Shown one piece after another: positions 1 to 64,000 of a stretch of 64,000 nucleotides of DNA. Each line of letters starts with the position of its first letter. The first letter of the stretch is position 1. Both the position numbers and the translations under genes were made by a program. The stretch comes from Gluconobacter sp. Gdi (GTDB lineage: Bacteria > Pseudomonadota > Alphaproteobacteria > Acetobacterales > Acetobacteraceae). The notes under the pieces were generated by a model that saw only the letters and a program-made list of their open reading frames with translations, was not told where the DNA came from and did no database searches. Where the stretch lies: positions 186,001 through 250,000 of the forward strand of contig NZ_BLJQ01000005.1 in assembly GCF_014132155.1 (NCBI RefSeq). Reading direction: 5' to 3'.

Positions 1-378
1 CCCAATCCCCCTGCCGTTGGCCTTCCATCCACCATCGGCCTAAGAACCGGCGCCTATTTCGGTATGATCGCTCTCTCGCTTTGCGCGGCAGCGGCATCCT
101 ATATGGTCAGCCGACCACTCATCCGGCGCCTGGGCCACTGGAACGGTGTGCTAGCCTCTCTCGGTGTCTTCATCATTTTGGTGGCCGCCGTACAAGCCGG
201 TATGCCTGATATCAATGAAGTTCCAACAGATTTCCCGGCAACAGTGCTCTGGCGTTTCCGCGAGGCAGCCTTGGGGATGCAGATCGTTCTGTGGGCTACG
301 ATCGGACTGCTCTTCGGGCCTCTGGCATCCCGTGTCCTGACGGTGGGCGCTGACAAACCTTTTGTACGCAACGGATAA
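1..378 (+). CDS. cbtA: Cobalt transporter subunit CbtA, C-terminal part (truncated by window edge)
   Basis: The reading frame is open from the first base, so the N-terminus lies outside the window. The visible 125 residues contain two hydrophobic segments (around IALSLCAAAASYMV and GVFIILVAAVQAG) and end with the tract EVPTDFPATVLWRFREAAL followed by a last membrane segment, which I recognise as the C-terminal signature of CbtA. CbtA is an integral membrane protein thought to take up cobalt for cobalamin synthesis. bluB follows after three bases, so the two are probably co-transcribed, which supports the cobalt assignment. Family identity is from memory of the motif, without a search. Confidence 0.75.
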   Translation, partial: PNPPAVGLPSTIGLRTGAYFGMIALSLCAAAASYMVSRPLIRRLGHWNGVLASLGVFIILVAAVQAGMPDINEVPTDFPATVLWRFREAALGMQIVLWATIGLLFGPLASRVLTVGADKPFVRNG

Positions 379-381
379 ACC

Positions 382-1020
382 ATGACGGTACCAGCCTTTT
401 CAGACGATTTCAGAAAAGATCTGGAGCGCCTTTTCACATGGCGTCGGGATGCGCGACATTTCCAACGGAATCCTCTGCCCGTATCAGTGCTCGATGATCT
501 CCTGCATGCATCGACCCTGGCGCCTTCCGTTGGTTTGAGTGAGCCATGGCGCTTCGTGCTCGTTGAAAACCCAGAGCGAAAAGCCGCCGTTCGGAAGAGC
601 TTTGAAACCTGTAACCGGGAAGCCCTTCAGGGATATGAAGGCGAACAAGCAGCATCCTATGCGATGCTCAAACTGGCCGGATTAGATGATGCCCCGCATC
701 ATGTCGCGGTCTTCTGCGAAACATTCCCGGATCAAGGGCATGGTCTTGGACGTGCGACCATGCCGGAAACAACGACCTGGTCCGCTGTGATGGCTATCCA
801 TACGTTTTGGCTGGCTGCAACGGCGGCAGGTGTTGGGCTGGGCTGGGTCTCCATTCTTGAGCCCGAGCACGTGTCAGACCTCCTCGATGCCGAGCCGGGA
901 TGGAACCTTATCGCGTATCTTTGCATCGGATATCCTGCAGCCCATGCCAAAACGCCAGAACTGGAGCGCATGGGCTGGGAAACAAGAAACCCGGACCGAC
1001 GTGAGTGGATCAAACGCTGA
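382..1020 (+). CDS. bluB: 5,6-dimethylbenzimidazole synthase BluB
   Basis: A 212-residue protein of the flavin-dependent nitroreductase-like fold, the usual BluB length. BluB cleaves reduced FMN with oxygen to give 5,6-dimethylbenzimidazole, the lower ligand of vitamin B12. Characteristic stretches are RRDARHFQRNPLP near the N-terminus (phosphate and flavin contacts), LAPSVGLSEPWRFV around residue 50, GRATMPETTTWSAVMAI near 125 and AGVGLGWVSIL near 150, all typical of BluB rather than general nitroreductases. It starts three bases after cbtA and its end overlaps the end of the convergent phosphatase gene by 11 bases. The setting is cobalt uptake and B12 lower-ligand synthesis. Confidence 0.92.
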   Translation: MTVPAFSDDFRKDLERLFTWRRDARHFQRNPLPVSVLDDLLHASTLAPSVGLSEPWRFVLVENPERKAAVRKSFETCNREALQGYEGEQAASYAMLKLAGLDDAPHHVAVFCETFPDQGHGLGRATMPETTTWSAVMAIHTFWLAATAAGVGLGWVSILEPEHVSDLLDAEPGWNLIAYLCIGYPAAHAKTPELERMGWETRNPDRREWIKR

Positions 1021-1561
1021 CGTAATGGAGCCTGCTGCTGCCCTGCGGCATTGAAGGTGCTAGCAGGTTGGCCCTCTCTCCTTTGGCAAGCCCATCAAGG
1101 AGACGAAGCGGGCCGCCGTGCGAAATGACTAACGCAGCCTTTCCGGCCTGAACGAGGTCTACCCAGAAAGACTGCACACGTTCCTGTAGCGCTCGGCCAC
1201 TTTCACCCTTGGGGGGAGAAAACCCTTCAGGATCTTCGGCCCAGCTATCGAGAGCCACACGCGGCACAACATTCCAGGATAGCCCTTCCCACTGGCCAAA
1301 ATTTAGTTCCAGTAACCGGTCATCCAAACGCAGCGGCCACCCGGTCTGTGCCTCAAGTCTTCGCGCGACAGACAGACACCGGGCCGATGGTGACGTGTAG
1401 ATAACGGAACAGCCGGCGCCCCTTGCAAGGGTCAGCAGACCAGCGGCCTGGGCCTCCCACCCCGCTCTGAGTTCCATTTCCTGTCGCCCGTAACAAAGGC
1501 CTTCACTTCCCTCAACGGGAGGATGGCGGGACAGGAGAACCGGAATGGTAAGAGTGGTCAT
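1010..1561 (-). CDS. cobC: Histidine phosphatase, probable alpha-ribazole phosphatase (CobC-like)
   Basis: A 183-residue phosphoglycerate-mutase-fold protein. The catalytic motif near the N-terminus reads SRHPP instead of RHG, followed by GLCYGR, a combination typical of CobC proteins. Downstream are LLELNFGQWEGLSW, carrying the acid residue, and VISHGGPLRLL with the second histidine. CobC removes the phosphate of alpha-ribazole-5'-phosphate in assembly of the cobalamin nucleotide loop. The ATG at 1561 is preferred over a TTG at 1597 because the family begins with a beta strand just before RHPP; neither has a clear ribosome site. It converges on bluB, another B12 gene. A general phosphoserine phosphatase role cannot be excluded. 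Confidence 0.72.
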   Translation of the reverse strand: MTTLTIPVLLSRHPPVEGSEGLCYGRQEMELRAGWEAQAAGLLTLARGAGCSVIYTSPSARCLSVARRLEAQTGWPLRLDDRLLELNFGQWEGLSWNVVPRVALDSWAEDPEGFSPPKGESGRALQERVQSFWVDLVQAGKAALVISHGGPLRLLDGLAKGERANLLAPSMPQGSSRLHYVSV

Positions 1562-1700
1562 TAATCGTAGATGGGGGTGCCACGCGTTTTCCGTCAACCA
1601 GCCAGTCCGATGATTTTATGCCATTTCCTGATCAGCAATACGATGTGTAAGGTGTGCCTCATCTCGTCAGACACGCGTTATGACAAAGACTGAGGACATG

Positions 1701-3419
1701 ATGCACAAACCTTCCCTTCGAAACCGGCTGAAATTGGCGACCGCTCTTGCCGCTTTCGCCATAGCTCCGCTCGCGACCGGCATTTCCGGAGCCTATGCAG
1801 CGTCTGACGCAGGCGCCTCCGGCCCTATCGACCCGGCTCGGATGTCGGAGACAATGCGGGTTCTGTCATCGGACTCATTTGAGGGACGTGCCCCTGGCAC
1901 CCCAGGTGAGGCCGTCACGGTCAAGTGGCTGATTGATCAGTATCAGAAGCTTGGACTGGAACCTGGCGGCGAAAATGGTGGATGGACGCAGAATGTCCCC
2001 ATGATCCGTACCCGCCCTGATCCGAAAGCGATCGCGACGATCAAGACACGGGGGCAGGCTGCTCTGCCGCTTCATCAGCTGACAGATATCGTCATGTCGA
2101 CGCTCCAGCCGATCGAGCGCCTTCAGCTGTCAAACGTCCCTCTGGTCTTCGTGGGCTATGGTGTGACGGCGCCGGAACGTCGCTGGAATGACTTCAAGCA
2201 GGTTGATCTGCACGGCAAGATTGCGGTCTTCCTGGTGAATGATCCTGATTTCGATGCTGGACCGGAAGAGCCTGTTGCTGGCCGCTTTGGTGGCAAGACC
2301 ATGACGTATTATGGCCGCTGGACCTACAAGTTTGAAGAAGCAGCCCGTCGCGGTGCAGCTGGAGCGCTGATCATTCATGATACTCCGGGCGCTTCCTATC
2401 CTTGGAGCACGGTCGTCGCACCTCAGGGTGAAGAGTATGACATTCTTCACGACGATAAGGACCTGAAGTCCGTACCGATGATCGGCTGGATCGAAGGCAA
2501 TGCAGCCAAAACATTGTTCGCACGGGCCGGGCTGGATCTTAACCGTCTGCGTCGTCAGGCGCGTTCGCCGGATTTCCATCCGGTCAATATTCATGACACG
2601 ACGCTTTCAGTGGACATGCCGGTCAAGGTCGATCACCTCCAGAGCCAGAACGTCATCGGCAAGATCACGGGTACGGATTATCCCGACGAAACTGTAATGT
2701 TCGGCGCGCACTGGGATGCGTTTGGCAAAAGCACCGATGCCGCAGGCAAGACCGTTATTCGGCGCGGAGCGATTGACGACGGCTCTGGTATTGCAGCCGT
2801 TCTGGAAATCGCACGGGCTTTCAAAAACGGGCCAAAGCCAAAACGGACTGTCAGTTTTGCTTCTTGGACCGGTGAAGAGCGCGGCCTTCTGGGATCGAGC
2901 TGGTATGTCGCACATCCGCTGGCACCGCTGGATAAGACTGCGGCCAACCTGACCATGGATGTGCTTCAGATGGCAGGCCCAGCTCATAATGCCTTCATTA
3001 TCGGCGCTGGACAGGATACTCTGCAGGACGACTTCGCAGCCGCAGCCCTCAAGCAGGGCCGTACAACCCAGCCGGAAACCATGCCAGAGCGCGGAGCCTT
3101 TTACCGTGCGGACCATCTGCCTTTCGCCCGGGCTGGTGTGCCCGTTCTCGCGGTTATGGATATGGCTGGCCCGTTCGATCTTCTTAAGGGTGGAACAGCC
3201 GCAGGCAGCAAGTGGCTGACGGCATATATGGCTTGCTATCATCAGGCCTGCGATGCCTGGAGCCCTGACTGGGACGTCCGAGGTGCGGCGCAGGACGTCG
3301 ATGTTGTCCGCCAGGTCGGATATAATGCGGCCTTCTCGCATGATTGGCCGACGTGGAAAGGTGGCTCCGAGTTCCGGGCTATCCGTGAAAAGAGCAACGA
3401 CGTTCGTTCAGCTCACTAA
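1701..3419 (+). CDS. Exported M28-family zinc aminopeptidase with PA domain
   Basis: About 572 residues with a cleavable signal peptide (basic RNRLK, hydrophobic core, GAYA cleavage region). A protease-associated insert around residues 120-270 precedes the peptidase core. Zinc ligands fit AHWDAF (about residue 336), IDDGSG (about 360), GEERGLLGS (about 392) and a late YHQACD. M28 enzymes release N-terminal residues from peptides in the periplasm. I prefer the ATG at 1701, with GAGG five bases upstream; an in-frame ATG exists at 1680. A hairpin follows the stop. Substrate specificity cannot be told from sequence. Confidence 0.88.
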   Translation: MHKPSLRNRLKLATALAAFAIAPLATGISGAYAASDAGASGPIDPARMSETMRVLSSDSFEGRAPGTPGEAVTVKWLIDQYQKLGLEPGGENGGWTQNVPMIRTRPDPKAIATIKTRGQAALPLHQLTDIVMSTLQPIERLQLSNVPLVFVGYGVTAPERRWNDFKQVDLHGKIAVFLVNDPDFDAGPEEPVAGRFGGKTMTYYGRWTYKFEEAARRGAAGALIIHDTPGASYPWSTVVAPQGEEYDILHDDKDLKSVPMIGWIEGNAAKTLFARAGLDLNRLRRQARSPDFHPVNIHDTTLSVDMPVKVDHLQSQNVIGKITGTDYPDETVMFGAHWDAFGKSTDAAGKTVIRRGAIDDGSGIAAVLEIARAFKNGPKPKRTVSFASWTGEERGLLGSSWYVAHPLAPLDKTAANLTMDVLQMAGPAHNAFIIGAGQDTLQDDFAAAALKQGRTTQPETMPERGAFYRADHLPFARAGVPVLAVMDMAGPFDLLKGGTAAGSKWLTAYMACYHQACDAWSPDWDVRGAAQDVDVVRQVGYNAAFSHDWPTWKGGSEFRAIREKSNDVRSAH

Positions 3420-3427
3420 ACTTCAGG

Positions 3428-3458
3428 TTCAGGCGGCTCGGAGAAAGAGCTGCCTGAA
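3428..3458 (+). terminator. Hairpin after the M28 peptidase gene
   Basis: Arms TTCAGGCGGCTC and GAGCTGCCTGAA pair over 12 positions with one G-U-type mismatch around a seven-base loop, nine bases after the stop codon, followed by a short T-run (ATTTTAA). Consistent with a factor-independent terminator of moderate strength. Confidence 0.6.
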
Positions 3459-3618
3459 GTCTGATTTTAAACGATATATTGTAGATTTCTCATTATCCGT
3501 TTCGTATTCAGGCCGCCCTTATTCAACCACACAGTAAGCCATTGTTGGCATCCTGCGCGCCTGAGAATTTGCGCGCCTTGAACAGAACACCTGCAACCCG
3601 TTCATAGATGAGATCGAG

Positions 3619-4524
3619 ATGGACAATCGCGTTGGCGAAATGCAGGTTTTCCTACGGGTAGTCGAAAGCGGCAGTTTCTCGGAAGCCGCCCGGCTGCTGG
3701 TCATGACGCCGTCAACCGTCAGCAAGCTCATTGCCAGAATTGAAGCCCGTCTGGGTGTCCGCCTGATCGAACGCTCGACCCGCCGCCTTTCCGTAACGCA
3801 GGAAGGACAGACCTATTATACGCGTGCTGTCAGCCTGATAGCGGATCTCGATGATATTGAACGTAGCCTCACAACGGGAACTATGCATCCCAGAGGGACG
3901 GTCCGGGTCAACGCGTCCGTTGCGTTCGGCACCCTTGGACTGGAGCCATTCCTCCCTGCGTTTTGGGATGCCTATCCGGATATTCTGATTGATCTCTCAC
4001 TTTCTGACGACGTAACAGACCTTTACCTTGACCGGACAGACGTGGCTTTCCGTGTCGGCCGACTGCAGGATTCAGGCCTCACAGTCCGTCACCTGGGGGC
4101 GGTGCCACGCAGGATTGTAGCCTCACCCACCTATCTTGAACGCCATGGAACGCCTCAGACCGTTGCGGATTTAGACAGCCATCAATGCCTTGGGTTTAAC
4201 TTCCAGCGCACAACCCCAGTCTGGCCGTTTCAGGAGAAAGGGCGGCTGATTGACCGGCGCGTGCACGGCCCCCTTCTGGCGAATAATGGTGAAACGGTAA
4301 GGCGTATGGCCCTGCAAGGCGTCGGCTTGGCACGGCTTGGGGAGTATCATGTCCGTGAAGACCTAAAGATTGGCCGCTTGGTTGAAGTTCTGAGTGATGC
4401 CACGATACAGGACGAAGAAGACATTCATGCCCTCTTCCCTGCAGGACATCAGAGCCCACCGCGAGTGCGTGCCTTTCTTGATTTCATGGTTCCGCGAATA
4501 CAGGATTATCTCAAGGTGCCTTGA
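3619..4524 (+). CDS. LysR-family transcriptional regulator
   Basis: 301 residues with an N-terminal winged helix-turn-helix (residues 1-65: [17 protein letters not shown], then [20 protein letters not shown] and [12 protein letters not shown]) and a C-terminal periplasmic-binding-protein-like effector domain (about 90-295). It belongs to the broad subgroup of single-substitution LysR proteins common in proteobacteria. Its last 14 bases overlap the end of the convergent BASS transporter gene. The effector is unknown; the adjacent transporter is a possible target, but LysR genes usually control a divergent neighbour and here the divergent neighbour is the M28 gene's 3' end. Confidence 0.9.
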
Positions 4525-5458
4525 TCCGTGACGTGCCCTTACTGAGAGGCCGCGCGGCCCAGTATGCGGCCAGAACGGAGCCGGACACATTGTGCCAGAC
4601 GGAAAAAACTGCTCCTGGCAGCGCTGCAATGGGTGAGAAGTAAAGACGGCCCAGCGTTGCGGCGAGCGCCGAGTTCTGCATCCCGACTTCAAGCGCAAGC
4701 GTTCGGCAGACAGACTCATCGAAGCCCAGAAGCCTGCCGCCCCAGTATCCCCCCAACAAACCAATAGCGTTATGCAGAATAACGCCCAGGATCAGGAGGG
4801 GACCTGCTTGAGCCAAGGAGGGACCGGCGCCAGCGACTACGCAACCAATGATCAGCAAAATGGACACCATGGCCACGGGTGGCAAGGCGCTCTCAATCCG
4901 CTGGATGGTCCGATGCCACAGCGTGTTGACGATCACACCGGCAAAAACCGGTAACGCAACCATGGTAATGATGCTTCGAAACAGCCCCCAGCTATCAACA
5001 GAGACACCCGCAGACACATACAGCCGTGTCAGTAACGGTGTTGCAAAAATTCCTACCAAAGTAGACAGCGCACTAATACTGACGGACAACGCGACGTCCC
5101 CCTTGGAGAGAAAAATCATCACATTGGAGGCTGTGCCGCTAGAGACACAGCCCACAAGAACCATGCCTGTCGCCAGACCGGGAGGCATACCGAGCAGATG
5201 CGCAATACCCCATGCTGCCAAAGGCATGACGAGATAATGCAATCCTACACCTGCCAGAACAGGATAAGGGCGCCGGGCAATGCGGGAAAAATCCTGCACT
5301 GTCAGAGACACACCCATCGTAAACATGATAAACGCGAGCAGCGGTGTGATGACCGGCAACAGTTTCAAGAACGGCGCGGGAAGCACGATGGCTGCCAGCG
5401 AGACCAGAATGGCCCAGACCGGGAAAAGGCGCGTCATCATCTGGCGGAGCGTCTCCAT
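4511..5458 (-). CDS. Bile acid:sodium symporter family (BASS) transporter
   Basis: 315 residues, almost entirely hydrophobic, with about nine to ten predicted membrane segments and the family stretches [38 protein letters not shown] and [16 protein letters not shown]. Members are sodium-coupled carriers of organic anions (bile acids, pantoate, keto-acids) across the inner membrane. The start at 5458 places a hydrophobic first segment shortly after a short charged leader. The 3' end overlaps the LysR gene. The substrate is not predictable from what can be seen. Confidence 0.87.
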
Positions 5459-5525
5459 TGTTAGAACACGGGTAAGGTAACGTTCCTCATACCGTCATCC
5501 TGCCTACTTGGGAAAATGATGGCCG

Positions 5526-5978
5526 TCAGATCGGCAATTCGGGATCGGCCTTAACCTCTTCCATGACGGTATAGGTGTGCGTCTGCCGAACCCCCGGAAG
5601 CCGGGTCAGGGTTTTCCCCAGAAAATTACGATATGCGGTCATATCCTTGACCCGCGCCTTCACCAGATAGTCGAACCCGCCCGCAACCATATAACACTCA
5701 CTGACCTGAGGAATGGTTTTGAGTGCCTTGGAAAATGCCTCGAAAATATCCGGACTGGTCCGATCCAGCGTGACCTGAATGAAAACAAGCAGCCCAAGAT
5801 TGACGGTTTCAGGGTCAAGACGGGCCATATAACCGCGGATTACCCCATTTTGCTCCAGCTTTTTGACGCGCTCCAGCGTAGCGGCCGGGCTGAGATGAAT
5901 CTGCCGTGACAGATCAATGTTCGTGATGCGGCCATCCTTCTGAAGAAACCTCAGAATTCTGCGATCTATGTCATCCAC
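5526..5978 (-). CDS. putR: Lrp/AsnC-family regulator, probable proline-responsive activator of putA
   Basis: 150 residues: N-terminal helix-turn-helix (DDIDRRILRFLQKDGRI, then LSRQIHLSPAATLERVKKLE) and C-terminal RAM/ligand domain (about 65-145, including VSECYMVAGGFDYLVKARV and GVRQTHTYTVMEEVK). Lrp-family proteins form octamers that bind DNA in response to amino acids. The gene is divergent from putA with 136 bases between start codons, the arrangement known for PutR in alphaproteobacteria such as Agrobacterium and Rhodobacter, where PutR activates putA with proline. PutA here lacks its own DNA-binding domain, which makes a separate regulator necessary. The symbol is by analogy. Confidence 0.82.
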   Translation of the reverse strand: MDDIDRRILRFLQKDGRITNIDLSRQIHLSPAATLERVKKLEQNGVIRGYMARLDPETVNLGLLVFIQVTLDRTSPDIFEAFSKALKTIPQVSECYMVAGGFDYLVKARVKDMTAYRNFLGKTLTRLPGVRQTHTYTVMEEVKADPELPI

Positions 5979-6008
5979 TTCGCACCACCTGCTAAATATA
6001 ATTTTCCA

Positions 6009-6030
6009 TAAATTCGATAAACCGAATTTA
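6009..6030. promoter_or_regulatory. Perfect inverted repeat in the lrp-putA intergenic region, likely operator
   Basis: TAAATTCG and CGAATTTA form a perfect 8-base inverted repeat with a six-base AT-rich spacer, about 31 bases before the regulator start and about 85 bases before the putA ATG. A further half-site-like AATTCG follows at 6030-6035. Lrp-type proteins bind AT-rich dyads of this size in divergent control regions. Confidence 0.6.
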
Positions 6031-6114
6031 ATTCGTCGTCTCCCTTAAAATACCAGAACCTGTTTCGCAAACGTTTCAATATCTGTGAGAGACCATCAGA
6101 ACAGCGGTATCCTC

Positions 6115-9100
6115 ATGACCTCACCTTTCGCGTCCCTTGCAGCCATCGTTCCGCCGCGGTCTCCGCTACGTCAGGCCATCACCGACCATACCCGTGTAGC
6201 GGAAGCCCCCCGGGTGACGGAGCTTTCACGTGAAGCTCGCCTTGAGGGCGATCAGACCGCCCTCGCCCGTCAGACAGCGAGGCGTTTGGTCGAAGCTCTT
6301 CGTCAAGGCCGCAGTAGCGGTATCGTTCAGGATCTGGTGCAGGAATACGATCTCTCCTCTCAGGAGGGTGTCGCCCTGATGTGCCTGGCGGAGGCCCTGC
6401 TTCGTATCCCTGACCTTCCCACGCGTGACGCTCTCATTCGCGACAAGATTGGGAACGGTCAGTGGCATGAGCATATCAGTCGCAAGTCCTCCCTGTTCGT
6501 AAACGCAGCGACCTGGGGACTGGTCGTCTCAGGCAAGGTCCTGTCGACGGAAGAGACGAAAGCGCTGCCGGGAAGCCTCAAACGCCTGATCGGACGGTGC
6601 GGTGAGCCTGTGATCCGCAAGGGCGTCGATATGGCAATGCGCATGATGGGTGAGCAGTTCGTAACCGGCCAAACCATCGCGAACGCGCTCGAAAACAGCA
6701 AACCCCTCGTCGCAAAAGGCTTCCGTTACTCCTACGACATGCTGGGAGAAGCTGCCACGACCATGGCGGACGCTGATCGGTATTACCGTGATTATGAAAC
6801 AGCTATTCACGCCATTGGCCAGGCATCAGCAGGCGCTGGCGCCTATCAAGGCCCGGGTATTTCAGTCAAGCTGTCTGCCCTTCATCCGCGCTATAGCCGC
6901 CTCCAGAGGGAACGCGTTCTCGCCGAGTTGGGCCCTCGCCTGACAGCACTTGCGCGCCGTGCCTGTCACTATGACATCGGCTTCAACATCGATGCTGAAG
7001 AGACAGACCGGCTGGAGCTCTCTCTGGACCTACTGGAAACGCTTTGTTTCGACCCAGCCCTGAAAGACTGGAAGGGCATTGGCTTCGTAGTCCAAGCTTA
7101 TCAGAAGCGTGCGCCGTTCGTACTCGACTGGGTGATTGATCTGGCACGTCGCACAAATCACCGTCTGATGGTCCGACTGGTTAAGGGTGCCTATTGGGAC
7201 AGTGAAATCAAACGTGCCCAGGTCGATGGGATGGACGATTTCCCGCTCTTCACGCAGAAGATCCATACCGACATTTCCTACATTGCCTGCGCCAAGAAGC
7301 TTCTGGCTGCTCCAGACGCCATTTTCCCACAGTTTGCAACACATAACGCGCAAACACTGGCCAGCATTTACGCCTTGGCTGGCCCGAATTTCACGACTGA
7401 GTCCTATGAGTTTCAATGCCTGCACGGCATGGGAGAAACGCTGTACAAAGAAGTTGTTGGTCCGGAAAAGCTGAATCGGCCTGTCCGTGTCTATGCTCCT
7501 GTGGGCACGCATGAAACGCTCTTGGCCTATCTCGTACGCCGTCTACTGGAAAATGGCGCGAATTCGTCCTTTGTGAACCGAATTCAGGATCCTGCAATTT
7601 CAGTGGAAGAGCTGATTACCGACCCAGTCACGCTCTCCGCCAATGCCCTCCCGAGCACCCTGCACCTACCAAGCGATCTTTTCCAGCCTGAGCGTGAAAA
7701 CTCGCATGGGCTGGATCTTGCAGACGAAAACACTCTGAAAACACTTGGTGTTGCCCTGAATAAGGAGGCCTCATTTGGTGAAACCGCGGGCGAAGATGTT
7801 GTTAATCCCGCCGACAAGTCAGATGTCATTGGGTATATCAAACCCACGGCTGTCGAAAGCGTAGGGGCTGTCATCAGCAAAGCCGTCACAGGTTTTGATG
7901 TCTGGAAGAACACACCAGTCTTCGAGCGCGCTATATGTCTGGAGAAGGCCGCTCAGAGCCTCGAAGACGAGATGCCCAGACTGATGGGACTGATTATCCG
8001 GGAAGCCGGAAAAACTCTCGCCAACGCCGTGTCTGAAATCCGCGAAGCTGTAGATTTTCTACGCTATTATGCTGCCCAGATCCGCCGCGAATTTACTGCT
8101 GACAATGCTGCCCCACTGGGACCCGTCGTCTGCATTAGCCCCTGGAACTTCCCTCTCGCCATTTTTCTGGGGCAGGTTTCTGCTTCCCTGGCAGCCGGGA
8201 ACAGCGTTCTCGCCAAACCAGCGGAAGAAACACCTCTCATTGCGCAAGAAGCTATCCGCATTCTCCATGATGCCGGAGTGCCAGCAGAAGCCTTACAGCT
8301 TGTACCAGGTGGCGGCGAAATCGGAGCGGCGCTTGTCGCCGATCCCCGCATAACCGGCGTTCTGTTCACGGGCTCGACGGAAGTCGCAAGGCTGATCCAA
8401 AAGCAGCTTGCCGGACGCCTGAATGCAGATGGCACACCTATTCCTCTGATTGCCGAAACGGGCGGCCAGAATGCACTTGTTGTGGACAGCTCAGCTCTGT
8501 CTGAACAGGTCGTCGGGGATGTGCTATCTTCCGCCTTTGACAGTGCCGGACAGCGATGCAGCGCACTCCGGGTACTATGCCTGCAAAACGATAGCGCAGA
8601 TCGTGTTCTGACGATGCTCAAAGGGGCGATGGCAGAACTGCGTACGGGAAATCCAGCTCTCCCGCAGACAGATGTCGGGCCAGTCATCACAGAAGAGGCT
8701 CAGAGCGGAATTCTCAGCCATATTAAAGACATGCGCGCTCGTGGTTTTTCGATCCATCAGTCTGCAATTTCTGAAGAGTGCGCAAACGGGACCTTTGTGC
8801 CGCCGACACTGATCGAAATCGACAGTTTGTCAGCTCTGCGCCGCGAGGTGTTTGGGCCGGTTCTGCATGTCGTCAGATATCGCCGCGAAGAGCGCTCGCA
8901 GTTGATAGCAGCCATCAATAACACTGGATATGCCTTGACCTTCGGCGTTCACTCACGCATCGACAGTACGATTGACGACCTTAAAGCCACCTCAGATGCG
9001 GGAAATATCTACGTCAACCGCAATCTGGTGGGCGCCGTCGTCGGATCTCAGCCGTTTGGGGGGCACGGCCTTTCTGGAACAGGCCCGAAGGCAGGTGGGC

Positions 9101-9681
9101 CGCTTTACCTGCGTCGCCTTCTGTCCCGACGCCCTGAAGGTGCTCTGGCGCACCATGACCTGCCAGTTGTTCTGAATTTTGCCGGGCAGTGGTTAAGGGC
9201 CATAGCACCAGACTTCAGAGCCGTTGTGCCTGCCGGAACGCCTTTGGGAACAACCCTTTCCCTCCCCGGCCCTGTCGGAGAAGACAACGTTTACACTTTG
9301 GCAGCACGAGGCACCGTGCTGTGTGCAGGGCCTACACTCGAGAATCTGTGTCAGCAAATCACAGATGCCCTTTCCACTGGGAATGCCTGTGCGATCCCTG
9401 CGGAAATCTGGCGCCGTCTACCCCCACCGCCTGCGGCCCTCGGAGACTCTATCCTACCACTATCAACAGACATTCAGGTGGATGTAGCGCTGTGCAATGG
9501 CAATGCAACAGACCGTAAGCGGGTCTTGTCAGCACTGGAACGTAAAGACGGACCAGTAGTCTGCCTGCACACACCAGATGCAGACGGACGTTACCCACTG
9601 GAATGGCTGGTTCAGGAGCGGGCCTGTAGCACCAACACAACGGCTGCTGGCGGAAATGCAGCTCTTATGGCGACCGTTTAG
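6115..9681 (+). CDS. putA: Bifunctional PutA: proline dehydrogenase / L-glutamate-gamma-semialdehyde dehydrogenase
   Basis: 1188 residues from the ATG at 6115; a GTG at 6085 would add ten residues and neither has a strong ribosome site. The enzyme oxidises proline to glutamate in two steps with channelled intermediate. The FAD barrel (about residues 110-480) shows RLVKGAYWDSEIKRAQ near 355 and a late RRLLENGANSSFVNRI. The NAD-dependent aldehyde dehydrogenase half (about 550-1010) shows CISPWNFPLAIF, the general-base Glu in AETGGQN (about 781) and the nucleophile Cys in GQRCSALR (about 814). A C-terminal extension follows. No ribbon-helix-helix domain precedes the barrel, so this is the bifunctional form, regulated in trans, probably by the divergent Lrp protein. 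Confidence 0.96.
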   Translation: MTSPFASLAAIVPPRSPLRQAITDHTRVAEAPRVTELSREARLEGDQTALARQTARRLVEALRQGRSSGIVQDLVQEYDLSSQEGVALMCLAEALLRIPDLPTRDALIRDKIGNGQWHEHISRKSSLFVNAATWGLVVSGKVLSTEETKALPGSLKRLIGRCGEPVIRKGVDMAMRMMGEQFVTGQTIANALENSKPLVAKGFRYSYDMLGEAATTMADADRYYRDYETAIHAIGQASAGAGAYQGPGISVKLSALHPRYSRLQRERVLAELGPRLTALARRACHYDIGFNIDAEETDRLELSLDLLETLCFDPALKDWKGIGFVVQAYQKRAPFVLDWVIDLARRTNHRLMVRLVKGAYWDSEIKRAQVDGMDDFPLFTQKIHTDISYIACAKKLLAAPDAIFPQFATHNAQTLASIYALAGPNFTTESYEFQCLHGMGETLYKEVVGPEKLNRPVRVYAPVGTHETLLAYLVRRLLENGANSSFVNRIQDPAISVEELITDPVTLSANALPSTLHLPSDLFQPERENSHGLDLADENTLKTLGVALNKEASFGETAGEDVVNPADKSDVIGYIKPTAVESVGAVISKAVTGFDVWKNTPVFERAICLEKAAQSLEDEMPRLMGLIIREAGKTLANAVSEIREAVDFLRYYAAQIRREFTADNAAPLGPVVCISPWNFPLAIFLGQVSASLAAGNSVLAKPAEETPLIAQEAIRILHDAGVPAEALQLVPGGGEIGAALVADPRITGVLFTGSTEVARLIQKQLAGRLNADGTPIPLIAETGGQNALVVDSSALSEQVVGDVLSSAFDSAGQRCSALRVLCLQNDSADRVLTMLKGAMAELRTGNPALPQTDVGPVITEEAQSGILSHIKDMRARGFSIHQSAISEECANGTFVPPTLIEIDSLSALRREVFGPVLHVVRYRREERSQLIAAINNTGYALTFGVHSRIDSTIDDLKATSDAGNIYVNRNLVGAVVGSQPFGGHGLSGTGPKAGGPLYLRRLLSRRPEGALAHHDLPVVLNFAGQWLRAIAPDFRAVVPAGTPLGTTLSLPGPVGEDNVYTLAARGTVLCAGPTLENLCQQITDALSTGNACAIPAEIWRRLPPPPAALGDSILPLSTDIQVDVALCNGNATDRKRVLSALERKDGPVVCLHTPDADGRYPLEWLVQERACSTNTTAAGGNAALMATV

Positions 9682-9732
9682 TATTCACGCCCCAACACGA
9701 GACATACTACCATCGTGGTCATACAGGCTGCG

Positions 9733-9781
9733 GTGGGAGGTCTTGGTTTAAAGAGACAGACGCATCAAACCTGCCTCCCAC
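9733..9781 (+). terminator. Hairpin downstream of putA
   Basis: GTGGGAGG (9733-9740) pairs with CCTCCCAC (9774-9781), and the pairing can be extended inward by GGTTT/AAACC. The right arm is followed by TTTC. The loop is long and the T-run short, so this may be a terminator or a post-transcriptional structure in the 199-base gap before the aminopeptidase gene. Confidence 0.45.
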
Positions 9782-9880
9782 TTTCATGTCAGGACCGAGT
9801 GTGCGACCCTTGCGCCACCATTGAAACAAAGCGTTACGCTGTTTCTTCAATATTCTGACTGATTAAGGATACGCATCGTT

Positions 9881-12514
9881 ATGCGCCGCCTTCTGGCTTT
9901 CAGCACCCTTCTTGCCGGTCTTCCCTTTGCCATGGTGGCGCATGCCGAAGGAACGTTTTCCTTCCAGCAGACACCAGGACAACTTCCCAAAACCGTTGTT
10001 CCGGCCTCCTATGCCATCGATCTCGAAACAGACCCGGAGCATCTGACTCTCAAGGGCCAGGAAACCATCGACGTCACGGTCCTGACAGATACGCAGGACA
10101 TTGTTCTCAATCAGGCAGGACTAAAGCTATCTGGTGCCGTTCTGGATGGGACGCAGCATGCGACCATCACACAGGATGACGCTGCAGAAACTGCCACGCT
10201 GCATTTCTCACAGCCTGTTCCCAAGGGCCCACACACTCTTTCCATCGATTATACGGGCCCAATCCTCAAAACGCCAAATGGCCTCTACATCAACGATTAT
10301 ACGTCAGCCACCGGTCAGGCACGCCGCATGCTGGTGACGCAGTTCGAAGTTGCTGATGCCCGCCGGATGTTCCCCGGATGGGATGAACCCGCATTCAAGG
10401 CCAGCTTCCAGCTGAATGTGACGTTGCCGTTTGATGATGTTGCTGTCAGCAATATGCCCATTATCGGCACCACTCAGCAGGACACGAAGACCAAGCGTGT
10501 TTCCTTTGCCCCAACACCTCGCATGTCCAGCTACCTGCTGGCACTAGTTGCCGGTGACATGGGAGCCGTTCATGGAGAGGCTGACGGCACGCCCATGAGT
10601 GTGTATGCTCCGGCCGGCCTTGAGGAACAGGGTCGGTATGCTCTTGAATCAGCCCAGCGCATTCTGCCGTATTACAACAGCTATTTCGGGGTGAAATATC
10701 CTCTCCCAAAAATGGATATGCTGGCCATTCCAGGGAATTATCAGGCCGGTGCGATGGAGAACTGGGGCGCTCTCACATACATCGACAATGTGCTTCTGTT
10801 TGACCCAAAAAACAGCACACCCAAAACACGCGAGCTGATTCACGAAGTCGTTGCGCATGAGATGGCGCATCAGTGGTCTGGCGATCTTGTGACGATGGGC
10901 TGGTGGAACAACATCTGGCTCAACGAGGGCTTTGCGTCCTGGATGGAAATCAAGGTCACGGACAAGCTGAACCCACAGTGGGACATCTGGCCACGCCAGC
11001 ATGAGACCCGCGAAGAAACGATGGGCATTGATGCCCTTTCAACGACCCATCCGATCCAGCAGACCATTCACAACGTCAGTGAAGCAAATTCAGCGTTTGA
11101 CAGCATCAGCTATGGCAAAGGCGAGCTGGTCATCCGGATGCTGGAAGGCTGGCTGGGTGAGGACAAATTCCGTGATGGCATGCGGGCCTACATGAAAGCT
11201 CACGCATTCGGCAATGCTACCAGTCAGGATCTGTGGAATGCCCTTTCGTCCACCTCTGGCGAAGACGTTGCCAAGGTAGCGCGCAGCTTTACGGAGCAGC
11301 CAGGTATCCCACAGGTTAATGTCACATCGTTCTGTCAGAATGATCAGGCCACCTACACACTCACCCAGAGCCGCTTCACAATCCATGACCCACAGGCTCA
11401 GCCTCTAACATGGAGCGTTCCGGTTGTGGCTGGCGGACCAGGACTTCCGACAAAAACCCTCGTTCTCGGCACTGAACCCGTCACTATCACAGCGCCCCGT
11501 TGCGATACGGCCTTCAAACTCAATCTTGGCGAGAGCGGCTATTATCGCGTTTCTTATGACAAGAACGCGCTCGGCGCCCTTGCAACATCTCTCAGCAAAT
11601 TTGCTCCCGTTGATCGCGCCAACCTGCTTGGGGACCAGTATGCCCTTTTCCGGTCAGGACAGGCCAAACTTGGGTCTTATCTGGATCTGGTCGATACTCT
11701 GACCGCAGCGCATGAGAGCGACATTGCGGTTCTGGAAGAGATTATCAGCCGCATTGAAACGATTGATCAGTACGAAATCGGCAATGCCGATCGTGATGAC
11801 TTCCAGACATATGCTCGCAGCCGTCTGGCACCGGTTCTGGCGCGTTTGGGCTGGGACGAAAAGCCGCACGAGAACGTTCTCGACACGATGCTGCGCCCAT
11901 CAGTGATCAGCGCACTCGGAACATTCAACGATCCGCAGGTTATTGCGGAAGCCAAGCGTCGCTTTGCGCTCTGGAAGGCAAACCCAGCCTCTCTCCGTCC
12001 CGATCTTGTCGGTGCCGTTACGACCATTGCCATGAAGACGGCGGATGGCCAGACATATGACTTCATGGCTGACAAAGTTCGCACCACCCAAGCGACGGAA
12101 CTCAAACTGCGCTACTTCGCAGCTCTTGCCAGCGCAACCAACCCGGATCTGATCCGCAAGAACGTGGCCCTCGCCTATAGCGGAGCCATTCCGAACGGGC
12201 GGATTGCACGGTCACTGGCCGTCATTGCAGCATCGAGCGAAAATCCTGATCTGGTGTGGCAACTGGTGCAGGAGCATGAGGCAGATATTCGCACGCATCT
12301 GGCTCCGTGGTCACAGGATGACTTCTTGGCCTCAATCGCCGCACACTCCAATAGCCCACAGGTCCTGGAGGCACTCCAGAATGATCCTTGGTCCACGAAG
12401 ACAACAGGTGCGAAAATCGCGACAGCAAAAGCGGTCAATACGATCAATGCCCGTCAGGACGCTATTAAAGCCACTCAGGAACAAATCCACGAGTGGCTGG
12501 CAACGCATCACTGA
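9881..12514 (+). CDS. Exported M1-family zinc aminopeptidase
   Basis: 877 residues with an N-terminal signal peptide (MRRLLAFSTLLAGLPFAMVA, cleavage near AHA). The M1 exopeptidase motif GAMENWG lies at about residue 288 and the zinc site HEMAHQW at about 326, with the third ligand in WLNEGFASW 18 residues later. The long helical C-terminal ERAP1-like domain (about 540-870) matches puromycin-sensitive-type aminopeptidases rather than the short cold-active form. It would trim peptides in the periplasm. AAGGA lies about 11 bases before the ATG. With the M28 and S10 peptidases it suggests active scavenging of peptides, including proline-rich material upstream of PutA. Confidence 0.94.
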   Translation: MRRLLAFSTLLAGLPFAMVAHAEGTFSFQQTPGQLPKTVVPASYAIDLETDPEHLTLKGQETIDVTVLTDTQDIVLNQAGLKLSGAVLDGTQHATITQDDAAETATLHFSQPVPKGPHTLSIDYTGPILKTPNGLYINDYTSATGQARRMLVTQFEVADARRMFPGWDEPAFKASFQLNVTLPFDDVAVSNMPIIGTTQQDTKTKRVSFAPTPRMSSYLLALVAGDMGAVHGEADGTPMSVYAPAGLEEQGRYALESAQRILPYYNSYFGVKYPLPKMDMLAIPGNYQAGAMENWGALTYIDNVLLFDPKNSTPKTRELIHEVVAHEMAHQWSGDLVTMGWWNNIWLNEGFASWMEIKVTDKLNPQWDIWPRQHETREETMGIDALSTTHPIQQTIHNVSEANSAFDSISYGKGELVIRMLEGWLGEDKFRDGMRAYMKAHAFGNATSQDLWNALSSTSGEDVAKVARSFTEQPGIPQVNVTSFCQNDQATYTLTQSRFTIHDPQAQPLTWSVPVVAGGPGLPTKTLVLGTEPVTITAPRCDTAFKLNLGESGYYRVSYDKNALGALATSLSKFAPVDRANLLGDQYALFRSGQAKLGSYLDLVDTLTAAHESDIAVLEEIISRIETIDQYEIGNADRDDFQTYARSRLAPVLARLGWDEKPHENVLDTMLRPSVISALGTFNDPQVIAEAKRRFALWKANPASLRPDLVGAVTTIAMKTADGQTYDFMADKVRTTQATELKLRYFAALASATNPDLIRKNVALAYSGAIPNGRIARSLAVIAASSENPDLVWQLVQEHEADIRTHLAPWSQDDFLASIAAHSNSPQVLEALQNDPWSTKTTGAKIATAKAVNTINARQDAIKATQEQIHEWLATHH

Positions 12515-12537
12515 TTGCTTTAAAGGATTATTATGGG

Positions 12538-12556
12538 GAGGGGATTAATTCCCCTC
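12538..12556. terminator. Hairpin between convergent aminopeptidase and antiporter genes
   Basis: GAGGGG (12538-12543) and CCCCTC (12551-12556) flank a seven-base ATTAATT loop, with partial extension by the neighbouring G and C runs. It lies 23 bases after the aminopeptidase stop and 14 bases from the end of the convergent antiporter gene, so it could serve both. Confidence 0.55.
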
Positions 12557-12570
12557 TCCTCTTCAAGCCC

Positions 12571-13788
12571 TTAAGGCGCCGTAGAAGATCGGGGCGCGAC
12601 CAGCTTGAACATGGGCCCTGTCAGGACCGTGGAAATGACAGCAAGAACCATCAGAGATGCGAAAGCAAACTCTGAAATCATGCCTTGGGCGTGGAAAATC
12701 GTTGCAGCAACAATTTCCATGAGCCCCTTGCACTGCAACAGAACACCGACACTCAACGCCTGACGCCTGCTCAGACCTGACGCCGGTGGGTAAATATAGA
12801 CCGCCAAAATCTTCGTCACGATCGAAATTGCAACCAGTGACAAAGAGGCGATTACGGATGGCCACGTCAGGGCATCACCATCAATATTCAGGCCACTATG
12901 ACCAAAGAACATCGGGGCGAGCCAGATGAGTGAGAACGTTCCCACCTTCTCAACAGGCAACCGTCGAACCCACGACGGCGGCATGATCGCGCCAGCAAAG
13001 TAAGCGCCAATCAGTTCGTGCAGACCGAGTTGCATGCTGGCCCACGAACCGGCAGCAAGATAAATCGGCACCGCAATCCAGATAACAGCGGAAGGCGGAT
13101 TCCTGAAATGACGGGAAGCCCAGTTTCCGGCAACAGCCAGCCCCACCAGCAGCGCAATCGCGAGGACTTCGAGGCCCGTCCATCCATGGAGGGCAGCCGT
13201 CCCACGCTCGGCAACCTGAAGCATTGCCAGACCAATCCAGAGAGCAGCATCGTCGACAACGGCCAGCTTAAGCGCCAACTGTCCTAACGGACGCTGCGAA
13301 GGGTCAAGCTCACGCACAACGCCTATAAGAACGGGCAAAGCACTGACAGCGATGCAAAGCCCAATGGACGCCGCAGCGACCCAAGGCTGGGCGTGTGGCG
13401 GGTGCCATCCGGGAAGCGGCAGGAAGAATTCGTAAGCCAGTATTGATCCCACCAGAAGTGGACCACCCAACGCGACGGCCGCACCCGTTAGCAGACGCCC
13501 TAATGTCGGCGTTGGCAGGGCATGATCGTCTGCCACGCTTCCAGGGGACTGCCACATTTCAAGGCCGGCAGTAAACGCCAGAACCAGAACGGCAACCCAG
13601 CCAATATCGCTTCCATAAACCGATGGAATCCCAAGTGATTTTACAGGGATATGCCAGACAGAAATCAATATACCGACAAGTATTGGCAGAACCACAATCG
13701 GTATTGTTTTCTTCAGTATCCTCCATGCAACCCATGGAAGAAAAACAAAAACTGCGGCGTCTGCAATAAGTGCCGTAATGTTTGTCAT
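12571..13788 (-). CDS. Monovalent cation:proton antiporter, CPA2/KefB-type membrane domain
   Basis: 405 residues, about eleven to twelve membrane segments, no C-terminal nucleotide-binding RCK domain. Recognisable stretches are VLAFTAGLEMW (segment 3), LAVVDDAALWIGLAML with the paired Asp of the ion site, and LLQCKGLMEIVAATIFHAQG near the end, the place of the usual L.ARG.hELl motif. It would exchange Na+ or K+ for protons at the inner membrane. GGGGAGG lies directly before the ATG, a strong ribosome site with short spacing. Convergent with the aminopeptidase gene. Substrate ion unknown. Confidence 0.85.
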   Translation of the reverse strand: MTNITALIADAAVFVFLPWVAWRILKKTIPIVVLPILVGILISVWHIPVKSLGIPSVYGSDIGWVAVLVLAFTAGLEMWQSPGSVADDHALPTPTLGRLLTGAAVALGGPLLVGSILAYEFFLPLPGWHPPHAQPWVAAASIGLCIAVSALPVLIGVVRELDPSQRPLGQLALKLAVVDDAALWIGLAMLQVAERGTAALHGWTGLEVLAIALLVGLAVAGNWASRHFRNPPSAVIWIAVPIYLAAGSWASMQLGLHELIGAYFAGAIMPPSWVRRLPVEKVGTFSLIWLAPMFFGHSGLNIDGDALTWPSVIASLSLVAISIVTKILAVYIYPPASGLSRRQALSVGVLLQCKGLMEIVAATIFHAQGMISEFAFASLMVLAVISTVLTGPMFKLVAPRSSTAP

Positions 13789-13899
13789 CAGCCTCCCCTC
13801 TATGCCTAAATGAAGAGACAGAGTACGCGATTATGGGGAAAAGGTGCAAACCAAAGTGTTTGGGACGCCTTCTCGCGCCCCACTCCACACCCGGTTCGG

Positions 13900-14835
13900 T
13901 TATCTTCCACTTCGATAATAGGGCGTCCCGAGTGCGGCTGGAGCGGCCATGGCAGAGCGCAGTTTTGCGAAGGCCAGCATCGGCACAATAATGCAGGCAA
14001 CCGTCCCGAGATATGGGAGCGTATTCAGGATCGCGGGTGCAACCGGCCAGCCCCTGGCCTGCCCCATGAACCCTACTGCCGTTACAAGCCCGAACAGTAG
14101 CCCGGACAAGACGGCAACAATTGGGCGGTATCCCGCAAAGATTACCAGCGCCACGGCAATCCAGCCACGTCCGGCGATCATCCCGTCTGACCAGACAGGC
14201 ACGACGGCGAGCGTCAGATCAGCGCCAGCCACGCCTGCCAGAACACCACCAACAATCACCGCCAGAGCTCTGTACTTCATGACGGGCACCCCGACTGCGT
14301 CTGCCGCCGCCGGATTTTCGCCCACGGCCCTCAGATCCAGGCCCGAACGCGTCCGAAACAGCCAGAAATGCGCCATTAAGGGAAAGACGAGATAGATCAG
14401 GTAAACGAGAATATTCTGGCTAAAAAAGGCAGGCCCGATAACAGGAATGGCAGACAGAACCGGGATGGAGACTGGTTCGAAAACAGCAGAGACCGGAACA
14501 CCGGCAACGGACCGCCCGATTACAGAACTAAGACCCAGCCCCAGGAAGGTGATCGCCACACCACACAAAACCTGATTGGCACGAAGTACAACGCTGGAGA
14601 GCGCAAGCACACTTGCTCCCAGCCCACCAACCAGTCCTGCTGCCAGCAGGCCAAGCCATGGATGAGGCGTCGCGTTCACAGTCATGACTGCAACGACGGC
14701 CCCGAGAGACATCAGACCCTCCACCCCGAGATTCAGAACACCTGCACGCTCGGCAATCACCTCGCCGAGGGCACCAAGCGCCAGAACACCGCCTGACAGA
14801 ACGGCATGACCGAGAAGGTCGCTGAGAAGTGCCAT
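13900..14835 (-). CDS. Nucleoside-type ABC importer permease, second subunit
   Basis: 311 residues, hydrophobic throughout, with the family stretch GEVIAERAGVLNLGVEGLM near residue 20 that marks the shorter permease of BMP/basic-membrane-protein importers (YufQ/NupQ type). The ATG at 14835 is chosen because it lies two bases after the stop of the partner permease; a longer open frame upstream has no family similarity. Last gene of a seven-gene leftward set, all overlapping or nearly so. Such importers carry purine and pyrimidine nucleosides, which fits the neighbouring deaminases. Confidence 0.9.
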   Translation of the reverse strand: MALLSDLLGHAVLSGGVLALGALGEVIAERAGVLNLGVEGLMSLGAVVAVMTVNATPHPWLGLLAAGLVGGLGASVLALSSVVLRANQVLCGVAITFLGLGLSSVIGRSVAGVPVSAVFEPVSIPVLSAIPVIGPAFFSQNILVYLIYLVFPLMAHFWLFRTRSGLDLRAVGENPAAADAVGVPVMKYRALAVIVGGVLAGVAGADLTLAVVPVWSDGMIAGRGWIAVALVIFAGYRPIVAVLSGLLFGLVTAVGFMGQARGWPVAPAILNTLPYLGTVACIIVPMLAFAKLRSAMAAPAALGTPYYRSGR

Positions 14836-14837
14836 GA

Positions 14838-15884
14838 TCAGTTCCTGTTCACACGGACATAGGCTGCCATTTCGTCTCCGGCCGCAATGGCAAGGACCAG
14901 CAGACCGGTAATGGCAAGAACGGCGGAAGAACTGATCTGGGTTGTCTGGAGAACAATCCCCGTATCCAGAATCAGTGCCATCAGAAGCGCTGCTGGAATA
15001 AGGGCAAAGCACGACCCACGAGCCAGAAGCGCCACGACAATGCCCAGATATCCATAATTATTGGCAAGGCCACCCTGAAGCCGGTGAACAGTTCCCGCGA
15101 CTTCAAACACACCAGCCAACCCCGCCAAAGCGCCTGACAACAACAGCACAGCCAGAATACGGGGAGCGACCTTAATCCCAGCATAATGCGCAGCCTGAGG
15201 ATTGGAGCCACACACAGCCGTTTCATAACCAAACCGGCTTTTCGCGAGCCCTACTCCCAAGCCAACAACAATACCCAATGCGAGCAAGAACCCCAGATGA
15301 ACCGCCCCCCAGAGCTCCGGAAGTGCCACATGCAGGCGTTCAGTTGAGGCCAGAGCACCAGTCACGCGATCAGCCCACGGTCCGGTTGCCAGATAATAGA
15401 CAAGCAGGGAGGCCACGAAGTTCAGAAGAAGAGAGGTAACAATTTCACTGACGCCAAGCCAGGCCCGGGCCGCAGCGGGAATAAAAATCCATGCCGCTCC
15501 CGCCAAAGCGCCTGCTACAACCATCGCCGGAAGAGCGACAATCGCGGGCCAATGCGTGAATAGACCAACAGCCGTCGCTGCCGTCGCACCTGCATAAAGC
15601 TGCCCTTCCGCCCCGATATTCCAGAGATTGACACGGATCCCGACCCAAACTGCCGCCCCTGTAAGCATCAGAGGCGTCATGAAGAGTGCGAGGTCCTCAA
15701 TGCCAAAGCGCGACCCGACGGTCGATCGAACGACGAGCCCGGCGAGTTCGATCGGAGATCGTCCCATCGCGGCGAGCGTAATCGCTACAATGCCCAGAGC
15801 CGCAAGGATGGAGAGCCCGCGGCCAACGGCAATACGATGAGACGGAACAACCGTAAGACGCGTGCGAGGGGATACGGCGCTCAT
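14838..15884 (-). CDS. Nucleoside-type ABC importer permease, first subunit
   Basis: 348 residues with about ten membrane segments and the stretches VNLWNIGAEGQLYAGA and SEIVTSLLLNFVASLLV, hallmark sequences of the larger permease of BMP-type nucleoside importers (YufP/NupP type). Its start overlaps the ATPase stop by four bases (ATGA) and it ends two bases before the second permease, so the two halves of the channel are made together. It would form the inner-membrane pore with that partner, driven by the adjacent double ATPase. Confidence 0.92.
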   Translation of the reverse strand: MSAVSPRTRLTVVPSHRIAVGRGLSILAALGIVAITLAAMGRSPIELAGLVVRSTVGSRFGIEDLALFMTPLMLTGAAVWVGIRVNLWNIGAEGQLYAGATAATAVGLFTHWPAIVALPAMVVAGALAGAAWIFIPAAARAWLGVSEIVTSLLLNFVASLLVYYLATGPWADRVTGALASTERLHVALPELWGAVHLGFLLALGIVVGLGVGLAKSRFGYETAVCGSNPQAAHYAGIKVAPRILAVLLLSGALAGLAGVFEVAGTVHRLQGGLANNYGYLGIVVALLARGSCFALIPAALLMALILDTGIVLQTTQISSSAVLAITGLLVLAIAAGDEMAAYVRVNRN

Positions 15885-17467
15885 GCGGCCTCCGACAGAT
15901 TACGGCCACTCATGAGCGCGCCTATGCTTTCCCGATCTGCATCTGCACGATCCATGACCCCCATGAGGCGCCCTGCATACAGAACAGCAATACGATCACT
16001 CAGGGCAAAGATTTCATCCAGATCTTCTGACATCAGAACCACGGCAACACCTGCGTCACGCGCACGGGCGAGCATATCCCGCATGGCAGATATAGCTCCA
16101 ATGTCCAGACCCCGGCTGGGATAACTGGCCACCAGAACATGACTGGCAATCCGGATCTCGCGTTCCAGAACCAGCCTCTGCTGATTGCCGCCAGACAACC
16201 CGCGAATTTGCACCTGTGTGCCCGGAAGCTTCACACCTGCCCTGTCTGCGAGCATCTGGGCAAACTTGCGGGCCTGCGCCATGGAGAAGCTGAACCGGCC
16301 ACCAATCGGCGCACGGTCATACTCCCGAAGTGCCATGTTCTCCGCAACGCTCAGCCCCGGCATCAGGGCACGTTTCAGTCGGTCTTCCGGTACGTGCCCC
16401 ACACCCGCATGCGCAAACATTGCCGGGTCTGCACGATTGGCAGCCTTGCCATTCAAATAGACCGTTCCGCTCTCAGCCGCCTTCAATCCGGTAAGGACTT
16501 CTGCCAGCTCAGGCTGGCCGTTACCCGTCACCCCTGCAATCCCCAGGACTTCTCCCGGACGAAGAGAAAGACTGACATCATCCAGACGGACCACGCCTGC
16601 GGCATCCCGCACTGTCACCTGTTTCAGAGACAGAGGTTCAGCCCCACTGCCTCCCGGAGCAGGAGACTGCCGTGGATAAGAGGTTGCAAGCGTAACAGGG
16701 CGCCCGATCATCTCTGTTACGAGACTGTCAGGCGTTACATCGGACGTTTGATGCGTGCCCACCAGTCGCCCTTGCCGCAGAACGGAAACCCGGTCTGCAA
16801 GCGCCATAATCTCATCAAGCTTGTGGCTGATGATCACGACTGCCCCTCCCTCGGAGCGAAACCGACGAAGAGCGGAAAACAGTTCGCCGACTTCGACGGG
16901 GCTGAGAACAGCCGTTGGCTCATCAAGGATAAGAAGCCGCGCGCCCCGAGACAGAACACGAAGGATTTCAACGCGCTGCTGCTCGCCCGCAGACAAAGAA
17001 GACACAACGGCCGACGGTGTAATGGGGAGGCCAAACTTCTTGGAAAGTGCGGCGGCACGCTCTTCAATGTCTTTTCCCGCGAGGCGCCGAGGTGTTTCAG
17101 ACCAGCCCAGGTGGAGGTTTTCAGCGACTGTAAAACGGGGAACCAGACGGAAATGCTGGTGCACCATGCCAATCCCGGCCGCGATGGCTGCGTCGGGGGC
17201 CGGAAACGTAGTCCCATATCCATCAATGATGATCTCCCCGGCATCGGGCTGATACAGGCCCGTTACCACATTCATCAATGTGGACTTCCCTGCACCATTC
17301 TCCCCTAACAGGGCGTGAATTTCACCGGGGAACACATTCAGGGAAACATTTTCGTTCGCAATGACGCCTGGAAAGTATTTCGCAATATTCACCAGCTCCA
17401 GAATGGGCGGTGTTCCTGCTGCAAGATGAGCGGGAGGCGCGTTGGACGCATGAGTGACATCAGCCAA
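15881..17467 (-). CDS. Nucleoside-type ABC importer ATPase with two nucleotide-binding domains
   Basis: 528 residues with two ABC cassettes in tandem. The first is complete: GENGAGKSTL (Walker A), LSAGEQQRVEILRVL (signature) and LLILDEPTAVLSP (Walker B). The second has a degenerate P-loop (GVTGNGQPELAEVL), signature LSGGNQQRLVLEREI and HVLVASYPSRGLDIG in place of a standard Walker B. This arrangement is typical of sugar/nucleoside importers (RbsA, YufO). Its N-terminus overlaps the end of the binding-protein gene by eight bases. It energises the two permeases that follow. Confidence 0.94.
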   Translation of the reverse strand: MADVTHASNAPPAHLAAGTPPILELVNIAKYFPGVIANENVSLNVFPGEIHALLGENGAGKSTLMNVVTGLYQPDAGEIIIDGYGTTFPAPDAAIAAGIGMVHQHFRLVPRFTVAENLHLGWSETPRRLAGKDIEERAAALSKKFGLPITPSAVVSSLSAGEQQRVEILRVLSRGARLLILDEPTAVLSPVEVGELFSALRRFRSEGGAVVIISHKLDEIMALADRVSVLRQGRLVGTHQTSDVTPDSLVTEMIGRPVTLATSYPRQSPAPGGSGAEPLSLKQVTVRDAAGVVRLDDVSLSLRPGEVLGIAGVTGNGQPELAEVLTGLKAAESGTVYLNGKAANRADPAMFAHAGVGHVPEDRLKRALMPGLSVAENMALREYDRAPIGGRFSFSMAQARKFAQMLADRAGVKLPGTQVQIRGLSGGNQQRLVLEREIRIASHVLVASYPSRGLDIGAISAMRDMLARARDAGVAVVLMSEDLDEIFALSDRIAVLYAGRLMGVMDRADADRESIGALMSGRNLSEAA

Positions 17468-18563
17468 GACCAGACACTCCCTGAACCTGCCACGACCAGT
17501 TATACATCTCCATGTCAGTCATGACATGGCCTGCTGGAACCCGCAGCGTTCCCTCAGAGTCATAAATTGGCCCCTGAAAAGGCGACCATCCAGCCAGCAT
17601 CCGGTCCCGCGCAGCGTCGGCTTCTTTCTGTACAGCCTCAGGAACGTTCTGCCCCCAGCGATCCCGATCGACGCCTTTGGCCAATGTGAGAAAACGTCCC
17701 TCCGGCGCCCACTCTCCCCGGATCCGCGCACCAACCTGCTGAATATAATAGTCAGCAAAGTCCAGCACGACAGAGCTGACATATGCATTGGGCCCGAACT
17801 CACGCATGTCCGTATTCCACATCGCGGCCCAGACGCCGCGTTTCTCCGCGACACGCAGATAGCCCGGATCATCCATAATCCCGCACAGGAAGTCACAGCC
17901 ACTGTCTACCAGAGCAGCCCCCGCTTCCGTTGCAGCCTGCGGATCAAACCACGAATTGATGGAGATAACACGCATTGTCGCCTGCGGATTGACCGAGCGC
18001 GCCCCCAAAAGCACGGCATTCGCACTGGCATAGACAGAAGGAACCGGGAAAGAGGCCACGTAGCCAAGCTTACCAGTTTTGCTCAGACGGGCTGCGGCGA
18101 TACCAATGACATAACTGGCGTACCAGTGCGTGATGTAATACCAGCCAAGGTTATTGCTGACAGCATGGCCATCACACTCCATGAACGCAACGTCCGGAGC
18201 ACGATCGGCGACGTCGCGAATGAAGTCTCCGTAATTGGATGTGGAAATCACCATCTGCGCTCCTTCCGCCACGAACTGGCGGAAGATGCGGGTTGCATCT
18301 GCGGAGTAAGGCACGCTCTCGACAAAGAGGGTTTTGACAGCTGGATAGGCACGTTTGACGGCTTGAACTGCCAGATCGTGAGCGTGGCTCCATCCGCCAT
18401 CGGTGATGGGGCTGGTGTGCCCAAAGCCAATCAGAAGATCCTCTTCCCGAATGGGCGCAAAACGACGTGACGCTGCCTTCAGAGCCGACGGCATCACAAG
18501 CGAGCTGCCCAAAGCAGCCAGTACGGAACGCCGCGGGAGCATCAGAGGATTTTTCAGTGACAT
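17460..18563 (-). CDS. BMP-family periplasmic nucleoside-binding protein
   Basis: 367 residues. The N-terminus MLPRRSVLAALGSSLVMP has twin arginines followed by a hydrophobic core, suggesting Tat export. The mature part is a BMP (PnrA-like) binding protein: FGHTSPITDGGWSHAHDLAV near the start of the first lobe, GAQMVISTSNYGDFI, then KTGKLGYVASFPVPSVYASA and INSWFDPQAATEAGAALVDSG. PnrA-type proteins bind purine nucleosides. It is read between the GST-like gene and the ATPase gene with short overlaps on both sides, so import and the Rieske proteins share one transcript. The precise ligand is open; methylated or oxidised purines are possible. Confidence 0.9.
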   Translation of the reverse strand: MSLKNPLMLPRRSVLAALGSSLVMPSALKAASRRFAPIREEDLLIGFGHTSPITDGGWSHAHDLAVQAVKRAYPAVKTLFVESVPYSADATRIFRQFVAEGAQMVISTSNYGDFIRDVADRAPDVAFMECDGHAVSNNLGWYYITHWYASYVIGIAAARLSKTGKLGYVASFPVPSVYASANAVLLGARSVNPQATMRVISINSWFDPQAATEAGAALVDSGCDFLCGIMDDPGYLRVAEKRGVWAAMWNTDMREFGPNAYVSSVVLDFADYYIQQVGARIRGEWAPEGRFLTLAKGVDRDRWGQNVPEAVQKEADAARDRMLAGWSPFQGPIYDSEGTLRVPAGHVMTDMEMYNWSWQVQGVSGLG

Positions 18564-19105
18564 TCCGGCACTCCTGGCATCGTTATGAACCCAGGCAGCG
18601 CCTTGAAGTGCCTCATGAAGTTTCGAGCTACCGGATAAAGATCCAAAGGAACTTCAAGGTCCTGGCTCAGGGCAACAACTGGAAACAGCATGATGTCGGC
18701 AACTCCTGGATGATCCCCTGACACCCAGCATCTACCGTCCAAGCGGTTCTCTGCAAGCCGATCTTCAATCTCGCCCATCAATGGCATCGCGAGCTGGGCG
18801 GGATTTTCAACAGGAAGAGACGCCAGCATGACCGTCCTGCGCATGATGGAAAAGCTGTCCAAGGCGTTCGCTGCCCACGTCATTTCGTCCGTTCCGGAAT
18901 TCCATTCCTGCAGGACGTCTGGAAGCGTTACGAGCCGTTTCAGGATCTCTAACGGCCCATGAAGAACATCGTCAACGAGTTCAAGGGCCGGGCCACTTTC
19001 CAAGGCGCTATCATCCGTGACCGTAGGCAGCTTCACTCCCATCAGGGACGCTCCCAGCCGAACGGCATAGCATCTGTCATCAAGTGCCCAGTCTCGTAAC
19101 CTCAT
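18554..19105 (-). CDS. Glutathione S-transferase-like protein, NdmE-type accessory subunit candidate
   Basis: 183 residues starting at ATG 19105, which overlaps the Rieske stop codon (ATGA). It begins MRLRDWALDDRCYAVRLGAS, resembling the first strand and helix of the GST thioredoxin fold, and ends in an alpha-helical GST C-domain with RCWVSGDHPGVADIMLFPVV, where the usual N-capping Asp of the GST core is kept (GVADIMLFP). About 20-30 residues shorter than ordinary GSTs. In Pseudomonas putida CBB5 the GST-like NdmE is a non-catalytic partner required by the N7-demethylase NdmC. The Rieske-less oxygenase next door makes the same structural role likely here. The assignment is from motif and context only. 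Confidence 0.7.
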   Translation of the reverse strand: MRLRDWALDDRCYAVRLGASLMGVKLPTVTDDSALESGPALELVDDVLHGPLEILKRLVTLPDVLQEWNSGTDEMTWAANALDSFSIMRRTVMLASLPVENPAQLAMPLMGEIEDRLAENRLDGRCWVSGDHPGVADIMLFPVVALSQDLEVPLDLYPVARNFMRHFKALPGFITMPGVPECH

Positions 19106-19713
19106 GCTGAAACGGTCTCCTTGATGGCTTCCAGACGATCCCGTAACTGCACAGCTTGTCGCGCAGCCTCCCGCTGCCCGGCGACAGTCCATGACGCGAC
19201 ATGCAACATGGTCAGGCCAACTGCTGGTTCATGCACAGCGAAAAGCCAGTTATCCTGCTGCTTCCAGTTCGAAGCCTCCATATTGAGAGACGTCCGCGCA
19301 GTTTGCAAAGGCACCTGAACCAGCAAGCTCCGGACACCTGACGCCTCGCCCTCCGGCAGGTGCGAAAGTGATGGCTTCTCATCGAGGCTCACCCAAATCA
19401 CTCCGCATCTCTCCTGCACCTGATAAGCTGTCGCGCGAATGGTGCCCGGCACACGGAGTTCAGGATGAGCTGGAATGTGGCGACACGTTGAATCTGCTCC
19501 AAACTGCCAGCCGTGGTAGAGGCAAGCCAGATTTCCGTTCCGCACGAAACCGAAACTCAGCCGCATTCCTCGATGTGGGCAACGATCTTCCCAGGCATGG
19601 ATCTCACCATCTGTGCCACGCCAAAGAGCAATTTCTTTGCCAGACAAGCGTACCGGAGCGGCTGTTCCAGCGGGTACATCCATACTGAGAGCGACTGGAA
19701 ACCACCCTGTCAT
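19102..19713 (-). CDS. Stand-alone Rieske [2Fe-2S] protein with short C-terminal extension
   Basis: 203 residues from ATG 19713, which overlaps the preceding stop (ATGA). Residues 1-115 form a Rieske domain of oxygenase type: WFPVALSMDV at the start, ligands C45-x-H47 (CPHRG) and C64-x2-H67 (CLYHGW), then CGVIWVSLDE. The remaining ~90 residues carry no mononuclear-iron motif (no D-x2-H-x4-H) and no flavin or plant-type ferredoxin domain. It is therefore neither a full oxygenase nor a reductase. The extension contains NMEASNWKQQDNWLFAVHEP, which looks like a remnant or analogue of the oxygenase catalytic-domain entry. I infer that it supplies the cluster missing from the oxygenase at 20066-20905. 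Confidence 0.85.
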   Translation of the reverse strand: MTGWFPVALSMDVPAGTAAPVRLSGKEIALWRGTDGEIHAWEDRCPHRGMRLSFGFVRNGNLACLYHGWQFGADSTCRHIPAHPELRVPGTIRATAYQVQERCGVIWVSLDEKPSLSHLPEGEASGVRSLLVQVPLQTARTSLNMEASNWKQQDNWLFAVHEPAVGLTMLHVASWTVAGQREAARQAVQLRDRLEAIKETVSA

Positions 19714-19937
19714 CCGAGGCTCTCCGTGCCTGTCACAATACAGCCCGCTGGCCCGAGGAGACACGCCATCTCAAACATTCCGAGAAGTGCTTCTTCACCT
19801 ACCAGCCGAACTGAAAAACAATGATCTGAAACAGACATGTCTGTAATCTCCACGGCCAGAAGGCGCGCCCGGGCAATAGCAAAATCCCGGAACAGCTCGG
19901 GATCAAAGCGCCCTTCGAAACGAATCTCCCGAACCAC
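19710..19937 (-). CDS. Small acylphosphatase-like protein heading the Rieske/nucleoside transport operon
   Basis: 75 residues from a GTG at 19937 with AAGG about nine bases upstream. The pattern IRFEGRFDPELFRDFA, then a basic helix, then FSVRLVGEE and LLGPAGCIV follows the beta-alpha-beta order of acylphosphatases (G-R-x5-FR-x-F, and GP near the end), although the canonical VQGVGFR loop is changed to FDPELFR. The FR arginine is kept while the asparagine-containing second motif is not evident, so catalytic activity is doubtful. Its stop overlaps the Rieske start. The fold assignment is tentative; it may be a small subunit or regulator of the oxygenase. Confidence 0.55.
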   Translation of the reverse strand: MVREIRFEGRFDPELFRDFAIARARLLAVEITDMSVSDHCFSVRLVGEEALLGMFEMACLLGPAGCIVTGTESLG

Positions 19938-20065
19938 TGGATCATGCCTTTCTTATCTCATTTCACAATAAGAATTTTCCGGTTTATCAATATTCTGTAT
20001 TCCATCAATGCCGGGGAGCATGATTAACTCTTCCCATCCGTCACCAGCAGCAGGTTGCCCGTGCC
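19938..20065. promoter_or_regulatory. Divergent control region of the purine island
   Basis: 128 bases separate the leftward GTG start and the rightward ATG start. The part at 19950-20010 is AT-rich and should hold back-to-back promoters for both purine gene sets. I see no perfect long dyad. No regulator gene lies within the island, so control must come from elsewhere. Confidence 0.4.
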
Positions 20066-20905
20066 ATGACTAGCCCCGATCCAGAGACGTTATCACACTG
20101 GTATCCTGTGGCTATGGTCAGGGATCTGACACATGCGACTTTCCAGACCATACTGCTCGACCGGCTGATTGAGATCTCCCGCGATGAAAACAATGCGTTT
20201 CAGGCGCTCTGCGGCAATCGCCCCCTCCCCGTACAGGAACGCTACGGTTATCTCTGGACGTCTCTTGGAGAGCCCGTCCGGGATATCCCAGCGATTCCCG
20301 AGGCCGCTGAGGCAGACCGCCGACTGGTATGTTGCGGGTCTATTGCCGTACATTCGTCAGGCCTAAGGGTCGTCGAAAACTTCCTCGATATGGCCCACTT
20401 CCCCTTTGTTCATACCAATATTCTTGGGGCAGAGCCTGAAACCGAAGTTCGGCGATATCAGATCGAAACGCGTGAAGACGGTGCAGAAATCTGGGCAACC
20501 GACTGTACATTCTTCCAGCCTCAAGCGGCACTCTCCGCGTCCGGCGGGATTTTAACTGACTATACCTATCGAGTTGCTGCCCCGTTCTCGACGCTTCTTT
20601 ATAAAACCTGCCCGGCCTCTCCCGAAAGACAGGACGTTATCGCTCTGTTCGTCCAACCGATGACCGCAACCCGTTCGCGCGCCCACCCAGTGATGTTCCT
20701 GATCGACGACAGTTCTTCACTGGGCGGATTGGTTGAATTCCAGCAATTCATTTTTCTTCAGGACAGGATCATTCTTGAAAACCAGCGCCCTCGCCTGATG
20801 CCGCTGGACGGAAAATATGAAATTCCGACCATGGCAGATCGTTCGTCCGTGGCGTACCGGCGCTGGCTTAAAGGAAAAGGCGTGACATATGGTGCTCTGT
20901 CGTGA
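20066..20905 (+). CDS. Rieske-type oxygenase catalytic subunit lacking its Rieske cluster (NdmC-like)
   Basis: 279 residues, shorter than the usual ~350. The N-terminus HWYPVAMVRDL and the later QERYGYLWTSLGEP are standard framing sequences of a Rieske oxygenase, but the stretch between them (C-x-H to C-x2-H) is deleted: FQALCGNRPLP joins the flanks directly. The mononuclear iron site is intact: NFLDMAHFPFVH gives D108, H111 and H116. NdmC of Pseudomonas putida CBB5, the 7-methylxanthine N7-demethylase, has exactly this lesion and relies on a Rieske domain in NdmD. Its stop overlaps the GTG start of guanine deaminase, tying it to purine breakdown. It is divergent from the separate Rieske and GST-like genes. 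Likely activity: purine N-demethylation or hydroxylation. Confidence 0.82.
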   Translation: MTSPDPETLSHWYPVAMVRDLTHATFQTILLDRLIEISRDENNAFQALCGNRPLPVQERYGYLWTSLGEPVRDIPAIPEAAEADRRLVCCGSIAVHSSGLRVVENFLDMAHFPFVHTNILGAEPETEVRRYQIETREDGAEIWATDCTFFQPQAALSASGGILTDYTYRVAAPFSTLLYKTCPASPERQDVIALFVQPMTATRSRAHPVMFLIDDSSSLGGLVEFQQFIFLQDRIILENQRPRLMPLDGKYEIPTMADRSSVAYRRWLKGKGVTYGALS

Positions 20906-22233
20906 GTGCATTTGTCGTCACCGGCCGGGCGCTGGCGTCCCGAACGCCGCAGCAGGCCGTTCTGGAAAATGTAGCTCTGCTGGTTGGCGACGACGGGATT
21001 ATTCAGCGTCGTGCAACCTGCGGGACACAGGCCTATCAAGACCTGCAAAGCAGTGAAACTGTGATTGAACTGCCAGACAACACTCTCCTCGTTCCCGGCC
21101 TGACAGATCTACACATTCATGCGCCTCAATGGCCTCAAGCTGGCACGGCTCTGGACCGTCCACTGGAAGAGTGGCTTGGCACATATACCTTTCCTCTAGA
21201 GGCCCGCTACTCGGACACCACCTTCGCAGCCGCGGTTTATGAGGACCTGGTTCAAACCCTTCTGCGAAATGGCACCACCACTGCGCTCTATTTTGCCACG
21301 ATCCACGAAGAAGCCAGTCTTGTTCTTGCCCGCACCTGCCTCAAATACGGGCAACGCGGGTTCGTTGGGCTGGTGGCAATGGATCATCCAGATCTGTGTC
21401 CACCAGACTACCGTCAGGCCAGCGCTCAGGATGCTCTCGATGCAACCCGACGCTTCATTCACGCCGTCCGGACCTTGCCAGGCAACGAGGCCGGTCTGGT
21501 CCAGCCTGTTATTACGCCTCGCTTCATTCCTGCCTGCTCCGACGCACTGTTGAATGGTCTTGGCGCGCTAGCTGCAGAAATGAATGTCAAAGTGCAGACC
21601 CATGCGTCAGAAAGCGACTGGGAGCATCATCATGTTCTGGAAAGAACAGGCCAGACAGACACGTCTGCACTGGATGCTTTTGGTCTCCTGCGAGACCATA
21701 CCATTCTGGCGCACGCAGGATTTCTGAACCAGAATGACCGGACGTTGGTCAAAGAGCGCAACGCCGGACTTGCTCACTGCCCGATTTCCAACGCCTTTTT
21801 TGCAGGAGCGGCCCTTCCCGTTCGCGACGTTCTCGATGAGCACGTTCACTGTGGGCTGGGAACAGACCTTTCAGGCGGGTATTCTCCGTCCATCTTTGAA
21901 AATGCGCGACAGGCCGTTCTCGCGTCCCGGATGCTGGAAAGCGGGACAAACCCAGAAATTCCTCCGGCAAAACGCGGCCTGCCTAACCACAGGATAGATT
22001 TTCAGGAAGCGTTCTGGCTTGCAACACGAGGCGGCGCGGAGGCTCTCGGGGTGCCAAGTGGACAACTCCTGCCCGGACAGGCGTTCGATGCGCTGGAGCT
22101 TCGCTGCACGTCAGGCAGTCTGCGATTATCGTCGCAAGACAGTGCGGCCAGCTGCGCTCAAAAAATTGTCTGTCATGCTTCGCCTGAGACGATTGATCGT
22201 GTCTGGATCAATGGCCGTCTGGTCAAGAAATAA
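20902..22233 (+). CDS. guaD: Guanine deaminase (amidohydrolase type)
   Basis: 443 residues from a GTG that overlaps the oxygenase stop (GTGA). It hydrolyses guanine to xanthine and ammonia. Diagnostic stretches are DLHIHAPQWPQAG (metal H-x-H), PRFIPACSD, HASESDWEHHH, AHAGFLNQ, AHCPISNAFF and GLGTDLSGGYSPSIF with the metal Asp. These match the cytosolic zinc guanine deaminase branch of the amidohydrolase superfamily. Translational coupling to the Rieske-less oxygenase implies that the oxygenase substrate or product is a guanine-type base, or that both work on one pathway. A CDA-fold deaminase follows 12 bases later. Confidence 0.94.
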   Translation: MSAFVVTGRALASRTPQQAVLENVALLVGDDGIIQRRATCGTQAYQDLQSSETVIELPDNTLLVPGLTDLHIHAPQWPQAGTALDRPLEEWLGTYTFPLEARYSDTTFAAAVYEDLVQTLLRNGTTTALYFATIHEEASLVLARTCLKYGQRGFVGLVAMDHPDLCPPDYRQASAQDALDATRRFIHAVRTLPGNEAGLVQPVITPRFIPACSDALLNGLGALAAEMNVKVQTHASESDWEHHHVLERTGQTDTSALDAFGLLRDHTILAHAGFLNQNDRTLVKERNAGLAHCPISNAFFAGAALPVRDVLDEHVHCGLGTDLSGGYSPSIFENARQAVLASRMLESGTNPEIPPAKRGLPNHRIDFQEAFWLATRGGAEALGVPSGQLLPGQAFDALELRCTSGSLRLSSQDSAASCAQKIVCHASPETIDRVWINGRLVKK

Positions 22234-22245
22234 GGAACTGATTGC

Positions 22246-22740
22246 ATGATTACAGAAACAGACGACCTGCGTTTCCTCCGTATAGCGTTCGATGTTGCCA
22301 GGAAAGCACGTGACGGCGGGGATCACCCTTTCGGGTCTATTCTCGTGGACGAGACAGGCACTGTTCTGATGGAGCAGGGTAATGGCTACAGCGCAGAAGG
22401 ATGCGACATGACAGCCCATGCCGAGCGTCTCCTCGCCAGCCGGGCCAGCAAAGCTTATGGGGCAGAACGCCTGCGCCAGTGCACGCTCTACAGCTCTGCA
22501 GAACCCTGCGCGATGTGCTCAGGTGCGATCTACTGGTCCGGGATCGGACGCGTGGTTTACGGCCAGTCCGAAAAGGACCTGAAAGACATGACCGGCAATC
22601 ACGCGGAAAATCCCACACTGGATCTCCCTTGCAGGACCGTCTTTGCTGCTGGTCAACAGCCAGTGGACGTTGTGGGTCCCCTCCTGGAACAGGAAGCAGC
22701 CGCATTGCAGGCAGAATTCTGGGCGGCACATGGCTCGTGA
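22246..22740 (+). CDS. Nucleoside/base deaminase of the CDA fold
   Basis: 164 residues with the zinc-binding HAE (MTAHAERLLASRAS, about residue 55) and PCAMC (SAEPCAMCSGAIYWSGI, about 85) motifs of the cytidine/guanine/tRNA-adenosine deaminase superfamily. TAAGGA overlaps the preceding stop and gives a good ribosome site ten bases before the ATG. The proportions resemble Bacillus-type guanine deaminases and cytosine deaminases more than TadA, which is expected elsewhere in the genome as an essential gene. In this operon it would deaminate a purine base or nucleoside; it duplicates guanine deaminase chemistry in a different fold unless its substrate is modified. Confidence 0.85.
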   Translation: MITETDDLRFLRIAFDVARKARDGGDHPFGSILVDETGTVLMEQGNGYSAEGCDMTAHAERLLASRASKAYGAERLRQCTLYSSAEPCAMCSGAIYWSGIGRVVYGQSEKDLKDMTGNHAENPTLDLPCRTVFAAGQQPVDVVGPLLEQEAAALQAEFWAAHGS

Positions 22741-22841
22741 CAGCAGGACGAACCTGATGCTACGATAAGCCTTCTTCGCCCGCTCAAAGCAAGTTTGATG
22801 ACGATCCGGACTTCGCATCTCCGGAACAGGGCCTTCTGCGA

Positions 22842-22863
22842 AAGCCATGAGTAATCATGGCTT
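22842..22863 (+). promoter_or_regulatory. Perfect inverted repeat before the 8-oxoguanine deaminase gene
   Basis: AAGCCATGA and TCATGGCTT form a perfect 9-base stem with a GTAA loop, 30 bases upstream of the deaminase ATG and about 100 bases after the previous stop. There is no T-run. It may be an operator or an mRNA hairpin separating expression of this gene from the three before it. Confidence 0.5.
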
Positions 22864-22892
22864 GCTGATGGTTATTGGGAAAAGATGCCGCA

Positions 22893-24254
22893 ATGACGGT
22901 CAACCTCCTCATCACAAATGCTTCTCTGTACATTGATCGGAATTGGGAAATCCCAAATGGATGGATCGCCATTAAAGACGGGCGCGTTCATTCCACAGGC
23001 CACTCCGGAGAAGCTGCTCCACAAGCAGAAAAAATCATATCGGCCAATGGAAAGCTGGTAACTCCGGGCCTGATCAATGCCCACCATCACATGTATCAGA
23101 ATCTCACACGCTCCTATGCTCCCGTAACCAATGGGACGTTGTTCGAGTGGCTTCAGGGACTGTATCCGCTCTGGGCCGGACTGGACGAAGAGTCTGTTTA
23201 TCTCTCAACAGCGGTTGCCATGATTGAGCTCCTGATGGGGGGCTGCACGACATCTATGGATCACATGTATGTCCATCCCAAGCCCTTTCTGATCGACGCC
23301 CAGTTTCGTGCGGCCAAGGATATAGGCTTTCGTTTCCATGCCACTCGCGGCTCAATGACGCGATCCGTGGAGGATGGAGGACTTCCACCCGCATCTGTTG
23401 TGCAAGACGAAGAGACCATTCTGGCAGACAGTGAAAGGCTGGTAAAAACCTATCATGATGCCTCTCCAGGCGCGATGGGTCGGGTCGCTCTGGCGCCCTG
23501 CTCTCTTTTCAGTGTCTCCGAACGGATCATGACAGAATCTGCCGCGATGGCAGACAGATATGACCTCCGGTTACACACCCATCTGGCAGAAGATCACGAT
23601 GAGGACCGCTATTGTGCGGAAGTCTATGGCTGCACACCAACAGAATATTTCGAACGTGTAGGTTGGGCCAGCCCGCGCTCCTGGGTGGCACACTATATTT
23701 ACCCCTCCTCTGACGAAATCGATCGTCTGGCGCATGCTGGCGTCTGCACAGCGCAATGTCCCTGCTCCAACATGATGATTGGAGGCGGCTCTGCGGATGC
23801 CATGGATATGCGGCGTCGTGGGATGCGTGTCGGGCTCGGTTGTGACGGTTCAGCTTCGACAGACCATGCATCGCTCTGGCTAGAGACCCGCATGGCGCTC
23901 CTTCTGGGCCGCTTCCGCAATGGCCCACACTCCATGACGGCCCGAGACGCTCTGGATATGGCCACACGCGGTGGAGCTGCCTGCCTAGGCTGGGACGATG
24001 AGATCGGACATCTACGTCCCGGGGCATGTGCGGATCTGGTTATCTGGCAGATGTCGGACATTTCCCTTGCAGGGGCTCTGACCGACCCCGTAGAGGCATG
24101 GCTTCGCTGCGCCCCGGCGACTGCCGGAACCACCATCGTCAACGGCAAAATTCTGGTTGAGAACGGGCAACCTGTGCTGAAAAACCTGGGGGATATCCTT
24201 GGGGCTCATCGCAAGGAAGCCATGCGCATCCAGCGTTTGACGCCCGAGGCCTGA
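22893..24254 (+). CDS. 8-oxoguanine deaminase family amidohydrolase
   Basis: 453 residues from ATG 22893 (a TTG at 22875 would add six). It shows LINAHHHMYQNLTR (metal site), LFEWLQGLYPLWAGLDEES, a conserved HTHLAEDHDEDRYC, WVAHYIYPSSDEIDRLA and GLGCDGSASTDHASLW with the metal Asp. These are characteristic of the 8-oxoguanine deaminase branch, whose characterised members convert 8-oxoguanine to urate; related names are hydroxydechloroatrazine ethylaminohydrolase and AtzB-like. In an operon with guanine deaminase the 8-oxoguanine assignment is favoured. The 152-base gap before it holds a perfect hairpin, so it may be partly separately regulated. A hairpin follows. Confidence 0.86.
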   Translation: MTVNLLITNASLYIDRNWEIPNGWIAIKDGRVHSTGHSGEAAPQAEKIISANGKLVTPGLINAHHHMYQNLTRSYAPVTNGTLFEWLQGLYPLWAGLDEESVYLSTAVAMIELLMGGCTTSMDHMYVHPKPFLIDAQFRAAKDIGFRFHATRGSMTRSVEDGGLPPASVVQDEETILADSERLVKTYHDASPGAMGRVALAPCSLFSVSERIMTESAAMADRYDLRLHTHLAEDHDEDRYCAEVYGCTPTEYFERVGWASPRSWVAHYIYPSSDEIDRLAHAGVCTAQCPCSNMMIGGGSADAMDMRRRGMRVGLGCDGSASTDHASLWLETRMALLLGRFRNGPHSMTARDALDMATRGGAACLGWDDEIGHLRPGACADLVIWQMSDISLAGALTDPVEAWLRCAPATAGTTIVNGKILVENGQPVLKNLGDILGAHRKEAMRIQRLTPEA

Positions 24255-24259
24255 AACAG

Positions 24260-24303
24260 AGCTGAACGATGATCTGGACATCCGTCTGGATCATCATTCA
24301 GCT
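24260..24303 (+). terminator. Long hairpin ending the rightward purine gene set
   Basis: AGCTGAACGATGATC (24260-24274) pairs with GATCATCATTCAGCT (24289-24303), 15 positions with one mismatch, around a 14-base loop, starting five bases after the deaminase stop. No T-run follows, so termination may need Rho or the structure may protect the transcript end. Confidence 0.55.
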
Positions 24304-24486
24304 AACGGAAAACGATCGTTCTGAAGATTGCGAAAATATTATTTTTAACGAAAAGAGTGCGGTATGCCCCTGTTTCGTCAGACAGAACGTGACAGTTCAG
24401 AGGTGCCGAATTTTCCTCACCAGATCCTGAACTTGTAACGGTTCCGTATTCCTTACAAAATCATTTCAATCTGTAAGGAGTTACCC

Positions 24487-26121
24487 ATGCGTTCAGGCAT
24501 CCTGACCCGTTCTTTTCTTGCTGTTAGCCTGCTGGCAGCCACCTGTCTCACAGCTCACGCGGAGGCCCCGGTCTCAGACAACGTCAAACAGGCTGAAACG
24601 GCATCACAGTTTCTGACAACCCCCCAGAAGGTTGTATCAGATGGAGCTGTAACCATTCGTGGTCAGCACATTCCTTATCAGGCCGTCACCGGCACGCTGA
24701 TTGTCCATGCCCAAGGGTGGGATGATTCCGATACCGGCCCCAGCGATCCAAAAGCTGAAAAGAAAAGCCCGGACGCCGTCGCGTCCATTTTTTATGTGGC
24801 CTATTTCAAGAAGGGCGCGCATCCAGAGAACCGCCCGATTACGTTTGTTTATAATGGTGGTCCCGGTTCTTCGAGTGTCTGGATGCATATGGGCGCTTTT
24901 GGCCCACATCGTATCGTCACCGCAGATGACAGCCACACCGCAGCGGCCCCGTACAAACTGATTGATAATAATGACAGTCCGCTGGATGCCACGGATCTTG
25001 TCTTCATTGATGCGCCAGGTACTGGCTTTGGGCGCCTTGTCGGCAAAGACAAGGAAAAAGCGTTCTACGGTACAGACCCGGACGCCGCAGCCTTCACGGA
25101 CTTTATTGCTCAATTTCTGACCCGTTTCGGGCGATATAACTCTCCCAAATACCTGTTCGGAGAAAGCTACGGCACGACGCGCTCAGCAATCGTCGCCAAC
25201 CAGCTTGCCTCTGAAAAAGGCATCGATCTGAATGGCGTTATGCTGTTGTCGCAGATTCTGGATTACGACAATTCGATCGACAACGTGAAATCAAACCCCA
25301 GTGTTGATCAGCCCTATGTTCTTGCCCTGCCTAGCTTCGCTGCCACGGCCTGGTATCACCACAAATTGCCAGCACAACCCAAAGACCTGAAAAGCTTCCT
25401 GAGCGAAGTCGAAAATTTTGCGCTGACGGACTATACCAGCGCCCTTCAGGACGGCACCGCCATCTCAGACGAAAAGCTGGAACAAACGGCCCAGAAGCTG
25501 CACCAATATACGGGGCTTCCCGTCGACTACCTGAAGAAAGCTGACCTTCGCGTCAGTGGTGGCGAATTTGCCAAAACCCTGCTTGGCGATGACGGAATGG
25601 ATACAGGCCGTCTGGACAGTCGCTTCTCCGGGCCAGCCATTGATCCATTGGCGCAGACCCCTGACTATGACCCCCAGTTTGCCGCGATGCAGTCAGCCTA
25701 TGTGTCCGCCTTCAACGATTATGCGCGCAATACACTGCATTACGGCACAAACCCGGCTTTCAATGACGGCTATGAGGAATACAAGGTCAGCGCCCATTCA
25801 ATTGGCAAATGGGCCTTTGTGCATAAGCAGCCAGGCGCCGGTCGGCCAGCCAAGGGCGCGCCAAATGTCCTGCCGGACCTTGCAAGTGCCATGAAGCAGA
25901 ACCCGAGCCTGAAGATTATGCTCAATCAGGGATACTACGATCTGGGGACGCCCTTCTTCGAAGGGATCTACGAGATGCAGCATCTCCCGATCCCTCACAA
26001 GCTGGCCTCAAACATCGAAATTCATCAGTATGAGTCCGGTCACATGGTCTATGCCCATGCACCGGCTCTGACTGAACTGCACGATAATGTTGTCAACTTC
26101 ATCAACAAGACGCATGGCTAA
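24487..26121 (+). CDS. Exported S10-family serine carboxypeptidase
   Basis: 544 residues with a signal peptide (MRSGILTRSFLAVSLLAATC, cleavage near AHA). The family oxyanion-hole sequence VYNGGPGSSSVWMHMGAFGP lies around residue 120; the nucleophile is S227 in GESYG, the acid D485 in YYDLGTP and the base H519 in ESGHMVY, an alpha/beta-hydrolase triad. S10 enzymes remove C-terminal residues at acidic pH, which suits an acid-tolerant organism. AAGGAG seven bases before the ATG is an ideal ribosome site. A perfect 16-base hairpin follows the gene. Confidence 0.93.
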   Translation: MRSGILTRSFLAVSLLAATCLTAHAEAPVSDNVKQAETASQFLTTPQKVVSDGAVTIRGQHIPYQAVTGTLIVHAQGWDDSDTGPSDPKAEKKSPDAVASIFYVAYFKKGAHPENRPITFVYNGGPGSSSVWMHMGAFGPHRIVTADDSHTAAAPYKLIDNNDSPLDATDLVFIDAPGTGFGRLVGKDKEKAFYGTDPDAAAFTDFIAQFLTRFGRYNSPKYLFGESYGTTRSAIVANQLASEKGIDLNGVMLLSQILDYDNSIDNVKSNPSVDQPYVLALPSFAATAWYHHKLPAQPKDLKSFLSEVENFALTDYTSALQDGTAISDEKLEQTAQKLHQYTGLPVDYLKKADLRVSGGEFAKTLLGDDGMDTGRLDSRFSGPAIDPLAQTPDYDPQFAAMQSAYVSAFNDYARNTLHYGTNPAFNDGYEEYKVSAHSIGKWAFVHKQPGAGRPAKGAPNVLPDLASAMKQNPSLKIMLNQGYYDLGTPFFEGIYEMQHLPIPHKLASNIEIHQYESGHMVYAHAPALTELHDNVVNFINKTHG

Positions 26122-26154
26122 CACCATTCCGTCTTGACGATTAACCCATACTGC

Positions 26155-26196
26155 ATGGCGGACCTGTCAACTTTTGAGCTTTGACAGGTCCGCCAT
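26155..26196. terminator. Perfect 16-base hairpin between convergent genes
   Basis: Left arm 26155-26170 (ATGGCGGACCTGTCAA) and right arm 26181-26196 are perfect reverse complements with a ten-base loop. It lies 33 bases after the carboxypeptidase stop and 11 bases after the end of the convergent serine hydrolase gene. Weak T-runs on both sides, but stem stability makes it a likely shared terminator. Confidence 0.7.
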
Positions 26197-26207
26197 TCAG
26201 AACATGA

Positions 26208-27386
26208 TCAGGCGTGTGCTGCTACGCCCAGTGCACGAGCAGCGTCCGTGGCAATATCATGCCGGAGTTTCACGACACTGTGGCCCCCGGACGGATGAAC
26301 CCGATTGGTCAGAATAAGCACATAACTGTCATTCTCAGGGTCAATCCAGAGCGACGTCCCCGTAAAGCCGGTATGGCCGAATGATCTCGCCGAAAGCAGA
26401 TCCCCTCTTGGGGAGGAATAGTGCGTGGCGATATCCCAGCCCAGTCCTCGCAGGTCAGTTTTCCCAGCGGGCTGTTGTGGGGTTGTCATCAACTCCAATG
26501 TACTTCTTTGAAGCGGAAACGCGCTGGGACGACCGGCAAGACGATCCAGTAACGCCTGTGCATACAGGCACATGTCCTGTGCATTGGAGAAAAGCCCCGC
26601 ATGCCCTGCGACGCCCCCCATGCGGCGGGCGGTCGGATCATGCACGACACCGCGCAGCATGTGATGTTGGTCATCATACTGCGTAGGCGCAATATCTGGC
26701 TGTAATGCAGCATCGGGCAGGTAACCGGAGTGAGACATCCCCAAAGGCGCCAGAATATTGTCAGCGACATACTGGTTCAGGGGCTGACCTGTAACCTTTT
26801 CCACGATCAGACCCAGCGTAATGTAATTGACGTCGCTATAGACGAACTTTGCCCCCGGCGGATTGGCAAGCGGCGATGTCATGGCAAGGCGGACAGCCTC
26901 TGCTTTTCCGCTCCATGGACTATCAAGCGGCACATCCGGGGGAAGGCCCGAATAATGGGTCAGCAGAAGCCGCAGGGTAACTGCCGATTTCCCGTTTGCG
27001 GCGAACTCTGGAAGATAACGCACCACCGGATCGTCAATATTGATTTTTCCATGTTCCACCAACTGCATGACAGCCAGAGCCGTCATTGTCGGCTTGGTCA
27101 GCGACGCCATATCGAACCGCGTGTCCCAAGTCATGGGCTCACGAGTAGGAACCAGAGCACGGTTTCCATACACATAACGATGTGCAACCTCGCCACTATG
27201 ACCAACAGCAAGAACAACGCCTGGTGTCTCTCTGTCTTTCACGGCCTGTCGAGCCAAGGCATCCACTTTATAGAACTTGCCTTCACCGGAGGAGGCACAC
27301 CCCACCAGAGCGCTACAAGACAGCGCTGCACTTCCTATCAGAAACTGACGCCGACTGCTGCGCTCTTTGCTCAATGGATACTGCAA
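26208..27386 (-). CDS. Serine hydrolase of the class C beta-lactamase family, lipoprotein
   Basis: 392 residues. The N-terminus has SSRRQFLIG, a twin-arginine motif, and a lipobox ALVGC with C30 as the lipidated residue, so a periplasmic membrane-anchored lipoprotein is expected. The catalytic S-x2-K is MASLTK (S95, K98) and the tyrosine motif lies in FVYSDVNY; a late GHTGFTG replaces KTG. Such proteins include DD-carboxypeptidases, D-aminopeptidases and esterases; true beta-lactamase activity is not implied. It is separated from the upstream heptosyltransferase gene by about 100 bases and a hairpin. Confidence 0.87.
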   Translation of the reverse strand: MQYPLSKERSSRRQFLIGSAALSCSALVGCASSGEGKFYKVDALARQAVKDRETPGVVLAVGHSGEVAHRYVYGNRALVPTREPMTWDTRFDMASLTKPTMTALAVMQLVEHGKINIDDPVVRYLPEFAANGKSAVTLRLLLTHYSGLPPDVPLDSPWSGKAEAVRLAMTSPLANPPGAKFVYSDVNYITLGLIVEKVTGQPLNQYVADNILAPLGMSHSGYLPDAALQPDIAPTQYDDQHHMLRGVVHDPTARRMGGVAGHAGLFSNAQDMCLYAQALLDRLAGRPSAFPLQRSTLELMTTPQQPAGKTDLRGLGWDIATHYSSPRGDLLSARSFGHTGFTGTSLWIDPENDSYVLILTNRVHPSGGHSVVKLRHDIATDAARALGVAAHA

Positions 27387-27400
27387 TCTGGTCTCCTGCT

Positions 27401-27432
27401 TTCAGGTTCTTCCGGATACGTAAGAACCTGAA
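27401..27432 (-). terminator. Perfect 11-base inverted repeat after the heptosyltransferase genes
   Basis: TTCAGGTTCTT (27401-27411) and AAGAACCTGAA (27422-27432) are perfect reverse complements with a ten-base loop, about 55 bases downstream of the last gene of the polyketide/heptosyltransferase operon and just upstream of the serine hydrolase start. No clear T-run on the leftward strand. It could terminate the operon or act as an operator for the hydrolase gene. Confidence 0.5.
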
Positions 27433-27487
27433 CAGTAGCGTGCTTCAGGCAGAGCGCAAGCAGGGCAGTTTTAAAAGCAAGTTCAAA

Positions 27488-28822
27488 TTAGGTCTGTCTG
27501 TCCGCTCTCCTGTTACCCATCGCCGCCTTAATGGCGCTGATAACCTGCCCAGAGGTAATATTCCGCGTGCATTCAAACTGACGACTGGTGCCTGCATGGC
27601 GCGGACAAAAGAGAAAATCACTGTGGATGAACGGATGGCGAATATCGTGCCAGCAACTGTTGCAGGCATTAGTATTAAAGACCCGATATGGTGTCTGAAA
27701 CTCATTTATCGGATGTGTAAATCCGGAAATCATCACGACGGGCGTGTCAGCCGCCCAGGCAAGCCAGGATAAGCCGCTCGAAAGGCCGACAAAAAACTCT
27801 GCGTGCTTCAGCCATTGGAGGCGTTCCTGAAGGGGCCGTGCCCCCGTCTCATCTTCCGCATTATGAGGAATCTGGTTCCAGTGAAGACCTTGACCATACT
27901 TTATTTCACGATCGATGCAGATAACGCGGTAACCTGATCTCTTGAGAAACTCCACGACATCATACCAACCTGTCGGGTTATTCCAGTATTTGCACTGTGC
28001 ACTGGCCTGACTGGCTATGACAACATAGGGTTCTTCAATCGGTCTTTCTTCAGAAATATCCAGATGCAGAGGTTCTTCCTTGGGAGAAACCCCGAGAATA
28101 TAGCCTGCTGTTCTGTGTAATCCCACGAGCCTGAAATCAGAAGGCTGCCAGATATTATCTTCATCCCCGAAGAATAAACCGATGTAATATGTGGCGTAAA
28201 ACTCGTCTTTTAACGCGCTGAATTCCTGCTTTTCAATAAATCTGATATATGGGTATGACGCAGACAGCAGCTCTTTCATCTGCGCGGATACCATCACTGT
28301 GAGTTCGCATGCATGATCTCGTGCAAAACGCACAGCATATGGCACCCAACCAGCCGTATCGCCGATTGTATTGCCGGCCATAAGAATGGCTATCTTTTTA
28401 CCCTTAGCATCGTAGTCATGCGAAAAAACGAGCATGCCCGCCTTAAAGACTTCAATCCTTGCGTTCAGATAATGCTTTTTCCGACTTTCAAAAGTAGAGG
28501 CACTTCCCTCACCATCAAAAATAACCATGTCAGTATCAAGATCGGTAAGCCGAATACGCCATCTCCCTTCTGGAACCGCAACACGGATACCTTGATTGAA
28601 GTCATATCGAATGCCTGCAGGCCCCTCCTGTGTCGCCACATTTGAAGGACTGGGAAATGTCGTCGTCTCGGTTGATGACGCCGAGGCTACTGCCCCCACT
28701 TCTCTCGGGGCTTTATCGGTCTCGCTAGATGGGTCCTCGGCGACCGGCGCTGAAACAGACGCACTCGAACTGCCAGCAAGCATAATCGACTGGAAAATGT
28801 CATTCACTTTGGCAACGGTCAT
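27488..28822 (-). CDS. Autotransporter strand-loop-strand O-heptosyltransferase, second copy
   Basis: 444 residues. After a ~70-residue low-complexity leader rich in Ser/Ala/Thr it has an N-terminal beta domain (GPAGIRYDFNQGIRV) and a GT-B-like core: NTIGDTAGWVPYAVRFA, ASQASAQCKYWNNP, GLSSGLSWLAWAADTPVVMI. Near the C-terminus four cysteines C387, C390, C406 and C418 (spacing 3, 16, 12) form the iron finger known from TibC/BAHT-type protein heptosyltransferases, which move heptose from ADP-heptose to serines of strand-loop-strand repeats. Its start overlaps the previous gene by four bases (ATGA). The longer leader distinguishes it from the first copy. The likely acceptor is the repeat protein at 39796-41976. 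Confidence 0.9.
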   Translation of the reverse strand: MTVAKVNDIFQSIMLAGSSSASVSAPVAEDPSSETDKAPREVGAVASASSTETTTFPSPSNVATQEGPAGIRYDFNQGIRVAVPEGRWRIRLTDLDTDMVIFDGEGSASTFESRKKHYLNARIEVFKAGMLVFSHDYDAKGKKIAILMAGNTIGDTAGWVPYAVRFARDHACELTVMVSAQMKELLSASYPYIRFIEKQEFSALKDEFYATYYIGLFFGDEDNIWQPSDFRLVGLHRTAGYILGVSPKEEPLHLDISEERPIEEPYVVIASQASAQCKYWNNPTGWYDVVEFLKRSGYRVICIDREIKYGQGLHWNQIPHNAEDETGARPLQERLQWLKHAEFFVGLSSGLSWLAWAADTPVVMISGFTHPINEFQTPYRVFNTNACNSCWHDIRHPFIHSDFLFCPRHAGTSRQFECTRNITSGQVISAIKAAMGNRRADRQT

Positions 28823-30009
28823 TCTGACACTCCCTCAAGGTCGGGAATTTGCATGATTGTGTCGATCACCTGTTGCGAAGAAATCAGTCTGGTGCATTCA
28901 AACTGCTTGTCTGTACCGCTCTGTCGTGGGCACCAGAGATAATCGGCTGGATTGAGCTGACAGCGGATATCATTGGAGCAACTGTTGCAGGCGTTCCAGT
29001 TAATCACGCGGTAGGGTGTTTCGAACTCATTATCTGGCCTCGTAAAGCCGCTGATCAGCACGATAGGCGTACCGACAGCCCATGCCAACCAGCTCAAACC
29101 ACTGGAAAGACCAATAAAAAACTCCGCATGTCGCAACCATCGGGCACGTTCGGCCAGAGGCAGCGCGCCTGTGAAATCTTCCGCCCCATACGGGATATGG
29201 TTCCAGATTGTTCCGACCCCGTTCACCCGGTTTCTGTCGATACAGATGACCCTATACCCTCGCTTTTTTAAGAAGCGGATCGTTTCCAGCCAGCCGAAAG
29301 GATTGTTCCAGTATTTGTTCTGGGATGTTGCCTGGGTAGCAATGCAGACATATCGCTCTTCAAGAGGTCTCCCTCCCTCCATGATCGCAACATCGGGCCG
29401 ACGCGATGTCCGCGAAAGGCCCAGGATGAGCGCCGCATTAGTTTCCAGACCTGCTTCGCGATAATCGACCGGACTATGGTTCCGGGCAACGTCGTTGTAA
29501 AAAATGAGAACTTTATAAGAGGCGTAATAGTCTGATCCCGCCTCTTCTTCGGTCGATACAAGGCGAATATGAGGATAAACCGGGATGAGCAGATTTGCGA
29601 TATCCGGGCGCACGATACATGTCAGGCGACACTCGTGTTTGCGGGCGAACTCAGCTACCTGCCCAAACCAAGCCAAGTGATCTCCAATGCCCCCTTCCCG
29701 CATTCGAACAAGAACAGGCTGGTCTTTCAGATTCATTTCATACGTAAAGAAAGGTTCACCGTCTTTCGTAATCTCGATCTGAAAGCGGAGGTAATATCGC
29801 TTTGAGCTCTGCACGATCCCTTGAGATACATCCTCTGAAAACAGGATCGTATGCGTATCCAGGTCCTTCAGAACAACATGCCAGTTCCCCGCTGGAAGAA
29901 AAACGCGGCAGCCATCATTGAAATCGAAGCGGATGCCTCCTGGCCCTTCTCGTGCTGGCACAATGGGGGCTTGTTGAACTAGCGGCACTGAGGGACTGCT
30001 CATGCTCAC
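28819..30009 (-). CDS. Autotransporter strand-loop-strand O-heptosyltransferase, first copy
   Basis: 396 residues, same architecture as its downstream neighbour: GPGGIRFDFNDGCRVFLPAG, GGIGDHLAWFGQVAEFARKH, ATQATSQNKYWNNPFGW, GLSSGLSWLAWAVGTPIVLI and a four-cysteine iron finger C341, C344, C360, C372 with the identical 3-16-12 spacing. An additional cysteine (C350) lies between. It overlaps the fatty acyl-AMP ligase gene upstream and its twin downstream by four bases each (ATGA), so all are translationally coupled. The two copies clearly arose by duplication but differ throughout, so they may add different sugars, act on different sites or form a heteromer. Confidence 0.91.
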   Translation of the reverse strand: MSMSSPSVPLVQQAPIVPAREGPGGIRFDFNDGCRVFLPAGNWHVVLKDLDTHTILFSEDVSQGIVQSSKRYYLRFQIEITKDGEPFFTYEMNLKDQPVLVRMREGGIGDHLAWFGQVAEFARKHECRLTCIVRPDIANLLIPVYPHIRLVSTEEEAGSDYYASYKVLIFYNDVARNHSPVDYREAGLETNAALILGLSRTSRRPDVAIMEGGRPLEERYVCIATQATSQNKYWNNPFGWLETIRFLKKRGYRVICIDRNRVNGVGTIWNHIPYGAEDFTGALPLAERARWLRHAEFFIGLSSGLSWLAWAVGTPIVLISGFTRPDNEFETPYRVINWNACNSCSNDIRCQLNPADYLWCPRQSGTDKQFECTRLISSQQVIDTIMQIPDLEGVSE

Positions 30010-31817
30010 ATTTTTCCCTCTGCGATTTTCAGAATACGCACCCGGCCAGATCCAAGAGGACTGTGGGTATATTCGCCAAGGATCGGAATGTTACCCTGAA
30101 GAAGCTCTTTCTTTGTTTCCCCTACGCGGATTTTCCCACTCGGTGTTTTCAGGATCGCACTGGCACGCAGGAAAACAATACGGCATCGAGAGGCCGGAAA
30201 ATGTGCACAGATTTTCTCGCCAATAGCTTTCCCCAATTGCGTCAGATCGCCGGCTGATCCTGAGGGCAGTTCCGTCACTAGAACAAGCGTCGTTCCATCC
30301 TCAGTGCTTTCCTCAAATACCGCCGTTGAGAATAACCGAATATCGTCTTCGAACCCTCCCAGGCAGGCGATGATATCTTCTGGATCCAGAACACTGTCGC
30401 CTAGCCTGATACGATTATCCTGGCGCCCAGTGACGTAAAGTATTCCGTCCAACAGGAAACCTCGGTCTCCGGTTCTCAGGAAGGTTCCCTCTTCACCCGC
30501 AACACGGCCCTGAAAAACCTGGCTGTTTTCTACAGGGCGGTTCACATATCCGGTTGCGACCCCGGGACTATGAATACGGATCTCCCCGACGTCCCCATCC
30601 GGCACGACCGCTTCAGTGTCCGCATCGGCAATTCGTACGATAATATCTGAGGGCGGCCTCCCGCAGCCTGCCAAGAGGCGTCTATCGAGAATATTGTGCG
30701 GCGGCATCGCATGACCGTGCGCCAAACCATCGCGCGAAAACTCCCGAAATGATACGCCCTGCCCGCGCTCGCTGGCTGTGACCAGCAAGGTGGCTTCCGC
30801 GAGGCCATAACATGCAAAGAACGCACGTTCATCAAACCCGGATGACGCAAAACGTTCTGTGAACGACTGCATCGTCTCGGCGCGGATATATTCTGCCCCG
30901 TTAAACGCCACTTCCCAGCAGGACAGATCCAGCGATGCAACCTCTTCGGGGGCGATAGACCTCACGCACATTCCGTACGCGAAATTCGGGCCGCCGGAAA
31001 GCGTTGCCCTGTAATGACTAATAGCCTGCAACCACCGTATCGGCTTTTCAGCAACAGCTTCTGGCGGCAACAGAATACAGCGTCCTCCCGTTGCCAGTGT
31101 CATGAGGGCGCCCCCAATCAATCCCATGTCATGAGAGAGAGGGAGCCAGTTAACGCCGCAATCGCCCTGCCGATACCCAAAAGCCTCTGCCTGACGGAAG
31201 AGATTATGTGCAATATTGCGGTGCGTGAGCAGAACACCCCGCGGCGTACGGGTCGAGCCAGACGTGTACTGAATAAGCGCGACGTCCTCCGGTGAAGGAT
31301 GTGCCACACTCTCGGGCTTTGCAGACGGGCGGATCTTGTCTGTCGGTATCCACAGAAACCGTGGACCATCGATTTTATCAGGGCAAACCTTCTGAAATTC
31401 TGTGAGAATACTGCGGTTTCCGATAACGGCCGCAGCCTCGGCATCGTCCCTCAATGCGACAAACCGGTCCCGTGCTCCAAAAGCCTTTGGGTACACTCCT
31501 GAGACAGGCACCAGTCCTGCGCACAAACACCCGAGAAGCCCACGAATGTAATCAAGACTGCTCTCATACAGGAGCAATACACGGGAGCCCGGCGAAAGCA
31601 TGCGTCGCAGCCACGTAGCCAACGCCGTTGCCTGTGCGGCAAGTTGAGACGCTGTTACAGCATCTGTCTCGTTCTCACCGTCTCCGAGCAGAGTATAGAC
31701 TTTGAGGTCTGGCGTTCTTGACGCATGAAAGAACAGCGCATCAACGATCGTACTCCGCTGCCAGTCCAGCATTTCCTTGCCATCAGCGGCAAGGACTGTG
31801 GCGAAGGGCTGTGTCAT
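30006..31817 (-). CDS. Fatty acyl-AMP ligase (FAAL-type)
   Basis: 603 residues. Adenylate-forming core with IQYTSGSTRTPRGVLLTH, then WLPLSHDMGLIGGALM, FNGAEYIRAETMQSFTERF, FFACYGLAEATLLV and LRTGDRGFL, the pattern of FAALs that activate long fatty acids as acyl-AMP and load them onto an acyl carrier protein. The C-terminal lysine motif LKTPSGKIR is intact. It overlaps both the PKS gene upstream and the heptosyltransferase gene downstream by four bases. In mycobacterial lipid pathways FAALs provide starter acyl chains to polyketide synthases, and the coupling here predicts the same for the adjoining PKS. It has no carrier domain of its own. Confidence 0.9.
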   Translation of the reverse strand: MTQPFATVLAADGKEMLDWQRSTIVDALFFHASRTPDLKVYTLLGDGENETDAVTASQLAAQATALATWLRRMLSPGSRVLLLYESSLDYIRGLLGCLCAGLVPVSGVYPKAFGARDRFVALRDDAEAAAVIGNRSILTEFQKVCPDKIDGPRFLWIPTDKIRPSAKPESVAHPSPEDVALIQYTSGSTRTPRGVLLTHRNIAHNLFRQAEAFGYRQGDCGVNWLPLSHDMGLIGGALMTLATGGRCILLPPEAVAEKPIRWLQAISHYRATLSGGPNFAYGMCVRSIAPEEVASLDLSCWEVAFNGAEYIRAETMQSFTERFASSGFDERAFFACYGLAEATLLVTASERGQGVSFREFSRDGLAHGHAMPPHNILDRRLLAGCGRPPSDIIVRIADADTEAVVPDGDVGEIRIHSPGVATGYVNRPVENSQVFQGRVAGEEGTFLRTGDRGFLLDGILYVTGRQDNRIRLGDSVLDPEDIIACLGGFEDDIRLFSTAVFEESTEDGTTLVLVTELPSGSAGDLTQLGKAIGEKICAHFPASRCRIVFLRASAILKTPSGKIRVGETKKELLQGNIPILGEYTHSPLGSGRVRILKIAEGKM

Positions 31818-34800
31818 GGCAGTTGTGCCGTCTGGCCGATCTTGACCCTGTTCAAAAGAAACTGGGACATTTTCCGGATACTTTCATCGCGTGCGAGAAC
31901 AAGGATGGAAACTTCAACACCAAATTCTACCCGCAAGGCCGTTTGAAGTTCAACGCCGGCCAGAGAGTCGATCCCAAGTTCGGAAAGACGTGCACGGTCG
32001 TCAATGCTTGTCGGCTCCAGATGCAGGGTCTGGGCGATTAGAACTTTGACCTGCTCCACAACATAAGGAAGGCGCTCATCCTCCGGCAACGCCGAGAGCG
32101 TGGCTAGACGCTCACTGGTCGCCCTGTTACTGGCATCGGCAAGGCGTACCAGTGAAAAGCGCGCTAACGCATTTGCCCCAGGAACGATCTGTGCCCACTT
32201 TTTCCAGTCAATCTCAACACAAGCAACCTCGGGTAGCTCTAGCGCCAGCATTTCCCGCATGTGTCCCAGTGCGTCCCGGGCCGACATACCCTTCAGACCA
32301 GCCGCTTCCAGAGCGCGGGCTGCCGTCTCGTTCCGGCTCAGCATGCCAACATCCGCAATAGCCCCCCAGTCTACTGCCAGAGCAGCCTCTCCATCTTTCC
32401 AGCGATTAGCCGCTATTGCGCCCAGAACGGCATTGGCTGCGATATAAGCGCTCTGCCCAATATTTCCCAGAAGCGTAGTCACGGAAGAAAACAGCACGAA
32501 ATAGTCAAGGCTCATGCCACTGACCAAACGGTCAAGGATGATTGCTCCCTTGGCTTTTGCCTCGAGAACCCGACTAATCCGCTCCTCGTCCAGATTGTAG
32601 ATCAGGGCGTCGTCCAGCATGCCAGCGCAATGGAAAATGCCTTTGATCGGCGGAAGATTGCTTGTGAAGGCCAACTCATCGAAGACATCTTTCATGGCTT
32701 CTTCATGAGAGACATCAACCTGGATAGTATGAACCTGCACACCCGCAGCACGATGAACCAACAGTTGCTCGCTGATCCCGGTTTCCTCTGGTGTTCTGCG
32801 GCCTAGCAGGACGAGACTCCGGGCCCCTTGCTCAATCAACCATTCAGCCGTTGCCCAGCCAAAGCCACTCAGGCCTCCTGTAACAAGGTAAGTCTTGCCA
32901 TCCCCTACCTGAGGCTGTGTCCGTGGCAATGGTGAGGCTTTGAGATTATCCAGGTTGGAGTAATCGATAACGACCTTACCCATATGTTTTGCAGAAGCCA
33001 GCAGACGGAAGGCTCCTGCAGCATCCTGCGCAGGGAAACTCTCCAGAGGGAGAGGCTGCACTGCGCCCATTTTGGACAGTTCTGCAACGTCTGACAGGAG
33101 GGAACGCATCAATGCAGGCCGCTCCAGCATCATGCGATCCAGGTCGAGCGAGAAGAACGATAGGTTTTCGTTGAAAGGCGCTAGCGGTAGCCCACGCTTC
33201 TCGATGATGTCCTTCTTCCCGATTTCTACAAAACGCCCATAGGGGGCAACGATGGACAGACTGTGTGTCTGCCCTTCTCCGGGCAATGAGTTGAGTACAA
33301 CATCGACCCCCCGCCCCTGCGTGACATCTCTGATCCCTTCCGCGAACTCAAGCGACCGGGAGTCCCAAACGCCTTCACATCCAAGATCCTTGAGGTACTG
33401 CCGTTTCTCCAGAGTACCCGCAGTCGCAAAAATCCGTGCTCCGATCCGTTTTGCCAGCTGGATCGCCGCCAGACCCACGCCACCAGTCCCGGAATGGATC
33501 AGGACTGTTTCACCTTTTTCAAGATGAGCCAGACGGCACAGACCATAATACGCCGTGATGAAAGCGACGGGCAGTGTGGCGGCTTCAAGTGGAGACCCAA
33601 GCCCTTCAATGGGAAGCGCAAAAATGCTTTCAGCGTCGGCAGTGAAATGAGACGCAAAACACCCCGGCCATGAGACGAGATAACGTTCCCCCGGCACGAA
33701 GTCCGTTACGCCCTCGCCGACAGCGAGCACTTCAGCAGACGCTTCCATGCCAAGGCTTTCGCCATGGAACGTATCATCCACAACACTTTGCGGAATCAGG
33801 CCCGTTGCTTTCAGGATATCCTTGAAATTCAGCGCTGCAGCGAGCGTCCGAAATAGCACCTGGCCACGCTGCAACGGTTCCGCGATAAACCGCTCATGAT
33901 GCAAGCGGTCCAGCGAACCATTTGATGCGCTGACAAGACGTACTCCAACAAGCTTCCCGTCAAACGTTTCGTTCGTATGATAAAGTGTTGGAACGGGGTC
34001 TGGCTTGGTTTCCGAAGGTGTTAACCGCCCCACAGACCGTGTGCCAACACGCAGAACAATATCGTCTTCTGAATCCTGCTGAACGATCTCTGCGCATAGC
34101 TGCTGCAAGACAGCCTCATCAACAGTGCGTCCGATATCGACGATCCGAAGCGCAAGATCTGGTCGCTCTGATGCGATCCCTCGTGCAAAACCCCGAATGG
34201 CTGCCTGCCCCGTATCCAGATCATCGCTCTGAAGAGCTTCTACAGATACCGCTCCCCGCGTTACGATCAGACATCTTGGCGCAGTTTCGCTGTCTTCCGA
34301 AATCTTGACTGCCTGAACAAGACGCAAAATTTCTGCGATGCCCTGTTGTCCGGTTTCCCCTTCGTTGGATGAGCACAGATAGAGGATTGCATCAGTCGTT
34401 TGAGACAATGCGCCTGCCAATTCCGTCTGATCCAGACCGTCAATTTTCAGGGTGTCGACCATGATCCCCTGAGCAGCAGAGATTTGACTGAATTTCTCCA
34501 ATAAAGAGCTATCACGTCCCAGAGCCAGTGCGGTTAAAGGCTCCGCGAAATGCGGGAGCAATTCCGTCTGAACCCAGGCGGGACGATAGAAACGGCGGAC
34601 ATTGTCCGAACCCATATTTGTAGCGGTCAGTTTCCGGATAGCCCGCGCCTTGAAGCCGAGAATTTCAGCAACAGGCTCACCCTGTTCCGTAAAGAGTCGG
34701 ATATCGCCCTCAATGCCGGTTTCGGAACGTCGTGTCAGGGCCGCATGAGCCAAAAGGACTTTATGCTGTCCGCCGCGATAGACGACCTGGCGCGCGCCCG

Positions 34801-37800
34801 TCGGAACAAAAACTCTCTCTTCCGCAGCACTGTATCCAGCACCGATCAATGCCTGGAAAGCACCATCAAGCAGTGCCGGATGAAGAAAATACTCTGCGAT
34901 GCTCTGTGCCTCGGACAATTCAAGGCGTGCATAGGCAATACCCTCGCCAGCCTTCAGCTCTTTGATCGTTTGGAAAGCGGGGCCGTATGAAAAGCCGTGT
35001 TCTGCAAGCCGCGCATAAAACGTTTCTGGAGGGATATAGTGTTGCAGGTTGTCCTGAAGACTGTCAGGAGCCACCGGGTCTGCTGCCCATGGTTCATTCG
35101 CCAGAACCCGTAGCTTCGCGTGCTGAATCCACTCTTCTTCGCCATCCTCCCCGTGAGACGATGATACCGTCAGAACGCGCGTTTCTTCGTCAAATGCCCA
35201 CTCGACAACCGGTGGCGTCAGACTATCCAGAAGGAGCGCCTGTCCGATCTCCAAGTCTTCAAGAATTGCAGCATCAGAGCGCTCAATCTGCCGGTGTAAA
35301 GCCAATCCGCCCTCAATGTAGCCCGCAGCAGGAAACAGGCAGATCCCGTCAACTTTATGATCCGGCAGCCACGGCATGTAGTTGCGATTAATATCGGCAA
35401 GCCAACCCGGACGCGACGCACTGACTGGAATACCGAGAACCGGGTGAACGGTTCCGTCCAGCCGATCCCTGCGCGACATTTCAGTCTCAGACCAGAACCG
35501 GCTTCGAGACCAGGCATAATGAGGAAGGTCCGTGCGGTGGCCTCCCGTCAGAAGAGACCAATCCAACGGCACGGCCGCCATATAGAGTTTGGCGATACTG
35601 CGCGCTATGGCTGTGTCTTCCGGATCTTTCCGGCTCAGGCTGGCAATAATAGAGACTTCTCCGTCAACCTGCTGCGCTGTTTCCCTTATCAAACCGCCCA
35701 GCACCGGGTGTGCACCAATCTCAAGGAAAACCCGGTGCCCATCGGCCATCAAGTTCTGAATGGCATCATGGAACAGGACGGGCTTGCGCGCATTGCCATA
35801 CCAGTATTCCGCATCATGCAGAGCATCTTCAGCCCAGCGCGTGCCTGTTACTGTTGAATAGAGCGGAATGCTTGGGTTTTGAGGAGAGAGCATGCCAAGC
35901 GGACTGAGAAGATCCTGACGGATCTCTTCCATCAGGATGCTGTGATACGGCACCTCAACCCTAAGAAGACGATTGAATGTTTCATCCTGATCACAGCGCG
36001 TAGCGAGCTCCCTGAGCGCATTTTCTTCACCCGCAAGTGTGGAAGACTTCGCACTATTGAGAGCCGCGACTGACACCCGGTCTTCATAACCAGGAAGTAA
36101 TTTTTCGGCTGCCTCTTTGCCGGAAATACCGACAGCCAACATCGTGCCACGCCCCGCCAGTCGAGCCTGTTGCTGGCTTCGATGGAAGATCACGGTTACA
36201 GCGTCTTCCAGCGACAAAGCACCCGCGATGTAACTCGCAGCCACCTCGCCCACGCTATGCCCAACGATAGCCGCCGGTGTCACGCCATGAAAACGGAACA
36301 GCTCTGCAAGAACAACCTGAACCATGAAAATGGCAGGCTGGGCGACAACTGTTTCATCAATGCGGGAATGTTCCGCAGGCTTCAGGATTTCATCCAGAAT
36401 GGACCAGCCGGCCAGTTCGGAAAACAGGCTATCAATCTGCTGGATACTGCGAGAAATGGGTTCGGGCATCTGCCTGAGGATAGACTGCCCCATCCCCTTC
36501 CACTGGGAGCCCATGCCAGAAAAGACAAAAACAGGTTGCTGCATCTCACCGTTTCGACGTCGGCCCAGTGTAACAGCAGAGGAAGACTGCCCCTCCGACA
36601 GAGCTTTCAAGCCTGCAATCAGCTCTTCACGATCTTGGCCAGACACGACGGCCTGCATCGGCAGACGCGTCCTGTAGGTTGCAGCAGAGAAACAGACATC
36701 GGCGATAGATGGAGCAGAAGAAGACGCCAGAAGATCTGCATAGGAGCGCGCCAGATTTTTCAACGAGGCGTCTACAAGCGCATTCACGGGCAGCAGGAAG
36801 CGCCCGGACGGCAGCCTGACCACTTCTGCCATAGGGTGGATCGGCTGATCCTCTACTGTCAGCGACCTGAGCAGGGCAACCGCGTTTGTTCCGCCATATC
36901 CAAACGAGTTGACGCCCGCATACACTGTTCCTGCCTCAGCCGTCAGCGGGGTCATGGTATCCTGAGCGACTTGCAGATTAAGGTCCGCAAACGGAATCGT
37001 GGGATTAACCTGTGTTAGGTTCGTCTGCGGTGGAATAGAGCCATGCCTCAGGCAAAGGAGTGCCTTGATAAGGCCGGTAACACCCGCTGCAGCTTCCAGA
37101 TGCCCCAGATTGGCTTTAATAGACCCAATAATCAGGGGGCTTTCCGGGGCTCGCTTATGGCCGATCGCCGTTCCCAAAGCACGGGCTTCGATAGGATCGC
37201 CAACAGGCGTTCCGGTACCATGGGCTTCTACATATCCAATCGTGGCAAGATCGACATGCGCCTTCTGGGCGACTTCCTCAATGAGCGCGCGCTGAGCATC
37301 TTCACTGGGCATCGTCAATGACAGCGTACGACCATCCTGATTAACACCCGTTCCCACGATGACACCATGGATAACGTCTCCATCCCGTTTTGCATCGGCG
37401 AGCCGTTTAAGCAGGACAATGCCGGCCCCCTCACCGCGCCCATAGCCGTCTGCATCTGCCGAGAAGCTTTTGCAGCGCCCGTCCGCAGCCAGAAAGTGCC
37501 CTTTGGACATTGTGATTGAGGCCGGTGGAGCAAGCATCATGTTGACGCCACCCGCTACGACAACATCACTCTCACCATTCAACAAACTGGTACGGGCCTG
37601 ATGAATAGCCACCAATGATGATGAGCATGCCGTATCAATAGACATGCATGGCCCCTGAAGACCAAGATTATGAGAAATCCGCGCAGCCAGCATGGTGGCT
37701 GACGCCGCAGTTGCGGCGAAATGATCCGTAATCAGGTTCCGATTGAGGGGAGAACCGCAGGCCACCAGCCAGTCCAGAGAGAACGTGCCAATAAAGACAC

Positions 37801-38167
37801 CAGCCCGAGTGCCTGCCAACGTGGAAGGAAGAATGCCAGCATTTTCCATTGCCTCCCACACGACTTCCAGAAGAAGCCTTTGTTGAGGGTCCATGAGGGC
37901 GGCTTCACGCGGCGAAATACCGAAGAACAGCGGATCCATTTCATCAATCTTCTGGTCAATGAAGGAACCGCGCCGCATGTAAGTCTTGTTTGGGGTTTCG
38001 TATTCAGGATCGTAAAAGCGCTTGATACCCCACCGATCGGCGGGAATGTCGGATGTGGCATCACCTTGTTCACACAGAAAGCGCCAGAGAGCTTGGGTTG
38101 TTTCAATTCCTCCCGGAAGGCGACATCCGATCCCTACGACTGCCACTTCATTTCCGTAATCGACCAT
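31814..38167 (-). CDS. Type I polyketide synthase, KS-AT-DH-ER-KR-ACP, fully reducing
   Basis: 2117 residues. Domains in order: ketosynthase (about 5-430; C181 in DTACSSS, EAHGTGT near 316, NLGHLEAAAG near 356), acyltransferase (about 545-850; GHSVGEVAA near 637, VPYHSILM near 740), dehydratase (about 905-1190; LPDHKVDG near 935, PAAGY), structural KR half (about 1200-1420), zinc-free enoyl reductase (about 1440-1740; SGTGGVGLAAIQLA near 1555), ketoreductase (YLVTGGLSGFG near 1755, QSAYIAAN near 1906) and carrier protein (LGIDSLAGVEL near 2066). All catalytic motifs appear intact, so each cycle would give a saturated chain. There is no methyltransferase, thioesterase or reductase release domain, so product release needs another protein. 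Probably iterative. Confidence 0.95.
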   Translation of the reverse strand: MVDYGNEVAVVGIGCRLPGGIETTQALWRFLCEQGDATSDIPADRWGIKRFYDPEYETPNKTYMRRGSFIDQKIDEMDPLFFGISPREAALMDPQQRLLLEVVWEAMENAGILPSTLAGTRAGVFIGTFSLDWLVACGSPLNRNLITDHFAATAASATMLAARISHNLGLQGPCMSIDTACSSSLVAIHQARTSLLNGESDVVVAGGVNMMLAPPASITMSKGHFLAADGRCKSFSADADGYGRGEGAGIVLLKRLADAKRDGDVIHGVIVGTGVNQDGRTLSLTMPSEDAQRALIEEVAQKAHVDLATIGYVEAHGTGTPVGDPIEARALGTAIGHKRAPESPLIIGSIKANLGHLEAAAGVTGLIKALLCLRHGSIPPQTNLTQVNPTIPFADLNLQVAQDTMTPLTAEAGTVYAGVNSFGYGGTNAVALLRSLTVEDQPIHPMAEVVRLPSGRFLLPVNALVDASLKNLARSYADLLASSSAPSIADVCFSAATYRTRLPMQAVVSGQDREELIAGLKALSEGQSSSAVTLGRRRNGEMQQPVFVFSGMGSQWKGMGQSILRQMPEPISRSIQQIDSLFSELAGWSILDEILKPAEHSRIDETVVAQPAIFMVQVVLAELFRFHGVTPAAIVGHSVGEVAASYIAGALSLEDAVTVIFHRSQQQARLAGRGTMLAVGISGKEAAEKLLPGYEDRVSVAALNSAKSSTLAGEENALRELATRCDQDETFNRLLRVEVPYHSILMEEIRQDLLSPLGMLSPQNPSIPLYSTVTGTRWAEDALHDAEYWYGNARKPVLFHDAIQNLMADGHRVFLEIGAHPVLGGLIRETAQQVDGEVSIIASLSRKDPEDTAIARSIAKLYMAAVPLDWSLLTGGHRTDLPHYAWSRSRFWSETEMSRRDRLDGTVHPVLGIPVSASRPGWLADINRNYMPWLPDHKVDGICLFPAAGYIEGGLALHRQIERSDAAILEDLEIGQALLLDSLTPPVVEWAFDEETRVLTVSSSHGEDGEEEWIQHAKLRVLANEPWAADPVAPDSLQDNLQHYIPPETFYARLAEHGFSYGPAFQTIKELKAGEGIAYARLELSEAQSIAEYFLHPALLDGAFQALIGAGYSAAEERVFVPTGARQVVYRGGQHKVLLAHAALTRRSETGIEGDIRLFTEQGEPVAEILGFKARAIRKLTATNMGSDNVRRFYRPAWVQTELLPHFAEPLTALALGRDSSLLEKFSQISAAQGIMVDTLKIDGLDQTELAGALSQTTDAILYLCSSNEGETGQQGIAEILRLVQAVKISEDSETAPRCLIVTRGAVSVEALQSDDLDTGQAAIRGFARGIASERPDLALRIVDIGRTVDEAVLQQLCAEIVQQDSEDDIVLRVGTRSVGRLTPSETKPDPVPTLYHTNETFDGKLVGVRLVSASNGSLDRLHHERFIAEPLQRGQVLFRTLAAALNFKDILKATGLIPQSVVDDTFHGESLGMEASAEVLAVGEGVTDFVPGERYLVSWPGCFASHFTADAESIFALPIEGLGSPLEAATLPVAFITAYYGLCRLAHLEKGETVLIHSGTGGVGLAAIQLAKRIGARIFATAGTLEKRQYLKDLGCEGVWDSRSLEFAEGIRDVTQGRGVDVVLNSLPGEGQTHSLSIVAPYGRFVEIGKKDIIEKRGLPLAPFNENLSFFSLDLDRMMLERPALMRSLLSDVAELSKMGAVQPLPLESFPAQDAAGAFRLLASAKHMGKVVIDYSNLDNLKASPLPRTQPQVGDGKTYLVTGGLSGFGWATAEWLIEQGARSLVLLGRRTPEETGISEQLLVHRAAGVQVHTIQVDVSHEEAMKDVFDELAFTSNLPPIKGIFHCAGMLDDALIYNLDEERISRVLEAKAKGAIILDRLVSGMSLDYFVLFSSVTTLLGNIGQSAYIAANAVLGAIAANRWKDGEAALAVDWGAIADVGMLSRNETAARALEAAGLKGMSARDALGHMREMLALELPEVACVEIDWKKWAQIVPGANALARFSLVRLADASNRATSERLATLSALPEDERLPYVVEQVKVLIAQTLHLEPTSIDDRARLSELGIDSLAGVELQTALRVEFGVEVSILVLARDESIRKMSQFLLNRVKIGQTAQLP

Positions 38168-38226
38168 CTAAAACCCGCTTTTCGTCTTCTATTCTGTGTA
38201 GAACGTAACTTATAAAATCTTGTTAT

Positions 38227-39678
38227 TCAGGACGGTTTGACCGCCTTCTGTAACGCCAGCCTATCCGGTTGCCCGCTCTCCGTTCGTGGAAGAGCATCGA
38301 TCCAGACGGCAGTCACATCTGGCAGATTAGGGAAAACATTCCTCATCCACTTTGAAAGAACTTCGAGATTGAAATCTTCTGCGGTCACAAGAGCGACCCA
38401 GGGAGCAGGCAGCCCTTGAGCATCAGGTACGACAAACATCGCACCGTCTTTCACGCCGGGACACTCAAGAAGACGCGTATCCAGTCTATCCAGGTCAAAC
38501 TTGTCACCGCCAAAGCTTATCAGATCATCTGCACGCCCTCTAAGATGCAACGTTCCGTCTGCATCCAGAAACCCGCTATCGCCCGGATAAAACCAGCCTT
38601 CCCTGAATTGTTCGGCAGTAGCAGCTGGATCAAGATCGTACCCGTCTACAACTCCTGTTCCGCTGACACGAATGCAACCCACGACACCCGTCGGGACACG
38701 CCGATGCTGCTCATCCACAATCTCAAGACCAACCCACGGCAGCGGCTGACCCACCTCATCATCGGTGGACTGAGTATCCGTAGAGGCAATGGTCACAACG
38801 CCGCACTCATCCGCACCGTACACGACCTGCACATGCGGTGTGAGCGTCTGACGAATGGATGCACAGAGGGCTTTAGGCAGTTTTCCTCCAGCAACCGTTA
38901 GAAACAGATTGTCCAGCGGTTTCATACCGGGCGGAAGCCGAGAGAGTATTCCTTCGGCATGTCGTGGGGACACAACGGCTACAGTCGGGACATCCTGACT
39001 GAAGACAAGACCCAGTTCAGAACCGGTTACCATCTGAAGACGTGTTCCAGCCACAAGAGCCGACAGAATGATGAGGAATCCACTTGAAGTCTCTGCTCCA
39101 AGCGTTGGTAGGACACGCAATCCCTCAGGGCGGTGACTATGAGACAGGATATCCTGAAACAGGAGATGGTAGACGGCCGTTTCGACGTATCGCGATGTCA
39201 GGGCGATGCGGCGTGCATCCTGGCTCGTTCCACCAGCTACAGAGTAACGGACAACATCTTCAGGCTGTACCGCAATGGTTTCTACACAGTCTGAACCTGT
39301 CTGACAGACATGTTCGAACCATGCCTCATTCAGTACCAGAGATTGCTGGTCGAGCCCTTCAACGGGCTCATCAAGCAACACGATATCCGGTGACAGGATT
39401 TTCACAGAGCGGTGGAAATTTGCATCCACATATCCCGGCAGTGATGCCGAGGGTATTCCGAGACGGGACAGAGCGAGAATGAAAACCCAGTGTCTGTACG
39501 GATGTTCGCAACGAATAGCCACAACAGACGGGACAAGATCCCGAAGCTGAAACAGTGCGAAGGCCACTCGGCTAACATCCTGGGAAAGTTGACCGAAACT
39601 CGCTTCCCCCTCAAACCAGCTCATCGCAAGTGAGGCCGGCTGTCCGGCAGCATATTTCAGGGCCAGACGTTCAAACAT
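38227..39678 (-). CDS. AMP-binding (adenylate-forming) protein with altered catalytic motifs
   Basis: 483 residues, slightly short for the family. The fold is recognisable from VYGADECGVVTIAS (A5), GWFYPGDSGFLDADG (A7) and LRGRADDLISFGGDKFDL (A8). The phosphate-binding A3 loop reads YSVAGGTSQDARRIAL, poor in the usual threonine/glycine pattern and without the lysine. The A10 motif reads PRTESGQPDR, with glutamine in place of the catalytic lysine. Adenylation may therefore be weak or lost; thioesterification, chain release or a structural role are alternatives. First gene of the leftward set, 59 bases before the PKS. N-terminal part has SWFEGEASFGQLSQDV, typical of acyl-CoA synthetase-like proteins. 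Confidence 0.82.
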   Translation of the reverse strand: MFERLALKYAAGQPASLAMSWFEGEASFGQLSQDVSRVAFALFQLRDLVPSVVAIRCEHPYRHWVFILALSRLGIPSASLPGYVDANFHRSVKILSPDIVLLDEPVEGLDQQSLVLNEAWFEHVCQTGSDCVETIAVQPEDVVRYSVAGGTSQDARRIALTSRYVETAVYHLLFQDILSHSHRPEGLRVLPTLGAETSSGFLIILSALVAGTRLQMVTGSELGLVFSQDVPTVAVVSPRHAEGILSRLPPGMKPLDNLFLTVAGGKLPKALCASIRQTLTPHVQVVYGADECGVVTIASTDTQSTDDEVGQPLPWVGLEIVDEQHRRVPTGVVGCIRVSGTGVVDGYDLDPAATAEQFREGWFYPGDSGFLDADGTLHLRGRADDLISFGGDKFDLDRLDTRLLECPGVKDGAMFVVPDAQGLPAPWVALVTAEDFNLEVLSKWMRNVFPNLPDVTAVWIDALPRTESGQPDRLALQKAVKPS

Positions 39679-39729
39679 AGTGCGTCAACCTATTCCTCGG
39701 AACTCTATGAAAACCCTGCAACTAAAAAG

Positions 39730-39770
39730 AAGGAAGTGACGTGCGCCTTGAAAACGCACGTCACTTCCTT
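39730..39770. terminator. Perfect 16-base hairpin after the SLS-Hint gene
   Basis: AAGGAAGTGACGTGCG (39730-39745) and its exact complement at 39755-39770 flank a nine-base loop. On the leftward strand the stem is followed by TTCTTTTTAG; on the rightward strand by TTCG. It sits 26 bases after the Hint gene and about 50 bases before the AMP-ligase start, so it separates the two transcription units on paper. Confidence 0.85.
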
Positions 39771-39795
39771 TTCGTTCAAATATCCAAGTGGTTTT

Positions 39796-41976
39796 TCAAG
39801 ATGCAACGACGGCTACAGCGTCATTTTCATCATCAAGCACATATGGGCCTGCATTCTTCACTTCGATCGTCAGCACAGAGATCGAAAGATCCTGACGGGC
39901 TGGAAGGTTCAAAAGGGCATTGCCATTTGTCCAGCGGACGCCGCCTTCTTCACGGTTATTCCAACCAGACAGGTTGTCTTCCGTGACGTGTGCCGTAAGG
40001 CTCTTCTGACCATTGCCCGCCCAGAGACTGATGTTGCCAACCAAAACGCCAAGATAACGACGATCATCAACCATCGGACCGAAGACATCAGCCGGGCGAG
40101 ATGCACGGGAAACGATGTAAACTTCGTCAATACCGGCAGGAAGCATGAAAACGAAATCTCCGTTTTCTGCGCGACGTGCCGGATTAATCCGATGACCTGC
40201 AGAGGTTACAAGATGAAGATTGGCGTCTTCGGTCAGAACGACAGGCTTGCGCTGGTCTGGAAGAGACATTTCAACAGCACGCTCTTCAAGGGTGCGATAA
40301 ATCGGCTCAACCAGATCACGCGTTACCGCCAGCGGGGCTGCTGAATCGACACTCCATTCGCGGGTCGGACCACTGACAAGACGGACAATACCACCCTGCT
40401 GGCCAAACTCACGACGATTTCCTGTATCCAGATAGCTTTCGCTGAGCGCACCATTGGACCACAGAATGGAGTGGCTTTCCGTTTCAACGTGGAAGTATTC
40501 GTAGTTCGTCATTGTCAGATCGTAGAAGACGCTACGGCCATTGACGAGCATACGGGCTGGAACGAAACGCCCTTCGAAATACAGGCAGTGCTCGGGTGTA
40601 ACCACAAGGTCCTGATGAGGAACCCCAGGGGAAATCGCATCCTTGAGAATACGGACAGGATAGCCAGCCTGATCAACCGGCAGATCCGCCCGAACCTGCG
40701 CCGTTCGATGACCAACCCACGTCACAGGCTGAACGACTTCGCGGCCGGCAACATACGTCAGCACGCGATCACCGATTTTGAGCTCTTCGACAACCTTCTC
40801 CCCGCTCTCTGTGCGGATCAGCGTACCTGCACAGAAGCAGACGAAAGTTGCAATGGTGCTGCCATCAACAGGGTCACGACCCAGCACGAAGTAATCGGTG
40901 CTCTTGAATGCTCCACCAAACGTCGTCTGCCAGGTGCTGCCACCTTCGGAAATCGTGAGAGTATTGCCATCCAGTTTGACTGTGCCGCCCGACACATAGG
41001 ACAGCGTATCAACATCGATGACAGCGCCCTGAACCACCTGCGTTCCGGCAAGAACAGCACCAGCCGCAACCGTAAGCGAACCACCAGAAGAAACAGTAAC
41101 ATTGAGGGATGTTGCGCCAGAGGCAACAATCTCATTGCCACCCTGCAGAACAGTTCCGCCCGAAACCGTCCCACCAGACAGCACACTCTCGGTACCGCCG
41201 GAAGATACAGTGACGTTAGAAGCCGCTGCCCCGCTGGAAACGGTCAGTTTTCCTCCAGCAGCAACAACAGCGCCTCGGAGAACGGCTGCAGCATTCAGAA
41301 GGACATTACCACCCGAAACGGTTGTTGCGCTGACGATCGCGCCACTGCTGGCTACCGTCGTTCCACCGGAACCTACAACCGTCCCGGTCGTCACAGCACC
41401 GGTATAAAGATTCTGAACACCACCGCTGTTGACGGTATCGCTAATCGTCAGGCCACCCGCAGAAACGTACTGCGTCCCCTGGATCAGGGATCCCTTGTCC
41501 GTACCGCCGCTCGTGAGGGTTTCGGTAGCACCCGTATGAACGACGCCGCCCGAGACGAAGCCAGCTCCACTCAGATCTGTCAGCCCCTTGGACGTCAGGA
41601 TCGCAGAAGCAGAGGCGTTGAGGGACTGATCTCCGACCAGCAACCCGCCGCCGGAGGCTATGTTGTAATTGTTAATTGTTCCACCGTTGAAAGCCAGCGC
41701 CGCAGCTGAATTTCCAACAGTTACTCCACTAATAATACCGCCAGATGCAAGAACAGCACCAGCAGACGTCGCAGACAAATTCGTCCCGACATCACCAGAC
41801 TGAGCTATAATAGCGCCATATTGAGCAGCCGTAGCGCCCGATAGCGTATTATTTATTAGAAAATACGATTCATTTATAGTTACATTTCCAGAAGCATCCG
41901 TTGAGGTGGAACCTGATATTGTTCCTCCATTACCAACATAGACACTTCTATGAGTGTAGCTCGTTCCGCCAGCCAT
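39796..41976 (-). CDS. Strand-loop-strand repeat protein fused to a Hint (hedgehog/intein) domain
   Basis: 726 residues from ATG 41976, which has GGAGGA seven bases upstream; an earlier in-frame ATG at 41991 lacks this. Residues ~20-330 are glycine/serine/threonine-rich beta repeats of the autotransporter passenger type (NVTVSSGGTESVLSGGTVSG, NVTVSSGGSLTVAAGAVLAG), the known targets of protein heptosyltransferases. A Hint domain begins at C380 (CFCAGTLIRTESGE) and runs to about 520 (TPEHCLYFEGRFVPARM, ESHSILWSNGALSESYLD). A conserved ~200-residue C-terminal module follows, shared with the protein at 49402-51333. There is no signal peptide and no beta-barrel, so export must use another route. 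The intein-type terminal His-Asn is absent, so cleavage rather than splicing is expected. Confidence 0.88.
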   Translation of the reverse strand: MAGGTSYTHRSVYVGNGGTISGSTSTDASGNVTINESYFLINNTLSGATAAQYGAIIAQSGDVGTNLSATSAGAVLASGGIISGVTVGNSAAALAFNGGTINNYNIASGGGLLVGDQSLNASASAILTSKGLTDLSGAGFVSGGVVHTGATETLTSGGTDKGSLIQGTQYVSAGGLTISDTVNSGGVQNLYTGAVTTGTVVGSGGTTVASSGAIVSATTVSGGNVLLNAAAVLRGAVVAAGGKLTVSSGAAASNVTVSSGGTESVLSGGTVSGGTVLQGGNEIVASGATSLNVTVSSGGSLTVAAGAVLAGTQVVQGAVIDVDTLSYVSGGTVKLDGNTLTISEGGSTWQTTFGGAFKSTDYFVLGRDPVDGSTIATFVCFCAGTLIRTESGEKVVEELKIGDRVLTYVAGREVVQPVTWVGHRTAQVRADLPVDQAGYPVRILKDAISPGVPHQDLVVTPEHCLYFEGRFVPARMLVNGRSVFYDLTMTNYEYFHVETESHSILWSNGALSESYLDTGNRREFGQQGGIVRLVSGPTREWSVDSAAPLAVTRDLVEPIYRTLEERAVEMSLPDQRKPVVLTEDANLHLVTSAGHRINPARRAENGDFVFMLPAGIDEVYIVSRASRPADVFGPMVDDRRYLGVLVGNISLWAGNGQKSLTAHVTEDNLSGWNNREEGGVRWTNGNALLNLPARQDLSISVLTIEVKNAGPYVLDDENDAVAVVAS
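40990..41910 (-). repeat. Array of strand-loop-strand (AIDA/TibA-type) repeats in the Hint protein
   Basis: Roughly 19-residue units built on the pattern V-S-S-G-G-x-(x)-V-x-S-G-G-x-x-x-G-x-x-V recur through about 300 residues, most regular between codons 190 and 320. This is the heptosyltransferase target repeat. Units are divergent at DNA level, so this is not a recent tandem duplication. Confidence 0.8.
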
Positions 41977-42393
41977 GCCTAATTCCTCCATCTCTAGAAG
42001 AGTTAAGCATTTATTAACGAATTATATATTGTTAATCCGTGCTCAGCGCCGGAATCGAACATAGAAGATATTGTTAATTTTAATCAATGCCCATGTTGAT
42101 ATAAAAAAAAACTCAATAACTATGAATTAACGATAAACCTAAATTTCTGCTGTTTTCCGTCGTAAACTACTCGTTATCTAAGCTCTATATTCCATAATAC
42201 CCCCAAAAAATCATTACTTTTTGCTCTACATCAATTCAGAGTCTTGTGGTCACACTAATTTTGGACACCTCAAGTCCTGATTTACTTTCCTAGAACGCAA
42301 AGGATTTCAATCCGGCTTTAAGATCGGAATATCGATGCCCCGAGGTGCCACGAATGCCATCAGAACGGCATCTACGATCTCCCAGCAATCAGG
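41977..42393. other. AT-rich intergenic region upstream of the SLS-Hint gene
   Basis: 417 bases between two leftward genes. The part 41990-42240 is strongly AT-rich and carries the Hint gene promoter region, with several TATAAT-like stretches but no dyad that stands out. The part 42250-42393 returns to normal composition and reads on the leftward strand as a short open stretch (DCWEIVDAVLMAFVAPRGID), for which I recognise no family; it could be a gene remnant. Confidence 0.5.
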
Positions 42394-43425
42394 TCAGTCG
42401 TGACGCTTCGCTTTCCGCGCTTCTCGATTAAGACGGAGTTGCTCCCGCCGCTCCGCTCTCCGTCCGGCCGGGTTTTTCTGCTGCTGAACTGCAATTTCAC
42501 GTGTCATCTTTAGCCAGTTATTCCAGCGGCGCTCATCAAGCCTTCCGTCTTCACATGCCTCTCGAACTGCACAGCCTGGCTCGCCTTCATGTTGGCAATT
42601 GCGGAAACGACACTGTTGCGCCAGCTCTTCAATCTCAGCAGCAAAGTCTCCGAACGCAGCAGCGAGGCCTTCCGTTGCATTAACCATCCCCAGTTCACGC
42701 ATTCCAGGCGTGTCGATCAGAAGGCCACCTGACGGGAGACTGACCATCTCCCTATGAGTCGTTGTGTGCCTGCCCTGCCCGTCATACTCAGATACCGCTC
42801 CCGTGGCGGCATAATCAGTTTTCAGCAAAGCATTCAGCAGCGTCGACTTTCCTGCACCCGAACTCCCCACCATGACACCGGTGCGCTGCCCATCAAGATA
42901 CGCAGCAATTTCCTCAAGGCCCTGCCCTTGAACAGAAGATACAATCCTGAGATCAACCTCAGGCGCACAGGCCTGCACTTCAGCCGCAACCTGCTCCACA
43001 TCCTCACACAAATCAGCTTTTGTGAGAACAATGACGGGCTTTGCGCCACTTTCTCTTGTCAGCGCCAGATAGCGTTCAAGACGGGAAAGATTGAAGTCCG
43101 CCCCCGTCGTCATCACAAGAAAGGCCACGTCAATATTGGCAGCAATCACTTGCGACTGGGTGCGTTTGCCAACTTCTTTGCGGACAAAGCAGGATGTGCG
43201 CGACAAAACAGCTTGAATGGTGCCGCGTCTCTCATAAAATCTCGGCTGGCAAACCACCCAATCTCCAATCGCAGGCCGATCCAATGGATCCGAAGTATGC
43301 AGGAGCCTCCCTGCTGTGTCAGCCTGGATCAGTCCGCTCTCGGTAATAACCCCAAGAAGGCCACGCTGCTGCGCCACGACACGACCGAGGATCAGGTCAC
43401 TTCCAGAATAAGGCTGGAAGGCCAA
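42394..43425 (-). CDS. rsgA: Ribosome small-subunit-dependent GTPase A (RsgA)
   Basis: 343 residues as read from a TTG at 43425. It is a circularly permuted GTPase that helps mature the 30S subunit. Motifs appear in the permuted order: VLTKADL (G4), then GSSGAGKSTLLNALL (G1), then DTPGMRELG (G3), with an N-terminal OB fold and a C-terminal zinc knuckle CRFRNCQHEGEPGC. Upstream of the TTG the frame stays open and encodes LASYGWNAETA, which resembles the conserved RsgA N-terminus, but no ATG, GTG or TTG lies there before the in-frame stop at 43507-43509. A CTG at 43467 with AAGAGA upstream is the best candidate for the true start. Confidence 0.93.
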   Translation of the reverse strand: MAFQPYSGSDLILGRVVAQQRGLLGVITESGLIQADTAGRLLHTSDPLDRPAIGDWVVCQPRFYERRGTIQAVLSRTSCFVRKEVGKRTQSQVIAANIDVAFLVMTTGADFNLSRLERYLALTRESGAKPVIVLTKADLCEDVEQVAAEVQACAPEVDLRIVSSVQGQGLEEIAAYLDGQRTGVMVGSSGAGKSTLLNALLKTDYAATGAVSEYDGQGRHTTTHREMVSLPSGGLLIDTPGMRELGMVNATEGLAAAFGDFAAEIEELAQQCRFRNCQHEGEPGCAVREACEDGRLDERRWNNWLKMTREIAVQQQKNPAGRRAERREQLRLNREARKAKRHD

Positions 43426-43467
43426 CGCCGTTTCAGCATTCCAGCCATAAGATGCCAGTATAGTCAG

Positions 43468-43963
43468 GGATGTTCTCTTTCGTTCACACTTGGGTCTCTT
43501 CCCGCTTTATTAGCACTATCCCGAGGTTTTCACATGCTTCTTATCAGCAATAAAACCGTGATGCATAAGAAGCGCATCACTCCTCTCTCCGAGAATAGCG
43601 CTCTCCCTACCGAAAACCATTTACCCTGCATGCACCCTGTCGGAAGTCCGAACGGTGACGGCACTTGCGCTTGGCATCTCAACGAAGCAGAGTTTTTGAA
43701 ACTCACCACATTATAGAATAAAACATTATTGAAACTTAAAAAAATACAGAGAACCAAGTTACTAATTATTTTTATTTCGTTTCTTAATGCGTCACCAAAG
43801 AAAATAATTTGAAATCTTGAAACACAAAATACTGTTTTATTTTTAAAAATAAAACAGGTTACGATTTCGTTATGGATATTGATCGGCAATGCCACTCAAT
43901 CGAGGTCCATGAAAAGATCACTCCAGGAAACGACCTGGTGCCACATAAAAGGAAATCCATGTG
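43468..43963. other. Intergenic control region between rsgA and the TonB receptor gene
   Basis: About 500 bases holding the divergent promoters. The part 43720-43860 is AT-rich and contains a perfect 26-base palindrome. Around 43923-43938 CCAGG and CCTGG form a small dyad near the receptor start. A 71-residue open frame on the rightward strand has no features of a gene. Confidence 0.5.
43832..43857. promoter_or_regulatory. Perfect 26-base palindrome upstream of the TonB receptor gene
   Basis: CTGTTTTATTTTT is followed immediately by its exact complement AAAAATAAAACAG, with no spacer, 106 bases before the receptor ATG. A spacerless AT-rich dyad of this length suits binding by a dimeric repressor (Fur-like or other) better than an RNA hairpin, since a real loop could only form by opening the centre. 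Confidence 0.6.
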
Positions 43964-46369
43964 ATGCGCTCTCGTGCCTGTAAAATCCGAGCGTTGAATC
44001 AGCGCCTCCTCGTCATGACCTGCCTCGGAACCAGTGTGCCAGCCGGAATCATTGACGCTCTCTCTCTTTCGGAAGCTCAGGCTGCGACCACGGAGCAGGA
44101 GACGAAAAAATCAGCGCCCCATCGTGAAGCGCGCTCACGTTCACATGCTATTCCCACACTTTCTGAGCACCCCAAACCGCAGCATAAACGTACGGAAATC
44201 AATTCCACCACAGATGAAACCGTTCATGTATCCAGCGTGCACCGTAGCCGCGGCGGCGGAATGATGCGCGTTGAAACAGCACCTTATGCAGTACAAACCA
44301 TTACAAAATCATTTATTGATATGCGCAGCCCAACAAGCACTGCGCTGGAGCTCGTTCGCAACCTACCAAGCGTTAATATCGCCGTTACTGATACTTCCGG
44401 CCTGCAAGGTGGTCGCATTCAGAGCCGAAGCCTTACTGATGCCGATATGGCGCTGATGATTGATGGCGGCCCTGCAGCCAGCGCAGCCTATATGGCAGAA
44501 AACGTTGAATCCGAAGACGTTGACAGCGTCAGCATGCTGCCAGGATCATCTCCGATTGACCTTCCCGTGACGTCCGCAGCAGCAGGTGTTTTGAATCAGG
44601 CCACTCATGATCCCCAACACAAATTTGGGGGAACGATGGACTTTTCCTATGGCACAAACAATCTGGCGCGCCAGTTCATCCGCCTTGAGTCGGGAGACAT
44701 AGGTAACACAGGCAGCAGGGGATTTGTTTCCTTTGCCCACACCCATGCTCGATCATGGTTTGGGGGCGGCCGCAACGAGAAGATCCATGTAGACGTTGGC
44801 GTCCGAAAAGACTGGGCCAATGGCTCATATGCCCGCGCCTTCATGGGCTGGAACCTTGAAGACTTTGTTGTCGATACATATGGCACAGCTACACAGTTTT
44901 ATAATTTCAAGCGGACCGGAAACAGCTATGGGCGCAAAGCTGAGTTCGACCCGGTTAATAACGATTACTGGAAGAACAACATCAACCATTGGATGCAGCT
45001 TTTTCTTACTGCCCCAATGCACGTTGTCATAACGCGACGTCTACACCTTGACCTTCGCCCCTACTATAACTGGGGTCGCGGATGGAGCGGAAGCGCCGGA
45101 GCCTTTTCAAGCGCGACGAGCGGGAACACCCACAAATCAGGCGTGCCTGTTGCCACGGGAACTCCAGTAACTAGTTTCTTTTTGCAAGATGGGGCATTCA
45201 GTGTAGGTGCAACTGCAATCCTGGGTTACGATATTGATAAGCATAACCACTTCGAACTGGGCTACTGGTATCAAAATCAGGATTATACCCAGCACTTTCC
45301 AAGCAGCGTAACAACAGCTGAGGGTGCCAATCCCAGCCCCAATGATGCTACTTACCAGATCTATCGGAATGGCAACCGTGTCTATCCTGGCAATACAGCG
45401 GGTTTCGAAGTTCATTCGATATTTTTTCAGGACACAGCGAAATACTTTCACGACCGCCTTCTGGTGAACGCCGGCTTCAAATATGTCATGTCCAATGTCT
45501 GGTACATCGTTTATCCAAGCAGGAGACAGCTCGGACAAAACCTGACTGCGCCACTTCCTCACGTATCCATCAGCTATCACTTTAATGACCATCACCAGAT
45601 CTACCTGAATGCAGAAGGTGATTTCCGGCAACCCTCATCCTCGGCAGTAGCTAATACCAATATTGATGGAACATTGCCGAAAAATCAGTACTCAATTAAA
45701 GAAGAATTAGGGTACCGATATAACGATAAATATTTTATTGTTGATCTTGATCTTTTTAACTACAATATCACGAACCGACTTTTGTCTACTTATGTCGGAA
45801 ATAACCAGACCGGTGTCGTCAATGCTGGCAACCAAACCGCACGCGGCGTGGACCTGATGGTATCAACACAACCAATTTATGGCTTAAGCCCCTATTTTTC
45901 GCTCGAATATCTCAGCGCGACGACAGATACGAATATCGCAGCCTCGGATATTTATGGAAATCTCACAGCCTTCGCGAGCAAGGGCAAACAGGCTCCCCTG
46001 GCTCCACATTTTATGGCGAACTTTGGGCTAACGTACACTTACAAAGGCATTTTTGCCAATGGGGCCCTGCATTACACCGGCCCACAATCAACAACTCTTG
46101 CAGGCGACCAGCGTATGCCTGGCTATTTCACAAATACGCTCTCGTTAGGTTATCATTTCAAGCCTCTGTGGCATGCAAAATCACCGACCATCCGGCTAAA
46201 CTTCACCAATCTTACGGGGGCCATTTTAAGAACCGGAGTAGTTGGCGTTGGAACAAACGCAAGTCAGGTGCGCCTCATGAACGGCAACCTTTCAAACCTG
46301 GGTTCGGGCGCTCAATTTATTCTTGAGCCTCGCTTTACAGTTACAGGAACAGTTTCAACGGCTTTCTAA
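43964..46369 (+). CDS. TonB-dependent outer membrane receptor
   Basis: 801 residues from ATG 43964, with AGGA about ten bases upstream (GTG at 43961 is adjacent). A signal region of about 40 residues ends near SEAQAA. The plug domain follows (about 95-210: VRNLPSVNIAVTDTSGLQGG, DADMALMIDGG), then a beta-barrel rich in alternating aromatic/polar strands that ends in the required terminal phenylalanine (GTVSTAF). It would import a scarce ligand such as a siderophore or cofactor using TonB energy. The plug is somewhat divergent (MLPGSSPIDLPVTSAAAGVL where VLKGPAS is usual). Neighbours give no clue to the ligand. Confidence 0.9.
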   Translation: MRSRACKIRALNQRLLVMTCLGTSVPAGIIDALSLSEAQAATTEQETKKSAPHREARSRSHAIPTLSEHPKPQHKRTEINSTTDETVHVSSVHRSRGGGMMRVETAPYAVQTITKSFIDMRSPTSTALELVRNLPSVNIAVTDTSGLQGGRIQSRSLTDADMALMIDGGPAASAAYMAENVESEDVDSVSMLPGSSPIDLPVTSAAAGVLNQATHDPQHKFGGTMDFSYGTNNLARQFIRLESGDIGNTGSRGFVSFAHTHARSWFGGGRNEKIHVDVGVRKDWANGSYARAFMGWNLEDFVVDTYGTATQFYNFKRTGNSYGRKAEFDPVNNDYWKNNINHWMQLFLTAPMHVVITRRLHLDLRPYYNWGRGWSGSAGAFSSATSGNTHKSGVPVATGTPVTSFFLQDGAFSVGATAILGYDIDKHNHFELGYWYQNQDYTQHFPSSVTTAEGANPSPNDATYQIYRNGNRVYPGNTAGFEVHSIFFQDTAKYFHDRLLVNAGFKYVMSNVWYIVYPSRRQLGQNLTAPLPHVSISYHFNDHHQIYLNAEGDFRQPSSSAVANTNIDGTLPKNQYSIKEELGYRYNDKYFIVDLDLFNYNITNRLLSTYVGNNQTGVVNAGNQTARGVDLMVSTQPIYGLSPYFSLEYLSATTDTNIAASDIYGNLTAFASKGKQAPLAPHFMANFGLTYTYKGIFANGALHYTGPQSTTLAGDQRMPGYFTNTLSLGYHFKPLWHAKSPTIRLNFTNLTGAILRTGVVGVGTNASQVRLMNGNLSNLGSGAQFILEPRFTVTGTVSTAF

Positions 46370-46438
46370 GGTATTCCAGGAGTATCTGATTAAACTGAGT
46401 TCTGTTTCCCTGAATACCTCAGCCAGACAGAACTCAGT
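46369..46438 (+). repeat. Two interleaved inverted repeats after the TonB receptor stop
   Basis: Arm A AGGTATTCCAGG (46369-46380) pairs with CCTGAATACCT (46409-46419) with one bulged base. Arm B ACTGAGTTCTGT (46394-46405) pairs perfectly with ACAGAACTCAGT (46427-46438). The order A-B-A'-B' means they exclude each other as simple hairpins or form a pseudoknot. Confidence 0.6.
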
Positions 46439-46976
46439 CAAAGACATCTCATGTGGCGGTCTGGCGCATCAGAAGTGGACTATCATTGGTCCACTTCTCT
46501 GTCCCAAGCGAGGATGTTCCCGGTGTAGGCGGTCCAAAATAATTATCTCTTGCTCAAGGCATATCGCGTGCTCTGAACCATGACCGCCAGCTAGACATGC
46601 ACAAATGCCCAGAGCCTCGGCGCTGCTTTTCTGTTCGGTTTCATTGATGGCTGAGCGACTGGCGGGAGCGCCCTTGACTGCCCGTAATACTATAGATTTG
46701 GCCGATATTTTCCCAGCCTACAGATAAAAACACAAAGACCGCTTCTCCTGCCGTCTTTTTCTACTCAATATCCCAGATAAAAATTCTTATCAGACCACTT
46801 CGTAAAGTATCTATCATTTAATAAAATGCCACATAGATTTTAAATGGACCTCCTCAATAGGCAAAATCGCACTGTGAAATCCATAAGACGGAGTGCACCG
46901 ATTTAACAAAGAATTACACTTTTTTCAGTTCCAAATAAATAAGCTACTTGCCTCCTTCAAAAAATAGGCAAAAAGA
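46370..46976. other. Intergenic region with repeats and insertion sequence remnant
   Basis: 607 bases without an intact gene. The first 70 bases hold interleaved inverted repeats, 46455-46690 reads as a decayed transposase N-terminus, and 46770-46930 is AT-rich and should hold the promoter of the antiporter gene. Confidence 0.5.
46455..46690 (+). pseudogene. Decayed IS5/IS1031-type transposase N-terminal fragment
   Basis: In one frame HQKWTIIGPLLCPKRG matches the usual N-terminal W-x-x-I-x-P-L-L-P-x-K-R-G signature of IS5-family transposases. After stops and frame changes, LDMHKCPEPRR followed by FSVRFH and W resembles the next conserved block (WRDMHERYG...YVRFRRW). No intact open frame is left and I could not identify terminal repeats. 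The identification rests on two short similarities, so it is moderate. Confidence 0.5.
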
Positions 46977-48686
46977 ATGAGTATGTCGGAAGCAGAAACC
47001 ATACTCATTCTCCTCGCCATGATTGTTATAAGCAGTCTGGCGGTACGAGCGCTCTCCAACCGTGTGCCTGCTCCCTTGGTCCAAATCTTTTTAGGGATCG
47101 TTGCGGCTCTTTGCGGCCTGCATGTCGGGTTGAAACCAAGCTTATTCATGCTGGTCTTCCTGCCCCCGCTCCTTTTCACAGACGCTTTCCGTATGCCTCT
47201 GCGAGAATTCTCCGAACTACGAAGTGTAATTCTGTTTCTGGCATTCGGCCTGGTGGTCATCTCAACGGTTCTCTGTGGATACGCCATTCACTGGATGATA
47301 CCTGCCGTCAGCCTAGCAGTATGTTTTACACTTGCGGCGGCACTTTCACCTACGGATACCGTCGCAGTCTCCAGCCTCATCGCAGGCCGACGCGTGTCTG
47401 AACGCCTTATCCATATCCTGAATGGTGAAGCTCTGTTTAATGATGCTTCTGGCCTTGTCTGCTTTCATTTTGCAATGATTGCCGCAATGACCGGCGAATT
47501 TTCATACCGCCATGCTTTCAGCTCATTCTTGCTGGTCTCCTTCGGAGGGCTGGCCATCAGCGCAGGACTGGCATGGATTGCCGTACGCGCGGAGCGCATC
47601 CTCCTACGACGCGGATTTGATGATCCGCTCATGCAGGTTCTGATGATTGTCCTGCTGCCCTTTGGCATTTATGCGGCCGCTGAAACAGCACATGCATCAG
47701 GCATACTAGCGGCTGTCTCAGGGTGCATGGTGATTAAACTGACAGGCGTATCAGACGAGGCTGCCACCTCTACCAGGCTTCAGGCAAGCACGGTGCTCGA
47801 TACCGTCAGCTATGTCTTTAATGCCCTGATCTTCTTACTGCTGGGCTTACAGCTTCCATGGCTTTTGAATGCCGGCGTCGAATTAGCTCAAGAGCATAGC
47901 GCGCACTTCTGGCAACTCTCGCTGCTTGTCGCAAGCGTCTATACTATAATGTTCGTAATCCGATTTTGCGGTATCTGGATTTCTGTCATCCGAAGATGGG
48001 CGGTTGCCCGTATGTCCCATCGGGCATTTGCATTTCCACATTTTCTCGAGATCGTTTTGCTGGCATTTTCCGGTGTCCGCGGTGCCGTTACTCTCGCTGC
48101 CGTGCTCTCTTTGCCAGCACTTGGGATTGATCCTCAGGCTTTTCCCGAGCGCAGCTTCGTTATTACTGTAGCGACAGGAGTGATTGTTCTCTCCCTCGTC
48201 ATGGCAGCAATCGCTATCCCTCTGTGTATCCGATTTCTCCCACGTGATATGTCTGACAAACACGCGCAGGAAGAGAGTCTCGCACGCCAGCGTTTGCTTC
48301 AGGCCACTCTGCAACTTCTGCATAATGAGCAAAGTCGCGCTGAGAAGGACCGGAGTGAAGCGATTGACAACGCGAATAACGATCACGGTAACGAGGATAT
48401 GAGACTGGAAGTTCTGGGACGCCTCCTCCAGACATACGAGAACCGCCTCAGCCAGATTGATGGTCCGACACAATCCCCGGTTTTAACCCGGACAACGGCG
48501 CTTCGGCGGGAACGCATCGAATTGGCTTTACGTCTCATCGTTCTCCGCCTGCAACGCCAGACGCTTCATGCGTTGGTAGATGCACGAGACATCAATGATC
48601 AGACTGAATGGGATATTCAGCGCGAACTGGACTATGAAGAACAAGTGATCCGCAGTCGGGTGCAGAGATTACCCCAGGATATTTAA
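46977..48686 (+). CDS. Na+/H+ antiporter, CPA1 (NhaP/NHE) family
   Basis: 569 residues: about twelve membrane segments (1-420) and a charged, partly helical cytoplasmic tail (about 425-569). Family motifs are FLPPLLFTDAFRMPL, ALSPTDTVAVSSL and NGEALFNDASGLVCFHF (ion-binding Asp), with LAFSGVRGAVTLAAVLSLP near residue 365. It expels sodium in exchange for protons at the inner membrane, or acts on K+. It lies between two insertion sequence remnants together with the second Hint gene, which could mean joint acquisition. A different family from the CPA2 antiporter at 12571-13788. Confidence 0.92.
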   Translation: MSMSEAETILILLAMIVISSLAVRALSNRVPAPLVQIFLGIVAALCGLHVGLKPSLFMLVFLPPLLFTDAFRMPLREFSELRSVILFLAFGLVVISTVLCGYAIHWMIPAVSLAVCFTLAAALSPTDTVAVSSLIAGRRVSERLIHILNGEALFNDASGLVCFHFAMIAAMTGEFSYRHAFSSFLLVSFGGLAISAGLAWIAVRAERILLRRGFDDPLMQVLMIVLLPFGIYAAAETAHASGILAAVSGCMVIKLTGVSDEAATSTRLQASTVLDTVSYVFNALIFLLLGLQLPWLLNAGVELAQEHSAHFWQLSLLVASVYTIMFVIRFCGIWISVIRRWAVARMSHRAFAFPHFLEIVLLAFSGVRGAVTLAAVLSLPALGIDPQAFPERSFVITVATGVIVLSLVMAAIAIPLCIRFLPRDMSDKHAQEESLARQRLLQATLQLLHNEQSRAEKDRSEAIDNANNDHGNEDMRLEVLGRLLQTYENRLSQIDGPTQSPVLTRTTALRRERIELALRLIVLRLQRQTLHALVDARDINDQTEWDIQRELDYEEQVIRSRVQRLPQDI

Positions 48687-49401
48687 TGGTAACGTGTGGC
48701 GGCGGCGACCAGAATGCAGGCAAACATTTTCCACCCAGAGGACGCGGAAATGACCAGAGTCAGTTCAGGATCACGATAAGAAAGGGCTAACAGCAATCTA
48801 CAAGACACACGGCTGTCAGCACTACTGAACAAAAAAAATATCGTAGCATTTTTGCCTCTGCACTCTCGCAGGCACGCAACATGTTCACATGGCAATCAAA
48901 CATTGGCCTAACGAGCAAACGTCCGCATTATCCTTACAAAACACACACATGCGTCTCAGGAAAAGATCTCTCCGTCCGAGCAAGCAGACTCAAAGCGAAA
49001 TATCGTAAAAATGGCTTCACAAAAGAAAAGGACAATCTTTACAATTCGACAACAAGAGAACTACCCAATGAATATACATCTATAAAAAAGTAATTTTATA
49101 TCTTTTTAATATGTAATCCTATAGAATTATATAGATACAACATTATAATATAAACAAAACATATAAATATAACTAGAACATATAATTTTTATTGAAATAA
49201 CTAAAAATATAAACATTGTGTTTTTATAAATTAAACTAAATATAAAAACGAAAAAACCAAAAGTTCAAGGAATCGTGATCGTTTTTTGCTTGATGTTTAT
49301 TGCTTTAAGAAATTTTAGACGTTAGCGTCTGGTTTCTGCAAACGTCCCAAGCATGGCCATTGTTCGTGTTTGCGAGAATGAAGATTTTAAGGAATAAAAT
49401 C
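48687..49401. other. Long AT-rich non-coding region before the second Hint gene
   Basis: About 715 bases. 48690-48890 is near normal composition and reads on the leftward strand as a 70-residue open frame (ending FACILVAAATRYH) that I do not recognise. From 49030 to 49330 the DNA is extremely AT-rich with many poly-A/T runs, unlike the rest of the window and similar to the region upstream of the first Hint gene. A promoter for the Hint gene must lie here; such AT-rich leaders are typical of genes silenced by H-NS-like proteins. Confidence 0.5.
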
Positions 49402-51333
49402 ATGAGTAGTGCAGGAACTTATTATACGTATGTAACTGACGCTGAAGGTAATCCTATTCTGGATACCAACGGCAATAAACAGATTGAAACAACCTGGACC
49501 ATTACTGAAGAGACTGGCCTATTTGGTGCCAAGACAGGAAACTCGACAGTAACAGTTCAGGATTCTTCGGGACAGACCATTCAAACGCTTACTGGCGTCC
49601 CGGACGGTCTCTTGGCTGCACATATCCAGACTGGAGCCAACGCTACAAATGGTAGCCTTCTGAGCGTCCTGGGTGGCCAATGGGTATCCGTTCCTGGATC
49701 CAGCGGGACGATTAATATTGTTCTTTCGGTCTTGTCTGCCCCTACTTTTACAATTGGCGGCACGACAGATATCAATTTCGTAGTCAATGCAGCAACCGCT
49801 ATCACCATAGATATATATGGTGGAACGGCTTCTTTCTCGGGCGGCTTAGTTGCCGGTGCCCTAAGTGGTTCTACCATTAATATTGGCTATGGCGGAACTT
49901 ATAATGGTAATACGCAACTCATCAGCCTTCTTCAGGGTACAACAGTTAACTTTACCAGCGGCAGCGGGACCCTGGTTTTAAATGGTGGCGGTGTTTTCCT
50001 AAACTTATCAGGAACATCAATCACCGGGTATGACCCCAAATACAATACGATAGAAATTGAAAACACAGTCGCTCCAGTTTCGGGCTATGTGATTTCTGGA
50101 TCTGGAACGTCCCGTACCATTACGCTTCAAGGAAGCGACGGCCAGGATATTGCCAGTTATTCCGTAACTCTTGCAGACGGCGCCAATGTTCCTACAGGTA
50201 CCTTCGATAACGCTGCAAACTCACAGAATTTGGCAACCAACCCTTTAAGAATCACTTATTCTAATGGGAACACATATATTGGTGCCTGTTTTCTGGCAGG
50301 AAGCATGATCAAAACGCCAGATGGCGATGTCGCCGTTGAAGAAATTTTGGCTGGTGACAAAGTCATTGCATTCGATTGGAAAGAAGGCAAAAACGTCGTT
50401 CGTCCAGTTGTGTGGGCTGGAAAAACACAGGCGAGTATTCGCTATGGGCTGCCCGACGATGAAGCTGGTTACCCTGTACGCATTCTACAGAATGCGATTA
50501 GCGATGGCGTTCCCTATAAAGACATGCTGATCACGCCAGAGCATTGCCTCTTTTTTAATGGCAAGTTCGTACCTGCACGTATGCTGGTAAATGGAGAGAC
50601 TATTTTTTATGACAAAAGCATTACGTCATATGAATATTACCATTTAGAAACGGACCAACATTCTGTTATCATATCAGATGGTGTTCTCACGGAAAGCTAT
50701 CTGGACACAGGCAATCGCCATACCTTTCGGCAGGAAGGAAATGTAGTGAATTTTGGAGGGCCTGTAAAAAGCTGGGAAGGCGACGCAGCGGCACCTTTGG
50801 ATGTTGACCGCTCCTTTGTTGAGCCCCTGTTCCATCAGCTTCAAGAGCGAGCCAACAAAACTGCACAACTGTCGAAATCTGCAAAGCAATCCAATTTAAC
50901 AAGCAATTCAGATCTTCATCTTGTTACTAATAACGGTACTGTTATTCGCAAGGCTCGTGAAGCCAACGGGCGTATGGTATTTATGATACCGGCCAGTGCC
51001 AAAACTGTACGCCTCGTGTCTCGTGCATCGCGCCCGTGCGACACTATCGGCCCTTTCGTTGATGACCGTCGTCAACTTGGAGTCCTCGTAGGCCAAATTA
51101 CCCTTTTCGAAAACAGCCATTCCAAAAATCTTACGGATCACTATACCTCCGGAATTTTGGATGGCTGGAACAATCTGGAACAGGAAAATTTGCGCTGGAC
51201 GACTGGAAATGGGTTTCTTGATTTGGGTAAGAGGTCTCCTGACAGTATTGCAATACTGGCTATCCAAGTGTTGGCCAGTGGCCCTTATTTGTTAAATGAT
51301 ACAACAAAAACAACCAGCGCAATTACGGCTTAA
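49402..51333 (+). CDS. Hint (hedgehog/intein) domain surface protein, second copy
   Basis: 643 residues from ATG 49402, which has AAGGA nine bases upstream; in-frame starts at 49360 and 49378 lack a site. Residues 1-290 are beta-rich, glycine/threonine/serine-rich but not strand-loop-strand repeats. The Hint domain starts at C296 (ACFLAGSMIKTPDGDVAVEE) and has TPEHCLFFNGKFVPARM, DQHSVIISDGVLTESYLDTG; the ~200-residue module after it (SRASRPCDTIGPFVDDRRQL, then WNNLEQENLRWTTGNGF) is clearly homologous to that of the protein at 39796-41976. No signal peptide. GC content is lower than in the window at large. It may undergo autocleavage at C296. Confidence 0.87.
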   Translation: MSSAGTYYTYVTDAEGNPILDTNGNKQIETTWTITEETGLFGAKTGNSTVTVQDSSGQTIQTLTGVPDGLLAAHIQTGANATNGSLLSVLGGQWVSVPGSSGTINIVLSVLSAPTFTIGGTTDINFVVNAATAITIDIYGGTASFSGGLVAGALSGSTINIGYGGTYNGNTQLISLLQGTTVNFTSGSGTLVLNGGGVFLNLSGTSITGYDPKYNTIEIENTVAPVSGYVISGSGTSRTITLQGSDGQDIASYSVTLADGANVPTGTFDNAANSQNLATNPLRITYSNGNTYIGACFLAGSMIKTPDGDVAVEEILAGDKVIAFDWKEGKNVVRPVVWAGKTQASIRYGLPDDEAGYPVRILQNAISDGVPYKDMLITPEHCLFFNGKFVPARMLVNGETIFYDKSITSYEYYHLETDQHSVIISDGVLTESYLDTGNRHTFRQEGNVVNFGGPVKSWEGDAAAPLDVDRSFVEPLFHQLQERANKTAQLSKSAKQSNLTSNSDLHLVTNNGTVIRKAREANGRMVFMIPASAKTVRLVSRASRPCDTIGPFVDDRRQLGVLVGQITLFENSHSKNLTDHYTSGILDGWNNLEQENLRWTTGNGFLDLGKRSPDSIAILAIQVLASGPYLLNDTTKTTSAITA

Positions 51334-51355
51334 TTCTAAATCCACAAGTATCCTT

Positions 51356-51379
51356 GCCCCATCCTTAAAAAGATGGGGC
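51356..51379 (+). terminator. Hairpin after the second Hint gene
   Basis: GCCCCATC and GATGGGGC form a perfect 8-base stem with an eight-base A-rich loop, 22 bases after the stop codon. No strong T-run follows. Confidence 0.55.
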
Positions 51380-51447
51380 TAATCCAACTATCAGAAAAAA
51401 TTTATTCCATTAATTTCCGAAGACACTCCAAGGTCAGGACGCATTGA

Positions 51448-51870
51448 TCAGAGCCAGAAGATGACAATGGCAGCGAGTACAATGCCGGAGAAGAAAGTTG
51501 TGGGGCATCTGTCGTAGCGGGTCACAACGCGGCGGCAGTCCTTAAGACGTCCGAACATGATCTCGATGCAGTTGTGCCGTCTGTAGCGGCGCCTGTCGTT
51601 ATTTGACAGCCTTGTTCCGGGACTTTCGGCCCGAGATGCAGGGCTTGATGCCCTTTTCCTGCAAGGCGTCCCTGAACCAGTCAACGTTATAACCCGATCT
51701 CTCGGCATCAATTGTGCTGCGGCAAGACTTTCCAGACGGGTATTGACACCGGTATAATTACTGATCAGTCCCTTTTCCATGAAGAAACTGAGCGGTCATA
51801 TGCCCTGACCGATTTTAGGGTAAGTCGCATCAATCATGATGCTCTACTTTCCTCGCAACTAGGACGCCCA
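51448..51870 (-). pseudogene. Decayed IS5/IS1031-type transposase, C-terminal part
   Basis: The leftward frame ending at 51448 encodes RRYRRHNCIEIMFGRLKDC followed by RYDRCPTTFFSGI and ends IFWL, the standard C-terminus of IS5-family (IS1031/IS12528-like) transposases of acetic acid bacteria, containing the third catalytic acidic residue (E of IEIMFGRLKD). Further upstream MIDATYPK recalls the DDE-region MIDATHLKAHR block but is broken by stops and frame changes. The N-terminal third is missing, so the element is dead. It lies between the second Hint gene and a TonB receptor gene. Confidence 0.8.
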
Positions 51871-51924
51871 TCATCTGAGCGAAAATCGCCGTGGCCCACC
51901 AATGACACATCTGTCGTATACTTC

Positions 51925-51964
51925 GAAAAAAGAAAAAAACGAAGTGGGTCAGTAATGACCCACT
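51925..51964 (-). terminator. Strong factor-independent terminator after the TonB receptor gene
   Basis: On the leftward strand AGTGGGTCA-TTAC-TGACCCACT is a perfect 9-base stem with a four-base loop, followed at once by TCGTTTTTTTCTTTTTT. It lies 17 bases after the receptor stop. Textbook form. Confidence 0.9.
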
Positions 51965-51981
51965 CCCCCATAACTCTTTCT

Positions 51982-54558
51982 TCAGAGCGTGAAGTTGATA
52001 CGTCCATAGTAATAGCCACCCGTCATCGGGACCTGCGATGAGAAAGTATCATACGGATTGGCGCCAAGCTGGTTCAGTTCGCCTGGCAGCTTACGCGGTC
52101 GGATATTGAACACGTTATTCGCACCTACAGCGACATGCCAGCGCGAATTAAAACGATATCCAATCTCAAGATCCGTCAACCACCGGGGTGAATTCTTGAA
52201 CTGGGCAAAGCAGGAACTGGACTGGGCAAGCTGCTTTCCGTCGATCGGGCAGATTGATGCTGTTGGCGTCCAGTCCTGATACGTCATCATCCCAGTCGTC
52301 TCGCCGTAACGCGTCTGACGAACATTGATATCCCAGTTTCCAACAGTCCAGAGAGCGTTCAGAATAATCTTGCTACGCGGATACGCCGTAGTGAGATACG
52401 CAATGTTCTGAGCGTTCAGCAACGGAGACCCCGTTGAAGACATACCGTTATGCGTCAAACGCGTGCGGTTCAGATCCAGTGCCATGGACAGCGTCAGATT
52501 ACCATAACGATGCAAGCGGAACATATAATCCGCCTTGATATCAAGCCCTTGCGTCCGTGTGCTGGCTCCGTTTGTGAAGTAATAGGTCTGCACGGAATTT
52601 TCAGAAATCTGTGTTAAGGCTGGTAGCGAAACACCCATTCCTTCAAGAGCTGCAATGGCTGGTGCTCCCGTCACGTTGCCGCCCTGAACAACACGGTCAC
52701 GAATGTTGATCTGGTAAACATCCGTTTCGATATGAAATCCATCAATTGGTTCTAGTACGATACCACCTGTCGCACTGGTGGAACGTTCAGGCTTCAGGGG
52801 TGTGGCGCCCGTCGCACGCGCTTCGGACGACGAAACTGGTAGCAGCCCCAGAACTGATGTCGGGCCAACGTTAATGGCACTGTAATGCTGCTCGGCCATC
52901 GTTGGCGCACGGAAGCCATTGCTGATGGTCGCACGCAGGCCAATGCGGCGGGTGATATCGTAACGGGTTGAAACCTTGCCGTTCTCGGTATTGCCGACAT
53001 CGGTATAGTGCTCAAAACGACCGGCGAAATCCAGATCCCAGTTCTTCAGCGGGTGGAAATCACCATCCAGATATGCCGCCCAGACATCACGGTCCCACTT
53101 GCCCGCATCCTGCGGCGTCAGGCCAGCGAGGGCCGAAGTTCCCCCATATTCATAAGATGCGGGTTCACCAGCAAGGATAGTATACTGCTCAAGCCGGTGC
53201 TCACCACCAAATGCGAGCGTCATCGGCACGACATTAGCGATATTAAAATTCCGGCGAAAATCGAGATTATTAGTCCATTGGGCTAGTCGGAAGTTCGATG
53301 TCCGCACAGTGGTCGGTGAGTAGCCCGTTGTCGCATACATGTTCGGGTTGGTCGTATTCTGGTTGGAAATCTTATCCAGATCCTCGCCCCATGTGCTGCT
53401 TAGATCCCAGTCGAACCCGAAGAGATGACGCCCCTTCAGACCGAGGGTTGCCGCATAGTCATTCTCGTCGATCGTCTCCAATGGCGAATAGCCATATGGG
53501 AAAAGTTCCGGATTACTCGCGCTGCTCCCAGAAGGAATACGATAGTTCTCGTATGCTTCGGCATGACGGTGCGCGTAAGTGACCTGACCGTAAAAATCGA
53601 CGTTGTCCGTCAGCTTCTTGCCGAAATCAATCCCGAGGTTCTCCCGCGTCTCCTCGGGCGTGCTCATGATCTTGTTGGAGTTCTTGGGAACCTTGACCGA
53701 CCCCGTGTAGAGCTCGTTGGCAGCCCCTGCCGGAACATAACCGGCCAAGCGGTTATCTACCGTGTTGGTTACGAAATGATCCGTATGGTACACTTGCCCG
53801 GAAATATGAAGATAACCGTCGCGCCCAAGCTTCAGACCTCCGTCAGCATTAAGCTGATACTGCCAACCGTCCCCATTATAAGCATTCGCGCCAGTCTGGG
53901 CGCTCATGTTCAGCCCATGATCCTGCTTTCTGGTAATGATGTTCACAACGCCGGCAATGGCGTCGGAGCCATACATTGCCGCAGCACCGTCCTCCAGCAC
54001 TTCGATATGATCGATCATATTCGAAGGAATCATGTTCAAATCAACTGGAGTGGCACCAAAATTCGGCCCGGCATCAGCATTGATGTTTGCAGTAGTATGA
54101 CGCCTTTTGCCATCTACCAGAACCAGAACCTGATTCGGATTAAGGCCCCGCATTCGGATGAATGACGTCAACGCACCTGCGTCATTGCCCATCGTACTCA
54201 TGTTGATGGAAGGATAGGTTTTCGTCAGGGCCTCAGCCAGATTCATCATGCCAGACCGACGCAACGCAGCTCCAGAAAGAACTGTGATGGGACTTGTGCT
54301 CTGACGAGCATGGCGGTTGGTGGCGTGAGTACCCGTGACGATCAGACCTTCTTCACCACCAGAAATGGACTTTACTTGATGAGCACGGGCCAGAGCCTTC
54401 TGGGCAGCGGGACGCACGGTTGCAGTCTTTTGGGGTGCCTTGTGCGTGGGCGCTTTCACCTGCCCTGCTGGCACGCTCATCGTTTCAGCCAGAAGCGGGC
54501 TGGTGCCGAAACTGACTGAAAGGAAGGTGGAATAAAGCGCAAATTTCCTGATGTTCAT
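51982..54558 (-). CDS. TonB-dependent outer membrane receptor, possible outer membrane port of the amino acid/opine system
   Basis: 858 residues from ATG 54558, which has GGAG ten bases upstream; an ATG at 54570 adds four residues. A signal peptide ends near PLLAET, followed by a basic Pro/Ala-rich linker. The plug (about 70-190) is canonical: EGLIVTGTHATNRHARQSTS, FIRMRGLNPNQVLVLVDGKR, HIEVLEDGAAAMYGSDAIAG and VVNIITRK. The barrel ends GRINFTL with aromatic-rich final strands. It is on the same strand as, and about 115 bases downstream of, the catabolic/ABC transporter run, so it may import the same substrate across the outer membrane. A strong terminator follows. Confidence 0.92.
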   Translation of the reverse strand: MNIRKFALYSTFLSVSFGTSPLLAETMSVPAGQVKAPTHKAPQKTATVRPAAQKALARAHQVKSISGGEEGLIVTGTHATNRHARQSTSPITVLSGAALRRSGMMNLAEALTKTYPSINMSTMGNDAGALTSFIRMRGLNPNQVLVLVDGKRRHTTANINADAGPNFGATPVDLNMIPSNMIDHIEVLEDGAAAMYGSDAIAGVVNIITRKQDHGLNMSAQTGANAYNGDGWQYQLNADGGLKLGRDGYLHISGQVYHTDHFVTNTVDNRLAGYVPAGAANELYTGSVKVPKNSNKIMSTPEETRENLGIDFGKKLTDNVDFYGQVTYAHRHAEAYENYRIPSGSSASNPELFPYGYSPLETIDENDYAATLGLKGRHLFGFDWDLSSTWGEDLDKISNQNTTNPNMYATTGYSPTTVRTSNFRLAQWTNNLDFRRNFNIANVVPMTLAFGGEHRLEQYTILAGEPASYEYGGTSALAGLTPQDAGKWDRDVWAAYLDGDFHPLKNWDLDFAGRFEHYTDVGNTENGKVSTRYDITRRIGLRATISNGFRAPTMAEQHYSAINVGPTSVLGLLPVSSSEARATGATPLKPERSTSATGGIVLEPIDGFHIETDVYQINIRDRVVQGGNVTGAPAIAALEGMGVSLPALTQISENSVQTYYFTNGASTRTQGLDIKADYMFRLHRYGNLTLSMALDLNRTRLTHNGMSSTGSPLLNAQNIAYLTTAYPRSKIILNALWTVGNWDINVRQTRYGETTGMMTYQDWTPTASICPIDGKQLAQSSSCFAQFKNSPRWLTDLEIGYRFNSRWHVAVGANNVFNIRPRKLPGELNQLGANPYDTFSSQVPMTGGYYYGRINFTL

Positions 54559-54672
54559 AATCGGCTCCATTGCCCTGCCCGCGCAGGGATATCAGTCGGT
54601 TTTTTCAAGGCGATGCGGAAGTCTTCTCAAACGAGACTCTTTCCGCGTCGAACATTCAAAAGACGTTAAGGA

Positions 54673-55941
54673 TCACGCAGCTTCGGAACGCAGGAGTTGC
54701 GAGAGCGCCCCTGCAACCACTTTTGTCGCGCGTCGCATGTCTTCGAGAACCACGTGTTCGTTGGCGCGATGGCCATTGGCATCCTGTAGACAGCGCGGCC
54801 CTGCCCCATACAGAACAGTCGGACAGCCCCAATTGCTGTAGATCCGTGCATCGGTGAAGAGCGGCATGCCTTTCTGGGCAATCCGTTCGCCAAAGGCGGC
54901 TTCCGCAGCATCCTGTAATGCTTTGATCAGCGGTGCCTGACCTTCTGTAGGCACCAGTGGCAAAGCCAGAAGATGTTGCGACACAACACACTCCACACCG
55001 GGCATATCTGCCGCCTGAGCAATCACGCGCCGCAACTCTGCTTCAACGTCAGCAGCCTGTTCGTCAGGCAATATCCGGCGTTCCAAACGGAACTGCGCCT
55101 GGGCAGGCACAACGTTGGCGGCAATGCCTCCCTCAATTGTCCCGATCACAAGCGTAGGAGAGTCGATCCCCTCGATGGCACTTCGATGTTCAGACAGACC
55201 GTCACGATAAGTATAGAGCGCTGTCATCACCCGACAGGCCGTTTCGATCGCATCCGCACCTGTTTCAGGCCAGGCAGAATGCGCAGACCTGCCCGTGAAT
55301 ATGATATCCAACTGAAGGCTACCATTGTGGGCGATCATCACATCATAGGTAAAACCAGCGCTGATGACGTAATCCGGCTTGCTCAGCCCCTCAGAAAGAA
55401 GCCATCCGGGACCGACGTGACCACCTATTTCTTCATCATAGGTCAGATGGAGTTCAACCGTTCCTGACAGATCGGTACAGACTTCCCGCAAAGCCTGAAG
55501 CGCGAAAGCATAGGTCGCGAAATCAGACTTTGAAACCGCCGCACCGCGCCCATACAACCGTCCATCCTCAATAACACCCCCATAGGGATCATGAGTCCAT
55601 CCGTCTCCCGGCGGGACTACATCACCATGTGCATTGAGGGCAACGACCGGCCCAGATCCATCGCCAAAGCGCTCCCGAATGATCAGATTCGTGGCACTCT
55701 TCATGCCATACTGCCCCACAACGCTGTGTGGAACAGGATGACACTCGACCTCAAAGCCAAGGTCTTTCAGGCGCTCAGCCGAAAAATAAGCATGCGGCGC
55801 GCAGTCGCCGGGTGGATTGTCCGAAGGAACACCGACGAGCGCCTGCAGGAAAGGAACCTGCCGCGCATCGAAGTCACGATCAATGACGCCACCGAGGCGA
55901 TTGGCCACCGTCTTTTCACAACAGGAATCGTTTCCCAGCAT
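54673..55941 (-). CDS. M20-family deacylase/peptidase (ArgE/DapE type)
   Basis: 422 residues from ATG 55941, with GGAGG four bases upstream; alternative starts at 55953 and 55980 add 4 or 13 residues. A zinc amidase: NAHGDVVPPGDGW supplies the first His and Asp, LTYDEEIGGHVGPG the catalytic Glu pair, and GRSAHSAWPETGAD belongs to the lid domain; the late LFTDARIYSNWGCPTVLYGA holds the last metal region. Such enzymes remove N-acyl groups (acetylornithine, succinyl-diaminopimelate) or cut dipeptides. It is last in the catabolic run, 112 bases after the ATPase gene, and could free an amino acid from an acylated or condensed precursor. Confidence 0.88.
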   Translation of the reverse strand: MLGNDSCCEKTVANRLGGVIDRDFDARQVPFLQALVGVPSDNPPGDCAPHAYFSAERLKDLGFEVECHPVPHSVVGQYGMKSATNLIIRERFGDGSGPVVALNAHGDVVPPGDGWTHDPYGGVIEDGRLYGRGAAVSKSDFATYAFALQALREVCTDLSGTVELHLTYDEEIGGHVGPGWLLSEGLSKPDYVISAGFTYDVMIAHNGSLQLDIIFTGRSAHSAWPETGADAIETACRVMTALYTYRDGLSEHRSAIEGIDSPTLVIGTIEGGIAANVVPAQAQFRLERRILPDEQAADVEAELRRVIAQAADMPGVECVVSQHLLALPLVPTEGQAPLIKALQDAAEAAFGERIAQKGMPLFTDARIYSNWGCPTVLYGAGPRCLQDANGHRANEHVVLEDMRRATKVVAGALSQLLRSEAA

Positions 55942-56053
55942 AGCGCCTCCCATCGGATCTTCGTTCCGTCCTCGGTTCATATTCTCTTTGTATACCGAAT
56001 GAATTCGATCAAGAAGCGGAATGTTACGCCCATGCGAAAAATTTTTAACTTTT

Positions 56054-56782
56054 TTACGAAACCTCTTCGAAGCGTAGAAAAGACTGGGCACGCGGCGAGC
56101 ATTTTCCTGCAAAGAAATCCTCCGCCGGACAGTCATCAACAATCTCACCCGCGTCCACGAACAGGATCCGTGTCGCTACCTGGCGTGCAAATCCCATTTC
56201 GTGCGTCACGCACATCATGGTCATTCCATCGCGCGCCAATTCTGTCATGACCTGAAGGACTTCCTGAACCATCTCTGGATCCAGTGCGGAAGTTGGCTCA
56301 TCGAACAGCATGACATCCGGCTTCATCGCAAGAGCCCGTGCGATCGCTGCACGCTGCTGCTGGCCACCTGACAACGCAATTGGATACTTGCTCGCATGAC
56401 GCTCAAGACCAACACGACGCAACAACGCTTCCGCCAAAGGGCGGATTTCGGCGCTGTTACGCTTCTGCACAATGCGCGGCGCCAACATTATGTTTTCCAG
56501 AATGGTCAGGTGTGAAAACAGTTCAAAGCTCTGGAAGACCATCCCCGCCTTCGCCCTTAGCGCCGAGTGATTGGTCTGCGCTGAACGAACTGCCATTCCA
56601 TCCACGTAGATCTGGCCGCTTTCGAACGTTTCGAGCGCATTGATGCATTTGATAAGCGTGGATTTCCCAGAACCGGACGGCCCACAGACAACTACGACCT
56701 CCCCTTTGGAGATCTTTGCCGAACATCCTTTGAGCACCTGAAAAGCACCGTAGGATTTTGTCACCTTCTCAAGTGTGATCAT
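56054..56782 (-). CDS. Polar amino acid ABC transporter ATPase, first system (GlnQ/HisP type)
   Basis: 242 residues with GPSGSGKSTLIKCINALE (Walker A), LSGGQQQRAAIARALAM (signature), VMLFDEPTSALDPE (Walker B) and CVTHEMGFARQVATRI (switch His), the standard polar amino acid ATPase. It overlaps the fused dehydrogenase gene by four bases (ATGA), placing transport and oxidation in one transcript. With the permease at 59667-60398 and binding protein at 60427-61284 it makes one complete importer; a second ATPase lies at 62203-62976. Confidence 0.94.
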   Translation of the reverse strand: MITLEKVTKSYGAFQVLKGCSAKISKGEVVVVCGPSGSGKSTLIKCINALETFESGQIYVDGMAVRSAQTNHSALRAKAGMVFQSFELFSHLTILENIMLAPRIVQKRNSAEIRPLAEALLRRVGLERHASKYPIALSGGQQQRAAIARALAMKPDVMLFDEPTSALDPEMVQEVLQVMTELARDGMTMMCVTHEMGFARQVATRILFVDAGEIVDDCPAEDFFAGKCSPRAQSFLRFEEVS

Positions 56783-59667
56783 GACGGATTTCCATAAAAA
56801 CGGATTGGAGAAAAGATCCCCAGATCAGCCCGCTCGCAGCGCCCCAACAGCATGTCGGCCACGTGACGACCCATGGCAGGCGCCAGCGTCACGCCGTTGG
56901 CTGTCACCGCCGTAAAGAAGCCCGGAACATCCGGGCTTTCCCCAAGAATGGGCGCCCCATCGACATCAATGTTCATGGCAGCCCAACTCCGAACGATATT
57001 AACAGCAGCCAGAGCCGGAACCAGGCGCTGAGCAACCCACAGATTGCCTTCAAGATTTTCCCGCAGCGGACGGGGATGACCATGCACAGGATCGAGGCCC
57101 GCACTCCAGCCACCGCCGATCAATAGCGAGCCATTCGCCGCCTGCTTAAGCGTCAGGTGACGGCTCGCATGGGCAAGAAGAGAATGTACCAGCGGAGCAA
57201 CAGGTTCAGTGACAATCATCTGCAACGGAGCTCCAAAAACAGGCAGTGTCCGTCCCACAAGCCCTGCGACCTCACCCGCATAGGCACCCGCCGCATTCAC
57301 CACGGCACCAGCCGACCATCTCCGCGCGCCTGCCCGGACGGCAAACCGTTTGCCTTCACGATCAATCGCGGACAGCGGCGTCAATTCCTCGATGCACACG
57401 CCTGCCTTGCGGGCGTGCGCCAAAACGGCCTGCGTGGCAGCCATCGGATTGATCTTACCTTCCTCGGAACAGTACGCTCCCCCAAGAAACCCCTCACGCA
57501 GATTGGGTTCGATCCGCCGCAATTCATCCGGATCCAAGATCCGTGCATCCACGCCCAAAGACTGCTCGACCGCAACCTTGCTCCGCAGGCGCGTCATGTC
57601 AGCGTCTGTTTCCGCAACGACCAGTCCTCCGCAGATCTTGATTTCCAGATCCCGGTCAAACCGGCCCCGAAGCGCCTCCCACATTCTGATCGACTCACGC
57701 TGCAGTGCCAGTGTCCGGGCAGGCATAGACGGCCCATCACTGTCTGCACTTGCGTCGAAGGCCATAAGTTGAGCATGCAGGCTTCCCGCATTCCCTCCCG
57801 AGGCCATGGCTCCTGCACGCCCCTTTTCCAGCACCACGACGGACTTTCCTGCTTCAGCCAGAAAAAGGGCTGCAAAAAGTCCGACGATCCCAGCCCCAAC
57901 GACGACGACATCCACCATTTCGTCAGAAATTTCGGGTGTCCGCAGCGGCGTTCCGAGACCCGAAGGAATGGTCACACGACGGTGCCCGCGCCACTCAGGC
58001 TTCTGACGAGCTAGCGCGGACACTGGCACCGGACGCAATGGAACTTGCGGCGCTGTAAAATCGCGCTCGCTGGTCGCAGAAGGCAGAACTGCCATCAGTG
58101 CCGCCTGACAGAAACGTCCCTGACAACGCCCCATTCCCGCCCGCGTCGTGCGCTTGAGAGTGGCCAGATCGTTAATGCCATCTTCTGCCATCCGCCCCAG
58201 GACGGTCCCCGCTGAAACGCATTCACATCGACATAGAACCGTTTGGCCTTCCGGTGAGGGCAACGTGATGACAGGACTGTAGAGTTTCCATAGAAGAGAT
58301 TGGAAACGTTCGCTTCGCCGATAGATCCGCAGGGCCCGTTCCAAGCCCTTCGAAGCCTCCCGTCGCTCCAGTTCCAAAAGTCGTCCCGCACACAGTTCGC
58401 CCTGAGCCTGTGCAAGAAAAGCCCCGCCAAAGCGTCCCGCTTCACCGATAATGAAGACATCGTCCTGATCCGTGCGCCCGTCGGGAGTACGCCCGGTTTC
58501 AGGATGAATGACTGGCCACGTCCGCACCTGCTGTTGACACCCCAGCAGCCGGGGCAATTCTCCCGCCGGGACAAAGCCGTCACCAAGACAGACCGTCTGT
58601 ATATCCAACCAACGGTTTTGACCGTCCACGTTTCGTACGCAGGCTCGTTCGACACGCTCGTTTCCTTCAATGCGTGTCACGACACTGCTCCACAGCACGG
58701 GAACTCCAGCCCGGCGAAGCGTCAACAGATGCTGCACACCAGCAAGAGCCAGCCGTGGGGAAGCCACTGAAAGCTGGCCAGTTAGAACAGCCCGCGTCAT
58801 AGGATCAGGCGCGGCTTCCACGACGGCAGCCACCTCAGCACCCCGCCTGACCAGTTCGGCCGCAAGCTGCAGATTGAGCGGACCGTTTCCAGCGACAAGA
58901 ACCCGGCCGGGCGAAACCGTCTCATAGGCCCGCAGTAATGTCTGAGCAGCACCGGTTGTCATCACGCCCGGAAGCGTCCAACCGGGTCTGGGTTGGGGTG
59001 TTTCCTGCCCACCAGTCGCTATGACGATCCGCTTTGGCCGAATATAAAACGCTTCACCATCCCTGAGACCACCGATGACGAGCGCACCTTGTTCGCGATA
59101 GGCACACCAGACGAGCGTATCGTGCCACAACTGCGCACCGCTCTGCTGCATGGCTTCAATCAGCGCCCGCCCTCGGCGAGCCTGACTATCCTGATGCTGC
59201 GGATTTACGGCATTCTGCTTGAAATACTGACCACCCGGAATATGCCGCTCGTCAAGCAGCAGAACATCCAGCCCCCCCTGAGCCAGTTTTGTCGCTGCGA
59301 CTAAACCTGCTGGCCCCGCACCAATTACCAGAACGTCACATGTATGCTCGACCAACTGGTTCTGTTCGCCATCGATAACATCCGCAGCCAGTGCCTGCGC
59401 GATTGTAACATCCGGCAGGCGTGCATTGCGATGGACCACCATTCCTTCTCGCACTGGCGTCATGCATCCACGGAGGGACATCCGCCCGTCCACGTTTAGC
59501 AGACACTCCTGACATGCCCCAATGCCGCACAGCGGTCCGCGTGCCGAACCATCAGGTGCTACGCGATGCACAATCTTTCCCGCCGCCACCAAAGCAGCCG
59601 TCAGAGTCTGGCCTGGCTTCGCTGAAAGCGTATTGCCATCAAACGTGAAACTCAGAGTGTCAGCCAT
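56779..59667 (-). CDS. Fused three-part amino acid/opine dehydrogenase (HcnA-HcnB-HcnC order)
   Basis: 962 residues combining what are normally three subunits. Residues 1-100: plant-type [2Fe-2S] domain with C47-x4-C52-x2-C55-x12-C68. About 108-560: NAD(P)/FAD pyridine-nucleotide disulfide-type part (DVLVIGAGPAGLVAATKLAQ) ending in a BFD-like [2Fe-2S] segment (LCRCECVSAG near 475, MGRCQGRFC near 512). About 580-962: D-amino-acid-oxidase-type flavoprotein (VVVVGAGIVGLFAALFLAEA, late GGGWSAGLDPVHG). Related three-subunit enzymes are D-hydroxyproline dehydrogenase (LhpBEF), nopaline/octopine oxidases and HCN synthase. It overlaps the ATPase gene by four bases and the permease stop by one. Likely role: membrane-associated oxidation of an imported D-amino acid, hydroxyproline or opine. 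Confidence 0.9.
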   Translation of the reverse strand: MADTLSFTFDGNTLSAKPGQTLTAALVAAGKIVHRVAPDGSARGPLCGIGACQECLLNVDGRMSLRGCMTPVREGMVVHRNARLPDVTIAQALAADVIDGEQNQLVEHTCDVLVIGAGPAGLVAATKLAQGGLDVLLLDERHIPGGQYFKQNAVNPQHQDSQARRGRALIEAMQQSGAQLWHDTLVWCAYREQGALVIGGLRDGEAFYIRPKRIVIATGGQETPQPRPGWTLPGVMTTGAAQTLLRAYETVSPGRVLVAGNGPLNLQLAAELVRRGAEVAAVVEAAPDPMTRAVLTGQLSVASPRLALAGVQHLLTLRRAGVPVLWSSVVTRIEGNERVERACVRNVDGQNRWLDIQTVCLGDGFVPAGELPRLLGCQQQVRTWPVIHPETGRTPDGRTDQDDVFIIGEAGRFGGAFLAQAQGELCAGRLLELERREASKGLERALRIYRRSERFQSLLWKLYSPVITLPSPEGQTVLCRCECVSAGTVLGRMAEDGINDLATLKRTTRAGMGRCQGRFCQAALMAVLPSATSERDFTAPQVPLRPVPVSALARQKPEWRGHRRVTIPSGLGTPLRTPEISDEMVDVVVVGAGIVGLFAALFLAEAGKSVVVLEKGRAGAMASGGNAGSLHAQLMAFDASADSDGPSMPARTLALQRESIRMWEALRGRFDRDLEIKICGGLVVAETDADMTRLRSKVAVEQSLGVDARILDPDELRRIEPNLREGFLGGAYCSEEGKINPMAATQAVLAHARKAGVCIEELTPLSAIDREGKRFAVRAGARRWSAGAVVNAAGAYAGEVAGLVGRTLPVFGAPLQMIVTEPVAPLVHSLLAHASRHLTLKQAANGSLLIGGGWSAGLDPVHGHPRPLRENLEGNLWVAQRLVPALAAVNIVRSWAAMNIDVDGAPILGESPDVPGFFTAVTANGVTLAPAMGRHVADMLLGRCERADLGIFSPIRFYGNPS

Positions 59668-60398
59668 TAGCGCGCATCCTGTGTGCTGACAGGCAAACTG
59701 ATGATATCTTCCGGGATCAGACGCTGCTGTCGGAGATACGGACGCTCAGCATAACGCTCAATCCGGCGCTGAAGAAAATCCCACGCTGTGGTCATTAGTA
59801 AGTAATACAACGCCGCTACCGAAAACAGCTCCAGCACCATGAACTGATCCTGCACAAGGATCTGGCTGCGTTGCATGAGTTCTTCCATGGAAATAACGGA
59901 CGTCACGCTTGTCGTTTTCAGCAGGCCATTCACTGAATTGCCCAAAGGCGGAATAACAAGGCGAAACGCCTGCGGAAATGCGATACGCCAAGCGATCTGT
60001 CGTTCGCTCAAACCCAGCGCGCGCGCTGCCGCAATCTGCCCTGCAGGCACGGCATTAAGTCCCGAACGTATGATTTCTGCCAGATAGGCCGCTTCATTCA
60101 GCGTTAAGCCGATAATCGAGCACGCCATTACGCTCAAACGGATATCCAGCTTAGGCAATCCGGCGTAGATTACCACAAGCTGTACCAGCAAAGGCGTGCC
60201 CCTGAAAAACCAGACATAAAAGCGCGCAGGCCAAGACAGCAAAGGGCGGCGAGATCGTTTCATAAGGGCAATAATAAGACCCAAAAGAAACCCTAGCACC
60301 ATCGCGACCGCCGTCATGTAGACGGTGAGAAGTGCTCCGCGAAAAATATACGGGCTGCCGAGATAGGTGAAGAAGCCCTGCCAACTCCAGATCTGCAT
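59667..60398 (-). CDS. Polar amino acid ABC transporter permease, first system
   Basis: 243 residues from ATG 60398, with GGGG eight bases upstream; longer open frame upstream runs into the binding-protein gene and lacks family similarity. About five membrane segments and the His/Glu-type signature LTLNEAAYLAEIIRSGLNAV followed by GQIAAARALGLSERQIAWRI, the contact loop for the ATPase. FFRGTPLLVQL near residue 70 is also characteristic. Its stop overlaps the dehydrogenase start by one base (TAATG). A single permease gene is present in this system, so a homodimer is likely. Confidence 0.93.
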   Translation of the reverse strand: MQIWSWQGFFTYLGSPYIFRGALLTVYMTAVAMVLGFLLGLIIALMKRSRRPLLSWPARFYVWFFRGTPLLVQLVVIYAGLPKLDIRLSVMACSIIGLTLNEAAYLAEIIRSGLNAVPAGQIAAARALGLSERQIAWRIAFPQAFRLVIPPLGNSVNGLLKTTSVTSVISMEELMQRSQILVQDQFMVLELFSVAALYYLLMTTAWDFLQRRIERYAERPYLRQQRLIPEDIISLPVSTQDAR

Positions 60399-60426
60399 GT
60401 CGATGCCCCGTTTCAGCGTATGAAAA

Positions 60427-61284
60427 TTAGCGTGTGTTGTCGGAAAAATGAGGCTTGGAAACTGTGATGTGCCCCGGGAACGGAGCAACGCCATAAGGCG
60501 CCATGAGACGGGCCAGCGTGCCATCCTGCCGCATACCTTCCAGAACTGAGGCCAGTTGCTGTGCCAGCGCCGGATCGCGGAGCGCTAACGCTACCGGTGT
60601 GGGATACAGCCCCGCCAAAACAGGCCGGACGCCTCCCTGATGAGCATTGCGCTGCGCTACAGCATCAATGGAAAGTACGGCTGTAATCTGCTTTGCCCGC
60701 AAAGCAGCGAAGGCAATCCCAACATTCTGGAACGTTTTAATTTCAAGTCCTGGCCGGTTGCTCGCTCGGAGCGCCTGATCTGCTTCGCGTGCATGACGCT
60801 CTTCGATCCCCCCCATTTCCACCCCAACTGATTTGCCGGAAAGGTCCTCAAGTCGGGCGGGACGAAGGGTCGTATCGTTATTCAGGGATACACTGATCGC
60901 CTGAATCTCGTAGGGGATCATCTCCATCAGCTTTGCGCGCTGAGACGTATAGAACATTCCAGTGTTGATAACGTCCCAGCGCTTTTCGAGAAGGCCAAGC
61001 GTGAGTTGCGCAAAAGAGGTCGAGAGAAAGACCGGCTTCAGACAGAGCCTGCGAGCCAGTTCGTCTCCCAGTTCCATCCGCATACCGGCAATCCGCCCAT
61101 CTACCGTCACATATTGCAATGGCGGCAGCGTTGGATTGGTCGCCATGACAAGCTGACCTGGCGAAATCAAGCCAGGGACTACAGTCGGGCATGGTGTGGC
61201 CTGCGCTGCCTGCCACCCGAAACACAGAACCGCACAGAACAGCCCTTTGCCTCGCAACACGTGTGACAGAGCCCCCTTAGCCAT
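60427..61284 (-). CDS. Periplasmic amino acid-binding protein of the first ABC system
   Basis: 285 residues from ATG 61284, one base after the stop of the aldolase gene; an upstream extension of the frame is not signal-like. Signal peptide from MAKGALSHVL with cleavage near AQA. The mature part is a type II solute-binding protein: GQLVMATNPTLPPLQYVTVD, GMRMELGDELARRLCLKPVF, TLRPARLEDLSGKSVGVEMG and QNVGIAFAALRAKQI, the polar amino acid group. PPLQY where PPFEF is common suggests an altered ligand pocket. It would deliver ligand to the permease encoded 28 bases downstream. Confidence 0.9.
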   Translation of the reverse strand: MAKGALSHVLRGKGLFCAVLCFGWQAAQATPCPTVVPGLISPGQLVMATNPTLPPLQYVTVDGRIAGMRMELGDELARRLCLKPVFLSTSFAQLTLGLLEKRWDVINTGMFYTSQRAKLMEMIPYEIQAISVSLNNDTTLRPARLEDLSGKSVGVEMGGIEERHAREADQALRASNRPGLEIKTFQNVGIAFAALRAKQITAVLSIDAVAQRNAHQGGVRPVLAGLYPTPVALALRDPALAQQLASVLEGMRQDGTLARLMAPYGVAPFPGHITVSKPHFSDNTR

Positions 61285-61285
61285 T

Positions 61286-62176
61286 TCAGGCACCTTCTTC
61301 GAACCGGAGGCCCAGATCCTTAACAATCTGAAGCGCACGGGCATCGTCCGCAGCCGGCAGCGGCAGGCGCGGGGCACGTGGCCCGCCAACATCGAATCCC
61401 ATATGTTTCAGGAGAGCTTTCGTCCCCGAAACATAGCCCTGCCCGCCTACGAACTGGATCAGCGGCACATGGCGGAAATACATGTCCCGTGCTTTGCCAA
61501 TGTCCTTGTACCCATCACAGAGATTAAAAATCTCACTCATGACATGTGGCGCCACGTTGGACGCGACAGCGACCCAGCCGATCGCTCCTTCAAGGAAACT
61601 CTCGAAGCCCATAATCCCGCCAAAAACTGATAGCCGATCACCACACAGACGAATGATGTCCCGTACGCGGGTGACATCCATCGTGGATTCCTTGATCAGG
61701 CAGCAGTTATCAATATGCGACAGACGCGCCACCAGTTCGGGCTTAAGGTCCACATTTGCTGTTGCCGGGTTGTTGTAAAGCATGATCGGCAGACCAATCG
61801 CATCCGAGATACGGCGATAGTGAACAAAGAGTTCATCGTCTGTTGGCGTGGAGTAGAATGGCGGAATGATCATCACGCCATCTGCACCCAGACGCTCGGC
61901 CTCTTGGCTGTAGCGGATCACGTCATAGGTGTTTTCTGCACCCGTGCCGATAAAGACCGGAACACGTCCTGCGGCTTGTTCGATCACTGTCTGTGCAACA
62001 AGCGTGCGCTCATCATCCGTCAGTGACAGGAACTCTCCTGTGGAACCGAGCGGAATAAGACCAGCGATCCCTTGAGCAATCTGCCAATCCGTGAAGCGTC
62101 GAAGCCCCGGAACGTCAATACGTCCCTCGCTGTCATACGGCGTGATCATGACGGTGTAAGTGCCACGAAATTTCAT
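61286..62176 (-). CDS. Dihydrodipicolinate synthase-family aldolase/deaminase
   Basis: 296 residues from ATG 62176 (AAGGA seven bases upstream; an ATG at 62206 overlaps the ATPase stop but lacks a site). A class I barrel with GSTGEF (residues 44-49), Y134 in LYNNP and Schiff-base K162 in CLIKES. Members include DapA, N-acetylneuraminate lyase and the hydroxyproline-pathway enzyme delta-1-pyrroline-4-hydroxy-2-carboxylate deaminase (LhpC). Beside an LhpB/E/F-like dehydrogenase and amino acid importers the last role is the best guess. GSTGEF rather than the GTTGE of true DapA, together with the catabolic setting, argues against lysine synthesis. Confidence 0.87.
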   Translation of the reverse strand: MKFRGTYTVMITPYDSEGRIDVPGLRRFTDWQIAQGIAGLIPLGSTGEFLSLTDDERTLVAQTVIEQAAGRVPVFIGTGAENTYDVIRYSQEAERLGADGVMIIPPFYSTPTDDELFVHYRRISDAIGLPIMLYNNPATANVDLKPELVARLSHIDNCCLIKESTMDVTRVRDIIRLCGDRLSVFGGIMGFESFLEGAIGWVAVASNVAPHVMSEIFNLCDGYKDIGKARDMYFRHVPLIQFVGGQGYVSGTKALLKHMGFDVGGPRAPRLPLPAADDARALQIVKDLGLRFEEGA

Positions 62177-62202
62177 GGATTTTTCCTTTATTACTCGAGA
62201 CA

Positions 62203-62976
62203 TCATTGTTGTGGGCCAAGCTGGCCCACGGGCAGACCAGCCCCGGGGTCACTGCCATGGGCATTCATGAACGCTGCGATATCGGGCTCTTGCGCGGCCT
62301 CTCTCAGGCCTTTGCCCACAGCCCGAACGCGACCCTCCTCCAGCAGGACGATCCGATCTGACAGTGACGAGACGACACTCATCGCATGCGAAACCTGAAC
62401 CACGGTCATGCCGTCACGCGCGAGGTCGCGCAGCAGCACGCTGACTTCATGAACCTTCCGCGGGTCCAACGCTGATGTCGGCTCGTCCAGAAGCAACAGC
62501 GAGGGCCGAAGCATCAAGGCACGTGCGATGGCAACACGTTGCTTCTGACCGCCCGAAAGGTCTGCAGGCAGCGCATCCGCCTTGTCGCCCAGCCCCAGCC
62601 GTTCGAGCAGCCCGCGCGCCTCATTCTCAGCCTCCGTGCGCGTTCGTTTCGCCACGACGGTCGGTGCAAGGGTCAGATTGCGCAACACTGACATATGACC
62701 AAAGAGGCCGAACTGCTGGAAAACAATCGCCGATTGGTCTCGCAGGATTTTTGCAGCGCCTGCCGCCGACATATCGACGACACGACCATCCACCGTCATG
62801 CTTCCCCGCACGACAGGTTGCAGCCCTATCAAGGTTCGCAGCAGAGTGGTCTTTCCTGAACCCGAAGGCCCGATGAAGCTGACGATCTCCCCGCGTTCAG
62901 CCACAAACCCGGCCTCCCCGAGCGTCTCGTTCTTTCCATGACGGACACAGACGTCCCGAACATCAATGTACGGCAA
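62203..62976 (-). CDS. Polar amino acid ABC transporter ATPase, second system
   Basis: 257 residues with GPSGSGKTTLLRTLIGLQ (Walker A), LSGGQKQRVAIARALML (signature) and LLLLDEPTSALDPRK (Walker B), then VVQVSHAMSVVSSLSDRI. The switch residue region reads SHAMS instead of the usual THEM.FA, a small deviation. Overlaps the permease gene upstream by 14 bases. It belongs with the two permeases at 62963-64000, forming a heterodimeric-permease importer distinct from the first system. Confidence 0.92.
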   Translation of the reverse strand: MPYIDVRDVCVRHGKNETLGEAGFVAERGEIVSFIGPSGSGKTTLLRTLIGLQPVVRGSMTVDGRVVDMSAAGAAKILRDQSAIVFQQFGLFGHMSVLRNLTLAPTVVAKRTRTEAENEARGLLERLGLGDKADALPADLSGGQKQRVAIARALMLRPSLLLLDEPTSALDPRKVHEVSVLLRDLARDGMTVVQVSHAMSVVSSLSDRIVLLEEGRVRAVGKGLREAAQEPDIAAFMNAHGSDPGAGLPVGQLGPQQ

Positions 62977-63616
62977 TGCGTTTCTCCAGAAGACGGCTCA
63001 GACAGGTCAGCGGATAGGAAATAACGAAATAAACCAGCAGTACCGCGCAGAAGACCTGCGCTGACGGCAGCCCGCGGCTGGAAAGGATCACACCGGCCTG
63101 GCTGAGTTCCACCACGCCGATCTGCGAGGCCAACGCTGTGTCCTTGATAAAGAGCACCAGATATCCCACAGCAGGTGGAATAACGGCCGACATCGCCTGT
63201 GGCCCGATCACGTACCGCCAACGCGCCCAGGTTGGCAGGTTCAAGGCCAGTGCAGCCTCAACCTGTTCAACCGGGACCGTATTGATCCCGCCATGCAAAA
63301 TTTCGCAGAGATATCCCGCTGCGATCAACCCGATTGAGCAGATCGCCACTCCAGTTGCTGAGACGTCTACCCCTGCCATTCCCGTACAGAAGAACAGAAT
63401 ATAAAGCGTCACAATGAACGGAACTCGCCGGATGGTCTGCACATATGCGACCGCCAGAGCCCGAAGCGGGAGCAACGCACGCCCTGCTGAAAGCCGCAGC
63501 GCCGTCAGGAGAACCGCTCCGACGATCCCCAGACATCCTCCACCAAGAGACAGAACGATCGTCCGCAGCATCGCGTGCAGCAGTAGCGCCATGTCATAAT
63601 GCGAGAACGCAATCAT
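62963..63616 (-). CDS. Polar amino acid ABC transporter permease, second system, subunit 2
   Basis: 217 residues from ATG 63616, which overlaps the stop of the other permease (ATGA). About five membrane segments; RRVPFIVTLYILFF replaces the usual RGTPLLVQL, and the EAA loop reads LCEILHGGINTVPVEQVEAA, LNLPTWARWRYVIGPQAM. Forms the inner-membrane channel with the truncated partner at the window edge. The binding protein for this second system is not in the window and may lie to the right. Confidence 0.9.
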   Translation of the reverse strand: MIAFSHYDMALLLHAMLRTIVLSLGGGCLGIVGAVLLTALRLSAGRALLPLRALAVAYVQTIRRVPFIVTLYILFFCTGMAGVDVSATGVAICSIGLIAAGYLCEILHGGINTVPVEQVEAALALNLPTWARWRYVIGPQAMSAVIPPAVGYLVLFIKDTALASQIGVVELSQAGVILSSRGLPSAQVFCAVLLVYFVISYPLTCLSRLLEKRIAVH

Positions 63617-64000
63617 ACCATGCGCTCCATTGTGCGACGACACAGCACAAAAAAACCTGTCAATGCAAAGGACAGTACGGCGTACAAACCGCCGGTCACG
63701 AGCATGACTTCCAGAATGCGAAACGTTGTCGATCCGATATCATAGGCACGGCCCGTGAGGTCCTCGACACCAAAGATAGACGCCATTGCACTTCCCAGAA
63801 TCATGATCTGAAAGTGATTGGCCAGTGCCGGGAACATCGTGCGTCCGACATGCGGCAATATGACCCGCAGATAGGTCTGACGACGGTTGAGGCCCAGCGT
63901 CAGAGCCACTTCATGATAGACTGGGGGCACCCTTGCCATACCAGCCCCAAGAATATCCGCCAGATACGCAGCCGCATTCAGCGTCATTCCAATGACAACG
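63613..64000 (-). CDS. Polar amino acid ABC transporter permease, second system, subunit 1 (truncated by window edge)
   Basis: C-terminal 128 residues only; the frame is open to the last base and continues beyond the window. It shows the EAA loop MTLNAAAYLADILGAGMARV followed by VALTLGLNRRQTYLRVILP, then two membrane segments (ILGSAMASIFGVEDLTG, MLVTGGLYAVLSFALTGFF). It overlaps the second permease by four bases. First visible gene of the leftward catabolic run; genes upstream of it, perhaps a hydroxyproline epimerase, a binding protein or a regulator, are out of view. Confidence 0.88.
   Translation of the reverse strand, partial: VVIGMTLNAAAYLADILGAGMARVPPVYHEVALTLGLNRRQTYLRVILPHVGRTMFPALANHFQIMILGSAMASIFGVEDLTGRAYDIGSTTFRILEVMLVTGGLYAVLSFALTGFFVLCRRTMERMV

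Follow-up and report, generated by a model that had tools for sequence, protein, structure and literature searches.

A polyketide synthase locus of Gluconobacter sp. Gdi with a degenerate adenylate-forming enzyme, TibC-type heptosyltransferases and a Hint-domain repeat protein

Beside the one-module polyketide synthase (PKS) encoded in the window, the 64,000-nucleotide stretch of Gluconobacter sp. Gdi contig NZ_BLJQ01000005.1 that was analysed, lies a gene for a degenerate adenylate-forming enzyme, here called AMPL2. The loss of its A10 lysine in PKS-linked copies and the occurrence of its PKS-free kin beside adhesin genes are new here; taken together, these two features make AMPL2 look like an adhesin-associated enzyme that the PKS joined later. 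We tentatively favour, at somewhat less than an even chance, the reading that the locus serves the production and modification of a self-cleaving, secreted repeat adhesin, with the acyl chain ending on the protein or on its heptose; the chain may serve the repeat protein and not be only a free natural product.

Gene content of the locus

The six genes follow one another, 5' to 3' on the minus strand, as SLS-Hint, AMPL2, PKS, FAAL, TibC-B and TibC-A (Table 1). All of the genes named in an earlier, sequence-only reading lie where it had placed them, but its list passed over AMPL2, the most informative gene. It had described the PKS, ligase and heptosyltransferase genes as joined by ATGA overlaps; three four-base overlaps do exist, reading ATGA for PKS/FAAL and TibC-B/TibC-A but GTGA for FAAL/TibC-B. 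Likewise, the gene that it had put just upstream does carry the repeats and the Hint domain, but AMPL2 intervenes between it and the PKS. The intergenic gaps are 117 bp (Hint/AMPL2) and 59 bp (AMPL2/PKS), and the Hint gene is adjacent to AMPL2 rather than joined to it, with a strong hairpin and T-run in between; stable hairpins also occupy this gap in relatives. The shorter of the two starts for SLS-Hint is the better one because GGAGG lies just upstream, and the numbering of the catalytic cysteine as C380 stands with it (C385 in the longer ORF).

Table 1. Positions of the genes and other features of the locus within the window
Feature	Position	Strand	Remarks
SLS-Hint protein	41976-39796	-	726 aa from ATG at 41976; TIGR04415 x4, Hint_2 PF13403
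SLS-Hint, longer ORF	ATG 41991 to 39796	-	731 aa
Strand-loop-strand / AIDA-like repeat half of SLS-Hint	40852..41976	-	putative heptose acceptor
Hint_2 domain of SLS-Hint	40423..40842	-	Cys C380, TxEH, two more invariant His
C-terminal domain (CTD) of SLS-Hint, after Hint	39799..40422	-	motif DDRRxLGVLVG...RWTxGxA...GPY
Hairpin in Hint/AMPL2 gap	39730..39770	-	19 pairs, then CTTTTTAG; putative terminator or attenuator
AMPL2, degenerate adenylate-forming enzyme	39678-38227	-	A3 incomplete, A10 lysine lost
One-module type I PKS	38167-31814	-	KS-AT-DH-ER-KR-ACP, motifs present
FAAL-like fatty acyl-AMP ligase	31817-30006	-	A3 and A10 motifs present
TibC-B, TibC-type autotransporter/SLS O-heptosyltransferase	30009-28819	-	396 aa; TIGR04414 585.1 bits, TibC_1st, four iron-finger Cys
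TibC-A, TibC-type autotransporter/SLS O-heptosyltransferase	28822-27488	-	444 aa; TIGR04414 591.7 bits, TibC_1st, four iron-finger Cys

SLS-Hint matches TIGR04415 in four stretches (64.6 bits, cut-off 30) and Hint_2 at 129.1 bits (curated cut-off 28.4), and falls slightly below the cut-off of the Pfam AIDA model PF16168 (25.8 against 27). By eye, neither a signal peptide on the repeat half nor a C-terminal His-Asn of the Hint domain is seen. The catalytic cysteine and the TxxH are invariant in all 24 aligned sequences, and a domain that keeps both would be equipped for cleavage, as had been supposed. The CTD, for which no Pfam match was found, is a possible adduct-recognition region. A restriction of such a region to PKS genomes is rejected because the CTD is matched at E 1e-5 in 105 of 200 genomes, against 16 of 200 for the cluster; Hint_2 itself is present in 154 of the 200 sampled. 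A linkage to type I secretion was also set aside: one HlyD scores over the cut-off (C2:499529), and it is not near the Hint places.

Both TibC-type proteins lie far above the TIGR04414 cut-off of 200. The TibC iron finger, needed for dodecamer assembly and for heptosylation of TibA, is kept in 28 of 28 aligned homologues. TibC residues C339, C342, C358, C370, K230, R286 and W305 fall on invariant TibC-A positions at a constant offset of 48, a mapping made by that offset onto the alignment of the 28 homologues, TibC itself not being among them; an invariant GD (D155) sits three residues off the position expected for the catalytic Asp-110. That the two are heptosyltransferases, as first proposed, is probable: both keep the cysteines of the iron finger, along with three positions that bind the sugar. 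An HldE-like kinase is matched in all 16 cluster genomes, in 11 of them over the cut-off.

The best NCBIfam match of the PKS, NF041183 (Pks2 type), scores 1197.6 bits, and since the cut-off is 2400 the protein is not counted as a member. Its 15 Pfam matches include neither a thioesterase family nor a reductive release domain, which bears out the view that it has no release domain as far as Pfam matches go. The adjoining ligase has the adenylation motifs SGSTRTPRG and SGK, and is termed FAAL-like because it scores below the cut-off of NF006624 (321.7 against 600 bits). No PLP aminotransferase is found among the six genes. AMPL2, with A3 incomplete and the A10 lysine gone, does not have the full marks of an active adenylate-forming enzyme, A3 being taken here as the P-loop and A10 as the lysine motif.

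Conservation of the cluster and relatives of AMPL2

Among the matches listed, the AMPL2 clade comprises 41 sequences (support 100/98), split into 36 PKS-linked copies, window included, and a sister group of five PKS-free copies that have the A10 lysine. The lysine is absent and A3 incomplete in all 36 of the former, each of which adjoins a PKS. The kin survey took the best 80 matches and its count is a lower bound: at least five close PKS-free relatives from three lineages, all with the lysine kept and all five adjoining SLS-Hint or autotransporter-like, secreted repeat-adhesin genes. An adhesin-type neighbour of this kind also stands beside the AMPL2-type gene in two more Sphingomonas genomes. 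A search of 385 class-level genomes, with at most four candidates scored per genome, gave three matches at E 1e-90, all PKS-linked, and in the Sphingomonas group matches were found in 3 of 251 genomes at E 1e-70. No TibC was found in the Rhizomicrobium genome and the two Sphingomonas genomes tested.

In a survey of 35 named loci of the PKS-linked clade, defined by sequence (36 with the window), TibC lies in the fetched flank of 33, and a Hint gene lies directly upstream in 20 of the 34 that could be decided; 13 of the 14 clusters missing it belong to the Bombella-Saccharibacter lineage. A family sample, which overlaps with the named loci, contains 17 relatives matching AMPL2 at E < 1e-50, of which 15 have the cluster and 11 of these 15 the upstream Hint gene. 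The expectation that the Hint-SLS gene would be conserved beside the PKS in a neighbourhood survey of relatives therefore holds in most lineages. In Acetobacter thailandicus, PKS, AMPL2 and FAAL occur with neither Hint nor TibC within 21 kb, TibC being located elsewhere in the genome, and in Bombella TibC adjoins FAAL also in the absence of a neighbouring Hint gene. A weakly matching Glycos_transf_1 (GT4-like) gene accompanies several clusters. Each of the three genomes of the same genus that were sampled (G054, G131 and G180) has TibC and 8-10 Hint_2 matches, with no match to AMPL2 (E 1e-20) or FAAL (E 1e-60), so that Hint and TibC can evidently exist there in the absence of the line; in at least 10 genomes that have no cluster, TibC and a Hint_2 or CTD match are likewise no more than 5 kb apart.

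TIGR04415 repeats are present in five of the nine cluster Hint proteins scanned and were not found in the other four. The cluster Hints seem, from their sequences, to derive from more than one subfamily, the subfamily apparently changing at the place. The idea that Bombella Hints elsewhere in the genome are a moved cluster type was suggested by a quick tree (SH-aLRT 83) but not retained for Bombella in a careful one, with one Hint tested per genome of the five found; one Saccharibacter Hint does group with the cluster Hints in the careful tree (96/91). Left out of these trees were the short matches L002 and L003 (both trees), the long branch L008 (careful tree) and, from the start, the cluster Hints of L116, L120, L121, L132 and L137. 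Chance co-location is rejected because several genera share the arrangement, the Hint subfamily appearing to change in place, and because the cluster Hint is the sole Hint_2 match of the genome in G061 and G136.

Possible products of the locus

On the favoured reading, the two TibC enzymes, whose residues are present, would put heptose on the SLS repeats; the Hint domain, with its own residues in place, would cleave the protein at the peptide bond preceding C380; and FAAL and PKS, whose motifs are present, would assemble an acyl chain on the carrier protein of the PKS. AMPL2 would descend from an adhesin-linked acid-activating enzyme and, with FAAL and PKS supplying a ready-activated chain, could have lost adenylation while keeping a role in chain recognition or transfer. 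It is from this retained role that we propose the repeat protein or its heptose as the destination of the chain, which would be attached in the cytoplasm prior to export; cleavage by Hint would separate the C-terminal domain from the repeat half in its modified form. In favour of this reading are the linkage of the cluster genes, the derivation of the cluster Hints from seemingly more than one subfamily, the adhesin neighbours of the PKS-free AMPL2 kin, the nearness of TibC to Hint outside the cluster, the HldE-like kinase matches and the lack of a thioesterase domain in the PKS. Against it weigh the same-genus genomes with Hint and TibC alone, the cluster Hints in which no TIGR04415 repeats were found, the clusters with no adjoining Hint and that of A. 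thailandicus, the hairpin between Hint and AMPL2, the spread of the CTD far beyond the cluster, the Rhizomicrobium and Sphingomonas genomes with no TibC, and the small number of lineages, three, behind the five PKS-free AMPL2 copies. The original interpretation, a glycosylated and perhaps lipid-tailed surface protein, is partly supported.

Quite possible too, if likewise short of even, is that the PKS product is a metabolite, either free or in the envelope (for instance an antifungal polyketide or a lipid), Hint and TibC forming a separate, co-located unit. A passage of PMC8262860 presents the Bombella apis T1PKS as an antifungal candidate, and a section of PMC8776678 treats the beta-group clusters as specialised metabolite clusters; the hairpin may detach the Hint gene from the rest, no Hint gene adjoins the cluster in A. 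thailandicus and the Bombella lineage, and the sampled genomes of the same genus have both Hint and TibC but not the FAAL-PKS line. However, the linkage is maintained in several genera even though the Hint subfamily appears to change, the PKS-free kin of AMPL2 adjoin adhesins, and in the window TibC-B overlaps FAAL by four bases.

The scheme in which the FAAL-PKS line, by way of an activation-dead ligase relative, acylates the heptosylated self-cleaving protein, its lipid being a surface anchor that replaces the autotransporter barrel and the Sphingomonas/Rhizomicrobium AMPL2 representing a PKS-free form, seems to us rather unlikely; a literature search gave no pointer to such a mechanism among the matches listed, and no match for autotransporter, adenylate-forming enzyme and acylation combined. 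It is improbable that TibC, or the accompanying GT4-like enzyme, glycosylates the PKS lipid and that the product is a glycolipid, with the protein no substrate: Bombella TibC adjoining FAAL without an adjacent Hint and the Glycos_transf_1 gene beside several clusters would fit this, but the iron finger required for TibA heptosylation is kept throughout the aligned TibC homologues, and TibC occurs near Hint where there is no cluster.

The last intermediate of a FAAL-PKS line is an acyl thioester, which is an electrophile, so that the acyl product is chemically unlikely as the nucleophile for the Hint domain, one of the two uses first suggested for it. Most improbable of all is strict Hedgehog-like lipidation, in which a hydroxyl or amine pathway product would attack the Hint cysteine thioester and leave a lipid on the SLS C-terminus: the invariant cysteine and TxxH, the His-Asn not seen by eye and the conserved domain right after Hint, as in Hog (described in part of PMC2362128), agree with it, but the PKS product would have to be reduced, or a glycolipid would have to supply the hydroxyl; the Pfam matches include no reductive release domain, and Hint-CTD proteins are often found where this PKS is missing.

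In acetic acid bacteria, those associated with bees included, such clusters are currently interpreted as making antifungals or metabolites; should a surface protein be what they serve, hunts for a free product would miss the product. If true, the favoured reading would mean that bacteria, too, can lipidate a protein by way of a polyketide line, and some Hint proteins of Acetobacteraceae would gain a testable role.

Comparison with known systems

The opinion that no described system has this combination is wrong as to gene content, since a section of PMC8776678 lists the set for its beta-group type-1 PKS clusters: a one-module KS-AT-DH-ER-KR-ACP enzyme, likewise without a thioesterase domain, flanking acyl ligases, an O-heptosyltransferase (duplicated in Gluconobacter) and hint-domain proteins (named for Asaia), with no PLP aminotransferase. 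The clusters are read there as making an unknown metabolite, and the section on the beta-group mentions no degenerate ligase, adhesin-linked kin or protein-modification reading. The mycobacterial Pks2 and Pks13 with their FadD ligases also combine a FAAL with a reducing PKS; the window PKS differs in scoring below the cut-off of the Pks2-type family, and no lipid transporter or acyltransferase is among the window's six genes.

Bacterial intein-like (BIL) domains share with the window protein a Hint-type domain in a bacterial protein, and a weak profile match to 2lwy, a BIL of solved structure, spans 39 residues (E 0.00067); they are of another family, and their C-terminal splice motif is not seen in the window Hint. 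Hog of the Hedgehog proteins, described in part of PMC2362128 as Hint plus SRR/ARR, shares the order of N-terminal half, Hint and conserved domain after it, as well as the cysteine and TxxH, whereas the window protein is bacterial, belongs to the Hint_2 family, and has a CTD without known relatives and no known adduct. With TibC/Aah (BAHT) and their partners TibA/AIDA-I the locus shares the TIGR04414 scores, TibC_1st, the iron-finger cysteines, the Lys/Arg/Trp sugar-binding positions and the SLS repeats of the partner protein; in the window, however, this partner has a Hint domain and, by Pfam, no autotransporter barrel, and its enzymes are two tandem paralogues with a FAAL-PKS line attached.

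Gene content and enzymes of the locus

The observed locus was confirmed as six minus-strand genes. The sequence-only reading had joined the PKS, the fatty acyl-AMP ligase (FAAL) and two TibC-type O-heptosyltransferases (TIGR04414) by ATGA overlaps; these are present at PKS/FAAL and TibC-B/TibC-A, but FAAL/TibC-B overlaps by GTGA instead. It made no mention of AMPL2, a degenerate adenylate-forming ligase, which is the key gene of the locus.

Genes of the locus, with positions in the window
Gene	Position	Strand	Identification
SLS-Hint	41976-39796	-	profile matches
AMPL2	39678-38227	-	AMP-binding protein, 483 aa
PKS	38167-31814	-	profile matches
FAAL	31817-30006	-	profile matches
TibC-B	30009-28819	-	profile matches
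TibC-A	28822-27488	-	profile matches

In the window PKS, the KS Cys and His are present, as are the AT GHSVG, DH HxxxG, ER, KR and ACP motifs, and, in line with the earlier proposal, no release domain is seen, its Pfam matches including no thioesterase; the motif patterns are simple and miss some motifs in relatives, such as that of AT in G116 and G029. FAAL retains its adenylation motifs. The four iron-finger cysteines are found in both TibC proteins and in all 28 aligned sequences, and TibC residues K230, R286 and W305 (numbering as in an excerpt of PMC4358343) correspond to invariant TibC-A residues at a constant offset of 48. The ADP-heptose synthesis kinase profile TIGR02198 is matched in every one of the 16 cluster genomes, in 11 above cut-off; the other five are at most suggestive, since the profile likewise hits each of 14 control genomes at E 0.001 (two above cut-off).

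The Gluconobacter sp. Gdi assembly (3.55 Mb, 178 contigs) holds four TIGR04414 and 15 Hint_2 matches. A second Hint_2 protein (window 49360-51333, +, 657 aa) lies about 7 kb past the locus; an NCBIfam scan gave no match to it, SLS repeats included. Another FAAL-like gene, in a different gene set, is on contig C1 of the same genome (L105 9241-11052). Elsewhere, TibC-B is split into two frames in G136 (L086; C1:1742501-1743660), the PKS of Asaia astilbis and that of A. platycodi (L116, L121) each read as at least two frames, and DsbD-like thiol:disulfide proteins adjoin the cluster in G061 and G158 (L081 13448-15637, L076 11872-14010).

Conservation and partners of AMPL2

AMPL2 was matched at E < 1e-50 in 17 relatives in a 200-genome family sample; 15 of these carry AMPL2, PKS, FAAL and TibC as a cluster, and in 11 such clusters Hint is the gene immediately upstream of AMPL2. 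In the other two relatives, G139 and G064, AMPL2 adjoins Hint with no PKS within the fetched stretch, and in G139 TibC likewise adjoins AMPL2. Linkage is stronger and more telling than the earlier reading knew, yet the FAAL-PKS line is patchy even inside the genus, since AMPL2 and FAAL are both missing from the three sampled genomes of the same genus, each of which has TibC and 8-10 Hint_2 matches. In G061 and G136 the cluster copy is the sole Hint_2 match in the genome.

A scan of named genomes yielded the best 80 AMPL2-like loci, among which the nearest named relative shares 87% identity with the window AMPL2 and suggests that the window's genome is a Gluconobacter near G. cerinus. Among the matches listed, one supported clade of 36 rows, including the window, spans Gluconobacter, Acetobacter, Asaia, Swaminathania, Commensalibacter, Bombella, Saccharibacter and relatives. 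PKS adjoins AMPL2 in all 36, and TibC is in the fetched flank of 33 of 35 named loci, the exceptions (A. senegalensis and A. thailandicus) having it elsewhere in the genome. Of 34 loci that could be decided, 20 have Hint immediately upstream, and one more is undecidable at a contig edge; of the 14 named clusters without it, 13 belong to the Bombella-Saccharibacter lineage. These counts cannot be added to those of the family sample because some genomes occur in both.

In a 77-row tree, again among the matches listed, a clade of 41 AMPL2 copies (100/98) comprises the 36 PKS-linked ones (100/99) and five that are PKS-free. All 36 PKS-linked copies lack the A10 lysine and have an incomplete A3 motif; all five PKS-free copies retain both, and the lysine is retained in 34 of 35 homologues outside the clade, the remaining one being gapped there. 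The PKS-free copies adjoin SLS-Hint genes in two Acidisphaera MAGs (TIGR04415, 117.3 and 87.5 bits) and a Pfam autotransporter in a Rhizomicrobium MAG (PF03797, 143.3 bits), and in two near-identical Sphingomonas they immediately follow the gene of a giant PATR-repeat protein. The same pair occurs in two more Sphingomonas genomes (G582, G693), where the repeat proteins, of 3942 and 3875 aa, end in LSWRF and 22-26 bp separate the two genes; Pfam found PATR and no autotransporter barrel in the two Sphingomonas proteins scanned. From these neighbourhoods, a secreted repeat protein seems to have been the older partner of AMPL2, with the PKS arriving second. AMPL2 would have lost its activation chemistry after the PKS-FAAL line appeared and may have kept a transfer or docking role; it is also possible that it is a mere scaffold.

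The Rhizomicrobium locus (L149 1383-15499) brings together the autotransporter, intact AMPL2, a TPR-sulfotransferase fusion, an FAD monooxygenase and a second AMP-ligase, a set that could modify the autotransporter with an aromatic or sulfated group. Upstream of the Sphingomonas pairs at L208 7154-19632, L206 6713-19775 and L210 35-13299 (repeat proteins of 3.7-3.9 kaa) lies a divergently oriented gene that encodes a protein of 288-322 aa.

The Hint protein

Cys, TxEH and two further His are invariant in an alignment of 24 Hint-CTD sequences, in which no intein-type His-Asn end was seen by eye. The CTD, of about 200 aa after the Hint domain, has no Pfam match; it matches 12 places in the window's genome, and the 11 listed start at, or at most 4 bases from, the end of a Hint_2 match. 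No signal peptide was apparent by eye at the N-termini of the window SLS-Hint and most named cluster Hints. The Hedgehog-type detail, cleavage with lipid attachment, is the weakest part of the sequence-only reading.

Different Hint subfamilies appear to fill the one place. When 52 Hint-CTD sequences are placed on a tree (27 bear the cluster label; the other 25 come from other places in genomes and are mostly best CTD matches, not a random draw), the labels need six changes against 17.6 when shuffled (0 of 500 as low). At least four of the six are forced by well-supported branches, one owing to a second, farther Hint in L112. Gluconobacter-A. sacchari, Asaia-Swaminathania and Commensalibacter form separate groups (each 100/100), as does an Acetobacter malorum-type group, which joins a window-genome paralogue (98/96). 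On this topology the gene seems to be retained at the cluster but replaced by other subfamilies.

The Hint/AMPL2 gap contains a very stable 19-pair hairpin with a T-rich tail (window 39730-39770). Terminator-like sites across the region show no excess (17 against 15.0 in shuffles), but all except this one have at most 8 pairs. The corresponding gap has stable hairpins in 14 of 14 relatives folded (weakest in L143), which were not set against shuffles. Given this hairpin, probably either the Hint gene is transcribed by itself or read-through yields smaller amounts of the enzymes, an arrangement that would be fitting for a structural protein and the enzymes that modify it.

Function and published readings

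The likeliest reading, a tentative one, is of a surface-protein modification locus, the acyl chain ending on the protein or its sugar. A close second, similarly tentative, is that the PKS product is free or in the envelope. Elsewhere, the mutations reported for a cellulose over-producer include one in a Hint-domain protein of unknown function (excerpt of PMC11999647). The beta-group clusters of PMC8776678 share the gene content of the locus, with acyl ligases on either side of the PKS, an O-heptosyltransferase and hint-domain proteins, and that paper reads them as metabolite clusters. The available text of PMC8262860 puts the Bombella cluster forward as an antifungal candidate and describes no genetic test of it, and that of PMC9147383 reports the cluster in every Bombella genome it covered as well as in further acetic acid bacteria, taking this wide occurrence as a sign that the cluster is not tied to bee symbiosis.
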